Source of the DNA: a virus | DNA: 42,702 nucleotides | Virus record (IMG/VR): IMGVR_UViG_3300037245_002170 | Coordinates: 1-42,702 of that record | Reading direction: 5' to 3' (one strand) | In this document: positions 1 to 42,702 of the stretch, in pieces | Numbering within the stretch: position 1 is the first letter of the stretch | How the letters are laid out: every line of letters begins with the position of its first letter | Made by a program: the position numbers and the translations under genes | The notes under the pieces: generated by a model | The model's input: only the letters and a program-made list of their open reading frames with translations | Told to the model about the DNA's origin: nothing | Databases searched by the model: none

Positions 1-150
1 ATCCTTGATGGACACCATAGATGGTTAACGGCTATGATAATCGATCCAACAATGAAAGTCAACACTATATCAATCGATATGCCTATTAAAGAGTTACTAC
101 CGATGATGACCGCATATGGTGACGCAATAGGCAACAAAAGGAATAAATAA
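1..150 (+). CDS. ParB-like nuclease-domain protein, C-terminal end (partial)
   Basis: The reading frame is open from the first base and ends at TAA 148-150. The 49 visible residues begin with an ILDGHHRW motif, which is the conserved core of ParB/sulfiredoxin-like domains and is common in phage proteins of unknown target. The N-terminal part lies outside the window, so the domain cannot be confirmed in full. The stop codon overlaps the A of the next start codon, which suggests translational coupling with the tail gene downstream. Confidence 0.6.
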   Translation: MLDGHHRWLTAMIIDPTMKVNTISIDMPIKELLPMMTAYGDAIGNKRNK

Positions 151-917
151 TGCAAATCGAATCATTTAATAACGAATTATACACGAGTACCATACAGTTT
201 GTTGATATATTCAATCATATCGCATTCACTGGTCGAAATAACAAGACGACAAAAGTTGGTGTTGTTCTTGGTAATAGATCACGTATATTCAAGGATCTAG
301 AAAACCCAAGTAAGTCACCAATCGTATATCCATTGATTGCTGTTCAACGAACGGCTTTATCCCGTGATACCACCCGTGTGAATGATATAAACGAAAACCT
401 TAAAGCAATGACTGGTTCAATTGATTATAATAATATACAAGGTAATCCAGTCAACATAACATTTCAAGTAACCATTTTTGCAAAAAGACAGAGTGAGATT
501 GAACGTATCATTGGAAATTTCGTCCCATTCTTTCAACCAGACGTATATGTAAGGGTACCACATCCAAAATTATCAGACAAGAAAATGAATCTACAAGTTG
601 TTTGGGATGGGGAAGTTGACGAGGAATGGCCTTTCGAACTTGGAGCAGAACAACCCGATACAAAAATAGCGACTGTAAATTTTATATTAAAAACATCGTT
701 GTTTGCGGGTACAAGTAAGTATAATGGAATAAGTAACCCGATTGAGTCAATTCATTTCACATTGACTGAATCATTATCCGGTGAATCAATTTATCCGAAT
801 AATTATGTTGGTGGGTTCTATGAAGTACCTTTCACTGTTGATTTGTGTGATTATTATGATGATGTGAGGGATGGTACGATCCCTGATCCAGCAGTGGATG
901 AGTTTATTGTAGAGTAA
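150..917 (+). CDS. Tail sheath stabiliser/completion protein, T4 gp15-like
   Basis: This 255-residue protein resembles T4 gp15, the ring protein that caps the tail tube and sheath at the neck end. The best evidence is the central stretch around residues 105-135 (FQVTIFAKRQSEIERI, then VPFFQPDVYVRV), which matches the pattern in gp15 where an FTRYEDD segment is followed by an LPYFQPHF segment. Length is close to the 272 residues of T4 gp15. The start at 150 overlaps the upstream stop by one base. It is the only clear virion structural gene in the window and marks the edge of a structural module lying to the left. The assignment rests on remembered family pattern, not on a search. Confidence 0.7.
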   Translation: MQIESFNNELYTSTIQFVDIFNHIAFTGRNNKTTKVGVVLGNRSRIFKDLENPSKSPIVYPLIAVQRTALSRDTTRVNDINENLKAMTGSIDYNNIQGNPVNITFQVTIFAKRQSEIERIIGNFVPFFQPDVYVRVPHPKLSDKKMNLQVVWDGEVDEEWPFELGAEQPDTKIATVNFILKTSLFAGTSKYNGISNPIESIHFTLTESLSGESIYPNNYVGGFYEVPFTVDLCDYYDDVRDGTIPDPAVDEFIVE

Positions 918-934
918 TTGATGGAGTGTGAGTT

Positions 935-1129
935 ATGGTAATGGCTATGTATAAATGGTGTGCTGAATGTGATGTGGATACACTACACCACAATCATGAT
1001 TGTACAGTTTGTAGTGAACGTGAGCGTAGAGTTAAACGGGCAGAGTGGTGTGCGTTAACTGACGGTGAACGAATCGAACTTCTTATGAAACGTATTGAAA
1101 TACTTGAACGTAAACCCGTAAGATATTGA
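935..1129 (+). CDS. Small zinc-ribbon-like protein
   Basis: This 64-residue protein has paired cysteines (WCAECD near residue 8 and CTVCSE near residue 23) with intervening histidines, which suggests one zinc site. The C-terminal half is charged and probably helical. A GGAG-type ribosome binding site at 923-926 supports ATG 935. I do not recognise the family and see no function beyond likely metal binding. Confidence 0.6.
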   Translation: MVMAMYKWCAECDVDTLHHNHDCTVCSERERRVKRAEWCALTDGERIELLMKRIEILERKPVRY

Positions 1130-1133
1130 TATT

Positions 1134-1397
1134 ATGAATGATGATTGGCCTAATAATGTATTAGTGAATGAGTGGTCTGGTAAAGAAACGGAGTGTGTCA
1201 CTGAACCACCCAAACCACCCAAACCACCTGAATGGCGGTCAATGTGTAGTTCTTGCTCTTGGGTGGGACATAGCGGTGATGAACATACATGTTGGACTGG
1301 TATAATTTTTGGTGTATGGATAATGATGTTACCGATTGGATTAATGTTGATGTTCATATATAAAGTGTTAGTTTGTCAAGGTATAATAAAAGGATGA
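1134..1397 (+). CDS. Small membrane protein with CxxC motif
   Basis: This 87-residue protein has a proline-rich EPPKPPKPPEW segment (residues 23-33), a CSSCSW motif, and one hydrophobic segment of about 22 residues near the C terminus (IIFGVWIMMLPIGLMLMFIY). It is therefore probably a single-pass inner-membrane protein with a metal-binding or redox-active cytoplasmic or periplasmic head. Its stop lies just before the start of the next gene. No family is recognised. Confidence 0.55.
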   Translation: MNDDWPNNVLVNEWSGKETECVTEPPKPPKPPEWRSMCSSCSWVGHSGDEHTCWTGIIFGVWIMMLPIGLMLMFIYKVLVCQGIIKG

Positions 1398-1399
1398 TT

Positions 1400-1891
1400 A
1401 TGAAAGAGATTAAGTTAAAAGAGAATGTTGGTGCAAAAGTATTTAAAGCACCTGAACCATATAGCGGTTACAGTAACTATATTTTCCTAGCTGGTTCCAT
1501 TGAGATGGGTAAAGCTATTGATTGGCAGACTGAAATATCGGAAAAAATTGCTCATTTAAATATAGGTATACTTAACCCACGAAGAGATGATTGGGATTCT
1601 TCTTGGGAACAGACGATTGAAAATGATCAGTTTCGTACACAGGTGATGTGGGAACTCGCTGGTTTAGAACGTGCTAATATCATCGTGGTGGTGTTCGATC
1701 CGAAAACAAAGAGTCCAATCACACTGATGGAACTTGGTCTACATGCAAAAGATCAGAATGTAATCGTAGTTTGTCCAGAAGGTTTCTGGAGAAAAGGTAA
1801 TGTTGATATTGTTTGTCAGAAATTTGGTATCACACAAGTTGACACCATTGATGAATGTGTACCATTGATTGAATCTATTATTAACGTATGA
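1400..1891 (+). CDS. Nucleoside 2-deoxyribosyltransferase-like protein
   Basis: This 163-residue protein has the pattern of the nucleoside 2-deoxyribosyltransferase-like superfamily: an early IFLAGSIEMG segment (the small-molecule binding loop), then LNPRRDDWD, an EL-type segment in VMWELAGLERANIIVV, and TLMELGLHA. Family members move deoxyribose between bases or hydrolyse nucleotides, so a role in phage nucleotide salvage or base modification is plausible. ATG 1400 is preferred over ATG 1394 because AGGA at 1391-1394 is correctly spaced for it. The gene overlaps the next one by 4 bases (ATGA). Confidence 0.7.
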   Translation: MKEIKLKENVGAKVFKAPEPYSGYSNYIFLAGSIEMGKAIDWQTEISEKIAHLNIGILNPRRDDWDSSWEQTIENDQFRTQVMWELAGLERANIIVVVFDPKTKSPITLMELGLHAKDQNVIVVCPEGFWRKGNVDIVCQKFGITQVDTIDECVPLIESIINV

Positions 1892-2412
1892 CATATATAA
1901 GTATTGTATGTAGGAAGTTTGGGTCTATTGTTATCAGTAAAATTTCAGCTGATGATGAATATACATCGGTTGATTACTATACATTTAATAATAATACCAA
2001 TAACGCAACACGGTTCATAAAAGAATTACGTGCGATGATTGATCCATATGAAACTGAAATCGTTGTGATAAACTTCGATGAATTTTCCAGTATTGACTAT
2101 ATGAATCAAATATATGGTTCACTGCATACATTGAAACTGTTTGGTACAGTCAATAAGGTTACCTATATGTCTGATCCAACAAAAATGTTTAGACGGGTGT
2201 TTAGGTACATCGGTGCAGGTAAAGGTCGAAAGATGACCCGTGATGGTGTTGCTGATATGCTTTTAGGAAGCTGTTCATGTAAGTTCTATACAAAATTAGT
2301 TGAGATAAACATTGCAAATAAATCAAAACAACTGTATAATCTACATAGGATGGGTTTAGTTTCAGTATATTACATGTTGATCAAAAATAAACTTCAAGGT
2401 AAGAATGGATAG
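1888..2412 (+). CDS. Hypothetical protein
   Basis: This 174-residue protein is translationally coupled to the gene before it (ATGA overlap at 1888-1891). It has alternating hydrophobic strands at the N terminus (ISIVCRKFGSIVISKI), a central EIVVINFDEF segment, and a basic segment (MFRRVFRYIGAGKGRKM). The strand and acidic-residue pattern is loosely like an RNase H/RuvC fold, but I cannot place catalytic residues. Its position just before the recombinase suggests a DNA-metabolism role, which is only inference. Confidence 0.6.
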   Translation: MTYISIVCRKFGSIVISKISADDEYTSVDYYTFNNNTNNATRFIKELRAMIDPYETEIVVINFDEFSSIDYMNQIYGSLHTLKLFGTVNKVTYMSDPTKMFRRVFRYIGAGKGRKMTRDGVADMLLGSCSCKFYTKLVEINIANKSKQLYNLHRMGLVSVYYMLIKNKLQGKNG

Positions 2413-2581
2413 TTTAATAGAATATATCGGTAATGGTTCAATATTAACTGATGTTGATGCTGAATGTTTAGCAAGAATATCAAGAAGGATGTATGGAAAT
2501 GGTTTTTATACTAATGCCATATATCTAGATGCATTCCTACAAAATTCAAGGAGAGTTGAAAATGGCAAAAAAGAAGACTGA
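2405..2581 (+). CDS. Small hypothetical protein ahead of the recombinase
   Basis: A 58-residue frame starts at ATG 2405 inside the end of the upstream gene (8-base overlap) and ends at TGA 2579-2581, overlapping the recombinase start by 20 bases. The GGTAAGA before the start is a weak ribosome binding site. It fills an otherwise uncoded gap of about 150 bases in a tightly packed operon, which is the main support. No family is recognised. Confidence 0.45.
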   Translation: MDSLIEYIGNGSILTDVDAECLARISRRMYGNGFYTNAIYLDAFLQNSRRVENGKKED

Positions 2582-3704
2582 AAAAAAGACACCAACTAAG
2601 GTTACTGATATCAAATCAATGATGGGTGCGATCCGTAAGCAAACGGGTTCAACCTCATATGACATAAGTCCGTATGGTGATGTAACAGGTTTCATTGACA
2701 CAGGTTGTTTGTCATTGAATGCTAAAGTGAGTGGTAGTATCAAGGGTGGTCTACCTGAAGGTCGTATTATTACGATTACAGGTGAGTCGGCATCTGGTAA
2801 AAGTTTAATAGCGGCTATGACAGTGGCAAACGCATTAAATAACCAATCATATGACCGTGTGTTCTACCTAGACTCAGAAGGTGGTGGGTTGAAAGATTTC
2901 CTTATATCCACTGGTGCTCCAATGGATCAGATTGAACATGTATTGGTTGATTCTGTTGAACTTGCAACCGTAACATTGATATTCATCTATGAGAAAATCG
3001 AAGAAATGTTGAAAAGTGATCCTAGTCTTAAATTTCTTGTCATACTTGATTCATTTGGTGCATTAGTATCAAAGAAAATGCTCAAGGATGCTATGGAGCA
3101 TGGTGAACAGAAAGGTGATATGGGTCTAACAGCAAAGTTGAAAAACGCTATGATGAAAAAGATGATGATCCCAGTACTGAGGTCAAATGCATCATTGATC
3201 GTGTTGAATCACATTTATGATGATCCAGCGGCTAAATATCCAAGCAAGATTAAGAATATGTCAGGTGGTCATGGTATTATATTCGCTTCTCATGTGATCA
3301 TTCAAACCGCAAAGAAGCTTATTGATGATGAATCAAATAAAGAAGCACACTTCAATGGTAATCGGATGAGTTTCTTTACAACAAAGAACCGTATCGTTAA
3401 ACCATTCCACCAAACGGAGATGTTTATCGATTTCAATACTGGTATTGAGAAATATGAAGGTCTTGTTGATGATGCTAAAAAATTCGGATACATAACCCAA
3501 GCTGGTGCATGGTATAAAGTTCCATCTTATACGGGTGATAAAAGTCTACGGATGTCGCAAATTTTAGAGGATGATAAATTATGGGAATCATTCTTGGATG
3601 ATCTTGATAAGGATATCAATAATTCAATGAGATATGGTTCAAAAACCGAAATGGGTGAAGTAGAAAAACAGGAATTGGAGACGTTAGGTAATGAAGATGA
3701 TTAG
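2562..3704 (+). CDS. uvsX: UvsX/RecA-like recombinase
   Basis: This 380-residue ATPase forms filaments on single-stranded DNA for strand exchange and recombination-dependent replication. Walker A is GESASGKS at residues 74-81 and Walker B is FLVILDSFGA around residues 159-168. The N-terminal DTGCLSLNAKVSG segment is typical of UvsX/RecA cores. The acidic C-terminal tail (EKQELETLGNEDD) resembles the regulatory tails of RecA proteins. ATG 2562 is chosen because AAGGAG at 2548-2553 is well spaced for it. It lies upstream of the helicase and gp32-like genes, as expected for a T4-type replication module. Confidence 0.9.
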   Translation: MAKKKTEKKTPTKVTDIKSMMGAIRKQTGSTSYDISPYGDVTGFIDTGCLSLNAKVSGSIKGGLPEGRIITITGESASGKSLIAAMTVANALNNQSYDRVFYLDSEGGGLKDFLISTGAPMDQIEHVLVDSVELATVTLIFIYEKIEEMLKSDPSLKFLVILDSFGALVSKKMLKDAMEHGEQKGDMGLTAKLKNAMMKKMMIPVLRSNASLIVLNHIYDDPAAKYPSKIKNMSGGHGIIFASHVIIQTAKKLIDDESNKEAHFNGNRMSFFTTKNRIVKPFHQTEMFIDFNTGIEKYEGLVDDAKKFGYITQAGAWYKVPSYTGDKSLRMSQILEDDKLWESFLDDLDKDINNSMRYGSKTEMGEVEKQELETLGNEDD

Positions 3705-3906
3705 TGAAAAGAAGGTAACGATAAGTTTGAAAGAGACGAGTTCACCAATAGTACATAACTCTGTAACTAATACATATACGAAAGGTGATCTTTTCTGTGT
3801 AATGATTTATGAGTTGGGTGAGTTGAAGGTTGTAAAATATCCAATTGGTAATATATTTAGAATAATTGAAGATGATATATTAAATGAAAAGGAATTAACC
3901 ATATGA
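3691..3906 (+). CDS. Hypothetical protein between recombinase and GroES
   Basis: This 71-residue protein starts inside the end of the recombinase gene (14-base overlap) and its stop overlaps the GroES start. ATG 3697 is an alternative start. The sequence is mostly strand-like (KVTISLKE, LFCVMIYELGELKVVKY, NIFRII). No family is recognised. The tight overlaps on both sides support a real operon member. Confidence 0.55.
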   Translation: MKMISEKKVTISLKETSSPIVHNSVTNTYTKGDLFCVMIYELGELKVVKYPIGNIFRIIEDDILNEKELTI

Positions 3907-4169
3907 ATGTAAAAGTTATTGGTAAGAAGGTGTTAGCACGAGAGGTAACTGAACAACAACAACAAATTGAGGGTGGTATCATCATTCCAGATTCAGCCAA
4001 TGAAACTCCACGTGAGTGTATTGTTGAATCGGTTGGTGATGTTGAAGATGGTCTAATCGAGATTGGATGTACGTTGTTGATATCAAAGGGTGCTGGTGTT
4101 GGTGTTAATATTGACACAAAAGACTTCATCATCGTTGATGAATGTGATATAATAGCTGTAATCAATTAG
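3903..4169 (+). CDS. groES: GroES-like co-chaperonin
   Basis: This 88-residue protein fits the GroES fold. It has an N-terminal VIGKKVLAREV strand pair, a mobile-loop-like segment EGGIIIPDSANETP (residues 23-36) that would bind the chaperonin, and a C-terminal DECDIIAVIN like the ESDILAIVE end of bacterial GroES. It is slightly shorter than the usual 95-97 residues. The GroEL gene follows after one small gene, so the two probably form a phage-encoded folding chamber for structural or replication proteins. T4 gp31 is the known phage precedent for a GroES substitute. Confidence 0.85.
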   Translation: MNVKVIGKKVLAREVTEQQQQIEGGIIIPDSANETPRECIVESVGDVEDGLIEIGCTLLISKGAGVGVNIDTKDFIIVDECDIIAVIN

Positions 4170-4181
4170 GGTTCAAATAAT

Positions 4182-6055
<1,874 letters not shown>

Positions 6056-6070
6056 TTTAATCACGACATT

Positions 6071-6093
6071 TATCACGACACTGTGTCGTGATA
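6071..6093. promoter_or_regulatory. Perfect palindrome after groEL
   Basis: Two 11-base arms (TATCACGACAC at 6071-6081 and its complement at 6083-6093) flank a single base. As RNA this forms a strong hairpin, but no U-tract follows, so it is not a standard intrinsic terminator. A partial direct copy of the left arm (TCACGACA) lies just upstream at 6061-6068. It could be an operator, an mRNA-stabilising hairpin or a weak terminator. Confidence 0.6.
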
Positions 6094-6117
6094 ACTGTCG
6101 GGATAGAGGAGATATTT

Positions 6118-6519
6118 ATGCCAAAATGTGATAGTTGTGGGGTGGACACTGATAATACTGCTGATAAAAACGCTTGTATAATTTTATGTGATGGTTGTGA
6201 AAAAGGAGATGTTATGCAGACACTAAAACTTGATGATCAATTGATGAAATGGGTGTGGGATGGTGTTAAGTCCGGTACATCTAGATTGGGTGTACGTGAT
6301 ATATCACTCAACGAACTACTACTAACGGCAACCAACGGGACGGTTGATGATATTGTGGTTGATGTAAAGAGTGTTACATATACACGTTTAAGGGATATAT
6401 CAATGAGTATTATAGAATCTGAAGGATATAAATCGTTGGATGAATTGAAAACATCACTTTTACGATTTTATCCAGATATAAATGATGATAACGTGTTCAC
6501 ACTTATTGAGTGGGATTAG
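6118..6519 (+). CDS. ASCH-like domain protein with N-terminal zinc ribbon
   Basis: This 133-residue protein begins with CDSCG...CDGCE (residues 4-7 and about 25-28), a zinc-ribbon pair. The rest follows the ASCH/YqfB pattern: KWVWDGVKSGTSRLGVRD, a VDDIVVDVKSVTYTRLRDIS strand pair, an ESEGYKSLDELKTSLLRFYPD helix, and a final FTLIEWD strand. ASCH domains are thought to bind RNA or modified nucleosides. ATG 6118 is chosen because GAGGAG at 6106-6111 is correctly spaced. Confidence 0.55.
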   Translation: MPKCDSCGVDTDNTADKNACIILCDGCEKGDVMQTLKLDDQLMKWVWDGVKSGTSRLGVRDISLNELLLTATNGTVDDIVVDVKSVTYTRLRDISMSIIESEGYKSLDELKTSLLRFYPDINDDNVFTLIEWD

Positions 6520-6528
6520 GAGATATAA

Positions 6529-6891
6529 ATGTACGGAAAAGAATTAATATTAGATATACATGAATGTAATACCAGTGATTTTAATAGAAAGGGTCTTAAA
6601 GAGTTTTTTGATATCCTTTGTAAGAATATCAAAATGGAGCAATGTGATTTACATTTCTGGGATTATGAAGACCCAGAGGAATATGCTAAAGCACCAATCC
6701 ACTTAAAGGGTACATCAGCAATCCAATTCATCACAACCAGTAATATTACAGTACACACATTGGATGAACTGAATCGAGTCTATTTGAATATTTTTTCATG
6801 TAAGGATTTTGATGCTGTGTATGTGGGTCGGTTTGTTGAAAGCTTCTTCAGAGGTAAGATTGTAAATTCAACAGTGGTAGACAGAATATGA
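6529..6891 (+). CDS. S-adenosylmethionine decarboxylase-like protein (SpeD family)
   Basis: This 120-residue protein matches the prokaryotic AdoMet decarboxylase layout: GKELILDIHEC at the N terminus, then TTSNITVHTLDELNRVYLNIFSCKDFD (residues about 69-95), which corresponds to the region with the self-cleaving serine and the catalytic cysteine. In the canonical enzyme the pyruvoyl serine sits in an ESH motif; here the equivalent is TSN, so the serine remains but the flanking residues differ. The real enzyme makes decarboxylated AdoMet for spermidine synthesis. Whether this one self-processes is unclear. Confidence 0.65.
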   Translation: MYGKELILDIHECNTSDFNRKGLKEFFDILCKNIKMEQCDLHFWDYEDPEEYAKAPIHLKGTSAIQFITTSNITVHTLDELNRVYLNIFSCKDFDAVYVGRFVESFFRGKIVNSTVVDRI

Positions 6892-7910
6892 ACAACGTAG
6901 CTTTTATTATACCAACGGGTTTAGGTTGTACCATTGGTGGTCATGCTGGAGATGCAACACCAGCATCTAAATTGATAGCGAGTGTTTGCGATAGATTGAT
7001 ACTTCACCCAAATGTCGTCAATGCATCAGACATAAACGAGATGTCACATAACTCATTATATGTAGAGGGTAGTATCCTTGACAGATTCCTAGAGAATGAG
7101 ATAAATCTAGATGAAGTTAATAGTAATCGAATCTTGGTTGTTGTTAATGAAATCGGACAACCTATAACCACAAATGCGGTGAATGCGTCTAGAATAAACC
7201 TCGGTGCAAACATAGAGATCGAAGAATTGAATACACCACTTATCATGGAAGCTATGATTGAAAACAAAATGGCAACGGGTGTATCATCTGGTGTCAGTGA
7301 ATTAATTGACCAACTTAAAGATAGAAACGATTTTGATGCGGTAGCTATAGCAACTCCAATTGATATGGCTGAAGGTCTAGCATTAGATTATTTCCGTAAA
7401 TGGAGAGATGATTCATATGCAAACCCATGGGGTGGTATTGAATCAAAAGTATCAAGAGAGATTGCAACAGCACTGAACAAACCAGTAGCACATGCACCAG
7501 TAGAAAGTTTAGATGTAAGGGATGATGATCCAGAGTTATTTAATATACTGTATACTGAAGTTGTTGATCCACGAAAATCAGCTGAAGTGATTTCATCATG
7601 CTACATACATTGTGTGTTGAAAGGTTTACATAAAGCACCAAACATAACAAGGTTTGATCGTGGGATAAATGTATCAAGTATAACATGTTTGGTTTCCCCA
7701 TATGGATGTATCGGTAGACCACATGAAGCATGTTTCAAAGCTGGGATACCCGTTATCGCCGTTCGTGAAAATAAAACATTTATGAATCAGGTGGATGACC
7801 GTATAATCTATGTTGATAACTATCTGGAAGCTACTGGTGTGGTAGCGTGTATACATGCTGGAATAACAATTGAGTCAGTTGAAACATATAAAGTTAAGGA
7901 GAACTTATGA
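6888..7910 (+). CDS. DUF3326 family protein
   Basis: This 340-residue protein begins FIIPTGLGCTIGGHAGDATP, the signature I associate with DUF3326, and keeps family-like segments such as LVSPYGCIGRPHEACFKAGIPVIAVREN near the C terminus. The fold and function are not established to my knowledge. It overlaps the SpeD-like gene and the next gene by 4 bases each, so the three are co-translated. Confidence 0.75.
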   Translation: MNNVAFIIPTGLGCTIGGHAGDATPASKLIASVCDRLILHPNVVNASDINEMSHNSLYVEGSILDRFLENEINLDEVNSNRILVVVNEIGQPITTNAVNASRINLGANIEIEELNTPLIMEAMIENKMATGVSSGVSELIDQLKDRNDFDAVAIATPIDMAEGLALDYFRKWRDDSYANPWGGIESKVSREIATALNKPVAHAPVESLDVRDDDPELFNILYTEVVDPRKSAEVISSCYIHCVLKGLHKAPNITRFDRGINVSSITCLVSPYGCIGRPHEACFKAGIPVIAVRENKTFMNQVDDRIIYVDNYLEATGVVACIHAGITIESVETYKVKENL

Positions 7911-8425
7911 CAGAAGCAAAGAAAACAGCAAAAGATTTTTATACAGAAAATCTATATAAATCATTAATCAAACGAGCAGAGAAATCCAAATATAATGGAT
8001 TCATTATTCCAACATTAACTAAACCCGATTTGTTAGCGGTGATTGGTGACCTAATTGATGTTAACTCAATGGCAGATGAACGGATTGACGTGCTTGAAAA
8101 TGACAACAACCTACTCAGACATGATATTGGTGTTATGGATAAACAGTTAAATGAACTAATTGAAAACCAATATAAAAACACCGACACTATTACAGCTGAA
8201 GATGTTGAAACTGATATCGATCTTCTCAATGCTGTATCCGATTCCGATAATGTTGGTAATGGTGTTGTTGGTAGTATTGATGGTATGGAAATTGAAGTAG
8301 TTGAACCAGCACCTGTTTTGAAAGATAACGTTCGTAGACCTATTGAAAAACCCAAAACACAGATCAGTGCGGAATCACTCAATACTGGTGAAATGGGTTC
8401 ACATCAATATAGCGACTGGAATTAA
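7907..8425 (+). CDS. Hypothetical coiled-coil protein
   Basis: This 172-residue protein has a probable helical coiled-coil from about residue 50 to 90 (DERIDVLENDNNLLRHDIG, then KQLNELIENQYK) followed by an acidic, low-complexity C-terminal half. It lacks recognisable motifs. It overlaps the DUF3326 gene by 4 bases and ends just before a terminator-like hairpin, so it is the last gene of this operon. Confidence 0.55.
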   Translation: MTEAKKTAKDFYTENLYKSLIKRAEKSKYNGFIIPTLTKPDLLAVIGDLIDVNSMADERIDVLENDNNLLRHDIGVMDKQLNELIENQYKNTDTITAEDVETDIDLLNAVSDSDNVGNGVVGSIDGMEIEVVEPAPVLKDNVRRPIEKPKTQISAESLNTGEMGSHQYSDWN

Positions 8426-8431
8426 TTGTAA

Positions 8432-8460
8432 AAGGTGATTCACTTTTGGTGGGTCACCTT
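8432..8460 (+). terminator. Terminator-like hairpin before the helicase gene
   Basis: The stem AAGGTGA (8432-8438) pairs with TCACCTT (8454-8460), and the loop can itself form CAC/GTG. It lies directly after the stop at 8425. The following bases ATATAAT are AT-rich but not a pure T-run, so termination may be partial. TATAAT at 8462-8467 with TTCACT at 8439-8444 (17 nt apart) could be a promoter overlapping the hairpin. Confidence 0.5.
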
Positions 8461-8511
8461 ATATAATCCAGTATGGTTGTATTTTACTAGCGTTAAATTT
8501 TAAGGATATTG

Positions 8512-9915
8512 ATGGATATTGAATGTATGATTAGTGATGAATTGATTGAAAAATTGATTCTGAAGAAAGTTCTCAGTGATAAGGCATATATGGTGCTGTT
8601 TGCTGATATGTATGATAAGCGATGGTTCGAAGATGATAATATTCAAAAGGTCATCGGTTTAGCGATACAATATTATAAAAAGTATGACAAACTAGCAAAG
8701 GTTGACACACTTAAACATTTAATTGAAAAGTACTCTCATCGTGATGAAACAATTGATATATCTGATGTACTGTCTACAATAAATGAATCGGTTAATCTGA
8801 ATCCAGAACTTGATGATAAATGTATTGAAGATAATATCATCAACTACATAAAGTCTCGTGGTTCATTCTTTGCGATATCCGATAATATCAAATCAATTGA
8901 AATAGATAGGGATACTTCGAAATGTATTGACCGACTTGAACAATTCAATTCACTGATCTTGAATGAAGATCTTGGTTTGAACTACCGGAGAGATCAAGAT
9001 AAACACTGGGATACAATCCTTAACCCTGAATCGAAATTATCGTTCGGTATCGAATCAATTGATAAAGTTACCAACGGTGGTATGTTAGCTGATGGACGTT
9101 GCTTGGTGGTATTCTTAGCACAAGCTGGTCTAGGTAAATCATTAACACTTAGTAACATTGCTCGTTATAATGCGATGAATGATAAGAAGGTTGTAATCAT
9201 AACATTGGAGTTATCACAAGATGTATATGCGAAAAGAATTGATGCACATATATCCGGTTGTAATATTGATGAGTTAATTGGTCAACAGAAACGGGCTAGG
9301 TCGGAGATTGACAAATTCAATAACGATCACGCAAATCAGGAAATAATCATTAAAGAATATCCACCAAACTCGATTTCATGTTCAGCAATTGACGTATACC
9401 TTGAGCGTTTGAAGACATCGGGTATTGTAGCTGACCTAATTTTGATTGATTATCTTAACCTATTGGTTCCACGGGGAAAACAAACCGAATCATCATACAC
9501 TGATATTGGTAACGTCTCACGTGAAATGAGAGCATTAACCTATAAGTGGAATGTTCCAATCTGTACAGCAACACAAGCAAATACACAGGGTTACAATTCA
9601 GAAGATATCGGTATGGAAAACATCAGTGAATCGAGGGGTATTGCCCACACTGCTGACTTTATCATGGCGTTATACCAAACTGATGAAGACCGTGAAGCGG
9701 GTGTAATAAAAGGTGCAGTGTTAAAAAATCGTCTAGGTGGTTATATCGGTAAACGTATACCGTTGAAATTAGATCCATTCAGTCTTAGATTAACTGATAC
9801 CACCGATCAAATTGATGTGGATGAGGTTGATAGGTTACTTGGTGACGATAATGATATAATTGAAGATGATGTCGAACCAGTAATTGATGTTGAAATGGAT
9901 GTTCATAATATGTAG
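8512..9915 (+). CDS. Replicative DNA helicase, DnaB/gp41 type
   Basis: This 467-residue RecA-fold helicase has Walker A AQAGLGKS at residues 203-210 and Walker B LILIDYLNLL at 309-318. The GNVSREMRALTYKWNVPI segment and following ATQAN match DnaB motif H3, and KNRLGGY near residue 403 matches motif H4 with its arginine. The N-terminal 160 residues are helical, as in T4 gp41. It would unwind the fork on the lagging strand as a hexamer. ATG 8512 is preferred to TTG 8509 because of AAGGAT at 8502-8507. Confidence 0.92.
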   Translation: MDIECMISDELIEKLILKKVLSDKAYMVLFADMYDKRWFEDDNIQKVIGLAIQYYKKYDKLAKVDTLKHLIEKYSHRDETIDISDVLSTINESVNLNPELDDKCIEDNIINYIKSRGSFFAISDNIKSIEIDRDTSKCIDRLEQFNSLILNEDLGLNYRRDQDKHWDTILNPESKLSFGIESIDKVTNGGMLADGRCLVVFLAQAGLGKSLTLSNIARYNAMNDKKVVIITLELSQDVYAKRIDAHISGCNIDELIGQQKRARSEIDKFNNDHANQEIIIKEYPPNSISCSAIDVYLERLKTSGIVADLILIDYLNLLVPRGKQTESSYTDIGNVSREMRALTYKWNVPICTATQANTQGYNSEDIGMENISESRGIAHTADFIMALYQTDEDREAGVIKGAVLKNRLGGYIGKRIPLKLDPFSLRLTDTTDQIDVDEVDRLLGDDNDIIEDDVEPVIDVEMDVHNM

Positions 9916-9930
9916 CCTATGTAGTATAAT
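9902..9930 (+). promoter_or_regulatory. Possible sigma70-type promoter
   Basis: TATAAT at 9925-9930 lies 17 nt after TTCATA at 9902-9907. The -35 match is only 4 of 6. It sits in the 38-base gap before the gene at 9954. Confidence 0.35.
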
Positions 9931-9953
9931 AGTCTATACAGGAGAAAGAGTTT

Positions 9954-10268
9954 ATGAACACCACCAATAATATTATTATCAACCTTGATGTAGATATTGA
10001 GAATCATTTAACCGATATTGAACTTGAACGATACATACAATGGTATTTCCCAGAGTTGAAAAACAATTGTGATATCATAAAGAAGTTAAAGGTTATGTTA
10101 TTCAACGCTGAGTTTATCGACACAATGTTATATGATTTAGATCTAAGTTATTATGAATTAATTGTTATTATATGTAGATTATATCCAAGTGTTGTGACAC
10201 CAGCCATAATTCGAAACATAAAAAATGCGTATGATGAATTTAAACTATTAGGTGTTGACGATCAATGA
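9954..10268 (+). CDS. Hypothetical protein in replication block
   Basis: This 104-residue, mostly helical acidic protein follows the helicase gene. AGGAG at 9940-9944 supports the start. It overlaps the next gene by 4 bases. No motif is recognised. Its place between helicase and SSB suggests an accessory role at the fork, which is inference only. Confidence 0.6.
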   Translation: MNTTNNIIINLDVDIENHLTDIELERYIQWYFPELKNNCDIIKKLKVMLFNAEFIDTMLYDLDLSYYELIVIICRLYPSVVTPAIIRNIKNAYDEFKLLGVDDQ

Positions 10269-10927
10269 AAGAAGTTACCGTAGATGATGTTATTGGGATG
10301 TATTATTTCCAATATTTTAGAGTGGTCAAGGAAAAGTTTATATCGAAAGATGGTAAGCATTATAATAAAGCTAAAAATGATCCAGTCCAGTTGTTAGCAT
10401 TTACTAAAGCTACCAGCTTCATTAATGAACACAAGATTGATTATATTGATTATATAAGTGATACGTTCGAACATTATAAGAAGTTCCTGAACCCAAAGGT
10501 TTTAATCAACTTGGGAAATATCACCCGATATAAACAGGTGATTGAAGAGCGTACTGATGCCAAGAATATAACAACAATATATGATCAGATCTTAAAATCC
10601 ATCCGGTTCGTTGCATTACAATGTAAAATGATGGAGATGGAAAACACGACTGATTTCATGAGACATTGTATACATAATGATCTACTTGGGAAATATCTAA
10701 TGTCAGGTAAGTTGTCTAAATATTACTTAGCAATGTTCAGTAATATTGATAAATTATCAAGAATGTTGAAAGAGGATTCTATGAATGAAATACAGCGGGT
10801 AGTGGTTAAACACCGTGAATCGATCAACATCGATGCAAGAAATGCAATAAAAATGTTTAATGGTAGTGACAATGTGAGTATAATTGCGATAACGAACTAT
10901 AATATCAATAAATTAATAAACGAATAG
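10265..10927 (+). CDS. Hypothetical protein between helicase and SSB genes
   Basis: This 220-residue protein is basic and helical (RYKQVIEERTDAKNITTIYDQ, then KSIRFVALQCKMMEMENTTD). The size is close to that of T4 gp59 (217 residues), the helicase loader encoded beside gene 32, and the genomic setting is similar. I cannot see gp59 sequence motifs, so helicase loading is a positional guess only. Confidence 0.6.
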   Translation: MKEVTVDDVIGMYYFQYFRVVKEKFISKDGKHYNKAKNDPVQLLAFTKATSFINEHKIDYIDYISDTFEHYKKFLNPKVLINLGNITRYKQVIEERTDAKNITTIYDQILKSIRFVALQCKMMEMENTTDFMRHCIHNDLLGKYLMSGKLSKYYLAMFSNIDKLSRMLKEDSMNEIQRVVVKHRESINIDARNAIKMFNGSDNVSIIAITNYNINKLINE

Positions 10928-10944
10928 TTTAATAGGAGAATGAA

Positions 10945-12180
10945 ATGTGTACATTAGTAAATGAAATGCCAAAAAAGGTTAAGAAGCGTAGTGGTAAGAA
11001 GACCCGTGAAATTCTTAATATTATCAAAATTGAGGAGACATTGGATTCAAAGAAACCATACCGTTTCAGAATGCTGTTCTTCAAGAACCCTGAGATTAAT
11101 GAACGGGAAGAACCATCGGTGGTTAAATATACCCATGATAAATCGGGTATCGGTAATGATGGTAAACGTACATATGATTTCGTGAACTGTCCTAGAACAC
11201 CATATGTATATTGGGAATCAAACCCATTCGATACGTGTCCAATGTGTGCAACTGCTGGTCGTTATTTCGATACATATAAAGATAGTGGTTACAAAGATAA
11301 AAAAGCACAACGTGAATTTGATAAATATAAAGCTAAACGTTTGGTGATGATTCCGGTATTCATTATACAAGATCCTAACCATCCAGAGAATAACAACAAG
11401 TTTGGTGTATTGAAGATTCGTGAATCTGATTTCAGTTATTTGAAAGATGAAAAGACTGGTGAGTGGAGTACAATTGATCCATTTGAGGTTCTTGAAAAGG
11501 AAATTGATTCCAGTGTAAAAGGTGGTATGTTCCCATTCAACACCAATGGGGTCGATCTACTTATGACCGTCAAGAAGGTTAGTGTGTCTGAAGGTGTTGA
11601 TAAACCGTTCTCGTATGATAAGATTAACAAGATTAAGCTTAGTAAAAAATCATATGAAGTTGATGCGATCAACTCTGATGGACCATTCACCAAGTTCAGT
11701 AAGATATTTGATGAAGAATGTTACACGGGTGTTACCAAAGAAGAATTGGTTTCATTCTATGATAAACATATTGGTGTTACATATGATGTACCGGATGAAG
11801 ACATGGACGGTTTAGAAGATGAACCACAACCTAAGAAGACAACCAAACCAGCTGAAAAGAAAGCCAAACCAGCTGAAAAGAAAACCAAACCAGCTGAAAA
11901 GAAGGAAGTTGATGATGAAATCCCAATGGACTTCGAAGATGAAATGGGTGATCTAGATGAAATGGGTGATCTAGATGAAAAATCATCTGAACCTGAAATT
12001 GAAAAGGTTGAAGAATTCGACATTGATGACCTAGACGAGCTTGATGTTGAAGATATCATCGATGGTGCGGTTGCAGAAGATAAGGTTGAAGTAGTTGAAC
12101 CAGTATCTGACGACAATACTGGTGACATGGATGACCTAGATGATCTAGATGGTTTCCTAGATGACCTAGAGGATCTATAA
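10945..12180 (+). CDS. Single-stranded DNA-binding protein, gp32-like
   Basis: This 411-residue protein has the T4 gp32 plan. A basic N terminus (KKVKKRSGKKTRE) may mediate cooperative binding. A DNA-binding core follows with likely zinc ligands H64, C82, C98 and C101 (NPFDTCPMCATAG). The C-terminal tail is long and very acidic and ends DDLDGFLDDLEDL, expected to recruit replication partners. Between core and tail lies a lysine/proline repeat. It is longer than T4 gp32 (301 residues) because of this linker and tail. AGGAG at 10934-10938 supports ATG 10945. Confidence 0.85.
   Translation: MCTLVNEMPKKVKKRSGKKTREILNIIKIEETLDSKKPYRFRMLFFKNPEINEREEPSVVKYTHDKSGIGNDGKRTYDFVNCPRTPYVYWESNPFDTCPMCATAGRYFDTYKDSGYKDKKAQREFDKYKAKRLVMIPVFIIQDPNHPENNNKFGVLKIRESDFSYLKDEKTGEWSTIDPFEVLEKEIDSSVKGGMFPFNTNGVDLLMTVKKVSVSEGVDKPFSYDKINKIKLSKKSYEVDAINSDGPFTKFSKIFDEECYTGVTKEELVSFYDKHIGVTYDVPDEDMDGLEDEPQPKKTTKPAEKKAKPAEKKTKPAEKKEVDDEIPMDFEDEMGDLDEMGDLDEKSSEPEIEKVEEFDIDDLDELDVEDIIDGAVAEDKVEVVEPVSDDNTGDMDDLDDLDGFLDDLEDL
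11845..11907 (+). repeat. Three 21-base in-frame repeats in the SSB gene
   Basis: Three tandem 21-base units encode KPAEKKA, KPAEKKT and KPAEKKE. They form a basic linker between the DNA-binding core and the acidic tail. Copy number may vary between relatives because the units are nearly identical at the DNA level. Confidence 0.9.
11938..11973 (+). repeat. Two 18-base in-frame repeats in the SSB acidic tail
   Basis: Two identical 18-base units each encode DEMGDL. They extend the acidic C-terminal tail of the gp32-like protein. Confidence 0.9.
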
Positions 12181-12191
12181 TATTAAATCAG

Positions 12192-12225
12192 GGTATATCG
12201 AATTCATTAAAGTTTTCGGTATACC
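12192..12225 (+). terminator. Hairpin after the SSB gene
   Basis: GGTATATCG (12192-12200) pairs with CGGTATACC (12217-12225) with one G-U pair and a 16-base loop. No T-run follows. It may terminate weakly or stabilise the SSB transcript. Confidence 0.4.
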
Positions 12226-12262
12226 ATGATTGAAATATGTGATACATTGTATAAATCTAATT

Positions 12263-12415
12263 ATGAGCTACAATAGAAGACAAGAAGATAAGAAAAGACG
12301 TGACACCAAACATAAGAAAGGTGGATCACGTGATATAAAAAATACATCAAAACATGATATATCTGATATCTATGATGATGACGATTACAATAAACATGAT
12401 AAACGTTATAAATAG
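12263..12415 (+). CDS. Small basic hypothetical protein
   Basis: This 50-residue frame encodes a very basic N-terminal half (RRQEDKKRRDTKHKKGG) and an acidic middle (ISDIYDDDDY). There is no clear ribosome binding site before ATG 12263, so translation is uncertain. If made, it may bind nucleic acid. Confidence 0.35.
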   Translation: MSYNRRQEDKKRRDTKHKKGGSRDIKNTSKHDISDIYDDDDYNKHDKRYK

Positions 12416-12435
12416 ACGTAGATAAAGGAGAAAAT

Positions 12436-13008
12436 ATGAAACCTATTAAATTAAACGAAGGTGCAAAGGGTTGGACGATCCTATATAATTATAAGGGTCG
12501 TAAAGTTGTTGGTACCAAACATTTTTATGAACGCATTGGTGAGCGAAACCAAATTGATGAGAAAGCTGTTAATACTATTTTTGAACGTGCAATGGATAGT
12601 TTGGTCAAAAAGAAACGTGGTAAAGAGAAGACCGGTGAATATCTAGTTTACTCTAAAGAATTTAAACAGGGTATTGTCATCGATTTTAGAGATCATAGCC
12701 TTGATGGGTTTGAAGATGGGAATAATAACATCGTAGCGGTGACATTCCTCCCAAGAACTAAATCGAAACCAGCTGATAATAAAACAACTAGATTGGTTGT
12801 TGAATCGAGTGATGTTGATTATTTTAGTCATGATCTAGCTAGTTACATCTATGATACATTTGATGTCGGTAGTGAAGCGGTTATGGAATCAGTTGACCCA
12901 GATAAAGTATCAATCATTAGGAAGAAGTTCAATGATATTGAATATGTTGCAGTGTTCAGTGAAGGTAAATTATGGAACATTGATATTGGTATTGTTGAAG
13001 TTGATTAA
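12436..13008 (+). CDS. Hypothetical protein
   Basis: This 190-residue protein starts 8 bases after AAGGAGA. The N-terminal half contains KHFYERIGERNQIDEKAV and EYLVYSKEFKQGIVIDFRDH, a pattern I have seen in uncharacterised phage proteins and loosely in RelE/DUF4258-type folds. The C-terminal half alternates strands and ends LWNIDIGIVEVD. No function can be assigned. Confidence 0.6.
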   Translation: MKPIKLNEGAKGWTILYNYKGRKVVGTKHFYERIGERNQIDEKAVNTIFERAMDSLVKKKRGKEKTGEYLVYSKEFKQGIVIDFRDHSLDGFEDGNNNIVAVTFLPRTKSKPADNKTTRLVVESSDVDYFSHDLASYIYDTFDVGSEAVMESVDPDKVSIIRKKFNDIEYVAVFSEGKLWNIDIGIVEVD

Positions 13009-13025
13009 ATAAATAAACTTTTTAG

Positions 13026-13054
13026 TTGATTTTCAGTAGTTAGATGTGTATAGT
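13026..13054 (+). promoter_or_regulatory. Promoter before a small gene
   Basis: TTGATT at 13026-13031 and TATAGT at 13049-13054 are 17 nt apart. The small gene at 13081 follows with its own AAAGGA ribosome binding site. Confidence 0.6.
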
Positions 13055-13080
13055 AGTTGACAGTTAATAAAGGAAAGCAA

Positions 13081-13236
13081 ATGGAAAACATGACATCACA
13101 ATGGAAACCTCGTACAAACACTGGTAAGACCCACTTCAATAAAATGAAGGGTACTGGTGAATCATGGACGAACCTTCGTTCAGAAGTATGGGGTGCGGGA
13201 TACGTCTGCAAAGAAAAATGGGTTGACGTAAAATAG
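13081..13236 (+). CDS. Small hypothetical protein upstream of the tRNA region
   Basis: This 51-residue basic protein (MENMTSQWKPRTNTGK start) follows a good promoter and ribosome binding site. It is rich in lysine, tryptophan and glycine. No family is recognised. It ends just before the first tRNA-operon promoter. Confidence 0.55.
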   Translation: MENMTSQWKPRTNTGKTHFNKMKGTGESWTNLRSEVWGAGYVCKEKWVDVK

Positions 13237-13278
13237 TTTGAAATAATGGTTGACTTCCACTAACGAGTTGAGTATAGT
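13237..13278 (+). promoter_or_regulatory. Stable-RNA promoter P1 with upstream element
   Basis: TTGACT at 13250-13255 and TATAGT at 13273-13278 are 17 nt apart. The AT-rich TTTGAAATAATGG lies directly upstream (13237-13249) and recurs before P2 and P3. P1 would transcribe the large structured RNA and perhaps the tRNA array. Confidence 0.75.
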
Positions 13279-13283
13279 AATAC

Positions 13284-13320
13284 ATAACGATTGAGAAATC
13301 AATCAATGTTCTTTAAAATC
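13284..13320 (+). promoter_or_regulatory. Transcribed leader with boxA-like sequence (P1)
   Basis: The initially transcribed stretch reads ATAACGATTGAGAAATC and is followed by TGTTCTTTAAAA at 13307-13318. The latter resembles the bacterial boxA (TGCTCTTTAACA) bound by NusB/S10 in rRNA operons. The same arrangement follows P3. Confidence 0.55.
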
Positions 13321-13329
13321 TGAATAATT

Positions 13330-14190
13330 TGGGACGTATGGGTTCCAATTTGCCTTCGGGTAAGATAAACTGCGGTAACGTAGTGAAACAGGGTAGCTTT
13401 CTTACAAGTCCTGCCATGGAATTTATTTTTTCATGGACATCTATACAAGCCAAGCTTCTTATAAACTTCACTCCGGTGGAGGATTGGTGGAAGAGCTACA
13501 GGAAGAGGGTAACACCTCACACTAACGGATGATGCCGAGAACACTGAATCAATAGTTCGACATTGAAGAAGCAAAGGGTAGATATACTGTTAGAGTTTGT
13601 TGTGAACGAAAGCGGTGTGTCAAACTTAGTGGTGAAGGAACCAATTAGGTATTCCTGAGTCGTGAAAGTTGATTCAAGTAACTCGACAGGGTGAAAGGGT
13701 ATGTCTCGTAGTGTATTTCTGTTTTGGAAACTTAATGGAAGCAGTTGCTGACTGCACGAGGTGGTAAGTTGCAAATATAGCTCAATTGGTAGAGCAGTTG
13801 TCTAAGAAACAATTGGTTGGTGGTTCAAGTCCATCTCAAAGCAAAAGACGGTCAGCACGGTTGAATGAAAGTGACCTAACACCACTCAATGTGAGGTGGG
13901 TGATGGATTCCCTGCAAGGATGAAATCTATTTGTTAGCAACCATTCATAATATCTTAGCGGATATGAACAGCCCGTAAGGGTTGGTGACGTGAAACGCTA
14001 GTAGAGTAGTTTAACTGGATAGTGGTGAAGCAACCACTTTAAAAAATGCGGTCATGATGTTGACCAGTTTGCCCTTAGTGGGAATTGGTGGATAGTTGAT
14101 TAACGGGTACTCGCAAGGTGTTCGGTACGGTCTAAAAGAAACATCAAGTTGATAGGAGTAATCTCATCCTGTTGATAACATTTTTTGGAA
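13330..14190 (+). ncRNA. Large structured noncoding RNA candidate (GOLLD/ROOL-like class unproven)
   Basis: About 860 bases downstream of P1 hold no convincing gene but many local hairpins. These include a UUCG tetraloop stem (13350-13363), GUAA tetraloop stems at 13369-13384 (ACTGCG/CGTAGT) and 13970-13983 (AGCCC/GGGTT), GCAGT/ACTGC at 13741-13755, and AGTGGT/ACCACT near 14020-14038. Size, tetraloops and position at the head of a phage tRNA array fit the giant ornate RNAs GOLLD and ROOL, which are known from phages near tRNA genes. I cannot confirm class membership, and the exact ends are uncertain. Confidence 0.5.
13771..13842 (+). other. tRNA-like domain inside the large RNA
   Basis: Three arms have canonical tRNA spacing: D-stem GCTC/GAGC (13780-13795), anticodon arm GTTGT/ACAAT with loop CTAAGAA (13797-13813), and T-arm GGTGG-TTCAAGT-CCATC (13819-13835). 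The flanking 7-mers do not pair as an acceptor stem and no CCA follows. The nominal anticodon AAG would be Leu, but the variable arm is too short for Leu. Confidence 0.5.
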
Positions 14191-14245
14191 TTAATTTGAA
14201 TTGTATAAATAACATTAACGAACAACGGATATTAGGAAAGAATAA

Positions 14246-14356
14246 ATGAACAAACTTGGAAAACATATTATAGCGGGAAAATTAACAGTGGATAGTAATC
14301 CATTGCGCCCGTCCGTCCAATTTGCCAATTATATTGGTATGGAGGCTGGATTTTGA
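14246..14356 (+). CDS. Short ORF, possible leader peptide
   Basis: This 36-residue frame has AGGAAAG at 14234-14240 as a ribosome binding site. Its stop codon at 14354-14356 overlaps the first arm of a hairpin that competes with the terminator at 14390-14417. The peptide (MNKLGKHIIAGKL start) has no recognisable motif or obvious run of regulatory codons. The position suggests a leader peptide controlling readthrough into the tRNA genes. Confidence 0.45.
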   Translation: MNKLGKHIIAGKLTVDSNPLRPSVQFANYIGMEAGF

Positions 14357-14396
14357 CCACTTAAGCAAATAGCTTAAACTTTTTACGAAGGTGGTC
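14355..14396 (+). promoter_or_regulatory. Antiterminator-like hairpin
   Basis: GACCAC at 14355-14360 pairs with GTGGTC at 14391-14396, and inside it TTAAGC (14361-14366) pairs with GCTTAA (14372-14377). The distal arm is shared with the terminator stem, so the two structures exclude each other. Confidence 0.55.
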
Positions 14397-14417
14397 TAAA
14401 AATAGATCGCCTTTTTT
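14390..14417 (+). terminator. Intrinsic terminator before the first tRNA
   Basis: GGTGGTCTA (14390-14398) pairs with TAGATCGCC (14403-14411) around an AAAA loop and is followed by six Ts. It is a classical Rho-independent terminator only 18 bases before tRNA-Arg, with no promoter visible between them. Confidence 0.8.
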
Positions 14418-14435
14418 GTTACACTAATTTAAATT

Positions 14436-14510
14436 GCTCTTTTAGTTCAATGGATAGAATACCGGAGTACGATCCCGATGATAGGAGTTCGAATCTCTTA
14501 GAGAGCACCA
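14436..14510 (+). tRNA. tRNA-Arg (ACG)
   Basis: The acceptor GCTCTTT pairs with AGAGAGC and CCA is encoded. The anticodon loop GTACGAT gives ACG, read as ICG if deaminated. The anticodon stem has two mismatches at its ends (CCGGA/CCCGA), so the gene may be slightly decayed. Confidence 0.75.
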
Positions 14511-14514
14511 ATTT

Positions 14515-14530
14515 TGATCTTTGAAAAATA
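14515..14530 (+). promoter_or_regulatory. boxA-like sequence between tRNA-Arg and tRNA-Val
   Basis: TGATCTTTGAAAAATA resembles the boxA-like segments found in rRNA operon leaders and spacers and matches the copy at 14993. It lies in the transcribed spacer, consistent with an antitermination site. Confidence 0.4.
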
Positions 14531-14550
14531 GAATACAGAACGATAGAAAC

Positions 14551-14625
14551 GGTGGGTTAGTTCAGCGGTAGAACGTCTGGTTTACATCCAGAATGTCGGG
14601 GGTTCGATCCCCTCACTCATCACCA
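14551..14625 (+). tRNA. tRNA-Val (TAC)
   Basis: A complete cloverleaf is visible: acceptor GGTGGGT/ACTCATC with G-U pairs, D-stem GTTC/GAAC, anticodon arm TCTGG-TTTACAT-CCAGA, T-loop TTCGATC, and encoded CCA. Confidence 0.93.
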
Positions 14626-14631
14626 TTTTTT

Positions 14632-14722
14632 GGAAGTAGATGCATGACGGTGATTGCTACTCATTGCTAATGAGATGGGTTGGAGAAATCCAACTGGGGT
14701 TCGACTCCTCTTACTTCCTCCA
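14632..14722 (+). tRNA. tRNA-Ser (GCT)
   Basis: The acceptor GGAAGTA pairs perfectly with TACTTCC. The anticodon loop TTGCTAA gives GCT. A long variable arm (TTGGA-GAAA-TCCAA) marks it as a class II tRNA, as expected for Ser. CCA is encoded. Confidence 0.92.
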
Positions 14723-14724
14723 TT

Positions 14725-14797
14725 GGGGTGGTAGCTTAAAGTAAAGCGGTTCGCTTGCACCGAATCAGATGCGTGGTCGAACACGTTCACTCCACCA
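14725..14797 (+). tRNA. tRNA-Ala (TGC)
   Basis: The acceptor GGGGTGG/TCACTCC contains the G3-U70 pair that identifies Ala tRNAs. The anticodon loop CTTGCAC gives TGC. The T-arm is unusual: GCGTG/CACGT encloses a six-base loop GTCGAA instead of the standard seven-base TTCGAAT type. CCA is encoded. Confidence 0.85.
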
Positions 14798-14821
14798 ATT
14801 TGAAATAAATGAAATAACAGG

Positions 14822-14850
14822 TTGACTTACTGAAACAAGTCGGGTATAAC
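14822..14850 (+). promoter_or_regulatory. Stable-RNA promoter P2
   Basis: TTGACT (14822-14827) and TATAAC (14845-14850) are 17 nt apart. TTTGAAATAAATGAAA at 14799-14814 lies upstream in the UP-element position. No TGAGAAA leader follows this one. Confidence 0.7.
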
Positions 14851-14936
14851 ATATACATACTTAAGGAACGGATACGCCTCTGATGATACATGCAAACTGA
14901 GTCCGAAATTAAGTTTGAAATAAATGAAACAAATGA

Positions 14937-14965
14937 TTGACAATGATTAACGATTGAGATACATT
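14937..14965 (+). promoter_or_regulatory. Stable-RNA promoter P3
   Basis: TTGACA (14937-14942) and TACATT (14960-14965) are 17 nt apart, again preceded by TTTGAAATAAATGAAA (14914-14929). The leader ATAACGAATGAGAAATT begins 7 nt after the -10 box, and the boxA-like TGATCTTTGAAAATTG is at 14993-15008. Confidence 0.75.
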
Positions 14966-14971
14966 GACAAC

Positions 14972-15008
14972 ATAACGAATGAGAAATTGTTCTGATCTTT
15001 GAAAATTG
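14972..15008 (+). promoter_or_regulatory. Conserved leader and boxA-like element (P3)
   Basis: ATAACGAATGAGAAATT (14972-14988) is nearly the same as the P1 leader and related to the GTAATCAATGAGAAACC leader of four protein-gene promoters in this window. TGATCTTTGAAAATTG follows and resembles boxA. Confidence 0.55.
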
Positions 15009-15215
15009 AATATAGATAAATTGGTTTTAGCCGAAATTACCAATAAGCCGAAAACATGTTGAGTACGTTTAGGTTTGAGTAGGCTAATCTTTTATCAATG
15101 TAGACCACATATGAATGTGAGTCGTATATTGACGGTATGATTCAATCGTCACATATTAGCAATAGAGTTGAGGAAACCTTTTGTTGATTTGATGAATCTT
15201 AAATAATTTTATATC

Positions 15216-15292
15216 CGGTGTATAGCACAGTCTGGTAGTGCGCGTGGTTTGGGTCCACGAGGTCGCAGGTTCGAACCCTGCTACACCGACCA
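15216..15292 (+). tRNA. tRNA-Pro (TGG)
   Basis: The acceptor CGGTGTA pairs with TACACCG. D-stem GCAC/GTGC, anticodon arm CGTGG-TTTGGGT-CCACG and T-loop TTCGAAC are all standard. CCA is encoded. Confidence 0.95.
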
Positions 15293-15603
15293 ATTTGATG
15301 AATAAGTTGTATGGCGCACTTAGTGTAATCTGAAACGATTCCTATTCGTTTATCAACCTCTGATCATCACTAATTTAAATGAGGCTACGGGGCAACATTA
15401 AACTTCCGTTTACCAATTTTGGTTATCGCTTCGGGTTGAGTTCCTAAAGGGAATACTCGGCATCGATGTCTCACAGAAAACAGGACGAAGAGGTGAGATG
15501 CTTCAGATCGTTTATTGATAACCTTTAGTCAGTCGTATAAATGAATACGGTTCCCATTGCGGGAACAGATGTTGGTGTCGATTCCAGCTTGGCGATCAAT
15601 TTC
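15293..15603 (+). other. Gene-free region with structured RNA between tRNA-Pro and tRNA-Lys
   Basis: No coding sequence is seen. GGTTATC (15421-15427) pairs with GATAACC (15517-15523), enclosing GAG-TTCC/GGAA-CTC near 15438-15458 and TCTCAC/GTGAGA (15469-15474 with 15493-15498). This is a compact three-stem RNA of about 103 bases. Just after it, 15535-15598 holds three tRNA-arm-like hairpins (CGTAT/ATACG, GTTCC/GGAAC, TGG/CCA around TGTCGATT) with no acceptor stem, perhaps a decayed tRNA. Confidence 0.5.
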
Positions 15604-15680
15604 GGGTGTGTAGCTCAGTTGGTTAGAGCATCGGACTTTTAATCCGAGGGTCGAGAGTTCGAGCCTCTCCGCACCCACCA
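15604..15680 (+). tRNA. tRNA-Lys (TTT)
   Basis: The acceptor GGGTGTG pairs with CGCACCC. The anticodon arm TCGGA-CTTTTAA-TCCGA gives TTT. CCA is encoded. Confidence 0.95.
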
Positions 15681-15688
15681 TTTTTATT

Positions 15689-15763
15689 GCGCTGTTGGCA
15701 GAGTGGCTTATGCATTGGATTGCAAATCCAAATACAGGTGTTCGATTCACCTACAGTGCTCCA
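15689..15763 (+). tRNA. tRNA-Cys (GCA)
   Basis: The acceptor GCGCTGT pairs with ACAGTGC and the discriminator is U, as is usual for Cys. The anticodon arm TTGGA-TTGCAAA-TCCAA gives GCA. CCA is encoded. Confidence 0.95.
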
Positions 15764-15771
15764 TTTTTATT

Positions 15772-15858
15772 GGAAGGTTGACAGAGTGGTAATGTTCTGG
15801 TCTTGAACACCAGTGGCGGTGAAAGCCGACGAGGGTTCGATCCCCTCACCTTCCTCCA
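15772..15858 (+). tRNA. tRNA-Ser (TGA)
   Basis: The acceptor GGAAGGT pairs with ACCTTCC. The anticodon arm CTGGT-CTTGAAC-ACCAG gives TGA. A long variable arm (CGG-TGAAA-GCCG) is present. CCA is encoded. Confidence 0.94.
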
Positions 15859-15862
15859 TTTT

Positions 15863-15999
15863 GTCGTCAGCTGAATGATAGTGAAACAGATAGCCTTGTG
15901 CAGAAAACTACTATTGAATCATTCTCTCAGATGATACGGGTGTATCATTGATTACAGCAGATATTACGGAGTTTCACTGTCACCACAGAAGCTCCACCA
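15863..15999 (+). ncRNA. Structured RNA unit with possible pseudoknot
   Basis: This 137-base unit between tRNA-Ser and tRNA-Tyr ends in CTCCACCA like its tRNA neighbours but has no acceptor stem that I can match. GAATGAT (15873-15879) pairs with ATCATTC (15918-15924). AGTGAAAC (15880-15887), in its loop, pairs with GTTTCACT (15971-15978) outside, which makes a pseudoknot. ATGATAC/GTATCAT (15931-15948) forms a hairpin. Confidence 0.4.
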
Positions 16000-16006
16000 T
16001 CTTAAT

Positions 16007-16093
16007 GCATAGATAGAGCGTAATTGGTAGCGTCACAGGTTGTAACCCTGTTGCCTTCGGGTCTTGGTGGTTCGAGTCCATCTCTATGCACCA
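16007..16093 (+). tRNA. tRNA-Tyr (GTA)
   Basis: The acceptor GCATAGA pairs with TCTATGC. The anticodon arm ACAGG-TTGTAAC-CCTGT gives GTA. The long variable arm has a UUCG tetraloop, as expected for a bacterial class II Tyr tRNA. CCA is encoded. Confidence 0.92.
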
Positions 16094-16102
16094 TTTTAAG
16101 TC

Positions 16103-16177
16103 TCGCAAGTCGTATAGTGGCATTGCTTCTGGCTGTTAACCAGAAAGACGTTGGTTCGAATCCAACCTTGCGAACCA
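16103..16177 (+). tRNA. tRNA-Asn (GTT)
   Basis: The acceptor TCGCAAG pairs with CTTGCGA. The anticodon arm TCTGG-CTGTTAA-CCAGA gives GTT. T-arm and CCA are standard. Confidence 0.94.
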
Positions 16178-16186
16178 ATTTTATAC

Positions 16187-16263
16187 GGACTCTTAGTTCA
16201 GTTGGTCAGAACGTCTCGCTCATAACGAGGGTGTCGGGGGTTCAAGTCCCTCAGAGTCCACCA
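16187..16263 (+). tRNA. tRNA with CAT anticodon (elongator Met or Ile2)
   Basis: The acceptor GGACTCT pairs with AGAGTCC. The anticodon loop CTCATAA gives CAT. Three intact CAT tRNAs occur in the array; this one has a fully paired acceptor and so is not an initiator. Lysidine modification would convert it to Ile, which cannot be decided here. Confidence 0.92.
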
Positions 16264-16753
16264 TTTTGAAATCATACAATATCTAAGGCGATGTTGCATA
16301 CAGACCAGTAACTATTGAATCCAAACTCTATGAAGAGCTAAGTAATGGAGAGGTGAAAATAGTGCTCCATGAAATCCGTTGAGAGCATACAAGTACGGTG
16401 ACATGTAGAATCGGAATAATTGGCCGAAAATGATGCAAGTGCGGTATGCTAATGAACTGCATTAAATGGTATCTGTGAAAATGGCAATATTTGATTTCGA
16501 TTAATTTAACACAATAAGGGTGTTGGGTACGGGTTATCCACAGTAGTAAGGTAGGTTCGATTCCCACCAACCTTTGGGTTCGATTCCCTTGGAGTGGACT
16601 GAAACTACTTTCGATTTATAGGTACACGGGAAGGAAAATAGTAGAGAAGTGTTGTTAGGTTGATTGATAATGTCACGTAATTCCTAAATTAACTCTAGGG
16701 TCGCCATCTAGTCATGGATAATGATAAATCTACAACCTATCCAATTTAATATA
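16264..16753 (+). other. Gene-free 490-base region with a tRNA fragment
   Basis: I see no gene in this stretch. Near its middle, AAGGGTG (16516-16522) can pair with CAACCTT (16568-16574) with one mismatch. They flank a single stem-loop (GGGTA/TATCC) and a T-arm GTAGG-TTCGATT-CCCAC, a 59-base tRNA-like relic. A second T-arm-like sequence (GGG-TTCGATT-CCC) follows at 16576-16588. The rest is AT-rich with no structure I can defend. Confidence 0.4.
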
Positions 16754-16828
16754 GTCCCATTCGTCTAACGGTTAGGACATCGGACCTTCAATCCGAGAAT
16801 AGGAGTTCGATTCTCCTATGGGACACCA
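16754..16828 (+). tRNA. tRNA-Glu (TTC)
   Basis: The acceptor GTCCCAT pairs with ATGGGAC. The anticodon stem TCGGA/TCCGA encloses CCTTCAA, giving TTC. Position 33 is C instead of the near-universal U. CCA is encoded. Confidence 0.85.
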
Positions 16829-16978
16829 ATTTTGCAGGTTGACCGTAGTGGGTTAAATCTGCCTAAACCGAATGTGGTGTATTGGAAGCACATCACCCCT
16901 CAGTAATCATACTTCACTGGTGTGGTGAAATGGGGAGAAGGATGAGGATTCGAAGTCCGAAACTAGGTTTTGATTATT
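16829..16978 (+). other. Structured spacer between tRNA-Glu and a tRNA-like unit
   Basis: No gene is present. CCCC (16896-16899) pairs with GGGG (16932-16935) around TTCAC/GTGAA (16913-16917 with 16925-16929), and GCAG/CTGC brackets an upstream segment. It continues into the tRNA-like unit at 16979. Confidence 0.35.
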
Positions 16979-17154
16979 TTTGTGGTAGTGTAACGGAATC
17001 CCATAGACGAATTGAGATATCTTTTCGGTAGAGGATCAAAGTATTACAACAGGGGTGCTTCAGTGCAGTCAAAACCAACTAGTTGTGGTTGTAATATCGA
17101 GTAGCACAGGTGGGAAGACCATCTGGTATCGGTTCAAATCCGATCCACAATACA
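16979..17154 (+). ncRNA. tRNA-like unit with about 104-base insert in the D-loop
   Basis: The acceptor TTTGTGG pairs with CCACAAT (6 of 7). TA at positions 8-9 is followed by D-stem GTGT (16988-16991), whose partner GCAC lies at 17104-17107, leaving a D-loop of 112 bases instead of 7-10. The T-arm ATCGG-TTCAAAT-CCGAT is perfect. The anticodon-arm position holds a hairpin CAGGTGG/CCATCTG with no U33. The end reads ACA, not CCA. Confidence 0.5.
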
Positions 17155-17161
17155 TTTTATT

Positions 17162-17246
17162 GCTCGTATGGTGAAACTGGTAAACGCATCAGACTTAAAA
17201 TCTGACGACTTCGGTCTTGTGGGTTCGATTCCCACTATGAGCACCA
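17162..17246 (+). tRNA. tRNA-Leu (TAA)
   Basis: The acceptor GCTCGTA pairs with TATGAGC. The anticodon arm TCAGA-CTTAAAA-TCTGA gives TAA. The class II variable arm and CCA are present. Confidence 0.95.
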
Positions 17247-17251
17247 ATTTT

Positions 17252-17336
17252 AGAATCTCATCGTTGTCAATCAACCCCTTACTTGGTGGTTGAGGCAAGA
17301 GCAGACGTGCAATTGGAGAAATCCAGCGATAGAACA
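17252..17336 (+). ncRNA. Structured RNA unit between two Leu tRNAs
   Basis: ATCGTTG (17260-17266) pairs with CAGCGAT (17324-17330), and inside it TCAACC (17271-17276) pairs with GGTTGA (17288-17293). It is not a cloverleaf and carries no CCA. It may be a small RNA or a processing spacer. Confidence 0.4.
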
Positions 17337-17342
17337 TTTTAT

Positions 17343-17427
17343 GCTCGTGTGGTGAAACTGGTAAACACGCTGGTCTTAGGAACCAGTGCCGTAAGGTTTG
17401 TGGGTTCGACTCCCACCATGAGCACCA
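17343..17427 (+). tRNA. tRNA-Leu (TAG)
   Basis: The acceptor GCTCGTG pairs with CATGAGC. The anticodon arm CTGGT-CTTAGGA-ACCAG gives TAG. The class II variable arm and CCA are present. Confidence 0.95.
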
Positions 17428-17434
17428 ATTTACT

Positions 17435-17775
17435 GGGGGTGTCACGGTTTCGATTGTCATCACAAGGTAATAACTACAAGTAGTGGATGAGCTTCAGGCC
17501 ACTTTAAAAAGGGTTCAACAAACTATAATTGCAGATACTCTAGCAATTGCGGCTTAGTTGTCGCGCACGTAATTAGAAACATTCACGTTCTTTTTATTGT
17601 GTTCCTATTAGTGGATTGACTTACTAGGAAAGACTGGTTGACGTAATCCAAAGGATTTGACTGAAATGAAAGTGTTTCAAAAGAGTGTCAGTACTTCTTT
17701 GAATATTGACTAAACTTGTAAACGTTATACTGGAAGATAGGTAAGACGGGAGTTCGAATCTCCCCACCTCCACCA
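17435..17775 (+). ncRNA. ssrA: tmRNA (transfer-messenger RNA)
   Basis: The 5' end GGGGGTGTCACGGTTTCGA is the standard tmRNA start. The 3' end has T-arm GGGAG-TTCGAAT-CTCCC and acceptor CACCTCC-A-CCA. The acceptor pairs fully with GGGGGTG and contains G3-U70, the alanyl-tRNA synthetase identity pair. A short reading frame at 17531-17557 encodes ADTLAIAA and stops at TAG, giving a typical small hydrophobic degradation tag; the exact resume codon is inferred. The length of 341 bases fits bacterial tmRNA. It would rescue ribosomes stalled on cut or broken mRNAs. Confidence 0.93.
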
Positions 17776-17799
17776 TTTTAAACAACAAAGGAGAAATAA

Positions 17800-18048
17800 A
17801 TGTTTATTGAAGTGTATATGATCCCAGCAAGTGAATGGGGTACAAAGGATAAAAGTAAAGTAAAAGTTGAGGCTAATAAACGAACAGTTAATGTGTCATC
17901 TATTTTACGGGTTCAACCATCAACTAATGAAGCATTGAAGGATCGTGCCGAACTAGTGATGTCTGACAAAGTTCGTTATCACGTTCTTGGGTCATATGAA
18001 GAAGTAATTGCACGGGTTAACAAAGTTGATAATGTTGAACGTGTATAA
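17800..18048 (+). CDS. Small hypothetical protein behind the tmRNA
   Basis: This 82-residue protein has AAGGAG at 17787-17792 as a good ribosome binding site. It contains two lysine-rich strands (KDKSKVKVEANKRTVNV) and a C-terminal VLGSYEEVIARVNKV helix. It is the only well-supported protein gene inside the plus-strand tRNA array, and it lies 24 bases after the tmRNA. No function is recognised. Whether it acts with tmRNA, as SmpB does, cannot be judged: it lacks SmpB motifs and is about half its length. Confidence 0.65.
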   Translation: MFIEVYMIPASEWGTKDKSKVKVEANKRTVNVSSILRVQPSTNEALKDRAELVMSDKVRYHVLGSYEEVIARVNKVDNVERV

Positions 18049-18141
18049 CAGAACCATACTGGATAAGATTAGGTAGTATCTGCAATGGATACTGTAAAAA
18101 ATAGAGTGGGTCAACCACCAGCTTAATAAACTCCAGTTTTC

Positions 18142-18216
18142 GCTGATGTAGCTCAATGGTAGAGCAATGGATTGAAACCCCATGTGTCGTTGGTTCGAAC
18201 CCAACCTTCAGCACCA
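18142..18216 (+). tRNA. tRNA-Phe (GAA)
   Basis: The acceptor GCTGATG pairs with CTTCAGC with one mismatch. The anticodon loop TTGAAAC gives GAA; its stem ATGGA/CCCAT has one A-C mismatch. CCA is encoded. Confidence 0.87.
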
Positions 18217-18227
18217 ATTTTTATAAT

Positions 18228-18374
18228 GCTCGATGTTGTGATGAGGAGGAAAGATTATAATAAGACAGTACATCTTATTCTGACTTCCAATATTTTGTTG
18301 GAGCACACCATCAACAATAAAATTACGTAAACCTATTGTTGAATGGAGGAGATCATACCTCTCATTGAGCACCA
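18228..18374 (+). ncRNA. tRNA-ended RNA unit, 147 bases
   Basis: The ends pair as a tRNA acceptor (GCTCGAT with ATTGAGC), followed by A and CCA. The 5' end resembles the Leu tRNAs of the array. The T-arm position holds GAGG/CCTC with an abnormal loop. Inside are two strong hairpins, AATAAGA/TCTTATT with a seven-base loop and CAACAATA/TATTGTTG, instead of D and anticodon arms. Confidence 0.45.
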
Positions 18375-18625
18375 ATTTTTATTGTCTGTGGTTTGTAGGA
18401 TAACCACAATAGAAAACACCTACCCAATTTAAGACGGTGGTAAAGAAAAACGTTCAATTGATAATGGAAACCGTTGTCAACCATCTCATTACAGTGCCTA
18501 TACCATGGTGCATGACTGGAAGCGGGAATGAGACGAAAAGTTAATTGAATAGGTTCTATGTGATACTAGTTAAATCATGACTTTCTTCGGAAAGTAGGGT
18601 TCAAATCCCTTATTATCATCACCAA
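18375..18625 (+). ncRNA. Structured unit with tRNA-like 3' end
   Basis: TGATAAT (18459-18465) pairs perfectly with ATTATCA (18612-18618), directly after a T-arm TAGGG-TTCAAAT-CCCTT and a variable-arm-like hairpin with a UUCG loop. The RNA ends CACCA with two extra bases before the usual CCA position. The middle can form TTCAATT/AATTGAA around TCTCATT/AATGAGA. No anticodon arm is evident. Confidence 0.4.
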
Positions 18626-18632
18626 TTTTGCA

Positions 18633-18703
18633 ATTAGCATATAGGTATAATGCGATTCCCCAGAGAAGGAGTAGAAGTGAATTCAAACCCACGTTGCATA
18701 TCC
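18633..18703 (+). pseudogene. Decayed tRNA
   Basis: A tRNA-sized unit has a good D-arm (GCAT/ATGC), an anticodon-position stem ATTCC/GGAGT around an eight-base loop CCAGAGAA without U33, and a T-arm with two A-C mismatches around TTCAAAC. The acceptor pairs TGCAA with TTGCA, and CCA is present. I do not assign an amino acid. Confidence 0.45.
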
Positions 18704-18710
18704 ATTTTAT

Positions 18711-18785
18711 TGCCCTATAGTATAACGGTCAGTACAGGAGACTTTGAATCTCTGGGTCACGGTTCGATTCCGTGTAGGGCATCCA
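18711..18785 (+). tRNA. tRNA-Gln (TTG)
   Basis: The acceptor TGCCCTA pairs with TAGGGCA. The anticodon arm GGAGA-CTTTGAA-TCTCT gives TTG. CCA is encoded. Confidence 0.94.
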
Positions 18786-18792
18786 TTTTTAT

Positions 18793-18867
18793 TGCCTTAT
18801 CGTACAACGGTTAGTATGGGAGACTCTGACTCTCTAGATTTCAGTTCGATTCTGAATGAGGCATCCA
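18793..18867 (+). tRNA. tRNA-Gln (CTG)
   Basis: The acceptor TGCCTTA pairs with TGAGGCA. The anticodon arm GGAGA-CTCTGAC-TCTCT gives CTG. It is a diverged duplicate of the neighbouring Gln tRNA, with the wobble base changed. CCA is encoded. Confidence 0.92.
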
Positions 18868-18878
18868 ATTTATAAAAC

Positions 18879-18954
18879 GCAAGTGTGGCTGAGTGGTAAA
18901 GGCGGGTGATTTCCAATCATCTTTTTGCGGGTTCAAATCCTGTCACTTGCACCA
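18879..18954 (+). tRNA. tRNA-Gly (TCC)
   Basis: The acceptor GCAAGTG pairs with CACTTGC. The anticodon arm GGTGA-TTTCCAA-TCATC gives TCC. CCA is encoded. Confidence 0.9.
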
Positions 18955-18961
18955 ATTTTAT

Positions 18962-19074
18962 GCTAGGTTACGCAAGACATAGACTTCCCCAATAGGTATA
19001 CATCTGGATAGCCTTCGGATAAGCGAGAGGTGCAAAACCTTCGATGATTGGTTCGAATCCAATGCCTAGCTCCA
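18962..19074 (+). ncRNA. tRNA-like unit, 113 bases, enlarged D-loop
   Basis: The acceptor GCTAGGT pairs with GCCTAGC (one G-U), the T-arm ATTGG-TTCGAAT-CCAAT is perfect, and CCA is encoded. A D-stem CGC/GCG encloses about 46 bases. The anticodon position holds GAGG/CCTT with loop TGCAAAA, lacking U33. It is either an insert-bearing tRNA or a tRNA-derived RNA. Confidence 0.5.
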
Positions 19075-19152
19075 ATTTAGGTTAAGCTGTTAACCTCTTA
19101 ACATTAAGTTGAAGTATCCACATATATGGTGGATTGATAAATAACACACAAT
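19075..19152 (+). other. Hairpin spacer
   Basis: AGGTTAA/TTAACCT (around 19079-19097) and ATCCAC/GTGGAT (around 19118-19136) form two hairpins in the spacer. No gene is present. Confidence 0.4.
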
Positions 19153-19370
19153 TTGAAGTAGAATAAGTCGATACTGTCACCCTAATAGCTTAAAGGTGAT
19201 GAAAAACATATGAGAGACTCCGCTAGAAGAACGTAATGGACACATGTGATACAAAACAACCAGAACTAGTAAGCAAGCAATGAGGAACAACGTGAAATCC
19301 ATATGGTGAAAATTTCGCCCACCCTACGTGGTGGAGAGTGTATGTAATCCGATAACATACCTTCAATCCA
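19153..19370 (+). ncRNA. Structured RNA with acceptor-like ends, 218 bases
   Basis: TTGAAGT at the 5' end pairs with CCTTCAA at the 3' end (6 of 7), followed by T and CCA and the usual ATTTT spacer. Next to the 3' strand GTATGT/ACATAC forms a T-arm-like hairpin with a nine-base loop. TCACC/GGTGA forms near 19177-19201. There is no cloverleaf, and the assignment is tentative. Confidence 0.35.
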
Positions 19371-19382
19371 ATTTTAAACACT

Positions 19383-19457
19383 TTGCCTGTAGATCAATGG
19401 TTAGATTGCTAGACTGTGACTCTGGAGACTTGGGTTCGACTCCCAACAGGCAACCCA
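19383..19457 (+). tRNA. tRNA-His (GTG)
   Basis: The acceptor TTGCCTG pairs with CAGGCAA and the discriminator is C. The anticodon arm CTAGA-CTGTGAC-TCTGG gives GTG. The base before position 1 is T, so the G-1 that identifies bacterial His tRNAs is not encoded. Confidence 0.9.
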
Positions 19458-19466
19458 TTTATATAT

Positions 19467-19542
19467 GCCAGTATAGCTTTAACGGTAGAGCAACGGTCTT
19501 GTAAACCGAAGGTTGGGAGTTCGAATCTCTCTGCTGGCTCCA
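19467..19542 (+). tRNA. tRNA-Thr (TGT)
   Basis: The acceptor GCCAGTA pairs with TGCTGGC. The anticodon arm ACGGT-CTTGTAA-ACCGA gives TGT. CCA is encoded. Confidence 0.93.
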
Positions 19543-19547
19543 ATTTT

Positions 19548-19623
19548 GCATGATTAGCTCAGATGGAAGAGCACGAGATTTCTAATCTCGAAGTCATAGG
19601 TTCGATCCCTATATCGTGCGCCA
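19548..19623 (+). tRNA. tRNA-Arg (TCT)
   Basis: The acceptor GCATGAT pairs with ATCGTGC and the discriminator is G. The anticodon arm CGAGA-TTTCTAA-TCTCG gives TCT. CCA is encoded. It would read AGA, a codon often rare in hosts. Confidence 0.94.
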
Positions 19624-19626
19624 TTT

Positions 19627-19720
19627 TGAATAACATTAGACCACGGCAACACAAGGAATTCCTGCAATATGGATGTAACAACTTTCGTGGTTCTGTTGAA
19701 TGTGTCCTTGGTGTTATTCA
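19627..19720 (+). ncRNA. Structured RNA closed by a 9-bp stem
   Basis: TGAATAACA (19627-19635) pairs with TGTTATTCA (19712-19720). ACCACG (19640-19645) pairs with CGTGGT (19686-19691) inside it, and AGGAATTCCT lies in the loop. It has no CCA and no tRNA arms. It could be a small RNA released when the flanking tRNAs are processed. Confidence 0.5.
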
Positions 19721-19724
19721 TTTC

Positions 19725-19801
19725 CCCTGATTAGCTCAGTCGGTTAGAGCGTTCGACTCATATTCGAAAGGTCGCTGGTTCGATTCCAGCATCAGGGACC
19801 A
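19725..19801 (+). tRNA. tRNA with CAT anticodon (Met or Ile2)
   Basis: The acceptor CCCTGAT pairs with ATCAGGG. The anticodon arm TTCGA-CTCATAT-TCGAA gives CAT. All pairs are good and CCA is encoded. It could be elongator Met or lysidine-modified Ile. Confidence 0.92.
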
Positions 19802-19828
19802 TTTTAAACAATGATATATTAATCAATT

Positions 19829-19903
19829 TGCGGGTGGGAGGTTCAGTATCTCTCTTGGCTCATAACCAAGCATAAACTGGTGCAAATCCAAGACCCGCTA
19901 CCA
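19829..19903 (+). tRNA. tRNA-fMet-like (CAT)
   Basis: The acceptor TGCGGGT/ACCCGCT has six pairs and a T-T mismatch at 1-72; a 1-72 mismatch is the hallmark of bacterial initiator tRNAs. The body GCGGGTGGGAG resembles bacterial fMet tRNA. The anticodon arm CTTGG-CTCATAA-CCAAG gives CAT but lacks the three G-C pairs of a strong initiator. The T-arm has two mismatches. Confidence 0.7.
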
Positions 19904-19911
19904 ATTTCAAT

Positions 19912-19984
19912 GGGGATATAGCTCAATCGGTAGAGCACTAGCCTGTCAAGTTAGAGGTTGCGGGATCGTACCCCGTTATTCCCG
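19912..19984 (+). tRNA. tRNA-Asp (GTC), 3' end not followed by CCA
   Basis: The acceptor GGGGATA pairs with TATTCCC and the discriminator is G. The anticodon arm CTAGC-CTGTCAA-GTTAG gives GTC. The T-loop ATCGTAC is atypical. CCA is not encoded: the sequence runs directly into CATTTTT. The stop codon of the minus-strand HNH gene lies inside the acceptor region. Confidence 0.85.
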
Positions 19985-20716
19985 CATTTTTAATAATTCC
20001 ACCCTACGTGTTGGTATATCATAGAATCTACACCACTTTCGAATAGAATTACCACTTACACCATATTTTATACCAGCTTGTTCAATATTTGTTGATATTA
20101 TGTCATCTATTAATATATTAACATCAGGTCTTTTGGATATATTCGAGTTTGATACAATTTGAGCACAACTAACACACCGTGTTGATTTTCTATGTATTGT
20201 AGTGTTACAGTCAATACATTTATTGATTTTTCGTTTATGTTTACCACTAAATGTTGATGTTTGGGTGTGGCAGTTAGGGCATATGAATCTTAAATTACAC
20301 ATCCTATTATCGTTATTTATACCGTTTTTGTGATCCAATTGTAATACCAACACATCATCATTCCAAAATGGTAGTTGTCCACATGAATCACATATATATG
20401 GTAACATATCACCATCGATTATACGTTTCTTAATTCGACCACGGCAATATGTTGAATTTTCAATAAAAACACTATCGTCATCTAATCGACACTGTTTTCT
20501 TAGTTGTTCACCATGTTTCTTTAAGTGTATTTTACGGTTTTCATCTAATTTCAAGGTTGAAAGATCATATAAAACTATACGATTTTTAAGTGTTTGCCTA
20601 TTTCCACAACTTCCACTTAACCCTATAGTTTTTAATACATCAACTGATGATGTTGATGTATCCAAAATATGTTGTAATTGTTGTATGCTATATGTATCAA
20701 TTTTACTTTTTCTCAT
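19976..20716 (-). CDS. HNH homing-type endonuclease
   Basis: This 246-residue protein is the only minus-strand gene. Its HNH core is LQLDHKNGINNDNRMCNLRF followed by CPNCHTQT (around residues 124-152), flanked by CDSCGQ and a second CxxC pair (CIDCN, CVSCAQ), a zinc-stabilised arrangement. The C-terminal segment IKYGVSGNSIRKWCRFYDIP looks like a helix-turn-helix for target recognition. AGAGG upstream of ATG 20714-20716 supports the start. Its stop overlaps the 3' end of tRNA-Asp, so it probably entered the array as a free-standing mobile endonuclease. Confidence 0.88.
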   Translation of the reverse strand: MRKSKIDTYSIQQLQHILDTSTSSVDVLKTIGLSGSCGNRQTLKNRIVLYDLSTLKLDENRKIHLKKHGEQLRKQCRLDDDSVFIENSTYCRGRIKKRIIDGDMLPYICDSCGQLPFWNDDVLVLQLDHKNGINNDNRMCNLRFICPNCHTQTSTFSGKHKRKINKCIDCNTTIHRKSTRCVSCAQIVSNSNISKRPDVNILIDDIISTNIEQAGIKYGVSGNSIRKWCRFYDIPTRRVELLKMRE

Positions 20717-20783
20717 TTTTTTAACCTCTTATATATTTATGAACCCACAAGTATTTATACAAAACAGTCACAATACCAATTAT

Positions 20784-20859
20784 AGTCACGTAGCTCAGAA
20801 GTGAGAGCATCTGTCTGATACACAGAGGGTCGGGATTGCAAAATTCTCCGTGACTACCA
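20784..20859 (+). tRNA. tRNA-Ile (GAT)
   Basis: The acceptor AGTCACG pairs with CGTGACT. The anticodon arm TCTGT-CTGATAC-ACAGA gives GAT. The T-arm is weak, with an enlarged loop containing TTGCAAAA. CCA is encoded. Confidence 0.85.
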
Positions 20860-20863
20860 ATTT

Positions 20864-21011
20864 GAGTAAGTAGTATAATGGCAGAACACCATTGATAGTT
20901 TGATCCCTCATTCGCCTAGTATTTCGGCTCATAACCGAAGAACATCGAGTTGATATCAGTAATTCTTGACACATAATGGGGAATTAGGTTCGATTCCTAA
21001 CTTGCTCACCA
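20864..21011 (+). ncRNA. tRNA-like unit, 148 bases, with internal CAT anticodon arm
   Basis: The acceptor GAGTAAG pairs with CTTGCTC, the T-arm TTAGG-TTCGATT-CCTAA is perfect and CCA is encoded. A D-arm-like GTATAATGGCAGAAC follows the 5' acceptor strand. A perfect anticodon arm TTCGG-CTCATAA-CCGAA lies in the middle, but about 30 extra bases separate it from the D-arm and about 45 from the T-arm. It could be a tRNA with two inserts or a recombined tRNA. Confidence 0.5.
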
Positions 21012-21020
21012 ATTTCAATT

Positions 21021-21095
21021 AGGGGCGTAGTACAACGGTTAGTATTGGGGATTCCAAATCCTTTGATTTCGGTTCGAATCCGAACGTCCCTGCCA
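21021..21095 (+). tRNA. tRNA-Trp (CCA)
   Basis: The acceptor AGGGGCG pairs with CGTCCCT and the discriminator is G. The anticodon loop TTCCAAA gives CCA. The 3' CCA is encoded. Confidence 0.93.
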
Positions 21096-21104
21096 ATTTC
21101 AAAT

Positions 21105-21179
21105 GCATCATTAGCTCAATGGTAGAGCACCACGTTGCCAACGTGAAGGTTGATGGCTCAACTCCGTCATGATGCACCA
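21105..21179 (+). tRNA. tRNA-Gly (GCC)
   Basis: The acceptor GCATCAT pairs with ATGATGC. The anticodon loop TTGCCAA gives GCC. The T-loop is CTCAACT, lacking the usual TTC. CCA is encoded. Confidence 0.88.
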
Positions 21180-21205
21180 ATTTATCTATATTCAATTCAG
21201 TTTTC

Positions 21206-21287
21206 GCACATATGGTGAAACTGGTAGACACGCTACTTTCAAACGGTAGTGTCTTATGACGTGTGGGTTCGAATCCCTCTATGTGCA
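21206..21287 (+). tRNA. tRNA-Leu (CAA), CCA not encoded
   Basis: The acceptor GCACATA pairs with TATGTGC and the discriminator is A, followed directly by ATTTTT. The anticodon stem CTACT/GGTAG encloses TTCAAAC, giving CAA. The class II variable arm is present. It is the last tRNA of the array and would need CCA addition by the host enzyme. Confidence 0.88.
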
Positions 21288-21310
21288 ATTTTTATTAAAG
21301 GTGGGTGTTT

Positions 21311-22027
21311 ATGTTTATGAAAAGGTTAATTAGCGTATTGTTGGTACTCATCAGTGTATCAATTGTTTCACATAGTAAGCGTATCACATATTGGGATAGT
21401 ACATCAATCGGTTGGGAAACTCTCGAATATGATACCGAAATGTTTGAATTACATTTGTCTACCAATCTAACATCAGATGATTGGTATAAAATTGGTTTAA
21501 TACCACTAAACATAACTAATTATTTCCACAATGCAATACTACCACAAGCATTTTTCCGAATCACACCCCAAAATGAACTTTTGAAACTACCTGTACCCAG
21601 TTCAATATTTAGCAATGGTGTGTGGGTATCGGATGGACATGACTGGGAATTACGTGATAGAAATCATTGGAATGTAACAACCAATGTACCTGAATTGTTG
21701 GATATAGGAGATGTCACCACATTGGTCACAGATTACACACCACCATCAAATATAGTAACCACTCATGGTACGGTTGGTCTACCAATAGAACGATTTGCAA
21801 TACCATTAGTCTACGGTACAAATTACGTACACTGTTGGGATGATCGATCACGGTCATGGTTGGTAAAGGAGATTTATGATCTCAGTGGTTTTTATGAATT
21901 TCAGGTTCCAGCATGGAATCAATGGTTTTGGGTTGGTGTGTTCAATGAGGATGCTGATGAATATGTGTATGGGAAATGGATTGGTCATTTCTTAATATCA
22001 AAATCTGAAATTAATATAAGGTACTGA
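21311..22027 (+). CDS. Secreted protein of unknown function
   Basis: This 238-residue protein begins with a clear signal peptide (MFMKRLISVLLVLISVSIVSHS, cleavage likely near residue 22). The mature part is rich in Trp and beta strands, with two loosely similar halves each containing YWD/CWDD and WxxG motifs (residues about 26-60 and 175-225). It is probably exported to the periplasm or envelope. ATG 21311 is chosen over GTG 21305 and ATG 21317; AAAGGTGG precedes it. No family is recognised. Confidence 0.65.
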   Translation: MFMKRLISVLLVLISVSIVSHSKRITYWDSTSIGWETLEYDTEMFELHLSTNLTSDDWYKIGLIPLNITNYFHNAILPQAFFRITPQNELLKLPVPSSIFSNGVWVSDGHDWELRDRNHWNVTTNVPELLDIGDVTTLVTDYTPPSNIVTTHGTVGLPIERFAIPLVYGTNYVHCWDDRSRSWLVKEIYDLSGFYEFQVPAWNQWFWVGVFNEDADEYVYGKWIGHFLISKSEINIRY

Positions 22028-22042
22028 CATGTAAAGTTTATG

Positions 22043-22070
22043 TTGACAGTTGGTTTGATATATGTATACT
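22043..22070 (+). promoter_or_regulatory. Promoter for the membrane-protein gene
   Basis: TTGACA (22043-22048) and TATACT (22065-22070) are 16 nt apart. Confidence 0.7.
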
Positions 22071-22097
22071 AGTGGTTAAATTAAAAAGGAGATATTT

Positions 22098-22346
22098 ATG
22101 CGTTGGTTAAAGTTTGTTGCAAAATTGTTTGGTCGTATTGTTGGTGGTATTTTAGCTTGTGGTTTATGGTATGGGTTAGTATTTGTAATCACATCAATGT
22201 GTATGGATATTAAAGCTATTTTTATTATGTTATTAGTATGTCTGTGTCTGTTTGCTGTATGTGCTTTAGTCGGTGTATGTATTGCTGGTGTTTGTACATA
22301 CATTCAATGGTCATGTAAACCACCCCTACTAGATCCAAAAAAATAA
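22098..22346 (+). CDS. Small membrane protein
   Basis: This 82-residue protein has two hydrophobic segments (about residues 15-35 and 40-68) and a basic N terminus (MRWLKFVAKLFGR), so it probably spans the inner membrane twice. It is cysteine-rich. AGGAG precedes ATG 22098 at good spacing. The function is unknown; size and topology would fit a superinfection-exclusion or holin-like protein, but nothing proves this. Confidence 0.6.
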   Translation: MRWLKFVAKLFGRIVGGILACGLWYGLVFVITSMCMDIKAIFIMLLVCLCLFAVCALVGVCIAGVCTYIQWSCKPPLLDPKK

Positions 22347-22350
22347 GTTG

Positions 22351-22379
22351 TTGACATTAATCAGTTTGTCTGTTTCAAT
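22351..22379 (+). promoter_or_regulatory. Promoter for the methyltransferase gene
   Basis: TTGACA (22351-22356) and TTCAAT (22374-22379) are 17 nt apart. The spacer holds one arm of a perfect 14-base inverted repeat whose other arm is at the start codon. Confidence 0.65.
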
Positions 22380-22425
22380 ACTCACCTAATCAACAGGAGA
22401 AAGACAAATGAACAAACTGATTAAT
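22356..22425. repeat. 14-base inverted repeat around the methyltransferase promoter and start
   Basis: ATTAATCAGTTTGT (22356-22369) and its exact complement (22412-22425) are separated by 42 bases. The left arm lies between -35 and -10 and the right arm covers the first codons. This layout suggests paired operator sites. Confidence 0.65.
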
Positions 22426-23982
22426 GATTTGAAAGACAGTGGACAGGACTTCGAATTTTACCCCACGAAAGGTGCAATCGTTGCTGATCTTCATAAGGAA
22501 TTGAATAAAACAATCCTATTAGATATTGGTGCGGGGAATGGTATCCTTTTCAAACAGCTTCGTGAACTTGATGAAGAATATGAATATTCCGTTAAGGAAG
22601 CATTCGCAATTGAGAAAAGTCAGATCCTGATTGATCAAATGGAACCCGATGTTTTTGTATTGGGTACGGACTTCCATCAACAAACGTTGATCGACAAAAA
22701 AGTTGATGCAATTTTCTGTAACCCTCCTTATACCGAATATGAAGATTGGTCAACTCGCATAATTCGAGAAGCAAATTGTCCAACCGTTTATCTTGTCATT
22801 CCAGATCGTTGGGAAGGTTCAACCAAGATCAAGAAAGCAATCGAACAGCGTGAAGCTAAAGTAGAGGTTCTTGGTTCATATACCTTTGAAGATTCTGAAT
22901 TTCGGAAAGCTCGTGCTAGAGTCCAACTATTAAAAGTAAAATTAAGTTTTGGTGGTTGGAATTCCAACACGAAAGTTGACCCGTTCAGTTTATGGTATGA
23001 TGAAAATTTCAAACCTGAAGTTGATAAGGGTATGAAAACCAAGAAGACCACCAACAACAAAGAATCATTACATGCATTGGTTAAGGGTACGAACCTCATC
23101 GAATCACTATCTGAGTTATACAACGAAGAGTTGAAAACAATTCAAGATCTATTCAATAGCATTAATCAGATTGATGCTACACTCCTTAAAGAACTTGGTG
23201 TAAATCAAAATGACGTTTGTGCATCACTCCAGATGAAATACAAAGGATTGAAAAGTTTGTATTGGAATGAGTTGTTTAACAACCTCAAAAAAATCACTGA
23301 TCGTTTAACCAAGAAGACTCGTGATCAAATGGTTGCCAAACTTACCGGAAACACCAGTGTTGATTTCACACCTGAAAATGCTTATGCAACAGTAATCTGG
23401 TCAATCAAAAATGCGAATGAGTATATCAATGAACAACTGGTTGAAGTTTTCAAATGGTTGTCTACTCCTGATTACGTAAAGACATACAAATCAAATGAAC
23501 GCTTCCTTAAAGAGACGTGGAAATTTCACGCTAGTGCTGATGATAATCCATACACCCACTATACGCTTGATTACCGCATTGTAACGAGTTGTGACCTGAT
23601 GACCGACTCCTACTATGATAAATCGGGTACTGACCGTTTAAACGACATTATGGTGGTTGCTGGTAACCTTGGGTTTGATATTGTTGAAGATGTATTCGAA
23701 CTTGATTTCAAACGTGGTAAAAATATGGATATCCACTATAAGAAGGATGGTAAAGAAGAGTTATTCTGTTCTTGTCGCTTCTATGCAAACGGTAATGGAC
23801 ACTTCAAATTTAACCAAGAGTTCATGTTGAAAATGAATGTTGAAGTTGGTCGAATCCTTAAATGGGTTAACACTCCGAAAGAAGCATCAGAAGAGATGGG
23901 TATCCCAGAAGACATGATGAAAGAACTGTTTGGGTCAAATACTCAGCTTGGGTTTGATAATACGAAACTGATCGGAAATTAA
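22408..23982 (+). CDS. DNA methyltransferase with DUF4942-like C-terminal region
   Basis: This 524-residue protein has an AdoMet-binding motif I (ILLDIGAGNGILF, around residues 31-43) and the catalytic motif IV NPPY (near residue 110), typical of N6-adenine methyltransferases. The C-terminal two thirds (from about residue 210) match my memory of DUF4942, a region often fused to phage and plasmid methyltransferases. It would modify phage DNA against host restriction. ACAGGAG precedes ATG 22408. Confidence 0.75.
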   Translation: MNKLINDLKDSGQDFEFYPTKGAIVADLHKELNKTILLDIGAGNGILFKQLRELDEEYEYSVKEAFAIEKSQILIDQMEPDVFVLGTDFHQQTLIDKKVDAIFCNPPYTEYEDWSTRIIREANCPTVYLVIPDRWEGSTKIKKAIEQREAKVEVLGSYTFEDSEFRKARARVQLLKVKLSFGGWNSNTKVDPFSLWYDENFKPEVDKGMKTKKTTNNKESLHALVKGTNLIESLSELYNEELKTIQDLFNSINQIDATLLKELGVNQNDVCASLQMKYKGLKSLYWNELFNNLKKITDRLTKKTRDQMVAKLTGNTSVDFTPENAYATVIWSIKNANEYINEQLVEVFKWLSTPDYVKTYKSNERFLKETWKFHASADDNPYTHYTLDYRIVTSCDLMTDSYYDKSGTDRLNDIMVVAGNLGFDIVEDVFELDFKRGKNMDIHYKKDGKEELFCSCRFYANGNGHFKFNQEFMLKMNVEVGRILKWVNTPKEASEEMGIPEDMMKELFGSNTQLGFDNTKLIGN

Positions 23983-23985
23983 CTG

Positions 23986-24037
23986 TTGACATATTACTCC
24001 ATGTGACGTATCTTCATTAAGTAATCAATGAGAAACC
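23986..24037 (+). promoter_or_regulatory. Promoter with conserved TGAGAAA leader, copy A
   Basis: TTGACA (23986-23991), 17-nt spacer, TATCTT (24009-24014), then six bases and the leader GTAATCAATGAGAAACC (24021-24037). TAGGAG and ATG 24055 follow. Confidence 0.75.
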
Positions 24038-24054
24038 TAATAGGAGATTGACGA

Positions 24055-24312
24055 ATGAAAAAAGTTCCCGCTGAAAGTGTTGTCGAAATCGAGAAAGCTA
24101 TTGCTGACGGTTATCAATTTTCCGTTGAATTGGGATTTGCTGAAGCCAATCCACTTAATGGTTCCGTAACAATGTGTAAAACACTTAAGGAAGCTGTTAA
24201 GGTTCAAGTGGATGGTGATCTAGTTGACGGGTATGAATTAGCGTTGGTTAAGAGATATACGGGATCAACGGTTGAAGATTACAAGACGATGTATCGTGGT
24301 TGGATTAGATAG
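24055..24312 (+). CDS. Hypothetical protein
   Basis: This 85-residue protein is preceded by promoter copy A and a ribosome binding site AGGAG. Its sequence suggests a mixed alpha/beta fold (ESVVEIEKAIADGYQFSVEL, then TLKEAVKVQVDGD). No family is recognised. Confidence 0.6.
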   Translation: MKKVPAESVVEIEKAIADGYQFSVELGFAEANPLNGSVTMCKTLKEAVKVQVDGDLVDGYELALVKRYTGSTVEDYKTMYRGWIR

Positions 24313-24318
24313 GATTAT

Positions 24319-24627
24319 ATGACAGATGATAAAGTAAAACTCGGTGACCACGTTGGTGCTAGACGTAGGGTTAAAATAGGTGATGGGGTTCGTGGTAACC
24401 TATTGGTTGGACCAATCACATATATGGATGATGAAACATTCGATATAACCGTTACGGTTGGTGAAAAGGTATACATACATACCAAAGTATTAAGTGAGTG
24501 GAAGTTTCAATTCCTATGGGACGCTGATGGTATTGACTCAGATGGTATAAATATAGATACATACCAAACAATTATCAATAAACGATTAAAAAGGATTGAT
24601 TATGAAAACATTAGTAAAACTATTTAA
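24319..24627 (+). CDS. Hypothetical protein
   Basis: This 102-residue protein starts six bases after the preceding stop, with TAGGA as ribosome binding site. It is strand-rich at the N terminus (KLGDHVGARRRVKIGDGVRG). Its 3' end overlaps the next gene. No function is recognised. Confidence 0.55.
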   Translation: MTDDKVKLGDHVGARRRVKIGDGVRGNLLVGPITYMDDETFDITVTVGEKVYIHTKVLSEWKFQFLWDADGIDSDGINIDTYQTIINKRLKRIDYENISKTI

Positions 24628-24847
24628 AGAAGCTAAGATGGATAAAGTACTTAAAGATATTATGGAACTTTCATCTGGAACGATTGGTTCAATTACGGGA
24701 TTTAGGAAGTATTCGGATATCGAACAAGTCCGTAATGATTTCATCATGTGGTCACAGGAGCGAAGAAATCAGGGTTTCACATCGTGGCAACAAGCATGGG
24801 GTGCATTCAAAGATGGTTATGATGTATCTAAAAAGAAATTCCTATAA
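24602..24847 (+). CDS. Hypothetical protein
   Basis: This 81-residue helical protein starts at ATG 24602 behind AAAAGGA, overlapping the upstream gene by 26 bases. Its SWQQAWGAFKDGYD segment is probably an amphipathic helix. No function is recognised. Confidence 0.5.
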   Translation: MKTLVKLFKEAKMDKVLKDIMELSSGTIGSITGFRKYSDIEQVRNDFIMWSQERRNQGFTSWQQAWGAFKDGYDVSKKKFL

Positions 24848-24863
24848 ATAATGAATTAATTAG

Positions 24864-24892
24864 TTGACGTACTACACAATTTGATATACGTT
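24864..24892 (+). promoter_or_regulatory. Promoter
   Basis: TTGACG (24864-24869) and TACGTT (24887-24892) are 17 nt apart, 23 bases before the start at 24916. AAGGAG follows. Confidence 0.55.
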
Positions 24893-24915
24893 AACACACA
24901 TAACCAAGGAGAACT

Positions 24916-25398
24916 ATGAAAACAATTTTAGATATGTACAATGATGGATCAGCTTATTTCAGGAAGATGTCGGATCTTGCAACTCAAAAAATGGGTTGGG
25001 GTGGTGACGTTGAAAACCGTGTGATGATCATGTTTCGGGATAAGGGTACACCTTCCAAACAGTATATCAACGGTGGTAGCTATTACTGGAATGCTGAAGG
25101 TGATGGTTGGTTCCGTCAGGTTGAAGGTATTGGAAAGGGTTATGGTTTGATTTTCAAGAATCTGAAAATTACTTCCAAGAGTCCATTAACTTGGGATGGT
25201 AAAAAGAAGTATGACCCAACTGGTAATACCAACATATTCAAAGCAACGTTCGAATATGTTCCAGATGAATACACGGGTGATGCTGATTGGAAGACCCGCT
25301 ATGAAAAAGCCAATATCTGGTTGTCGGTTCCTGAAGATTTCGATCCACAACAAGCGGTTAAGCATGTAATGAAAGATCAAAAGAAATGGGTTCCTTAA
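24916..25398 (+). CDS. Hypothetical protein
   Basis: This 160-residue protein is rich in aromatic and glycine residues (SYYWNAEGDGWFRQVEGIGKG) and appears strand-rich. It has a good ribosome binding site and its own promoter. No family is recognised. Confidence 0.6.
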   Translation: MKTILDMYNDGSAYFRKMSDLATQKMGWGGDVENRVMIMFRDKGTPSKQYINGGSYYWNAEGDGWFRQVEGIGKGYGLIFKNLKITSKSPLTWDGKKKYDPTGNTNIFKATFEYVPDEYTGDADWKTRYEKANIWLSVPEDFDPQQAVKHVMKDQKKWVP

Positions 25399-25409
25399 GG
25401 AGATAAACA

Positions 25410-25556
25410 ATGAAATGTTATGCTGATAAGTTAAGAGGTCTATCTGTTGAACGCTTGAAGGAAGAAATCAAGTATCAGACAAATAAAGTTACATGTGAAC
25501 AACGAACCTTAGACACTATGTGTCGGGTGTTGGGTGAAAAATTAATAGTAACGTAG
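25410..25556 (+). CDS. Small hypothetical protein
   Basis: This 48-residue frame follows AAGGAG at good spacing and reads MKCYADKLRGLSVERLKEE at its start. It is helical and charged. It fills the gap between two genes. Confidence 0.5.
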   Translation: MKCYADKLRGLSVERLKEEIKYQTNKVTCEQRTLDTMCRVLGEKLIVT

Positions 25557-25563
25557 GTGTAAA

Positions 25564-26181
25564 GTGAATAAAATTTTAGAGTTAAACAACTCATATATGC
25601 CACACTCATTAATGGATGTGGAAAATGTGTTCAAGTTACTGGTTAAAGGTGATATTTGCGATGACCGTAAATGTGGTGCTAAAGCTATTGATGTTGATGA
25701 GTTTGATAATGTTGTCCCATACACATTCAGTGAGTGGATTACATATAAATGTGGGGAAGGTGTTGATGTTGATTCAGCAATGTCAACCGTAAAATTGGAT
25801 ATTCCGATTCCACAAGTAATTCTATCAACACAGTGTAGCCGTATCCCTGTGATTTCAGTAGCACCAAATCTAGAGAACCTATGGAAGCGTGATTGTGGTA
25901 TATGTGGGTATTGTGGTGAACATGTTTTGTTAGATGTAGCCACCCGTGATCACATCTACCCACAATGTCTTGGTGGTGGTGATGAATGGAAGAATCTTAT
26001 ACTTGCTTGTAAAGAATGTAACTGTATTAAAGCAGACAGGTTACTTGAAGATATTGATGACATGGAAATGTTATACGAAGTCACGAATCCAAACCCTCTG
26101 AGTCTGATTTACCGGATGTCGGAATATGAAGTTGAGAACATGCCTGAACTTTGGAAAAAATTCTTCGTTGAGTATAAATAA
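25564..26181 (+). CDS. HNH endonuclease family protein
   Basis: This 205-residue protein starts at GTG 25564. Its C-terminal HNH domain is clear: CGICGYCG, then TRDHIYPQCLGGGDEWKNL and ACKECNCIKADR (residues about 113-163). The N-terminal LNNSYMPHSLMDVENVFKLL pattern is typical of the standalone HNH family that includes many phage and bacterial proteins of unclear target. It may be mobile or act in DNA processing. Confidence 0.8.
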   Translation: MNKILELNNSYMPHSLMDVENVFKLLVKGDICDDRKCGAKAIDVDEFDNVVPYTFSEWITYKCGEGVDVDSAMSTVKLDIPIPQVILSTQCSRIPVISVAPNLENLWKRDCGICGYCGEHVLLDVATRDHIYPQCLGGGDEWKNLILACKECNCIKADRLLEDIDDMEMLYEVTNPNPLSLIYRMSEYEVENMPELWKKFFVEYK

Positions 26182-26203
26182 TATAATAGAACGAGGATAT
26201 ATT

Positions 26204-26443
26204 ATGAAGAAACTTAAACAGATGTATGAAGGTAAAGGGAAGAAATTATCAAAAAACATGGTTGAATTGAAGAGTGCTGGTAGTGCATTCGACACAAAAA
26301 CGGGAATGCTATATGCAATGAACGTTGATGGAACATATGACCCATCAAATGAGATTGATATTCGGGATGTTGATCCATGGGATCTTGATGTTGATCTGAA
26401 CGATAAAGAGATTACCGATAAATTCCTGAAAAAGAATAAGTAA
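26204..26443 (+). CDS. Small hypothetical protein
   Basis: This 79-residue protein starts at ATG 26204 behind GAGGATA. The N terminus is basic (MKKLKQMYEGKGKKLSKN) and the middle acidic (EIDIRDVDPWDLDVDLND). A terminator follows the stop. No family is recognised. Confidence 0.55.
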   Translation: MKKLKQMYEGKGKKLSKNMVELKSAGSAFDTKTGMLYAMNVDGTYDPSNEIDIRDVDPWDLDVDLNDKEITDKFLKKNK

Positions 26444-26467
26444 TATACTTTAAAAGAGTGAGGTGGA

Positions 26468-26498
26468 GCGGATATTTAACGATATTCGCTTTATTTTT
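26468..26498 (+). terminator. Intrinsic terminator
   Basis: GCGGATAT (26468-26475) pairs with ATATTCGC (26482-26489) around a six-base loop and is followed by TTTATTTTT. A TATAAT at 26513-26518 follows and may be the -10 box for the next gene, but the -35 match is poor. Confidence 0.8.
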
Positions 26499-26539
26499 GT
26501 ATAGGGTGTGTGTATAATAGATCAATACGGAGATCTATG

Positions 26540-27328
26540 ATGGTTGGTATAATAATACCTACAAAAGAAAACACGACAGAATTATTTAAATGTATTGATT
26601 CTATATTCAATGAGACATCAGTCCCATACCGATTATATATAGCTGATACGGGTTCCACTGATGAAGTCAAGGAACTAACCAGAATGCATTTGATTGGACT
26701 GTATGGGGATGATTACAAGCTTGTAGAGTATGATTACTACAACTTTGCTAAGATCAATAATGATATGGTGAAGAATCACCTAGATTCTGACATTGACATG
26801 GTTCTGTTTTGTAATAACGACATCGAGATCATGACTGAAGGTTTAATTGACCGGATGGTTGAAGTTGCTGGGAAGAATAAAGCACATATTGGTACGGTTG
26901 GATGTAGGTTGGTTTATCCGAATGACACAATCCAACATGATGGTCAGAACTTCATTTTACCAAAGAGTAAAAACCTGTTCCCATGTTTCACACATATCAA
27001 TCTTGGTAAGGATCATACAGACAGTGTTAATGACCGACACAGATTAACCAAGGTTAATGGGAATACGTTTGCATTATGTTTGATGTATCGATCACTGTTT
27101 GAAAATATTGGTATGTTGAATGAAGATTATATTGAATGTTTTGAAGATGTTGAATTGAATATGATATGTAATCTCCGTGGGAAGGTCAATGTGGTTATTG
27201 AATCGGATCAGTGGGCTTATCATCATGAGTCCCTTAGTCGTGGTAAGAGTAAGGAAGCACAAGAGCGTTTAACAATTGACTATCGTAAGTTGTATTACTT
27301 CACGATAAACAATATGAAATTTAAGTGA
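26540..27328 (+). CDS. Glycosyltransferase family 2
   Basis: This 262-residue protein has the GT-A start VGIIIPTKENTTELFKCIDS, the ADTGSTDEV segment that binds the nucleotide, and FCNNDIEIM near residue 92 in the position of the metal-binding DxD. It resembles rhamnosyltransferase-type GT2 enzymes. ATG 26540 is preferred over 26537 by spacing from GGAG. With the next genes it suggests glycosylation of a virion protein, DNA or host envelope. Confidence 0.85.
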   Translation: MVGIIIPTKENTTELFKCIDSIFNETSVPYRLYIADTGSTDEVKELTRMHLIGLYGDDYKLVEYDYYNFAKINNDMVKNHLDSDIDMVLFCNNDIEIMTEGLIDRMVEVAGKNKAHIGTVGCRLVYPNDTIQHDGQNFILPKSKNLFPCFTHINLGKDHTDSVNDRHRLTKVNGNTFALCLMYRSLFENIGMLNEDYIECFEDVELNMICNLRGKVNVVIESDQWAYHHESLSRGKSKEAQERLTIDYRKLYYFTINNMKFK

Positions 27329-27334
27329 GGTTAT

Positions 27335-27514
27335 ATGGTTATTCATAAAACTGGGAAGAAAAAATTACATCGATATGTCCACTTTGGTCAATATGAAGAA
27401 GTACCCACACCGTTATGTGTTGGTGGAACAACGATGTATGATGGTAAATCATATCAGGTTCACCGGATGTGGAAATATGTTACATGTAAACACTGTATGA
27501 GGAAAAGGAAATGA
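27335..27514 (+). CDS. Small hypothetical protein
   Basis: This 59-residue basic protein ends with YVTCKHCMRKRK, a CxxC that may bind zinc. Its stop overlaps the next start (ATGA), which supports translation. Confidence 0.55.
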   Translation: MVIHKTGKKKLHRYVHFGQYEEVPTPLCVGGTTMYDGKSYQVHRMWKYVTCKHCMRKRK

Positions 27515-28383
27515 AATTAGGAATATCGTATAATTTATTTGATGGGTATGAATTACTTGAATCATCTATAACAGTGATGCGTCCAATGGTGGATCATATC
27601 AGTGTTGTGTTTCAGGAGACATCAAACAATGGGAAGAATAAAATCGATAGAGCTTTGGTGATGAGTTTATTGAATAGATTGGTGAGTAAAAACCTTGTTG
27701 ATACTGTAATTGAGTTCACCCCGAATACATCCAAGAGTCCACACAACAACGAGGTTGATAAACGACAGGTCGGGTATAATAAAGCGAGGGAGGTTGGGTG
27801 TTCACATTATATGTCAATGGATGTCGATGAGTTTTATTTCGACAACGAATTCAATAACACGAAAAAAATCATTGATGATGGTAATTATGATGGATCGATT
27901 ATCGAATATGTTAATTACTATGGTGACTTTGCTCATCAAATCCCAATGTCTCACAATCAATACGTCCCATTCATATATAAGATAAACGGAGCACGGAGAT
28001 TCCAGTTAGGTAATGCTCTATCGAATACCATTGTATGTGATCCAACTAGACAGATCCAATCCAATCAGGTTATTAAATTCGAATCGAATAACATCTTGAT
28101 GCACCATATGTCATACGTGCGGGATAAAAACGGTGGTATGCGTAGAAAATTGGAGAACAGTTCAGCCCGTGTTAATTGGGGTCATGATCCAGAAGCAATC
28201 GAAGAGATGGTTAAATATTATGAAAACTGGACATCCGGTGATGATGGTATGAGAATAGTAAACATCAACAGGGGTAATAAGGTTGTTGGAAATGCAACTG
28301 AAAGATACCCATTACATTGTGGTGTACCAATGTTTAAATATATTGAATCACCTGAGTTATCAACAATAAAAGAGGATAAGTAA
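27511..28383 (+). CDS. Glycosyltransferase-like protein (GT-A type)
   Basis: This 290-residue protein begins LGISYNLFDGYELLESSI and carries MSMDVDEFY near residue 103, a DxD in the context typical of family 2/92-like glycosyltransferases. HHMSYVRDK further on fits the family acceptor region. It is translationally coupled to the small gene before it. It probably works with the neighbouring glycosyltransferase and nucleotidyltransferase. Confidence 0.75.
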   Translation: MKLGISYNLFDGYELLESSITVMRPMVDHISVVFQETSNNGKNKIDRALVMSLLNRLVSKNLVDTVIEFTPNTSKSPHNNEVDKRQVGYNKAREVGCSHYMSMDVDEFYFDNEFNNTKKIIDDGNYDGSIIEYVNYYGDFAHQIPMSHNQYVPFIYKINGARRFQLGNALSNTIVCDPTRQIQSNQVIKFESNNILMHHMSYVRDKNGGMRRKLENSSARVNWGHDPEAIEEMVKYYENWTSGDDGMRIVNINRGNKVVGNATERYPLHCGVPMFKYIESPELSTIKEDK

Positions 28384-28384
28384 T

Positions 28385-28876
28385 ATGAAAGTGTATTGTG
28401 GTGAAAAAATAGTTGTTATGGAGAAGGGTGATACATCATCCAACACAAGAAAAAAAGATATGCATAGTGCTAGTGTTGTTATTTCGGATGATGGTGTTGT
28501 TATCAAGAGTAGATTCAGTAAACCATATTATGCAAGTGAATATAAGAGTCGTTCCGAATACTGGAAAGAACGTTGTGAACTAGCTGAGTCATATATTGAA
28601 GAAACACCAAGTGATCCAGATTTATACCCAGAACAATGGGAAGCATATAAAAATTGGGTGGAATTCAAGCTTTTGGAGAAACCTGAACTGGATTATAATA
28701 GAACTGGTAAACTACCAGATGGTGAATATGATGCGATAATATTTCAAGATCAACTACAGGTGGTATATAAAGGTTGTGGTTATAATTTCGTTACGTCTAA
28801 CTTTAATGTTATAGAGATAGTACCGAAAGATGTTGTAGTGTATATCAAAGATGGGTTACTACAATGGTGGAAGTAA
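28385..28876 (+). CDS. Hypothetical protein
   Basis: This 163-residue protein has a charged central helix region (YKSRSEYWKERCELAESYIE) and a strand-rich C terminus ending LLQWWK. It lies one base after the glycosyltransferase stop and overlaps the nucleotidyltransferase by 13 bases. The function is unknown. Confidence 0.55.
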   Translation: MKVYCGEKIVVMEKGDTSSNTRKKDMHSASVVISDDGVVIKSRFSKPYYASEYKSRSEYWKERCELAESYIEETPSDPDLYPEQWEAYKNWVEFKLLEKPELDYNRTGKLPDGEYDAIIFQDQLQVVYKGCGYNFVTSNFNVIEIVPKDVVVYIKDGLLQWWK

Positions 28877-29538
28877 GAGCCATAATCATAGCCGCTGGTG
28901 ATGCAACCAGATGGGGAAATCACCTCAACGTACCCAAACATCTTGTGGAAGTTGATGGTGAACCCATTTTAAATCGAACCATTAGACTACTCAGGGAACG
29001 TAATGTAACTGAAATTCACATTGTCGGACCCAACGATGATAGGTATCGAATCGAGGGTTCAGAATTATACATACCAAAGAAGAATAAGAATCATCTTGAT
29101 GCTGATAAATTCCTAAACTCAGAACCGTTGTGGAATACATCTGGAAGGACTATTGTATGTTACGGTGATGTGTTCTTTACTGAAGAAGCGATGGATACGA
29201 TTGTATTTTCTGAAATAAAAGACTGGACATTGTTCTGCCGATTTGATAAGTCTACATATACAGGTACTCCATGGGGTGAGTGTTTTGCACAATCATTCTA
29301 CCCAAATGATATCAAGAGACATAAGGATGCATTACTACACATTGCGGATCTTAGGAGACATAGAAAGATTCTTAGGTGTGGTGGTTGGGAACACTATAGG
29401 GTTATGTGTGGTGTTGAAGATTCTAAACTGAATAAACATTTCAGACATGGGAACGCTGTGAATATTGATGATTGGACGGATGATTTCGATTACCCAGCTG
29501 ATTACGATAGGTTTATAAAAAAGTGGAATAATAAATAG
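28864..29538 (+). CDS. Sugar nucleotidyltransferase-like protein
   Basis: This 224-residue protein starts with the NTP-transferase signature IIIAAGDATRWG followed by PKHLVEVDGEPILNRTI. IVCYGDVFF near residue 98 supplies the metal-binding aspartate. Such enzymes activate sugars or alditols as nucleotide derivatives. It probably provides the donor for the adjacent glycosyltransferases. Confidence 0.8.
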   Translation: MVEVRAIIIAAGDATRWGNHLNVPKHLVEVDGEPILNRTIRLLRERNVTEIHIVGPNDDRYRIEGSELYIPKKNKNHLDADKFLNSEPLWNTSGRTIVCYGDVFFTEEAMDTIVFSEIKDWTLFCRFDKSTYTGTPWGECFAQSFYPNDIKRHKDALLHIADLRRHRKILRCGGWEHYRVMCGVEDSKLNKHFRHGNAVNIDDWTDDFDYPADYDRFIKKWNNK

Positions 29539-29549
29539 GTTGGTGTGAA

Positions 29550-29690
29550 ATGAATGAAGATATAAAATGTATAAACGGTGAATGTGAAGTACGTGAAGAT
29601 TGTGGTCGATTTGATTTGACAACTAAGACTGTACCCGTATATAGTCCGGTTGATACAGTGAATTGTTCATTGTTCACTGATAAAGGATAA
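29550..29690 (+). CDS. Small hypothetical protein
   Basis: This 46-residue frame has four cysteines (CINGEC, DCGR and VNCS) and ends just before the ligase gene. The start is supported only by GGTGTG-like sequence. Confidence 0.4.
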   Translation: MNEDIKCINGECEVREDCGRFDLTTKTVPVYSPVDTVNCSLFTDKG

Positions 29691-29696
29691 TAAATA

Positions 29697-31607
29697 ATGG
29701 ATGATAATTTCAGAATAGTTGATGAGTTGCAGTATAACATTACCAAAGCTAATGATTTATACCGTGTTGGTGAAGATCCATTGATCCACATCAACGGTGT
29801 CGGTGAGTATATAACCGACCAACGATGGGATGAAATGGTTGACGATCTTGAACATCTGATGGAACCTTCTGAATTTAAGACGTTCCGTGAACTACTGTTC
29901 GGTAAAGCGGGTAAGGTTACACATAAATATCCAATCGGATCACTTCGCAAAACGAAAGCTGAAGACAACTCGTTACCCAAGTGGTTAACGACCCGTTCAG
30001 GTGGGTTATACCATGTGAGTTCAAAGGTTGATGGTCTGAGTATGGTATTGGATTACCGTGATGGTGTCCTAGTTGATGCCGTTACTCGTGGTGATGGTGC
30101 TCATGGTGTATCACAATTTGAGAAGATCAAGCATATCGTTCCAACAACCATCAGTGGGATGAATGGTCAAATCCGTGGAGAGGTAACATTAACGTTCGAT
30201 TCATTCGAAGAATTATGTAAGCTGGAGAATAAGGATTACGCTAATCTTCGTAATGCATCAGTCGGTGTTGTTAACCGTGGTGATGCGTCAATTGAAGCCG
30301 TTAAGTTGTTGACGTTCGTTGCATACCGTATTCTAGGTGTACCAACCACTGTACATGATCAGTTTAAAGATCTAGCAGAAATGGGATTCAATACACCAAT
30401 ATATAATATCCTCACACTACCAGACACTGATAATGTCATTGAATGTATGGTAACGTTGTTTAAAGAGTTTAAAGATCGTGAAAACTTTGAAATTGATGGG
30501 TTAGTGATTCATGATGAATCGAAACCATCTGAAACGGTTCTACTGCCGACAAACACAATTGCATTTAAGATCAACACCGCATACACATCAAAAGCTATCG
30601 GGATTGAATCCAACCTGTCAATGAATGGATTGATGAAGCCTGTACTGTTGATTGAACCAACTGAGATTGCTGGTACGATGGTTTCCCGTGCAACACTTCA
30701 CAACTATGAAAATGTTGCCAAGTTGTATATTCACTACGGTGATGAGATTGAATTACAGAAGAGTGGAGAAATTATTCCATACATTCTGGATGTTCGAACA
30801 TGTGAAACATCATCAGCCTTGATTCCAATCCCAACAGTGTGTCCACATTGTGCTACTGAGCTTAGATTTGAAAGCGTTGATCTGAAATGTTTCAACACGA
30901 ACTGTAAGAAACAGATTCAACTACAACTGGTTGAATTCCTTAAACGGATTGGTGTAGCGAATGTTGCGGAAAAGAGTATTGCAAAATTCGGTATTGGAAA
31001 CTTCGATGACTTATTAAATTGGAAACCAAACCCAAAATATAAGAGTGAAACTAAATTTTACGGTGAACTGAAAGAAAAAGTATTCACATCATCACCAGAA
31101 GAATTACTTTCATGTATGGTGTTTGATGGACTTGGTAAATCTACAATTGAAAAATTATTGGAATCATATTCGTTGGTTGACCTAATTGGTGGTGTTTTTG
31201 AATCACTACCTGACGGTATTGGTGATATCACCATGAATAATTTTTACCAGACATCAGCATCAAATTATAAGATCGTTGAGACAATAACAAATGATGAACG
31301 GTTCACATTGAAAGAGGAAGCACCTAAAGTTGTTGGTGGATTACTTGACGGTTTAACATTCTGTATTACTGGAAACCTTGAAAGTATGTCCCGTGATGAA
31401 GCATTCAAGATGGTTGTGAGTCATGGTGCTGATACTAGAACATCAGTCAGTTCAAAACTCTCATACCTCGTGAATAATGACATTGAATCAATGTCTGGTA
31501 AGAACAAAAAAGCAAAATCACTTGGTATTCCAATCATTAATGAAGTTCAACTACTTGCGATGGTATCAGAAAAAGATAATACTTGTGGTAATCTTTTTGA
31601 TATGTGA
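29697..31607 (+). CDS. ligA: NAD-dependent DNA ligase
   Basis: This 636-residue protein has the full LigA layout. The N-terminal part holds WDEMVDDLEHL, the adenylated lysine is K110 in SSKVDGLSM, and an OB-fold region follows. A zinc finger CPHCATEL...CFNTNC lies near residues 382-400. Helix-hairpin-helix repeats and a C-terminal BRCT domain (LLDGLTFCITGNLESMSRDE, from about 545) complete it. It seals nicks using NAD. Many phages use ATP-dependent ligases instead, so a complete bacterial-type enzyme is notable. AAGGATAATAA precedes ATG 29697. Confidence 0.95.
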   Translation: MDDNFRIVDELQYNITKANDLYRVGEDPLIHINGVGEYITDQRWDEMVDDLEHLMEPSEFKTFRELLFGKAGKVTHKYPIGSLRKTKAEDNSLPKWLTTRSGGLYHVSSKVDGLSMVLDYRDGVLVDAVTRGDGAHGVSQFEKIKHIVPTTISGMNGQIRGEVTLTFDSFEELCKLENKDYANLRNASVGVVNRGDASIEAVKLLTFVAYRILGVPTTVHDQFKDLAEMGFNTPIYNILTLPDTDNVIECMVTLFKEFKDRENFEIDGLVIHDESKPSETVLLPTNTIAFKINTAYTSKAIGIESNLSMNGLMKPVLLIEPTEIAGTMVSRATLHNYENVAKLYIHYGDEIELQKSGEIIPYILDVRTCETSSALIPIPTVCPHCATELRFESVDLKCFNTNCKKQIQLQLVEFLKRIGVANVAEKSIAKFGIGNFDDLLNWKPNPKYKSETKFYGELKEKVFTSSPEELLSCMVFDGLGKSTIEKLLESYSLVDLIGGVFESLPDGIGDITMNNFYQTSASNYKIVETITNDERFTLKEEAPKVVGGLLDGLTFCITGNLESMSRDEAFKMVVSHGADTRTSVSSKLSYLVNNDIESMSGKNKKAKSLGIPIINEVQLLAMVSEKDNTCGNLFDM

Positions 31608-31622
31608 GTGGTATAATAACAT

Positions 31623-31877
31623 ATGAACATTAAACAGCTGTGGATTAACCACAAAGTAAAGAAGGTTGATGCAGACATTCAACGGATGTTGGGTGCCATA
31701 TCATCAAATAACAAAACTAATAGTGTAAATGAAGTTGTGGATGTATTATTCGGTTGGTTAGTATACTGTGGTCATAAAAAAAGGTATATTGATATTGCGA
31801 TAACTAAACATATGAACACGGTTATAAGTACATCTGAACAGATACTGAAAGATAAAAGCAAAAAGGTTGATGTATGA
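31623..31877 (+). CDS. Hypothetical protein
   Basis: This 84-residue helical protein follows the ligase gene by 15 bases and overlaps the next gene by 4 bases. No motif is recognised. Confidence 0.55.
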   Translation: MNIKQLWINHKVKKVDADIQRMLGAISSNNKTNSVNEVVDVLFGWLVYCGHKKRYIDIAITKHMNTVISTSEQILKDKSKKVDV

Positions 31878-32065
31878 AAAAAACACCGATTCAAGGAACG
31901 GACGATTTAGAACTTTCCATGGTTGTTACGGATCTTCTATGTTTTATTTCTGATAAATATGATGTTAGAAGTATTGATGAGTTTTCTTGTCCAATACATA
32001 AACGATTAGCTGAATTAACTGAATGGGAATATATTAAAAATAGGATAGGTAATGAAACCAATTAA
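31874..32065 (+). CDS. Hypothetical protein
   Basis: This 63-residue helical acidic protein is coupled to its neighbours by overlaps on both sides. No motif is recognised. Confidence 0.5.
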   Translation: MKKTPIQGTDDLELSMVVTDLLCFISDKYDVRSIDEFSCPIHKRLAELTEWEYIKNRIGNETN

Positions 32066-32219
32066 GCGAGTTGAAGAAGAAGCGGGTATGGGAACTGGGA
32101 TCATCGGTGATGGTTCTGCTGAAGGTGGTGTACTTGGTGATGGAGACAATACTATACCATCAAAGGTCGGTAAGGTTCAGAAGCGTAAGACCGTTGACGA
32201 TGAAACTGATGAGGATTAG
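32052..32219 (+). CDS. Small glycine-rich hypothetical protein
   Basis: This 55-residue protein has a glycine-rich centre (GMGTGIIGDGSAEGGVLGDG) and a charged tail. It overlaps the upstream gene by 14 bases. TAGGATAGGT is the likely ribosome binding region. Confidence 0.5.
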   Translation: MKPIKRVEEEAGMGTGIIGDGSAEGGVLGDGDNTIPSKVGKVQKRKTVDDETDED

Positions 32220-32221
32220 AT

Positions 32222-32392
32222 ATGTATAACGATTTTGATGTGACAATTTGTGGTTGTGATGGTTCACCCCGATGTATCATATGTAATGGTACAAACAAAC
32301 TCATATTTCTAAATGGGGAATTACGTCCGTCTAATGAAGTAGAACTTGATGGTGGGAAACCAGATGATGTTAAGAGTTTTACCGATAAGTGA
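32222..32392 (+). CDS. Small cysteine-rich hypothetical protein
   Basis: This 56-residue protein contains CGC and CIIC, a possible zinc site, and starts two bases after the upstream stop. It overlaps the phosphoesterase gene by 29 bases. Confidence 0.5.
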   Translation: MYNDFDVTICGCDGSPRCIICNGTNKLIFLNGELRPSNEVELDGGKPDDVKSFTDK

Positions 32393-33059
32393 TATCCACA
32401 ATGAGTGGGGTATTTTCGATGACATAATCGAGAACTACGTTGGTACATTCGATTTATTATTAATCGCTGGTGACATCTTCGGTCATAGAATAACATACCC
32501 ACAGAACTTTATTGATCTGATGGAAGATACCCAACGTAAAATTGATGTACCAATTGTAATGATCCAAGGTAATCATGATTGGTGGGATTGGACTATGTTC
32601 GATGACTCTAAAGATATCACAGTCTTACATAATACGACAATTGATATAATGGGTTTGAAAATCTTTGGAACCCCATATACACCACCGTTCTTGGATTGGA
32701 ATTTCATGTCTGATGATACACCTGAACGACTTGGTGAAATATTCACGGGGATGATACCTGATAATTGTGATGTCGTATTGAGTCATGGACCACCATATGG
32801 TTACGGGGATACTTGTCGGAACGGTGGTTGGGGAAATGCACCAGATTTTCATATGGGTTCGAAAGAATTCACTAAAGGTATCAAACTACATAAACCAAGA
32901 TATGTATTCTGTGGTCACATCCATACAGGTATTCGCTATTCGGAAATAGAGAACGGTAATGAAATAACAAAGGTTTTCAACGTCTCATGTCTTGATGAAG
33001 ATTATGATTACAATAAAGGTAATCCTAGACCTGAAGTTGTTGAAATTGAACTTGTATAA
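32364..33059 (+). CDS. Metallophosphoesterase
   Basis: This 231-residue calcineurin-like enzyme has all metal-site motifs in order: SDIHNEW, AGDIFG, GNHDWW, SHGPP and GHIHTG. It would hydrolyse phosphomonoesters or cyclic phosphodiesters on RNA, DNA or small molecules. ATG 32364 or 32367 are both possible starts. A terminator follows. A second phosphoesterase is encoded at 40266. Confidence 0.85.
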   Translation: MMLRVLPISDIHNEWGIFDDIIENYVGTFDLLLIAGDIFGHRITYPQNFIDLMEDTQRKIDVPIVMIQGNHDWWDWTMFDDSKDITVLHNTTIDIMGLKIFGTPYTPPFLDWNFMSDDTPERLGEIFTGMIPDNCDVVLSHGPPYGYGDTCRNGGWGNAPDFHMGSKEFTKGIKLHKPRYVFCGHIHTGIRYSEIENGNEITKVFNVSCLDEDYDYNKGNPRPEVVEIELV

Positions 33060-33123
33060 ATAATAGTGTTACATGATACGGAAAGATTCGCTACCTTAGA
33101 ACCGAGATTGTTACGCCACACCC

Positions 33124-33156
33124 GATCCATCAATTAATTTTGGTGGATCTTTTTTG
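33124..33156 (+). terminator. Intrinsic terminator
   Basis: GATCCATC (33124-33131) pairs with GGTGGATC (33142-33149), with one G-U pair, followed by seven Ts. It ends the ligase-phosphoesterase transcript before promoter copy B. Confidence 0.88.
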
Positions 33157-33165
33157 TATTAGGGT

Positions 33166-33217
33166 TTGACACCTATCCATTATTGGGTTATCTTCATCAC
33201 GTAATCAATGAGAAACC
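33166..33217 (+). promoter_or_regulatory. Promoter with conserved TGAGAAA leader, copy B
   Basis: TTGACA (33166-33171), 17-nt spacer, TATCTT (33189-33194), six bases, then GTAATCAATGAGAAACC (33201-33217) and GGAGA before ATG 33232. Confidence 0.78.
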
Positions 33218-33231
33218 AAATGGAGATTGAA

Positions 33232-33483
33232 ATGAAAGAGTTTGTTAAAAATGTTGAAGCGGGTGTGATGATTCTTGATATTGACATCAACACGTATCAG
33301 GGTGGTATCCCGTTAAATTGTGAATTGGTTGTTTATGAAAGGGGTGATTATCGAGTCAGTGGTTCTGTTATAAATGGATCAGCACTTGCTCTCAATGGTT
33401 TCGATGAGATTGGAATGTTTGATTCCGATTTTAACCAACCGCAATATGCATTTGTTTGCTTTATTGATGAAGATGATGACTAA
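33232..33483 (+). CDS. Hypothetical protein
   Basis: This 83-residue protein starts at ATG 33232, the ATG that follows the conserved leader and ribosome binding site as in the other three copies. The upstream in-frame ATG at 33208 lies inside the leader element and is rejected. The N terminus MKEFVKNV resembles MKEFFENV of the gene at 34139. The function is unknown. Confidence 0.55.
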   Translation: MKEFVKNVEAGVMILDIDINTYQGGIPLNCELVVYERGDYRVSGSVINGSALALNGFDEIGMFDSDFNQPQYAFVCFIDEDDD

Positions 33484-33495
33484 CGGAGCGATGAT

Positions 33496-33693
33496 ATGAT
33501 GCCTAAACATCCATGGTTTTATTATAAGCGAAAAGAATTGGGTTTAACACAAAAACAACTTGCTGATAAGATGTATGTATCACAAAGTGCCATTTCGTTA
33601 GCTGAGAATTTTGACTATCGATATGCTGAACCACTCACAATCCGAATAATTCTAAAACAGATCGAACAGGAGATGAAAAACAATGATGCGTAA
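33496..33693 (+). CDS. XRE-family helix-turn-helix regulator
   Basis: This 65-residue protein is essentially one HTH domain: YYKRKELGLTQKQLADKMYV followed by SQSAISLAEN (residues 9-38). It would bind DNA as a small repressor or activator. It lies in the second position of the transcript from promoter copy B, so it may control that promoter or its relatives. Confidence 0.8.
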   Translation: MMPKHPWFYYKRKELGLTQKQLADKMYVSQSAISLAENFDYRYAEPLTIRIILKQIEQEMKNNDA

Positions 33694-33982
33694 AAAAACA
33701 ATACTAAAGAAGCTTGCTGAAGTCCTCAACAAACTCACTGATGGGTATTATGGTAAACCATCAGTTCTTGACCAAACGAATGGATTCAGCCAACCAACCC
33801 TTTGTTGGGATGGTCCATATGATTGGGTTTCTTTTACGGGTGGTCAAAGTTACTGTTGTGGAGAATTGGGTAACTATTCACTGAAGATTGAACCCGAACT
33901 TCAGGGAATCATTGATCTCGCTAAAGAAAACGGTTACTACTTCGAACCTAATAACTGTTGTCAGATTTGTCTTGCTGACTAG
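33683..33982 (+). CDS. Hypothetical protein
   Basis: This 99-residue protein overlaps the HTH gene by 11 bases. It ends with NNCCQICLAD and has an internal SYCCGELG, so it may bind metal. No family is recognised. Confidence 0.55.
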   Translation: MMRKKTILKKLAEVLNKLTDGYYGKPSVLDQTNGFSQPTLCWDGPYDWVSFTGGQSYCCGELGNYSLKIEPELQGIIDLAKENGYYFEPNNCCQICLAD

Positions 33983-33993
33983 GGGATTGTTAA

Positions 33994-34125
33994 ATGGAAG
34001 AAAGTAAATGTCCACGATGTCAGTATGACATCATCACCGATGAATGGGTTTATGTTTGTGTATCATGTGGTGAAGAGACTTGTCCAGATTGTGCTGGACG
34101 GTGTGGTTGTGATGTTGAAGATTAA
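33994..34125 (+). CDS. Small zinc-ribbon protein
   Basis: This 43-residue protein has CPRC, CVSC, CPDC and CGC motifs, enough for one or two zinc sites. It is preceded by a weak GGGGATTG ribosome binding site. The dense cysteine pattern makes a real gene likely. Confidence 0.6.
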   Translation: MEESKCPRCQYDIITDEWVYVCVSCGEETCPDCAGRCGCDVED

Positions 34126-34138
34126 CGGGAGATATATT

Positions 34139-34321
34139 ATGAAAGAGTTTTTTGAAAATGTAGTTGGTGATATTCCACAATGTGAACAAGTTCAATTCGA
34201 CACTGAAGCGCAATTAACAAAACTCATGGTGGTTGGAAACCGACTTGGTTTATATGATGCCGTTGATGTATTGCGAAAATTACAGATTGAATGGGGTATG
34301 AAAAACAATGAAAATGTTTAA
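34139..34321 (+). CDS. Small hypothetical protein
   Basis: This 60-residue protein starts at ATG 34139 behind GGGAGAT. MKEFFENVVGDI at its N terminus is similar to the protein at 33232. It overlaps the next gene by 14 bases. Confidence 0.5.
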   Translation: MKEFFENVVGDIPQCEQVQFDTEAQLTKLMVVGNRLGLYDAVDVLRKLQIEWGMKNNENV

Positions 34322-34466
34322 TGAAGAAGAAGAGCGAATTCTGTTTTGTGCATTACAAGAATACCGTTCACTGATTGTTAGTGAGATGGAAGATGGTAAA
34401 ATAACCAGACAACAACGTAAAGATTATAAAATAGCCACTGAACTTCGGGATCGAATTTTAAAATAA
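34308..34466 (+). CDS. Small helical hypothetical protein
   Basis: This 52-residue charged, helical protein starts within the previous gene and ends four bases before the next promoter. No family is recognised. Confidence 0.45.
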   Translation: MKMFNEEEERILFCALQEYRSLIVSEMEDGKITRQQRKDYKIATELRDRILK

Positions 34467-34469
34467 CGG

Positions 34470-34520
34470 TTGACATCATCACTGATCTATGCGATACTCT
34501 TTAAGTAATCAATGAGAACC
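34470..34520 (+). promoter_or_regulatory. Promoter with conserved TGAGAAA leader, copy C
   Basis: TTGACA (34470-34475), 17-nt spacer, GATACT (34493-34498), six bases, then GTAATCAATGAGAACC (34505-34520) and AAGGAG before ATG 34533. Confidence 0.75.
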
Positions 34521-34532
34521 AAGGAGTTTTAG

Positions 34533-34838
34533 ATGGATGAAAAAGTAGAAAAATCAAAATACCTCGTTATTGAATCGAAGGTTGATCGAAATATTGTAGC
34601 TGTTGGTGAACGTCGATCTTACCGATACTTCGGTGACGGGATAAACTCAGAGGTGATTTCCAACATCCTGAACGGTGGAAAAATCAACTGGGATGATAAG
34701 ACCTTCAAAATCGTTGAAGGGAAGTTGGTTAAATTTAAAGATACAATTCTCGAACCAGATGAGTATAATGTAGTCTACAAAGGGTTCAATGAAAACCAAG
34801 CTGAGAAAGCTTATGAAAAACGAGGTATTACAAAATGA
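34533..34838 (+). CDS. Hypothetical protein ahead of RNA ligase
   Basis: This 101-residue protein is the first gene after promoter copy C and overlaps the RNA ligase by 4 bases. It has a mixed strand-helix pattern (KYLVIESKVDRNIVAVGER). No family is recognised, but coupling suggests a role linked to the ligase. Confidence 0.6.
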   Translation: MDEKVEKSKYLVIESKVDRNIVAVGERRSYRYFGDGINSEVISNILNGGKINWDDKTFKIVEGKLVKFKDTILEPDEYNVVYKGFNENQAEKAYEKRGITK

Positions 34839-35908
34839 GTGAAACAATCGAAAACGTGTTGAGTGAAACATTCTCAGAAGAACAAAAACAAGCAATGGTT
34901 GAAGTATTTAAAGGTGATGGTACTGGTGATTTCACTAAGTTCAAATCCATTGAAAATCATTACCGTGGTAAGTTCATCAACGATACATTTGAATATTACC
35001 CAGAGTATATGACGTGCTCATATATCAATACTGAAAAAGCTGATGGTGCAAACTTTCAATTTAAATTTACCACATTGGATGATGGTTCAATTACACTTTC
35101 ATATGGTAAACGTACTTCACTGCTTGACATGAGTGATAAATTCTTTGGTTACCAAGAAGTTGTTACTGGTGATCGATACACCGAATTCACTGAAATGATT
35201 TTTGAATTTATGCGTGACTTCGAACATCGTGAAGTAATCGTGTATGGTGAACTTATCGGGAGTAAGATCAATAACCGTATTGATTATGGTGATGGGAAGA
35301 AAGTTCTATTCTTTGATATCTCAATTGATGGGTTCTACGTAACTCAACGTCAATTCTTCGAGTTCATGAATTCAAAAGAGTTTGATGATATCACCATTCC
35401 AATCACGGGTATCTATGATACTTTTGATGAAGCAATGGAAGCTGATGTTGAAAACGTTCACACGTTGATCAATCCTGATGCTGATCCAGAAAATGATAAC
35501 TCATACATTGAGGGTGTTGTAATCAAACCGTATGATGTCATCGTAACGAACAAAGATGATCAACAGGTTCTGTTTTACGTGAAACATAAATCTGATCGGT
35601 TTGCCGAAAAGATGAAAGTTCGGAAACATAAAACACCAGCTGTGATCAACCCAGAGGTTCAGAATGCACAGGACGTGTTTGCATCATACCTAACCAAGAA
35701 CCGTTTGATTGGTATCTTCTCTAAGATGGGTGAGATCGAAACACCGAAAGATATGGGTCAATACATCAAAGCGATGTCAGCTGATGCACAAGAGGACTTC
35801 CTGAAGGATAATATGGAACTGTTCATGGAACTTACGGATAAACAACGTAAGTTAATCTTCAAGGTTGCTGGTAAGGTTGTCAGTAAAATGTTGCAGGAAT
35901 ATTTGTAG
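34835..35908 (+). CDS. RNA ligase, Rnl2-like
   Basis: This 357-residue nucleotidyltransferase has the adenylated lysine K68 in NTEKADGANF (motif I), VYGELIG (motif III), EGVVIKP (motif IV) and YVKHKSDRFAEK (motif V). The order and the KxDGANF form match the Rnl2 family, which seals nicks and breaks in RNA. With the encoded tRNA set it could repair cut tRNAs. The C-terminal 90 residues are helical and may bind RNA. Confidence 0.87.
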   Translation: MSETIENVLSETFSEEQKQAMVEVFKGDGTGDFTKFKSIENHYRGKFINDTFEYYPEYMTCSYINTEKADGANFQFKFTTLDDGSITLSYGKRTSLLDMSDKFFGYQEVVTGDRYTEFTEMIFEFMRDFEHREVIVYGELIGSKINNRIDYGDGKKVLFFDISIDGFYVTQRQFFEFMNSKEFDDITIPITGIYDTFDEAMEADVENVHTLINPDADPENDNSYIEGVVIKPYDVIVTNKDDQQVLFYVKHKSDRFAEKMKVRKHKTPAVINPEVQNAQDVFASYLTKNRLIGIFSKMGEIETPKDMGQYIKAMSADAQEDFLKDNMELFMELTDKQRKLIFKVAGKVVSKMLQEYL

Positions 35909-35916
35909 GAGTTGTT

Positions 35917-36105
35917 ATGGATACGAAAACTAAAATTGATGTGGAGATAAATGGGTTAGTTGTTGATTTCATGTATTATGATCGGAAGGAATGTGAGGAT
36001 CTTCCGATTGGTGTAATCGAAAAAGCATTGAAAGATGGTGAGGTGACTGTTGATGATATGGTTGGTATGTTCCGTAAATATTTAAATGGGTGTGTGGAGG
36101 ATTAA
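35917..36105 (+). CDS. Small hypothetical protein
   Basis: This 62-residue acidic protein follows the ligase gene by 8 bases with an AGGAG ribosome binding site. No family is recognised. Confidence 0.55.
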   Translation: MDTKTKIDVEINGLVVDFMYYDRKECEDLPIGVIEKALKDGEVTVDDMVGMFRKYLNGCVED

Positions 36106-36107
36106 TT

Positions 36108-36548
36108 ATGGGTTCATCAAGTACAGGTTTATTATTTTTGGGTATCGATCTAGCTGATTACGATTGGTGGAATGAAGAAACTGAGGAAGAGATTGATTGG
36201 TATGAAATTTCCGATGAATGGAAAAAAATGAACCAACCAACCAACTTCGATTATCAACCACATTCGTCGGATTGGACTGAGTGGAGAAACGAAGTCACTC
36301 TATGGGAAAAAACCAGTCCTTCAAATATATCGATTAAGTCATATGGTTACATGGATGAACCATACACATTTATTGCAATTGGGTATCACGTATTTAAATC
36401 TTATGACTTTGGTGTGGAAATGGTTGATGTTGGTAATCTACATTCATCAGTTACTTTAATCGAAGAAAAAGAATTACGAGAATTCTGTAAATTCGCTGGT
36501 GTTGAATACAAAGAACCTAAGTGGTATTTGGGTAGTTATTATGGGTAA
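36108..36548 (+). CDS. Hypothetical protein
   Basis: This 146-residue protein starts at ATG 36108, two bases after the previous stop. It is rich in Trp, Glu and Asp (DYDWWNEETEEEIDWYEI). No family is recognised. It overlaps the next gene by 8 bases. Confidence 0.55.
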   Translation: MGSSSTGLLFLGIDLADYDWWNEETEEEIDWYEISDEWKKMNQPTNFDYQPHSSDWTEWRNEVTLWEKTSPSNISIKSYGYMDEPYTFIAIGYHVFKSYDFGVEMVDVGNLHSSVTLIEEKELREFCKFAGVEYKEPKWYLGSYYG

Positions 36549-36771
36549 ATTATTACGCATAGGTGGGTTGACACTAGATACAGATCATATTATGGGTTAT
36601 GCGCTGATCAATGATCTACCAATGGATACACCAATGTATACATTCAAACTCCCAGATGGTCTGTATCCAATCGTATACTTTGATGAAAGAACTGTTCTGA
36701 TTGCGGTTGATGTTGATGAACCAGATTTTATGAATATCAGTCGTGATGATTTTGAGTGGATAAATATTTGA
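36541..36771 (+). CDS. Small hypothetical protein
   Basis: This 76-residue strand-rich protein starts at ATG 36541 inside the previous gene. No family is recognised. Confidence 0.5.
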   Translation: MGKLLRIGGLTLDTDHIMGYALINDLPMDTPMYTFKLPDGLYPIVYFDERTVLIAVDVDEPDFMNISRDDFEWINI

Positions 36772-36779
36772 GAAAACGG

Positions 36780-36831
36780 TTGACATACATCAGGGTTCGT
36801 GTCATTCTCTTTAAGTAATCAATGAGAAACC
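36780..36831 (+). promoter_or_regulatory. Promoter with conserved TGAGAAA leader, copy D
   Basis: TTGACA (36780-36785), 17-nt spacer, CATTCT (36803-36808), six bases, then GTAATCAATGAGAAACC (36815-36831) and AGGAG before ATG 36847. The -10 box is weak. Confidence 0.72.
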
Positions 36832-36846
36832 TAACAGGAGATCGAA

Positions 36847-37029
36847 ATGACCACTGAAAAACGAAATGAGATTGTGTTGGAAGAGAATATGCTTTATATC
36901 AATACGTTCGAATACAATCTGGATAAGATTATTTCGAAATTAGAAGATCAAACTGGTTTCAAGATTGATGTTGATGTGACCTACTCCAAAGATGGGTCAA
37001 TCGTCAAGGTGAATAAATTCTTTAACTAG
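36847..37029 (+). CDS. Small hypothetical protein
   Basis: This 60-residue protein is first behind promoter copy D. It reads as two strand pairs and a helix. No family is recognised. Confidence 0.55.
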   Translation: MTTEKRNEIVLEENMLYINTFEYNLDKIISKLEDQTGFKIDVDVTYSKDGSIVKVNKFFN

Positions 37030-37040
37030 GAGATTGAATC

Positions 37041-37490
37041 ATGAACAACAAAAAGAAATTTATAATTTGTAACAATGGTATCGACTTGGGTTATGATCCA
37101 CTGTGGATGACTGTTGGTGAGTTCGATGAAGCTAATGCGGTTGCATATACAGCAACTGATGGAAAGCTTCAGTGGATGGAAGTTAAACTGTTGAAAGGTA
37201 TGTCTGTGTCGGTTTATCGTGATGCTGATGGTGGTGATTGTACTCTTGGTGGTATCTCTTCCAAATATAAACGTTTAATCCTAGTTGGTGCTTGTGTACC
37301 AGAAATATTCGAGGAAACTGAAGATTGTCCTTCTATCCTACTTAAGATCCATATGGGTCAACCGATTGCGGTTCCAGATACAGATAAGTGGACTATGATG
37401 GGTGGAAACTTCCTCTACACTTGTGACAGTCGGTTCCGTGAAAATGTTAATCCGTATCCGATTCGTATCCATGACCGGATTGAGGGGTAA
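37041..37490 (+). CDS. Hypothetical protein
   Basis: This 149-residue strand-rich protein has AGGAG before ATG 37041. It contains SVYRDADGGDCTLGGISSKY and many aspartates. No family is recognised. Confidence 0.55.
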   Translation: MNNKKKFIICNNGIDLGYDPLWMTVGEFDEANAVAYTATDGKLQWMEVKLLKGMSVSVYRDADGGDCTLGGISSKYKRLILVGACVPEIFEETEDCPSILLKIHMGQPIAVPDTDKWTMMGGNFLYTCDSRFRENVNPYPIRIHDRIEG

Positions 37491-37492
37491 GT

Positions 37493-37630
37493 ATGACTGA
37501 TGAAATGCGAGAAGTATTTGAATATTGGTGGAAAAACCAAGAGGTTCACCCTGAACCATATGTCATGGAATTAGCATTTAAAGAAATAGCCGAAAATGCT
37601 TGGGTAGCCGCTATTAAAGGTTGGGAATAA
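37493..37630 (+). CDS. Small hypothetical protein
   Basis: This 45-residue helical protein starts two bases after the previous stop, with GAGGGG as ribosome binding site. It ends IKGWE. Confidence 0.5.
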   Translation: MTDEMREVFEYWWKNQEVHPEPYVMELAFKEIAENAWVAAIKGWE

Positions 37631-37632
37631 TT

Positions 37633-37791
37633 ATGAGTGAAAAGATCGCAGAACTGTTGGTACACTATTACAACGAAATGAGTATAGAAAAAGAGATTGA
37701 TGAAAAATCAACTGAAGTTGTTATTGAATCGCTCGAAGATGATGGGTTTGATGTTGGTGTCAATGAGTATGGTCAAATTGAAATGTATTGA
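37633..37791 (+). CDS. Small hypothetical protein
   Basis: This 52-residue acidic protein starts two bases after the previous stop. Such chained spacing supports translation. No family is recognised. Confidence 0.5.
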   Translation: MSEKIAELLVHYYNEMSIEKEIDEKSTEVVIESLEDDGFDVGVNEYGQIEMY

Positions 37792-37803
37792 GTTACTTTA
37801 ATA

Positions 37804-38028
37804 ATGAATGATATTACATCAATACATACACGAACGTTACTTAGGATGTTGAACTCAGCTAGACGTGAGAGATCATGTCAAGCGGTTTATGATATGCCAT
37901 ACTGGTATGATGTCGATCATCCATACTCTATTAAAGAGCTTAAGACTGAACTTGCAACACGGGAACATATCCCGAATAAACAAGAAGCTAGGAAAATCAG
38001 ACAGGAACGTGCAAAACGAGGTAGATGA
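37804..38028 (+). CDS. Small conserved phage protein
   Basis: This 74-residue protein has IHTRTLLRMLNSAR, then YDVDHPYSIKELKTELATREH and PNKQEARKIRQERAKR. I recognise this as a small family seen in many phages without known function. The strongly basic C terminus suggests RNA or DNA binding. Confidence 0.65.
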   Translation: MNDITSIHTRTLLRMLNSARRERSCQAVYDMPYWYDVDHPYSIKELKTELATREHIPNKQEARKIRQERAKRGR

Positions 38029-38030
38029 TA

Positions 38031-38201
38031 ATGAGTGAACATATTGTATATGATGAAAAGTGTGTTGAGAGTGGTGTGTTAGCCGCTGTTGGTATTGCAC
38101 AAGAGCAATTGATTAACTTCCGTGATTATGGAAATACAACTCCCGATGGTCACTACCGTGTCCTAATTGAATACTGTGATCATCCAATGGAAGATGAATA
38201 A
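38031..38201 (+). CDS. Small hypothetical protein
   Basis: This 56-residue protein starts two bases after the previous stop, and its own stop overlaps the next start by one base. No family is recognised. Confidence 0.5.
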   Translation: MSEHIVYDEKCVESGVLAAVGIAQEQLINFRDYGNTTPDGHYRVLIEYCDHPMEDE

Positions 38202-38575
38202 TGGTTGACAGCTTAATTTATGTAGCAAGTCCATTTACAACTGAAGATGAACAACTCAAGGAATATCGGTTTGAGGTGGTTTGTGCGGTATGTGCGGTTA
38301 TGATGCGGGAAAGTGGTTTACATGTATTCTCACCAATAGCTCATGGTTACCCTATCGCAAAATATGGGTTGCCAACAGATTGGGGTTACTGGGAGGATGC
38401 ATGTACGGTTATGTTATCTAGGTGTCAACGTATCGTTGTGTTGATGTTGGATGGTTGGGATACATCAACTGGTGTACGTGGTGAAATTGAGTATGCAACA
38501 AAGATGGGTTTAGTGATTGAATATATTGATCCATGGTGTTATGTTGATTTTAACGATTTTGAAAAGGAGAAATAA
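38201..38575 (+). CDS. DUF1937 protein, nucleoside deoxyribosyltransferase-like
   Basis: This 124-residue protein fits DUF1937: YVASPFTTEDEQL at the N terminus, HVFSPIAHGYPIAKYGLP in the middle, and VVLMLDGWDTSTGVRGEIEYA near the end. The family shares the fold of nucleoside 2-deoxyribosyltransferases. It is the second protein of this superfamily in the window, after the one at 1400. Confidence 0.75.
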   Translation: MVDSLIYVASPFTTEDEQLKEYRFEVVCAVCAVMMRESGLHVFSPIAHGYPIAKYGLPTDWGYWEDACTVMLSRCQRIVVLMLDGWDTSTGVRGEIEYATKMGLVIEYIDPWCYVDFNDFEKEK

Positions 38576-38956
38576 ATGAATGTTAAATGTATTGATGTAT
38601 TTAATATGCCACACTTAAGTTTGAATGTGATTTATGAAGTAGTTGACCCTGAAGCGTATTTCGAACAATTTGAAATTTATGATGATTCGGGTAGACGACA
38701 TATATATAGATCATCACGTTTCGTGGAAGTTGCAATCAATTTAGTTAGTGATATCAAAAAATTGACTGATAAAACCGATGAGTTGATTGCATATATGGAA
38801 ATGATGGTTTTTAAACGTGATACTCGAATTGAACAACAGGATAAGATCATTAAACAGTTATTGTCGGTGGTTGATTCATATGTTCAACCATCTAAAAAAT
38901 ATCGGGTTGACCGAATAACTAATCTGATTCATGATCTAACAGAGGATTGGATCTAA
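38576..38956 (+). CDS. Hypothetical protein
   Basis: This 126-residue protein has a strand-rich N terminus (MNVKCIDVFNMPHLSLN) and a long charged helix region in the second half. AAAGGAG precedes the start. No family is recognised. Confidence 0.55.
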   Translation: MNVKCIDVFNMPHLSLNVIYEVVDPEAYFEQFEIYDDSGRRHIYRSSRFVEVAINLVSDIKKLTDKTDELIAYMEMMVFKRDTRIEQQDKIIKQLLSVVDSYVQPSKKYRVDRITNLIHDLTEDWI

Positions 38957-39108
38957 TGAAACAATGTGTTAAAGTCAACTGTGGTTACGGTAATTCATAC
39001 CTGTCGTATCAGCGATGGGTTCCACTTGAAAAAGTGTGGTGGAATATGGGTACATGGGATGGTGGATTTTGGAAAGTGATCACAGAAGGTGAATATTATG
39101 AAAATTGA
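38956..39108 (+). CDS. Small hypothetical protein
   Basis: This 50-residue Trp-rich protein overlaps the previous stop by one base and the RNA ligase start by 11 bases. Confidence 0.5.
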   Translation: MKQCVKVNCGYGNSYLSYQRWVPLEKVWWNMGTWDGGFWKVITEGEYYEN

Positions 39109-40273
39109 TTTTAAAGACGTTGACTTAGAAAACTTCATCATAAAGGATGGTTTATTCTGTGGTATTCCAGCTAAGTTGGTTTGTCCACAACATATCGGAT
39201 GTCATTGGACACAGGACAACAAAAATTTCCGCTCTTCAATTTGGAGTGAAGATGGTGAATTGTTATCAGCTGGTTTTCCAAAGTTTCCAAACTTGGGAGA
39301 GAACCCAGAAGTATTCCCAGTCCCTACATCATTGGACGGTGCAACCATCATTGATAAGATGGATGGGTCACTGTGTATTGTAGACATGGTTAATAATAAA
39401 CTGTCGATGCGTACCCGTGGTACATTCACATATGAAACAATGCAGAATGCTGAAGACTTTAAAGGTTGTCAGGAAAAGTACCCTAAAATTTCTGACTGGA
39501 TGAAGTCACATCCTAATATCACTTTGATGTTTGAAATCACAACACCAAATCTACGGATCGTGTTGAATTATGGTGATGTGCCTGATTTGACTCTTATTGG
39601 TGGTATACGCAAGGGTGACTACACTTTGATATCTCAAGACGTTTTAGATATTATCTCTGATGATATCGCTGTTAAACGTCCAGTAAAGTATACTGCCGAT
39701 AGTGTAGATGAGTTGATTGATGTGATGAAGGGTATGAAGGGTATCGAAGGGTGTGTATTGTACACCCAGAATGATCAGGTACTTCACAAGATCAAGAGTA
39801 TCGAATACATCAACCTACATTACCTGAAGTCGTCGTTGGGTGAAACGAAGCTGGTTGATTTAATTGAATCACTTGACTACATGTTTTTCCCTATGTTCAA
39901 AAAATACATCACCGATAAGTTTGATCACGAATGTTGGAAGTCGATTGAAAAGCGAACTAAGGAAATTTACGGGTTGTATGATCTGTATGTTGATGGGTTC
40001 CAGTGGTCGTTTAATGTTCTGTTATCTATTATGGAAAACAATGAATGGACTATTAAGGATAACCGTGGAGATATTGCACGGTTCATGAACACGGGTTGGA
40101 TCAATCCTAATATTGCATTTGAACATAGAGAAAGTATTGATAACACATTCAAAGATTTATGTGGTGATTACATCCCGCTGATCTTCATGAAACTTGATGA
40201 TAAGTTTGATTGGAAGTCTGATAAAACAAGACGTTGGATGAAGAATATGATTATCAAAGGGTTGGATGCTTAA
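39098..40273 (+). CDS. RNA ligase, T4 Rnl1-like
   Basis: This 391-residue protein has the adenylated lysine K87 in IIDKMDGSLCI (motif I, Rnl1-type KxDGSL). LMFEITTPNLRIVLNYG (motif III/IIIa) and IEGCVLYT (motif IV) follow, and LHKIKSIEYINLHYL supplies motif V lysines. The C-terminal 130 residues are helical, as in T4 Rnl1, where they confer tRNA specificity. T4 Rnl1 rejoins tRNAs cut by host anticodon nucleases. ATG 39098 follows AGAAGG. The gene overlaps the phosphoesterase by 8 bases. Confidence 0.85.
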   Translation: MKIDFKDVDLENFIIKDGLFCGIPAKLVCPQHIGCHWTQDNKNFRSSIWSEDGELLSAGFPKFPNLGENPEVFPVPTSLDGATIIDKMDGSLCIVDMVNNKLSMRTRGTFTYETMQNAEDFKGCQEKYPKISDWMKSHPNITLMFEITTPNLRIVLNYGDVPDLTLIGGIRKGDYTLISQDVLDIISDDIAVKRPVKYTADSVDELIDVMKGMKGIEGCVLYTQNDQVLHKIKSIEYINLHYLKSSLGETKLVDLIESLDYMFFPMFKKYITDKFDHECWKSIEKRTKEIYGLYDLYVDGFQWSFNVLLSIMENNEWTIKDNRGDIARFMNTGWINPNIAFEHRESIDNTFKDLCGDYIPLIFMKLDDKFDWKSDKTRRWMKNMIIKGLDA

Positions 40274-40961
40274 AATTAATTCAAGAGATTTCAAGAATAT
40301 ATGGTTCTGTAGTGATATCCATGCATATCATGATAAAGATTTTCTATATGAACCCCGTGGGTGCGCAACGAAAGAAGAGCATACCGAAATGGTTCGTGAT
40401 GGTATCAATAAACTAGCGGGGAAAAACGACCTCATATTAAACCTTGGTGATCAAGCGTTGACCTGTACGTATAATCAATATCTTGATTTTTGGGATAGTA
40501 TCAATTGTCATAGCGTTTGGAGTATCATCGGGAATCATGATCGAAGATTTGAACGGATGTTAAAATACGTTGAAGAATGGAATTATGATTTACCAATCTC
40601 CGATGAGGGTGAAAAAGCAATTGAGTTATGGAAACGTAAAAATTATCGATCATTGACCAAGCTTGAAGATGTTCAAATTAAATTCCCATCAAAAGTTGTT
40701 GGTAAAAAGGATCTAAGATATAATATGATGCTTTCTCATTTCCCAATGCTGTTGTGGAATAATATTGAATATGGTACGTGGAATCTACATGGTCATTGTC
40801 ATGGAAACCTACCACTATCATCAATCGAGTACACGGAACATAAGCGGTTGGATGTCGGTGTTGATAACGCTTTGAAATATTCTGGGAATGTTATGTTCAG
40901 TTTTGATGAGGTTCGTGATATAATGAGTAAGAAGAAAATAACAAAGCTGGATCATCACTAG
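40266..40961 (+). CDS. Metallophosphoesterase
   Basis: This 231-residue calcineurin-like enzyme has SDIHAYHD (D17, H19), NLGDQAL, IGNHDRR, LSHFPM and GHCHG, a complete dinuclear metal site. It is translationally coupled to the Rnl1-like ligase, so it may trim 2',3'-cyclic or 3' phosphates before ligation, as the T4 Pnkp phosphatase does with a different fold. That role is inference. Confidence 0.85.
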   Translation: MLKINSRDFKNIWFCSDIHAYHDKDFLYEPRGCATKEEHTEMVRDGINKLAGKNDLILNLGDQALTCTYNQYLDFWDSINCHSVWSIIGNHDRRFERMLKYVEEWNYDLPISDEGEKAIELWKRKNYRSLTKLEDVQIKFPSKVVGKKDLRYNMMLSHFPMLLWNNIEYGTWNLHGHCHGNLPLSSIEYTEHKRLDVGVDNALKYSGNVMFSFDEVRDIMSKKKITKLDHH

Positions 40962-40969
40962 GAGAAAAT

Positions 40970-41308
40970 ATGTTTAAAAGATGGAAGAAGGTCAAATTAG
41001 AGATTGAACCATTACCGGAAATGGTGACTAAATATTCACGTGAATTGCATTTCACCACTAAATATAGTTCATATCCATCACTTATATCCACTGAAAACAG
41101 TATCGAAGAGATGTATAACGATAGCATCGCATTTGATGACTTTATTATTTGGTTCAATAGTGAAAATGGTTCGGATAAACATACAATACCATTAGCTAAT
41201 CTATCTCAACTCACCATTACCCGTGAAAATATCGTTGGGTTCGAAATAAGCACATCAGAAAAAAAAGTTGAAAAGGTAACCAACAATGACAAGAGCAAAG
41301 AATTATAA
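40970..41308 (+). CDS. Hypothetical protein
   Basis: This 112-residue protein follows with AGGAG spacing. The N terminus is basic (MFKRWKKVKLE) and the C terminus charged. It overlaps the next gene by 23 bases. No family is recognised. Confidence 0.5.
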   Translation: MFKRWKKVKLEIEPLPEMVTKYSRELHFTTKYSSYPSLISTENSIEEMYNDSIAFDDFIIWFNSENGSDKHTIPLANLSQLTITRENIVGFEISTSEKKVEKVTNNDKSKEL

Positions 41309-41459
41309 AACCTGTGACGATTGTACTAAACTGGTTGATCGAATTAAAGAATTTGAAGCGTTTGCAGTTTGGGTTAAGAATTTAGACGCAACACGATATG
41401 ATGAAATTTCACTTCGGGTCGATGAAGTGCTCGTAAACAAAGGGAATTACTATGCTTGA
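41286..41459 (+). CDS. Small hypothetical protein with CxxC
   Basis: This 57-residue protein has CDDC near residue 10 and a helical remainder. It overlaps both neighbours (the next by 8 bases), which supports translation. Confidence 0.5.
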   Translation: MTRAKNYKTCDDCTKLVDRIKEFEAFAVWVKNLDATRYDEISLRVDEVLVNKGNYYA

Positions 41460-41823
41460 TGATGCTTATACACCAACACCACAGGAATTATATATTAACT
41501 TTCATAAACGGATTTGTGATGAAATCAGAGAATTATCAAGACTGAAACAAAACGACTACTGTGATCTAAGTAATAAAGAAGATCTATACAGCGTGTTTGG
41601 AAACTTCATGAATCCAGAGAAAATGGGAGTCGCTGATTGTCAGACGGTTATGATGTGTCGATTGATTGATAAATTCACACGGTTGGTTAATTGTACGAAC
41701 AAGGGTGAGTGTGGTGTCGAGGATGAAGCGTTAGATGATACGTTGATGGATATGATGAACTTCCTAGTGTTGATATCATATTACCGTTCACTGAAGAGTG
41801 ATGAAAAAGATATTCCGTTTTAA
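41452..41823 (+). CDS. DUF1599/MazG-like nucleotide-handling protein
   Basis: This 123-residue helical protein has LKQNDYCDLSNKEDLYSVFGNF, then MMCRLIDKFTRLVN and LDDTLMDMMNFLVLISYY. This is the spacing of all-alpha NTP pyrophosphohydrolase-like DUF1599 proteins, with acidic residues that could bind metal. It may clean up or convert nucleotides. The match is by pattern only. Confidence 0.5.
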   Translation: MLDDAYTPTPQELYINFHKRICDEIRELSRLKQNDYCDLSNKEDLYSVFGNFMNPEKMGVADCQTVMMCRLIDKFTRLVNCTNKGECGVEDEALDDTLMDMMNFLVLISYYRSLKSDEKDIPF

Positions 41824-41826
41824 TAG

Positions 41827-41855
41827 TTGACAAATCCGATACTACGTGATACTTT
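41827..41855 (+). promoter_or_regulatory. Promoter
   Basis: TTGACA (41827-41832) and TACTTT (41850-41855) are 17 nt apart, 28 bases before the start at 41884. Confidence 0.65.
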
Positions 41856-41883
41856 GTATATATAACAAACGAGGAATATAATC

Positions 41884-42048
41884 ATGATCAATATAGAAGA
41901 TGCGTGTGTTAATATAACGTTTATCGATGACCAGAAAGTTTCATATAAACGATCTAAAAACAAAGAATCGATGTTACAGAAGATATTTGAACACATCAGT
42001 GACACCACTGAGTTAACGATTAAAGAAGTTAAGGAAATTTTGGAGTGA
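41884..42048 (+). CDS. Small hypothetical protein
   Basis: This 54-residue protein follows the promoter and a GAGGAATATAATC ribosome binding region. It is followed two bases later by the kinase gene. Confidence 0.5.
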   Translation: MINIEDACVNITFIDDQKVSYKRSKNKESMLQKIFEHISDTTELTIKEVKEILE

Positions 42049-42050
42049 TA

Positions 42051-42554
42051 ATGTCAAAGAAACCAGTTAAAATGTTCGTGCTTGTTGGACTTCCAGCAAG
42101 CGGTAAAAGTACAGTAAGAGATGTTCTAGCAAAACACCTATCCAAGCTTGGTCTTGCATACACCATCGTTTCACCTGATGATATTCGGGGTGAACTATGT
42201 AATGGTGATGTGACTGATCAAAGTCGAAACAAACAAGTTTTTGAACTAGCACATGACCGACTGAATAAAAACCTTAAGGGTGGTCGTTCAGTAATCTTTG
42301 ATGCAACCTGTGTTGATCTTAAGACTCGTAGACAACTGATTAGAATTGCCGATAGATCGAAAGCTGGTAAAGTTGCTGTCTGGATGGATACATCTCTTCG
42401 GGTATGTAAACAAAGAAACAGTAAACGTGATCGGGTTGTCCCTGATTTTGTATTCGATAAGATGAAACGTAAATATAAAGAACCAACAATTGATGAGGGT
42501 TTTGATTCGATTATCCGTGTTGGTAAGAAAACTGTATTGACTAATGTGATTTAA
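42051..42554 (+). CDS. P-loop kinase, polynucleotide-kinase-like
   Basis: This 167-residue protein has Walker A GLPASGKST (residues 13-21), SPDDIRGELC in the position of the substrate-binding DD(I/L)R of polynucleotide kinases, and SVIFDATCVDLKTRR with a lid-like RNSKRDRVVPD arginine cluster. It resembles the kinase domain of T4 PseT but lacks a phosphatase domain. It would phosphorylate 5' ends of RNA or DNA and could feed the two RNA ligases. Confidence 0.75.
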   Translation: MSKKPVKMFVLVGLPASGKSTVRDVLAKHLSKLGLAYTIVSPDDIRGELCNGDVTDQSRNKQVFELAHDRLNKNLKGGRSVIFDATCVDLKTRRQLIRIADRSKAGKVAVWMDTSLRVCKQRNSKRDRVVPDFVFDKMKRKYKEPTIDEGFDSIIRVGKKTVLTNVI

Positions 42555-42569
42555 ATGGTTATCAATCAC

Positions 42570-42600
42570 ATGGTCAACGCCCCATGTTGAGCGGCGTGGT
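42570..42600 (+). promoter_or_regulatory. Hairpin leader before the last gene
   Basis: ACGCC (42577-42581) pairs with GGCGT (42593-42597), and CATGG/CCATG can form an alternative stem. It lies in the 100-base gap before ATG 42655 and may be a weak terminator or a translational control element. Confidence 0.35.
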
Positions 42601-42654
42601 ACACGTACGTTCCAACTGCTGGTTGGGTTTTAAACATTAACGAAGGAGAATAAC

Positions 42655-42702
42655 ATGAGTGATAAAGCGTTCAACGATGCGGAATATGAAGACAGAATCC
42701 AT
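42655..42702 (+). CDS. Start of a gene cut by the window end
   Basis: Only the first 16 residues (MSDKAFNDAEYEDRIH) are visible. GAAGGAG gives an excellent ribosome binding site, so the start is reliable. The product cannot be identified. Confidence 0.55.
   Translation, partial: MSDKAFNDAEYEDRIH

Follow-up and report, generated by a model that had tools for sequence, protein, structure and literature searches.

The window analysed here, a phage fragment of 42,702 nucleotides, contains about 860 apparently noncoding bases ahead of a long array of tRNA genes, and the question that this locus raises is which RNA they encode and for what use. A preliminary description, made from the letters alone, had suggested a large structured RNA which could be a divergent member of the GOLLD or ROOL families or else a new class.

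Genomic setting and extent of the RNA gene

The 42.7-kb virus record encodes homologues of UvsX, a DnaB-like helicase, an RNA ligase, an NAD-dependent DNA ligase and GroEL, from which we conclude that the window derives from a large tailed phage. The gene for the GroEL-like chaperonin is located at 4439-6055. An upstream protein of 411 aa had no match among named phages.

ARAGORN identified 26 tRNA genes and one tmRNA gene in an array at 14436-21287, and the RNA gene lies directly 5' of this array, at its head as had been described. Phage origin and nearby tRNA genes are both in agreement with GOLLD membership. The ORFs across 13330-14190 do not exceed 85 aa in any frame, and the alignments with the nearest distinct relatives, contigs L175 (86% identity over the whole gene) and L177 (68%), span the entire RNA gene and contain many indels whose lengths are not multiples of three, which supports the noncoding nature attributed to these ~860 bases. 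A further contig, L294, is 99.9% identical to the window, the sequence compared stopping inside the gene. The structured noncoding RNA thus delimited covers approximately 13330-14172 (~840 nt); its gene probably starts near 13285, in the leader, and the RNA probably ends near 14172-14185. The features of the locus are listed in Table 1.

Table 1. Features of the GOLLD locus, in window coordinates
Feature	Position	Strand	Evidence
Sigma-70 type promoter TTGACT-17-TATAGT	13250..13278	+	Kept in L175 and L177
Small leader hairpin GATTGA-GAAA-TCAATC, boxB-like	13289..13304	+	Compensatory change in L177
boxA-like TGTTCTTTAAAATCTGAAT	13307..13325	+	Kept in L175 and L177; compare E. coli rrn leader
GOLLD 5' domain, lineage-specific type	13330..13702	+	Covariation (34/109 pairs); pattern scans
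GOLLD 3' domain, full Rfam model 1-416	13703..14170	+	98 bits, E 3.5e-26; covariation; pairs formed
Helix closing the loop with the tRNA-like element	13746-13755 / 13847-13857	+	Covariation
tRNA-like element in GOLLD linker	13771..13843	+	Rfam tRNA match, 51.7 bits; covariation; pairs formed
Long-range helix	13858-13866 / 14009-14017	+	Double changes in 9/9 pairs
3' terminal GOLLD hairpin AGGA-GUAAUCUCA-UCCU	14153..14171	+	cmscan match; covariation; pairs formed
Intrinsic-terminator-like hairpin	14387..14414	+	Strong, z -4.89

Between the GOLLD RNA and the array the window has only a 36-codon ORF (14246-14356), where L175 has a protein ORF of ~90 codons (7800-8090 of that contig) that is absent from the window. 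The tmRNA gene (17435-17775) has the predicted tag peptide ADTLAIAA. Rfam tRNA matches that are absent from the ARAGORN list were found at 14725-14794, 17082-17152 and 20784-20856, and some of these may be degraded.

Assignment to the GOLLD family

The region 13200-14440 was compared by cmscan with all 4227 Rfam families at E values up to 10, and three matches were returned. The GOLLD model (RF02032) matched over its full length with 98 bits, whereas ROOL gave no match at all, so that the Rfam check proposed in the preliminary description settled on the first of its two families. The other two matches were a tRNA at 13771-13843 and SAM_alpha, the latter with an E value of 3 and taken as chance. 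The GOLLD match falls short of the 150 bits that Rfam has set as the curated gathering score, and an ordinary annotation run would therefore leave GOLLD unreported here; the nearest relatives are likewise below it (94.7 bits for L175 and 117.2 for L177). That score is a conservative listing threshold and not a structural feature, and members were collected with a cmsearch cut-off of 1e-5 in the GOLLD structure study (PMC12286853). Since the window aligns and covaries with members that score above the threshold, we regard the RNA as almost certainly a true, though divergent, GOLLD.

Viral contigs were fetched with patterns of the conserved GOLLD ends and the records were then searched with covariance models, which also separated true GOLLDs from the chance matches that the loose 3'-end pattern had mixed with them. 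GOLLD was found in 35/49, 30/49, 30/50 and 14/19 of the fetched records, giving 109 GOLLD-bearing phage contigs, and the same kind of search found no GOLLD in 14 control genomes. A nucleotide search of named phages with the whole RNA gave a match only in the tRNA-like part described below.

Structure and covariation

In an alignment of the 3' domains of 26 GOLLDs, including the window, double changes were observed in 70 of the 89 pairs, and none of 500 shuffles reached any of five measures; the signal was also destroyed when the partners were slid. Of the cells in this alignment 93.7% pair (67.3% in shuffles), a percentage that is biased upward because the structure was derived from the same alignments, and more weight is due to the double changes. 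Of the 88 pairs at which the window has letters, it forms 79. In the helix that closes the loop with the tRNA-like element, 97.4% of the cells are paired and double changes occur in six of nine pairs.

The 5' domain could be compared in three sequences, where 34/109 pairs showed double changes against 11.5 in shuffles (0/500). In the viral collection searched, this type of 5' domain is common only to the window, L175, L177 and the near-identical L294. A structured and less conserved 5' domain, together with a total of ~840 nt, is what is expected of GOLLD RNAs (about 800 nt or more). The tetraloops described earlier are present, UUCG at 13355 and GUAA at 13375 and 13975, although L177 has no UUCG hairpin, which is therefore not essential. 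The claim of a structured RNA gains little from folding free energy, which alone is weak and not decisive (z -1.86), and is carried by the covariation among homologues that had been put forward as a check, which is strong in the 3' domain and can be seen in the 5' domain too.

These results also bear on the idea that the RNA represents ROOL or a large-RNA class unrelated to GOLLD. The low score and a 5' domain common to very few contigs could be read in that sense, but the match to GOLLD is full-length, covarying helices are common to the window and GOLLD, and ROOL, although alike as a large phage RNA beside tRNAs, is unmatched. Alignment of the window with GOLLDs whose scores exceed the cut-off refutes an unrelated class, and this whole reading is to be considered extremely improbable.

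A tRNA-like element inside the RNA

The GOLLD linker of the window (model columns 69-118) holds a tRNA-like element which the preliminary description did not mention and which ARAGORN missed. Its D (13780-13795), anticodon (13797-13813, loop CTAAGAA) and T (13819-13835) arms are intact, with 14/14 arm pairs formed, and the conserved GOLLD sequence AAAGCAAAAG follows almost directly 3' of the T stem. The acceptor stem is collapsed, with one contiguous pair and three of seven in all, and there is no CCA, so the element lacks the 7-bp stem and 3' CCA of a tRNA. The 5' strand GCAAA is kept, as in the relatives L231 and L234, and the matching TTTGC is absent; judged from the letters, it looks as if the 3' acceptor strand of the window element has been lost.

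The same tendency was seen across the 26 aligned members, 18 of which have 4-6 contiguous acceptor pairs left on the inner side and have lost the outer ones, with a mean of 4.5/7 pairs compared with 3.0 when partners were shuffled. Most of the ordinary tRNA genes of the window have seven acceptor pairs and 24/26 encode CCA, a comparison that serves as a yardstick and not as a blind test because ARAGORN itself favours intact stems. All three arms of the embedded elements covary and U33 is present in 24/26. In 18/24 cases the nearest neighbour of an embedded element was another embedded element, with 150 ordinary tRNAs available, although this measure is rough and may be compatible with several independent captures of tRNAs. 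Many GOLLD members have a short linker and no such element; the GOLLD of DSS3P8 is among those without one, and in L284 the element is degraded.

The 3' region of GOLLD env-38 begins at nucleotide 421, and the cryo-EM structure shows the linker (nucleotides 497-538) as disordered and located inside a 14-mer cage (PMC12286853). The window element lies equally far from where the 3' domain begins, which puts it in that linker. The env-38 authors note that tRNAs are sometimes present in the linker, and linked tRNAs are thus already published (PMC12286853). We found no mention of a truncated acceptor as a pattern in GOLLD in the part of the literature covered.

Two annotated tRNA genes occupy the same linker place in other phages, namely tRNA-Lys of Caulobacter phage Karma (L290, 1611-1682) and tRNA-Arg of Phaeobacter phage MD18 (L291, 1585-1658). 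Both are tRNA-like elements inside a GOLLD with a truncated acceptor, four inner pairs being kept compared with one in the window, and their annotation as tRNA genes is probably mistaken. The GOLLD RNA of Vibrio phage D419 (L289, 1072-1931) is overlaid by annotations of five hypothetical proteins, and more than 300 Vibrio phage records match the D419 type of GOLLD.

Promoter and rrn-type leader

The RNA gene is preceded by a promoter, a small hairpin and a boxA-like motif, in the order that characterises an rrn-type leader. The strong promoter claimed in the preliminary description stands in that the element is kept in L175 and L177 (TTGACA-17-TACTAT in the latter, with a diverged spacer), whereas the count of promoter consensus sequences in the region is not above chance (seven found, 5.4 expected). 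The L177 hairpin, GAGTGA-GGAA-TCACTC, differs by one compensatory change from a TA to a GC pair. In the E. coli genome a hairpin followed by TGCTCTTTAACA occurs in ~7 copies just before 16S rRNA, and this arrangement is the well-established boxB-boxA of rrn antitermination.

Among the GOLLD relatives the boxA-like motif was found 70 times in the slot 330-620 nt 5' of the 3' domain, an enrichment of ~30-fold over the remainder of the same contigs, where the control rate is 0.019 per 230 nt. A hairpin precedes the motif at 61 of these 70 sites and at 46% of the control sites, and the hairpin alone is therefore not specific. When the relatives were clustered at 80% identity the leader was present in 15/39 clusters, or in 16/39 with L177, which was added by eye because its boxA-like TGATCTTTAACA was missed by the scan pattern. 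Several leader-bearing relatives have promoters that we judged by eye to be of the Bacteroidota type (TTG ... TAnnTTTG). No boxA-like motif was found upstream of GOLLD in the named Vibrio, Mycobacterium, Caulobacter and Roseobacter phages examined, Karma and MD18 included, where the GOLLDs are placed within or beside tRNA arrays, and the leader is consequently common and not defining. In the part of the literature covered we found no mention of an rrn-type leader of GOLLD genes, or of boxA and GOLLD RNA together.

A second leader, with promoter, hairpin and boxA-like TGATCTTTGAAAATTGAATA, is located at 14937-15012 of the window, and the ~200 noncoding bases between it and tRNA-Pro, ~87% identical in L175, are possibly another stable RNA. 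Another boxA-like sequence, TGATCTTTGAAAAATAGAAT, lies at 14515-14535, within the array and just 5' of tRNA-Val. The other array spacers gave no clear covariation in a check with two sequences only.

Comparison with known systems

The window RNA resembles GOLLD RF02032 and env-38 (PMC12286853) in the whole 3' domain, the closing and long-range helices, size, phage origin, tRNA-gene neighbourhood and the position of the linker. It differs in its score, in its own type of 5' domain, in the acceptor-less element of the linker and in the rrn-type leader. The GOLLD of Mycobacterium aubagnense (PMC6582537), likened here by description, also goes with a tRNA array and has a pseudo-tRNA inside, although it sits in a bacterial tRNA cluster. 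The leader has, like that of E. coli rrn, a hairpin and then TGnTCTTTAA ahead of a long RNA that is not translated; the E. coli leader drives rRNA, and the phage leader is likened to it by sequence and order.

Proposed model and alternatives

We propose that the promoter and the rrn-style leader give rise to an ~840-nt RNA, in which a 5' domain specific to the lineage precedes the conserved 3' domain of GOLLD, followed by the tRNA/tmRNA array. The leader would recruit the Nus antitermination complex, and RNA polymerase would then resist Rho on the long untranslated transcript and yield abundant RNA during infection, as on rRNA operons. By analogy with the latter, a function of the leader in antitermination is predicted as somewhat probable. 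Copies of the RNA would self-assemble into a hollow cage, as does the env-38 14-mer, with the linker, and hence the tRNA-like elements, facing the interior; we consider it likely, by analogy with the published structure, that the window RNA forms such a cage, although its 5' domain is unlike that of most other GOLLDs surveyed, which counts against transferring the model to it. In the least certain step, the element would act as a mimic of the tRNA elbow and anticodon for a tRNA-recognising partner inside the cage, for instance the ribosome, a tRNA-modifying enzyme or a nuclease, and would be neither released nor charged as a tRNA. This role is a tentative candidate.

Could the leader be no more than a strong phage promoter and a start rich in AT, its likeness to boxA being due to chance? 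The motif is absent from most tRNA-bearing clusters and similar hairpin-bearing motifs exist elsewhere in the same contigs, but its enrichment in the slot before GOLLD, its conservation in L175 and L177 with a compensatory change in the hairpin, and an order of elements identical to that of rrn make chance rather unlikely. With respect to the linker, the element could be a genuine tRNA, cut out of the GOLLD transcript for use in translation or as cargo, as its intact arms, the annotations in Karma and MD18 and the linked tRNAs suggested in print (PMC12286853) might indicate. Against this, relatives in general have lost the outer pairs of the acceptor stem, the window has one contiguous pair left and no CCA, the anticodon AAG would be that of leucine and there is no long variable arm, and the pseudo-tRNA of the Mycobacterium GOLLD was undetected as a separate RNA (PMC6582537); a real tRNA is thus very improbable.

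A decaying, neutral tRNA insertion in a loop that tolerates everything is a possible but doubtful explanation. GOLLD is variable in its linker, the anticodons vary, and members with no element or a degraded one exist, as seen above; on the other hand, the abundant compensatory changes in three arms and the retention of U33 over deep divergence speak for selection, even if new tRNAs recruited again and again would be expected to leave a similar pattern.

Implications for GOLLD function

Published models allow that the GOLLD cage may carry linked tRNAs (PMC12286853). As the embedded elements are mostly without a full acceptor stem, they speak against ordinary tRNA cargo, which we regard as unlikely, and point to a reader of the tRNA elbow or anticodon arm. 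GOLLD expression is reported to rise during lysis, and ribosomes to bind GOLLD in pull-downs (PMC12286853); in a Lactobacillus brevis prophage, phage production is reported not to require its GOLLD (PMC7567579). Taken as a whole, the idea that GOLLD genes borrow an rRNA antitermination leader and hold a selected acceptor-less tRNA mimic in the cage, which would make the cage a bait or binding compartment for a tRNA-recognising host factor and not a store of tRNAs, is speculative and perhaps unlikely to hold in every part. The rrn-type leader, if true, would explain how phages synthesise a long untranslated RNA in abundance. The family itself is known, and it is two details, the acceptor-less element and the rrn-type leader, that make the function of GOLLD more testable.

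Follow-up and report, generated by a model that had tools for sequence, protein, structure and literature searches.

What is the role of a short ORF lying between a GOLLD RNA and a tRNA array in a T4-related phage? The DNA analysed here, a 42.7-kb virus record, will be called the window. It belongs to a T4-related myovirus (gp15 tail sheath stabiliser, GroEL, DnaB-like helicase) and carries one tmRNA along with almost thirty genes for tRNAs or tRNA-like RNAs, as found with ARAGORN and Rfam. Ahead of the tRNA array, a 36-codon ORF is followed by an intrinsic terminator. The original prediction saw in this arrangement an attenuator, where the position of a ribosome on the ORF would decide whether the array is transcribed. 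The reading that we favour, and consider fairly probable from the sequence comparisons below, is that region 14204-14417 is a self-contained late mini-gene, inserted between GOLLD and the tRNA array of a single operon with an rrn-like leader. Unless stated otherwise, all features lie on the + strand.

Exact-pattern searches of viral_contigs with the terminator lead, the ORF core and GOLLD yielded one relative only. This phage, L002, is the single close relative in the collections searched (83% identity in a neighbouring protein). Contig L007 was discarded as a relative: its match fell by chance within coding sequence, and the contig is GC-rich and unrelated. A distant phage, L062, was picked up by a scan for the CATAACGA motif and is the third phage with the leader described below. 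GOLLD was not found in the records of distant relatives gathered through the helicase (about 30% identity).

The short ORF and its predicted late promoter

The ORF spans 14246-14356 and encodes a 36-aa peptide, MNKLGKHIIAGKLTVDSNPLRPSVQFANYIGMEAGF. Its start, length and stop are conserved in L002, as is the sequence of a Shine-Dalgarno site, AGGA, at 14234-14237. Comparison of codons 16-36 gives a dN of 0.05 and a dS of 0.35 (window and L002, two sequences only), and of the four codons that differ in this part, three do so synonymously. With the stop included, 21 of 22 codons have the same meaning in both phages, a value matched by 0.2% of random placements. The two peptides share DSNPLRPSVQFANYIGME-x-GF; codons 1-15 have diverged. 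The peptide thus appears to be under purifying selection. No family match was obtained for it, tblastn against phages gave matches only at E values of at least 5, and the pattern of its core is absent from genome_contigs.

A T4-type late promoter, TATAAATA, is located upstream at 14204-14211 and is kept with its flanks in L002. As a promoter of this type, it would be used by the gp55/gp33/gp45-modified polymerase. In the window and its relative, the motif stands 15-45 nt ahead of a Shine-Dalgarno-led ATG at 10 of 21 sites, as compared with 6.6% of 482 sites in a permuted-letter control (p = 3e-7, a value somewhat too small because homologous sites of both genomes are counted twice). Like the promoters of T4-type late units, TATAAATA occurs as a -10 element before genes, without a -35 element and mostly 18-45 nt before Shine-Dalgarno-led starts. 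The window unit differs from those units in being located within a GOLLD-tRNA operon. A promoter-like match at 14353-14380 (9/12) was rejected as due to chance, such matches being no commoner than in shuffled sequences. Neither the TATAAATA promoter nor the promoter and boxA leader at 13250-13318 figured in the original prediction.

L002 retains the whole series, namely TATAAATA, Shine-Dalgarno site, 36-aa ORF, helix, terminator and tRNA-Arg. It also has an additional TATAAATA-led ORF between GOLLD and the ORF-terminator unit. Overall, the short ORF looks like what is probably an ordinary late mini-gene.

A probable stable-RNA operon with an rrn-like leader

The GOLLD RNA occupies 13325-14170. 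The Rfam model spans 13703-14170 and the 5' part is assigned from conservation. The match to RF02032 covers the full model length with 98 bits (E 2.6e-25), under the gathering score of 150, and the RNA is conserved in L002. A tRNA-like domain is found in the linker, at 13771-13843 (RF00005, 51.7 bits), as described for GOLLD RNAs (PMC12286853). Hence, tRNA-Arg, which had been called the first tRNA, is neither the first tRNA-like gene nor the first stable RNA of the locus, since this tRNA-like gene comes earlier, inside GOLLD. The anticodon loops of the linker domain differ between the window, L002 (11969-12028) and L062 (9587-9660). Between the window and L002, a compensating change is seen in its anticodon stem. 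Thus, the full-length model match, the adjoining tRNA array and the tRNA-like linker domain bring the window copy close to known GOLLD RNAs; its score below the gathering value and its rrn-like boxA leader set it apart. To our knowledge, what GOLLD RNA does and how it is controlled are not known.

Upstream of GOLLD, a sigma70-type promoter, TTGACT-17-TATAGT, was located by consensus scan at 13250-13278. It is kept in L002 and present in L062 as TTGACA...GATACT. It is followed by a GNRA-loop hairpin, GATTGA-GAAA-TCAATC (13289-13304), in a boxB-like position, and by an rrn-like boxA, TGTTCTTTAAAA (13307-13318), which carries the TGNTCTTTRAAA motif. A second boxA-like site, perfectly conserved in L002, lies between tRNA-Arg and tRNA-Val (14515-14526). 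A second promoter-leader is found at 14937-15004, with a GNRA hairpin at 14977-14992 and a boxA at 14993-15004. The TGNTCTTTRAAA motif occurs 3 times in the window for 0.13 expected, always on the + strand and within the stable-RNA region 13307-15004. The E. coli rrnB spacer boxA matches the same pattern.

The complete leader, composed of promoter, GNRA hairpin and boxA, was found five times across the three phages. All 6 hairpin pairs form in each of the five modules, the third being UA, AU or GC; pairing is therefore 100%, as against 16-56% in slid controls. The order promoter, hairpin, boxA, stable RNA is that of the boxB-boxA leaders of rrn operons. The window leader differs from these in preceding phage GOLLD and tRNAs rather than rRNA, and binding of NusB/S10 to it, with antitermination as the result, is putative. 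With a conserved rrn-like leader before GOLLD and tRNA arrays in all three, these phages seem to borrow the host mode of rRNA transcription for their own stable RNAs. Among the papers searched, none names GOLLD RNA together with boxA.

Behind the L062 leader come GOLLD (117 bits) and then tRNA-Thr, which starts 15 nt past the end of the GOLLD match, with neither ORF nor terminator in between. From this order, it looks as if GOLLD and the tRNAs form one operon. The ORF-terminator unit of the window and L002 would then look like a late cassette inserted in that operon, and it may have been gained in the window lineage, although loss in L062 is also conceivable. Beyond the final tRNA of the L062 array, a GC-rich terminator-like hairpin with a U-run (11054-11080, -13.9 kcal/mol) is observed; it is likely to mark the end of the GOLLD-tRNA operon of this phage.

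Attenuator, noncoding RNA or inserted gene

The intrinsic terminator is located at 14387-14417, with a 12-bp stem and a 4-nt loop (14387-14414) and a U6 run (14412-14417). It is beyond chance, as the sole + strand hairpin with dG <= -12 kcal/mol plus a U-run in the 9.5 kb from 12901 to 22400, and it is conserved in L002 (-17.5 kcal/mol). A possible antiterminator extends over 14355-14396. There, GACCAC (14355-14360) is complementary to GTGGTC (14391-14396) and the helix encloses TTAAGC/GCTTAA (14361-14377). The geometry put forward in the original prediction is borne out, since the ORF stop TGA (14354-14356) overlaps GACCAC and the distal arm GTGGTC also belongs to the 5' arm of the terminator. 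It is equally correct that no promoter separates the terminator from tRNA-Arg, a trivial point for a gap of about 19 nt. Lack of the ORF in relatives had been named as a finding that would speak against attenuation; the prediction passes this check, as L002, the sole close relative, keeps the ORF.

As a leader-peptide attenuator, the locus would work as follows. A ribosome at TGA 14354 would cover GACCAC and let the terminator form. In its absence, the antiterminator would form and the first four tRNAs would be transcribed. As in attenuators of the trp and tna type, there is a short, putatively translated ORF, a possible alternative helix overlapping with it and an intrinsic terminator between the ORF and the genes. 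The stop codon overlaps the antiterminator arm in both the window and L002, where the short helix is conserved: the L002 arm, GATCACC, still pairs with GGTGGTC, and the shared terminator 5' arm is constant as both its partners vary consistently. The antiterminator pairing is only marginally beyond chance, its duplex energy being matched by 3-5% of dinucleotide shuffles when 45-70 nt upstream are considered and by 9-10% with 140 nt. However, the terminator arrangement is the more stable one, by 6.8 kcal/mol in the window (-19.9 kcal/mol with the terminator, -13.1 with the antiterminator alone) and by 9.8 kcal/mol in L002 (-22.0 and -12.2). Moreover, the codons of the ORF include no stretch specifying the array tRNAs and no regulatory run, a late promoter belongs to the unit itself, and the unit is not conserved with the operon to be regulated, since L002 has it but the GOLLD-tRNA operon of L062 lacks it. 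Its weak antiterminator, its late promoter and its lack of a regulatory codon run set the unit apart from the trp and tna systems. Of the proposed gating of the array by ribosomes, the conserved ORF and the capacity of a terminating ribosome to cover the 5' antiterminator arm thus stand, whereas energies, codons, late promoter and L062 go against it. We consider attenuation unlikely.

Somewhat less likely still is a small RNA made late and not translated, some 200 nt long and ended by the intrinsic terminator, in which the ORF would be incidental. L002 retains most of the hairpin-forming sequence in the ORF region. However, the z score of -3.8 for the fold of the whole region is carried mainly by the terminator, because without it the ORF region folds about as shuffled sequence does (z of -0.3 to -0.9 for the whole, -1.7 to -2.2 for its core). 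The conservation of Shine-Dalgarno site, frame, length and stop, together with the synonymous changes in codons 16-36, also argues against this reading. The terminator might instead be the end of the GOLLD unit, with tRNA-Arg to tRNA-Ala expressed by basal readthrough and boxA playing no role. GOLLD is indeed the nearest stable RNA upstream and an effect of boxA on intrinsic terminators is doubtful. However, the terminator lies about 220 nt past the GOLLD 3' end, after a complete late gene, and boxA-like sites are present on both sides of it. This appears to us the least probable of the alternatives. Together, the folding energies, the lack of a regulatory codon run, the presence of a late promoter and the absence of the unit from L062 point to an inserted late mini-gene rather than to a dedicated leader of the array.

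Such a mini-gene would comprise the T4-type late promoter, the Shine-Dalgarno site, the 36-aa peptide and the intrinsic terminator. The late transcript would start near 14218, encode the peptide and end at 14417. Transcripts from the GOLLD promoter would carry boxA and read through the terminator into tRNA-Arg, -Val, -Ser and -Ala, the four tRNAs that separate the terminator from the next promoter. Readthrough might be aided by Nus-type antitermination, by partial efficiency of the terminator, or both. BoxA may help RNA polymerase past the terminator. Its action on an intrinsic terminator is uncertain, because rrn boxA complexes mainly counter Rho-dependent termination (PMC4807359). The rest of the array would be driven by the second promoter-boxA leader. 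Promoter use, termination, Nus binding and terminator readthrough are all deduced here from sequence. The terminator of the mini-gene could also restrict tRNA expression. A two-phase switch may tentatively be envisaged, in which boxA-armed sigma70-type transcripts would pass the terminator and yield tRNAs and unarmed late transcripts would stop there and yield the peptide.

The tRNA array downstream

tRNA-Arg(ACG), at 14436-14510, is the first tRNA past the terminator (ARAGORN, Rfam). Two apparent C-A mismatches are seen in its anticodon stem, at positions that are U-A pairs in L002, and its Rfam score is 50 bits as compared with 68.8 bits in L002. The window copy may be decaying. The long inter-tRNA spacers 14805-15215, 15298-15603 and 16264-16753 have no clear ORFs and are well conserved with L002; they are possible further structured RNAs. 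The phage-encoded tmRNA is located within the array, at 17435-17775, with a predicted tag ADTLAIAA. Finally, a minus-strand ORF that looks HNH-like by eye lies among the tRNAs at 19976-20716, with its own TATAAATA at 20752-20759.

Follow-up and report, generated by a model that had tools for sequence, protein, structure and literature searches.

The window, a viral stretch of 42,702 nucleotides, carries at 14436-21287 an array of tRNA genes whose anticodons cover all 20 amino acids, and between these genes lie about ten unnamed conserved RNAs. It is these RNAs that form the new part of the locus, whereas full tRNA sets, even with a tmRNA, are uncommon but already known in phages. The sole relative compared, L115 (~82%), matches the first half of the array; the second half has no relative. 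Within the array ARAGORN called 26 tRNAs and a tmRNA, and Rfam cmscan added Ala-TGC (14725, 48.7 bits) and Ile-GAT (20784, 53.1 bits), giving together 28 tRNAs, all on the + strand:

14436-14510, +, tRNA-Arg ACG (ARAGORN; Rfam 50.0 bits)
14551-14625, +, tRNA-Val TAC (ARAGORN; Rfam 65.2)
14632-14722, +, tRNA-Ser GCT (ARAGORN; 27.8 bits)
14725-14797, +, tRNA-Ala TGC with G3.U70 (Rfam 48.7; no ARAGORN call)
15216-15292, +, tRNA-Pro TGG (ARAGORN; Rfam 66.1)
15604-15680, +, tRNA-Lys TTT (ARAGORN; Rfam 74.3)
15689-15763, +, tRNA-Cys GCA (ARAGORN; Rfam 60.2)
15772-15858, +, tRNA-Ser TGA (ARAGORN; Rfam 55.6)
16007-16093, +, tRNA-Tyr GTA (ARAGORN; Rfam 32.5)
16103-16177, +, tRNA-Asn GTT (ARAGORN; Rfam 61.3)
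16187-16263, +, tRNA CAT, Met or Ile2 (ARAGORN; Rfam 66.8)
16754-16828, +, tRNA-Glu TTC (ARAGORN; Rfam 62.2)
17162-17246, +, tRNA-Leu TAA (ARAGORN; Rfam 59.4)
17343-17427, +, tRNA-Leu TAG (ARAGORN; Rfam 60.1)
18142-18216, +, tRNA-Phe GAA (ARAGORN; Rfam 66.1)
18711-18785, +, tRNA-Gln TTG (ARAGORN; Rfam 64.3)
18793-18867, +, tRNA-Gln CTG (ARAGORN; Rfam 53.5)
18879-18954, +, tRNA-Gly TCC (ARAGORN; Rfam 60.4)
19383-19457, +, tRNA-His GTG (ARAGORN; Rfam 62.1)
19467-19542, +, tRNA-Thr TGT (ARAGORN; Rfam 62.8)
19548-19623, +, tRNA-Arg TCT (ARAGORN; Rfam 66.3)
19725-19801, +, tRNA CAT, Met or Ile2 (ARAGORN; Rfam 72.3)
19829-19903, +, initiator-like tRNA CAT, degenerate (ARAGORN only)
19912-19985, +, tRNA-Asp GTC without encoded CCA (ARAGORN; Rfam 65.9)
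20784-20859, +, tRNA-Ile GAT (Rfam 53.1)
21021-21095, +, tRNA-Trp CCA (ARAGORN; Rfam 58.2)
21105-21179, +, tRNA-Gly GCC (ARAGORN; Rfam 64.0)
21206-21287, +, tRNA-Leu CAA without encoded CCA (ARAGORN; Rfam 52.0)

These are exactly the 28 genes that the earlier note had named, each in its place. As cut-off we used the Rfam RF00005 gathering score of 29 bits, together with a cloverleaf bearing an anticodon; per-gene E-values of the tRNAs range from 4e-3 to 1e-14 against all of Rfam. The earlier note had allowed that covariance scores might put several genes below threshold and leave amino acids uncovered, but since 26 of the 28 lie above it, and these 26 alone serve all 20 amino acids, this is not what we observe. 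The exceptions are Ser-GCT at 14632 (27.8 bits), which is nevertheless a good long-arm ARAGORN call and whose amino acid is also covered by Ser-TGA (55.6 bits), and the initiator-like CAT gene at 19829-19903, called by ARAGORN only and with no Rfam covariance match at E ≤ 1e-3, which has a T-arm of three pairs and unpaired acceptor ends. By the usual wobble rules every sense codon but CGG (0.47% of codons) can be read; AUA is readable only if one CAT tRNA is of the Ile2 type, and coverage of Met depends on the CAT genes, one of which is possibly Ile2. The tRNA-Tyr is weak at 32.5 bits and L115 retains it in the same position (31.3 bits), the Arg-ACG and Phe tRNAs have mismatches in the anticodon stem, CCA is not encoded in the Asp and Leu-CAA tRNAs, and tRNA-His has C73 without G-1. 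The end signal CCA(A/T)TTT is common to 26 of the 29 tRNA and tmRNA genes, and direct reading places the G3.U70 alanine identity pair in both the Ala tRNA and the tmRNA. About half of the array is non-tRNA sequence.

A ribosome-rescue RNA lies inside the array, and a giant RNA precedes it:

13250-13278, +, promoter-like TTGACT-17-TATAGT 5' of the GOLLD-like RNA (flank 93% identical in L115)
~13331-14170, +, GOLLD-like giant RNA (full-length cmscan match, 98 bits, E 2.8e-25)
13771-13843, +, pseudo-tRNA within the GOLLD-like RNA (Rfam 51.7 bits; alignment with L115)
14246-14356, +, 36-aa ORF in the gap between GOLLD-like RNA and array (conserved in L115)
14387-14414, +, terminator-like hairpin 5' of the array (kept in L115)
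17435-17775, +, tmRNA with tag ADTLAIAA and G3.U70 acceptor (ARAGORN; Rfam RF00023, 112.8 bits)

For a tmRNA we required an RF00023 score above the gathering value of 47 bits, a tag frame with a stop and an alanine-type acceptor, and the RNA at 17435-17775 has all three. GOLLD is a 14-mer RNA cage, and the RNA just upstream of the array is probably a giant RNA of this cage-forming type. The curated gathering score of the GOLLD model (RF02032) is 150; the match scores 98 bits over the full model, and we therefore name it GOLLD-like. It comprises a conserved 3' domain (13703-14170) and a variable 5' domain (13331-13702), the latter with an alifold z of -7.5 and 14 compensatory pairs against L115. 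A conserved 3' region, a variable 5' region, often a linker tRNA, and a phage or tRNA-array setting are typical of GOLLD (PMC12286853, PMC6582537), and all of these are found here. The pseudo-tRNA at 13771 is without CCA, its anticodon loop is not conserved in the alignment with L115, and despite its 51.7 bits it was not counted as a decoding tRNA. Promoter-like matches in the region show no excess (32 versus 30.4 in shuffles), so the site at 13250 is weak; with only 8 occurrences in the window, the T4 late-promoter motif TATAAATA is too infrequent for an argument.

The sequence between the tRNA genes contains the following candidates:

14798-15215, +, inter-tRNA region A (89% identical to L115)
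15293-15603, +, candidate RNA B (84% identical to L115 over aligned positions; alifold z -1.1, not significant)
15859-16006, +, candidate RNA C (93% identical to L115)
16264-16753, +, inter-tRNA region D (74% identical to L115 overall)
16829-17081, +, candidate RNA E (88% identical to L115; alifold z -3.5)
17247-17342, +, candidate RNA F (94% identical to L115)
18387-18426, +, possible H-type pseudoknot RNA (direct reading; 96% identical copy elsewhere in L115)
19624-19724, +, candidate RNA J, long hairpin GAATAACA...TGTTATTC (fold)

Several of these segments are 84-94% identical to L115, compared with 69% at fourfold-degenerate coding sites, and they also exceed many of the tRNAs, whose identity to L115 is uneven (43-95%). 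Compensatory pair changes relative to L115 are seen in tRNA-Lys, Met and Glu, which are therefore under selection as RNAs. Alifold on the window and L115 gave a structural signal in two inter-tRNA segments; with two sequences, the signal in B, C, D and F does not reach significance. Region A has a promoter-like TTGACT-17-TATAAC at 14822 and a structured 3' part (15020-15215, z -2.9 with L115), and in region D a pair of T-arm-like hairpins stands in tandem near 16550-16610, followed at 16656-16743 by a candidate unit closed by an acceptor (acceptor pairing, fold). The inter-tRNA segments other than the unit at 20864 (3,059 nt) gave no blastn match in 50,697 phage records, and none of the segments, that unit included, matched the other loci compared. 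Exact scans of viral contigs with a tmRNA piece and the pseudoknot module returned only the relative already known, and NAD ligase as a route to relatives yielded no loci. L009 and L010, relatives by a DUF4942 protein, have no tRNA array and were set aside.

A tRNA-like closure, with acceptor stem, T-arm and CCA or a variant of it, is also found in at least five further units, which are expanded or altered. The tRNA-like and long RNAs of the array are:

17082-17155, +, tRNA-like RNA (29.2 bits; T-arm and acceptor kept in L115)
18228-18374, +, long RNA candidate closed by acceptor and T-arm, CCA end (acceptor pairing, fold)
18436-18624, +, long RNA candidate closed by acceptor and T-arm, CCA end (acceptor pairing, fold)
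18629-18704, +, degenerate tRNA-like unit (fold)
18962-19074, +, expanded tRNA-like RNA, 113 nt (canonical T-arm, acceptor, CCA)
19108-19370, +, acceptor-closed long RNA candidate (fold)
20864-21011, +, expanded tRNA-like RNA (34.5 bits; alignment)

The middle hairpin of the unit at 17082 is variable, and its loop is without U33 in both the window and L115. The anticodon loop of the unit at 20864 has 74 extra nucleotides, which hold a perfect CAT arm. For 20864-21011 no match to a group I intron or to any other known family of tRNA introns was found, neither in the window at gathering scores nor in 12300-22100 up to E 1. Matches to plastid-ycf2, tRNA-Sec and permuted tmRNA are cross-matches to the tRNAs and the tmRNA. 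Similar tRNA-closed expanded units are present in two other large-phage arrays. We tentatively suggest, as a possibility short of an even chance, that expanded tRNA-like RNAs of 110-190 nt, with tRNA-like maturation at both ends and additional structured domains in the variable region or the anticodon loop, form an undescribed class that recurs in large-phage tRNA arrays alongside other structured RNAs; the window alone would have about ten, some of which may act on host translation or tRNA nucleases.

Protein genes in and beyond the array include:

17800-18048, +, ORF of 82 aa (no Pfam match)
19976-20716, -, HNH endonuclease gene within the array (PHROG 10822, E 3e-37)
34835-35908, +, RNA ligase 2 type gene (PF18043, PF09414)
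39089-40273, +, T4 RNA ligase 1 type gene (PF09511, PHROG 562)
42045-42554, +, polynucleotide-kinase-like P-loop protein (PF13671, PHROG 505)

Family scans of part of the ORFs in the window, which is a fragment, gave no SmpB gene. The earlier note had read the tRNAs of the array correctly but had overlooked the tmRNA, the GOLLD-like RNA, the pseudo-tRNA at 13771, the tRNA-like units at 17082, 18962 and 20864, the HNH gene and the inter-tRNA RNAs.

It had also called a complete set rare even among large phages. Such sets are indeed uncommon, but they are already known from XacN1 and Momo. Mycobacteriophage Momo has one tmRNA besides 34 tRNAs that serve all 20 amino acids (PMC4472892), and cluster C1 phages have 33 tRNAs per phage on average (PMC10264068); the window resembles these Bixzunavirus myoviruses in its complete amino-acid coverage and its one tmRNA, but the Momo record is without a GOLLD match and Momo belongs to a different phage lineage. 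Xanthomonas phage XacN1 shares with the window a tRNA set that serves all 20 amino acids, as well as a chaperonin gene, although its 56 tRNAs lie in terminal repeats of a 385 kb jumbo genome (PMC5852040). Mycobacterial arrays such as the 32-tRNA cluster of M. aubagnense share a GOLLD with pseudo-tRNA and an HNH gene, and are held to be phage-derived; they differ in lying on bacterial chromosomes, and the part of the source consulted reports no tmRNA within the cluster (PMC6582537). Phage DSS3_MAL1 combines a tRNA array and an over-cut-off GOLLD in one genome, but there the GOLLD is ~8 kb from the array. T4 rnaC and rnaD are stable RNAs beside tRNAs, longer than a tRNA and not tRNAs, as are the unnamed RNA candidates of the window, and rnaC has a canonical T-arm near its 3' end. 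T4, however, has two such RNAs, eight tRNAs and no GOLLD, against about ten candidates here. The resemblance would be one of working only, without sequence homology, as the inter-tRNA segments gave no blastn match to rnaC or rnaD in a collection that includes T4.

On balance we lean towards a near-complete private decoding set that, with the tmRNA, sustains late phage translation under host tRNA loss, extra structured RNAs being carried on the same precursor. In what would be a T4-like myovirus, one stable-RNA gene cluster would provide 28 tRNAs for 20 amino acids and thus a near-complete decoding set, its tmRNA would free stalled ribosomes, and the GOLLD-like giant RNA adjoins it. We infer that the cluster is transcribed as long precursors, which host RNases may cut at the repeated CCA-ATTT boundaries, and that host synthetases would charge the phage tRNAs. 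Late phage protein synthesis would then go on when defence nucleases cut host tRNAs or when these decay after shut-off; the phage RNA ligases and the kinase-like protein may mend cut tRNAs, and the extra structured RNAs, several of them tRNA-closed, would share the precursor. That phage translation may be sustained when host tRNAs are lost, as the earlier note had suggested, is plausible, and such a model agrees with the tmRNA, with the codon coverage being near-complete and with the nearby genes for T4-type RNA ligases and a kinase-like protein. There is precedent for phage tRNAs opposing tRNA-cutting defences (PMC10264068, PMC11555353).

Against this model, several tRNAs look partly decayed (the initiator-like CAT, the Arg-ACG and Phe stems, His without G-1), and codon compensation, a broad host range or simple accumulation would account for the complete set just as well. 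Codon compensation, the classic hypothesis, holds that the tRNAs supplement codons commoner in an AT-rich phage than in its host, with no loss of host tRNAs. The phage is AT-rich (~37% GC), A/U-ending codons are served, and compensation has been reported for XacN1 (PMC5852040); it needs only some tRNAs, however, whereas the array has even Trp, Met, Cys and both Gln isoacceptors, and we consider this account unlikely. Nor does it seem probable that the array is largely neutral or decaying cargo, its RNA modules gathered by recombination and by transfer with the help of homing endonucleases. All 20 amino acids are retained, stems show compensatory changes, and conservation of several tRNAs and of the inter-tRNA segments exceeds that of fourfold sites, which argues against such cargo despite the HNH gene within the array, the decayed tRNAs and orphan T-arms, the unequal identity of the tRNAs to L115 (43-95%) and a 47-nt module placed differently in the window and L115. 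It is very improbable that decoding is secondary and that the tRNA-like and expanded RNAs bait host tRNA nucleases while the tmRNA frees ribosomes: the expanded units do keep acceptor, D- and T-arms with broken or enlarged anticodon loops, and the loop at 17082 is without U33 in both phages, but decoding ability is apparent in most tRNAs, and there is one relative for the first half of the array and none for the second.

Because it unites a whole decoding set with a ribosome-rescue RNA and a giant RNA, the locus is a good system for testing why phages carry tRNAs, a question that has been open for fifty years. Annotation usually passes over such unnamed inter-tRNA RNAs, since they are neither tRNAs nor protein genes, although those of the window are better conserved than fourfold-degenerate coding sites. 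The T4 RNAs rnaC and rnaD show that such RNAs are real as a kind, though unexplained.

ARAGORN called 26 tRNAs and one tmRNA between 14436 and 21287, all on the plus strand, and an Rfam covariance search added Ala-TGC and Ile-GAT. The combined calls reproduce exactly the 28 genes listed in the earlier note, which had claimed a set covering every amino acid. As 26 of the 28 score above the Rfam tRNA cut-off of 29 bits, and these cover all 20 amino acids, that claim stands. Ser-GCT falls below the cut-off (27.8 bits), the initiator-like CAT gene at 19829 was called by ARAGORN only, and tRNA-Tyr is weak at 32.5 bits. Under the usual wobble rules the anticodons read all sense codons except CGG, with AUA requiring an Ile2 type among the CAT tRNAs. 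Direct reading also revealed stem mismatches in Arg-ACG and Phe, and no encoded CCA in Asp and Leu-CAA. Charging of tRNA-His (19383-19457) by a standard HisRS is doubtful, because its gene, though it has C73, lacks G-1.

The array is accompanied by several further elements and candidates:

13331-14170, GOLLD-like giant RNA, just upstream of the tRNA array
13771-13843, tRNA-like element (pseudo-tRNA) in the GOLLD-like RNA
14246-14356, 36-residue ORF between the GOLLD-like RNA and the array
17435-17775, plus strand, tmRNA between the Leu-TAG and Phe tRNAs (112.8 bits; ARAGORN and Rfam)
19976-20716, minus strand, HNH endonuclease gene
18228-18374, 18436-18624 and 18962-19074, candidate units closed by an acceptor stem and T-arm, each at an orphan tail signal
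20864-21011, the clearest such unit (34.5 bits)
16656-16743, 18629-18704 and 19108-19370, more loosely closed candidate units

The tmRNA, GOLLD-like RNA and HNH gene were absent from the earlier note. The tmRNA encodes the tag ADTLAIAA and its acceptor carries G3.U70. In three other GroEL-carrying phage contigs, L114 (2864-3269, minus strand), L042 and L059, ARAGORN called tmRNA of the permuted (two-piece) kind, with ANDDVYSLAA among the tags.

The GOLLD model matched full-length at 13703-14170 (98 bits, E 2.8e-25), below the curated cut-off of 150. Its 5' domain, from about 13331, is conserved and pairing in the relative L115 (alifold z -7.5; 14 compensatory pairs, none broken). The tRNA-like element has no CCA and its anticodon loop is unconserved in the L115 alignment. 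Mycobacterial GOLLD also contains a tRNA-like element, and clusters of GOLLD, tRNA and HNH have been described (PMC6582537). GOLLD RNA assembles into cages (PMC12286853). The C-terminal half of the neighbouring ORF is nearly identical in L115. In the GOLLD region (1272-2024) of L113 (G006), a 364-kb phage contig, ARAGORN called two tRNAs with the amber/pyrrolysine-type anticodon CTA, one or both of which may be pseudo-tRNAs inside GOLLD.

On its gene content the window belongs to a T4-like myovirus, given UvsX, DnaB helicase, a gp32-like protein, tail sheath stabiliser, GroEL, NAD ligase, RNA ligases of both T4 types and a kinase of the polynucleotide-kinase group. The 42,702-base linear contig is probably a fragment. 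Two of its proteins compared with phage records gave less than 60% identity each, and the sole useful relative is the 31.5-kb contig L115 (also L012; G001), which shares the window's gene order as far as the tmRNA start. The window also carries S-adenosylmethionine decarboxylase and DUF3326 genes (6529-7910), for which no good counterpart was found in L115.

Between the tRNAs, identity to L115 is 89% in segment A (14798-15215), 84% in B (15293-15603), 93% in C (15859-16006), 88% in E (16829-17081) and 94% in F (17247-17342), against 43% to 95% in the tRNAs and 69% at fourfold-degenerate sites of adjoining genes. In these two sequences structural signal rose above column shuffles in E (z -3.5) and A (z -2.9), and did not in B, C, D (16264-16753) or F. 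Comparison with L115 therefore supports selection on the segments, and RNA structure for some only. No Rfam match was found for them, and blastn with all except the 20864 unit, searched jointly, yielded no hit among 50,697 phage records. A tandem pair of T-arm-like hairpins within D (16550-16610) is kept in L115.

CCA(A/T)TTT follows 26 of the 29 tRNA and tmRNA genes. It occurs nine times in the remaining gaps, where 1.9 are expected, a count reached by none of 2000 dinucleotide shuffles. Several of the orphan copies close units that combine a seven-pair acceptor stem with a T-arm-like hairpin. The unit at 20864-21011 has canonical acceptor, D- and T-arms, with 74 additional bases assigned by the model to its anticodon loop; these contain a perfect CAT anticodon arm. 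At 17082-17155 the T-arm and acceptor are kept in L115 and the middle hairpin is altered, with U33 missing in both. Similar units occur in two other large-phage arrays, one in G003 (81060-81169; 51.8 bits, with an anticodon loop enlarged by 35 bases) and two in G010 (131 and 147 nt); none matched known intron families. Like the window's units, the annotated T4 stable RNA rnaC carries a T-arm, which lies close to its 3' end. We keep the expanded units as candidates, since no relative for covariation analysis extends into the second half of the array.

Phages with a complete tRNA set, on its own or accompanied by a tmRNA, are already known, as in XacN1 (PMC5852040) and Momo (PMC4472892), and so is GOLLD beside tRNA arrays. 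Another contig, G004, likewise carries a GOLLD-like RNA, tmRNA and tRNAs. We know of no report in which such features are joined by numerous unnamed RNAs that are conserved and by expanded tRNA-like units.

A 47-nt module occupies different positions in the window and L115; together with the HNH gene and the uneven tRNA identity (43% to 95%), this shows a modular array that undergoes recombination. Codon compensation or neutral accumulation may also explain the tRNA set. The most likely reading of the locus is a stable-RNA operon, which would equip the phage with a decoding set of its own and an RNA for ribosome rescue. The most economical reason for keeping a full set would be that host tRNAs are lost to defence nucleases or through decay, a reason with support in other phages (PMC10264068, PMC11555353).

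Follow-up and report, generated by a model that had tools for sequence, protein, structure and literature searches.

We identified a complete, full-length tmRNA gene at positions 17435-17775 (+ strand) of the DNA analyzed here (the window). The window, 42,702 bases long, is an entire IMG/VR record that is classed as linear and is therefore probably a fragment. tmRNA rescues ribosomes that have become stuck and adds a tag to the unfinished proteins on them, and the first-pass annotation of the window had proposed that a complete gene for it sits within a phage tRNA array. Two independent methods bear this out at the same coordinates. ARAGORN called exactly 17435-17775 (+) as a one-piece tmRNA gene (ssrA) of 341 nt, with the tag ADTLAIAA* encoded by nucleotides 97-123 of the gene. 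The Rfam tmRNA model (RF00023), with which a search had been proposed as a check, matched the gene end to end (model positions 1-374) with 112.8 bits and an E value of 1.9e-43, where the gathering score is 47 bits, and agreed with ARAGORN on both gene ends. This match is no tRNA artefact, because RF00023 gives the window's ordinary tRNAs no more than 17.4 bits. A permuted tmRNA was considered and rejected, the permuted model scoring 27.5 bits on an overlapping stretch, below the cut-off of 47. We likewise rejected a false ARAGORN call overlapping tRNAs, since the window tmRNA gene has zero overlap with any other gene. Such a false call seems to be the case in Maribacter phage Panino, where the annotated tmRNA (PP540027.1, 27557-27889; L120) overlaps two tRNA genes. 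As a single sequence, the window tmRNA folds with modest stability (z -1.6).

The tRNA-like ends, the G3-U70 pair, and the short tag frame that the first-pass annotation had listed are all present in the sequence. The tRNA-like domain comprises a 7-bp acceptor stem, a T arm, a D-like loop, and an encoded CCA, with no anticodon arm. Pairing of the 5′ acceptor strand (GGGGGUG, 17435-17441) with the 3′ part of the gene (CACCUCC followed by the discriminator A and the CCA at 17773-17775; 17765-17775 in all) was recovered by script, as was the T arm (GGGAG-UUCGAAU-CUCCC, 17748-17764). The alanine identity pair G3·U70, read from the sequence, joins positions 17437 and 17769. In the upper P2 helix, UACAAGU at 17475-17481 pairs perfectly with ACUUGUA at 17714-17720. 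The tag frame called by ARAGORN (17531-17557) reads GCA GAT ACT CTA GCA ATT GCG GCT TAG; GCA is the resume codon, the encoded peptide ADTLAIAA ends hydrophobic-Ala-Ala, and the TAG stop lies in the loop of helix H5 (17548-17553/17560-17565).

The first-pass annotation had named missing pseudoknots as one observation that would speak against the gene; we found PK1 together with probable PK2 and PK4. PK1 (17482-17517) is located upstream of the resume codon and consists of stem S1 (17482-17486/17499-17503) and stem S2 (17488-17494/17511-17517). Taken alone, it has a simple stem score of 22.1, which ∼4 to 5% of shuffles of the same stretch also reach. A pseudoknot of the same topology in the same place, built from different letters, occurs in all five phage tmRNAs compared (those of the window and of the contigs G003, G008, G011, and G017), with a combined p of ∼4e-4; for G003 and G011, where ARAGORN gives no tag, the end of the compared stretch was set by eye. 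This comparison was made by script, as MAFFT alignments of the five full-length tmRNAs and of the PK1 regions were unusable for pair counts. Across the whole region 3′ of the tag, no pseudoknot score was exceptional when set against shuffled sequence. Within it, PK2 (17566-17616; S1 17566-17573/17596-17601 with a 2-nt bulge, S2 17581-17586/17611-17616) and PK4 (17660-17703; S1 17660-17664/17688-17692, S2 17676-17681/17698-17703) are weak on their own and PK3 was not made out. Both PK2 and PK4 have counterparts with other letters in the G008 tmRNA, that of PK2 in an equal relative place, and the PK4 region also allows a competing pairing.

The closest relative of the window is a 31.5-kb contig (G002, L020; the sister contig), whose UvsX is 86% identical and whose tRNA order is the same as far as tRNA-Leu(tag). 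The same tmRNA begins at the corresponding position in the sister contig, which ends 61 bases into the gene; Rfam calls these 61 bases a truncated tmRNA (E 3.5e-4). They lie in a stretch that is ∼87% identical between the two phages, and within them neither the upper P2 helix nor either PK1 stem has any change in its 5′ strand. Reading the tmRNA sequences of G003, G008, G011, and G017 showed G3·U70 in each, making five of five with the window. The G008 tag is ADNTELALAA, which reads like ADTLAIAA lengthened by two residues. G003, a distant relative on a 374-kb phage contig (L012, L116), has a tmRNA and its own SmpB; its tag frame, read by eye, runs for ∼35 codons and ends ELEFA. Beyond these, blastn of the window tmRNA against phage records returned short matches only, mostly at the T-arm end, a tag-based pattern search of viral contigs found no relative, and a search with the NAD-dependent ligase found no further relatives.

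The tag had also been described as phage specific. We searched 84,980 bacterial and archaeal genomes with a degenerate pattern covering any DNA encoding of exactly ADTLAIAA plus a stop and obtained 0 matches, so the tag is phage specific as far as that collection goes; for the same reason, neither a donor nor a host can be named.

The gene sits in a dense run of ∼28 tRNA genes (14436-21287), all array genes being on the + strand. Of these tRNAs, 26 were called by ARAGORN and two by Infernal with Rfam only, namely tRNA-Ala(tgc) at 14725-14797 and tRNA-Ile(gat) at 20784-20859, both with anticodons read by eye; counting these two, the array covers all 20 amino acids. Nearly all of its tRNAs have an encoded CCA end followed by an AT-rich spacer. 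Directly upstream of the tmRNA, separated by a 7-nt spacer, is tRNA-Leu(tag) (17343-17427, ARAGORN). Downstream, 24 nt past the tmRNA CCA, an 82-aa ORF with an AGGAG ribosome-binding site begins (17800-18048, +), for which PHROGs, Pfam, and the phage records gave no match. A scan of 14709-21500 on the + strand turned up no terminator-like site, which makes a common precursor transcript likely.

The window phage is uncultured, contractile-tailed, and distantly T4-like, with a gp15-type tail sheath stabiliser, UvsX, a DnaB-type helicase, and an NAD-dependent DNA ligase. Cultured-phage records are remote, the best UvsX among them being ∼32% identical to that of the window. The window also encodes a phage GroEL of 538 aa (4439-6055, +), which has many relatives in viral contigs. 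Downstream of the array, the same fragment carries one or more calcineurin-like phosphoesterases, and the window holds three further genes for RNA-repair enzymes on the + strand: an RNA ligase with the T4 Rnl2 C-terminal domain and a KADG nucleotidyl-transfer motif (34835-35908; PF18043, PF09414), an RNA ligase of the T4 Rnl1 type with a KMDG motif (39089-40273; phrog_562, PF09511), and a polynucleotide-kinase-like P-loop kinase (GLPASGKS; 42045-42554; PF13671). As a point against linking them to the tmRNA, RNA-repair enzymes without a tmRNA are common in T4-like phages. Phage T4 uses its ligase and kinase to mend tRNA-Lys after cleavage by the host nuclease PrrC, and phage tRNAs and the T4 ligase counteract host tRNA cleavage (PMC10264068 and its references). 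Together, the 20-amino-acid tRNA set, the two RNA ligases, and the polynucleotide kinase make a role in translation under an RNA-cleaving defence plausible, and the link from the tmRNA to RNA cleavage is plausibly strengthened by the ligases, the kinase, and the phosphoesterases. Such company would suit a phage of RNA-cleaving cells, as circumstantial context and not as proof.

That the phage supplies its own ribosome rescue, as the first-pass annotation had it, is supported for the tmRNA itself but not for the whole system. SmpB (PF01668) was not found in the window (G000) or its two nearest contigs (G001 and G002), all of them fragments, whereas 10 control bacteria were positive; the host SmpB is therefore the likely partner. 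An RNase P protein was also sought in the window and not found.

We think it likely that the gene produces a functional phage-encoded tmRNA which is processed from the array, charged with alanine, and bound by SmpB, and which frees stalled ribosomes with a phage-specific tag. The gene, its anatomy, its 5′ part in the sister contig, and its gene company are observed; from the tmRNA family we infer its expression, charging, SmpB partner, tagging, proteolysis, and benefit. The tmRNA and the surrounding tRNAs would most likely form one precursor transcript, from which host tRNA-processing enzymes would cut the tmRNA at its tRNA-like ends. Host AlaRS would then charge it with alanine via G3·U70, and SmpB, most likely the host's, would bind it. 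The charged tmRNA would enter ribosomes stalled on broken mRNAs and release them with the addition of a short phage-specific tag, Ala plus ADTLAIAA, whose hydrophobic-Ala-Ala end may serve as a signal for ClpXP-type proteases. The phage would probably gain by keeping ribosomes free while mRNAs and tRNAs are being shortened by nucleases of the host or the phage in the course of infection, with the tmRNA acting beside the RNA-repair enzymes and the tRNAs for all 20 amino acids.

We weighed this reading against three others. The phage tmRNA could mainly interfere with the host, competing for SmpB and stalled ribosomes with the tmRNA of the host and putting in place of the host tag one that SspB and other host adaptors would not recognise, which would leave the tagged proteins intact or redirect them. 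The tag does lack an AANDENY-like SspB motif, its coding sequence is absent from the 84,980 genomes searched, and host tmRNA is inhibited by a molecule like the tRNA-like-domain-only tmRNA of mycobacteriophage DS6A (PMC4131195, PMC11915505). However, a pure decoy would have no need of the complete tag frame and PK1 that are kept here, and the end of the tag is still hydrophobic-Ala-Ala; we regard interference as the main role as unlikely.

It is more improbable that the phage picked up a bacterial tmRNA gene through recombination, for instance where the gene served as an integration site, and carries it without selection. Although tmRNA genes are known integration sites and prophages hold partial copies of them (PMC9004378), the window gene is full length, the sister contig retains its start at the corresponding position in a stretch that is ∼87% identical, and no integrase was seen among the proteins searched. 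Least probable, and very much so, is that the tmRNA tags truncated host proteins so that their amino acids feed phage synthesis, a role proposed for methylophage Melnitz (PMC9004378); nothing in the window data supports a preference for host proteins. We therefore retain ribosome rescue as the preferred reading; judged from its sequence, the tmRNA gene looks real and probably works.

The first-pass annotation had further stated that few phages have a tmRNA. As a rate this stands, with tmRNA genes in 402 of 18,146 phage genomes (PMC9004378), but their presence in tRNA arrays is well established. Phages with ssrA include Bxz1, Catera, and Rizal (PMC4131195), mycobacteriophage tRNA arrays hold a tmRNA and also a structured RNA of ∼430 nt (PMC5966550), and Stenotrophomonas phage Marzo was announced with 23 tRNAs and one tmRNA (PMC8928761); within the stretch of the Marzo record that we examined, no tmRNA is annotated. 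tmRNA has also been reported in huge phages (PMC7162821).

Compared with the bacterial one-piece ssrA (RF00023), the window gene has the same ends, G3·U70, T arm, P2, PK1, tag frame, and stop codon in the H5 loop; it differs in being phage encoded, in a tag of 8 aa where 10 is the most frequent length (PMC11915505), and in the absence of this tag from the genomes searched. Like the mycobacteriophage arrays (PMC5966550, PMC4131195), the window has a single tmRNA in a large tRNA array, which can carry a large structured RNA, but the phage here is a divergent T4-like one that has GroEL and lacks close relatives in culture. With the huge phages (PMC7162821) it shares a phage tmRNA; G003 resembles them in having both tmRNA and SmpB, whereas no SmpB was seen in the window fragment, and the G003 tag frame is much longer than that of the window. 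Melnitz (PMC9004378) is likewise a myophage with a complete tmRNA, but its tmRNA is two-piece, permuted, and riboswitch-linked, while the window has a one-piece gene within a tRNA array. As tmRNA in phage tRNA arrays is already known, the window gene alone leaves the picture of phage tmRNAs unchanged. It adds a well-supported tmRNA for a phage lineage without close cultured relatives, and its company, which includes GOLLD, RNA-repair genes, and tRNAs for all 20 amino acids, makes the purpose of phage ribosome rescue testable.

The GOLLD RNA precedes the array. RF02032 matched 13703-14170 (+) with 98 bits and an E value of 2.4e-25, below the gathering score of 150, and the sister contig gave the same result. 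Between the two sequences, five pairs in 13703-14170 are changed on both sides, a number reached by 0 of 100 shuffles; in 13310-13700, 14 pairs are changed on both sides versus 2.9 expected (z -6.4). This suggests that 13310-14170 (+) is a divergent, apparently full-length GOLLD RNA of ∼860 nt with a degenerate tRNA (13771-13843) inside. A tRNA inside other GOLLD RNAs has been described (PMC6582537), and GOLLD forms RNA cages of unknown function (PMC12286853). G008 (L122) is likewise a GroEL-bearing phage contig and has a tmRNA and GOLLD ∼14 kb apart. We see a small chance that GOLLD, the 20-amino-acid tRNA set, the tmRNA, and the conserved RNAs of the array form a single unit that protects translation; its structured and long tRNA-like RNAs might then act with the tmRNA or decoy host RNA-cleaving defences.

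Conservation between the window and the sister contig extends to several array gaps that hold no tRNA. The gap between tRNA-Glu and tRNA-Leu holds two structured RNAs on the + strand with no Rfam family, both with compensatory changes in the sister contig. The RNA at 16833-16975 has a z of -4.2 against shuffled alignments, and the RNA at 16976-17157, with a tRNA-like acceptor stem and T arm around ∼100 extra bases, has a z of -2.7, where coding controls range from 0.4 to -1.9; because shuffling kept single columns, not dinucleotides, and only two sequences were compared, both remain candidates. A borderline tRNA call (17082-17152) overlaps the second. A conserved gap of ∼357 nt (16268-16625, +) has two consecutive T-arm-like hairpins, with covariation no clearer than in coding controls. 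The 96-nt gap between two tRNA-Leu genes (17247-17342, +), 94% identical in the sister contig, folds as a four-way junction; it has no Rfam match and one relative in viral contigs. Four long tRNA-like genes of 113 to 174 nt (18228-18374, 18457-18630, 18962-19074, and 20864-21011, +) have matching acceptor stems, T arms, and CCA with extra middle sequence; none is called by ARAGORN or covered by a relative. Finally, a 48-nt element at 18383-18429 of the window and 18502-18549 of the sister contig is 96% identical and lies in different array gaps, as if mobile.
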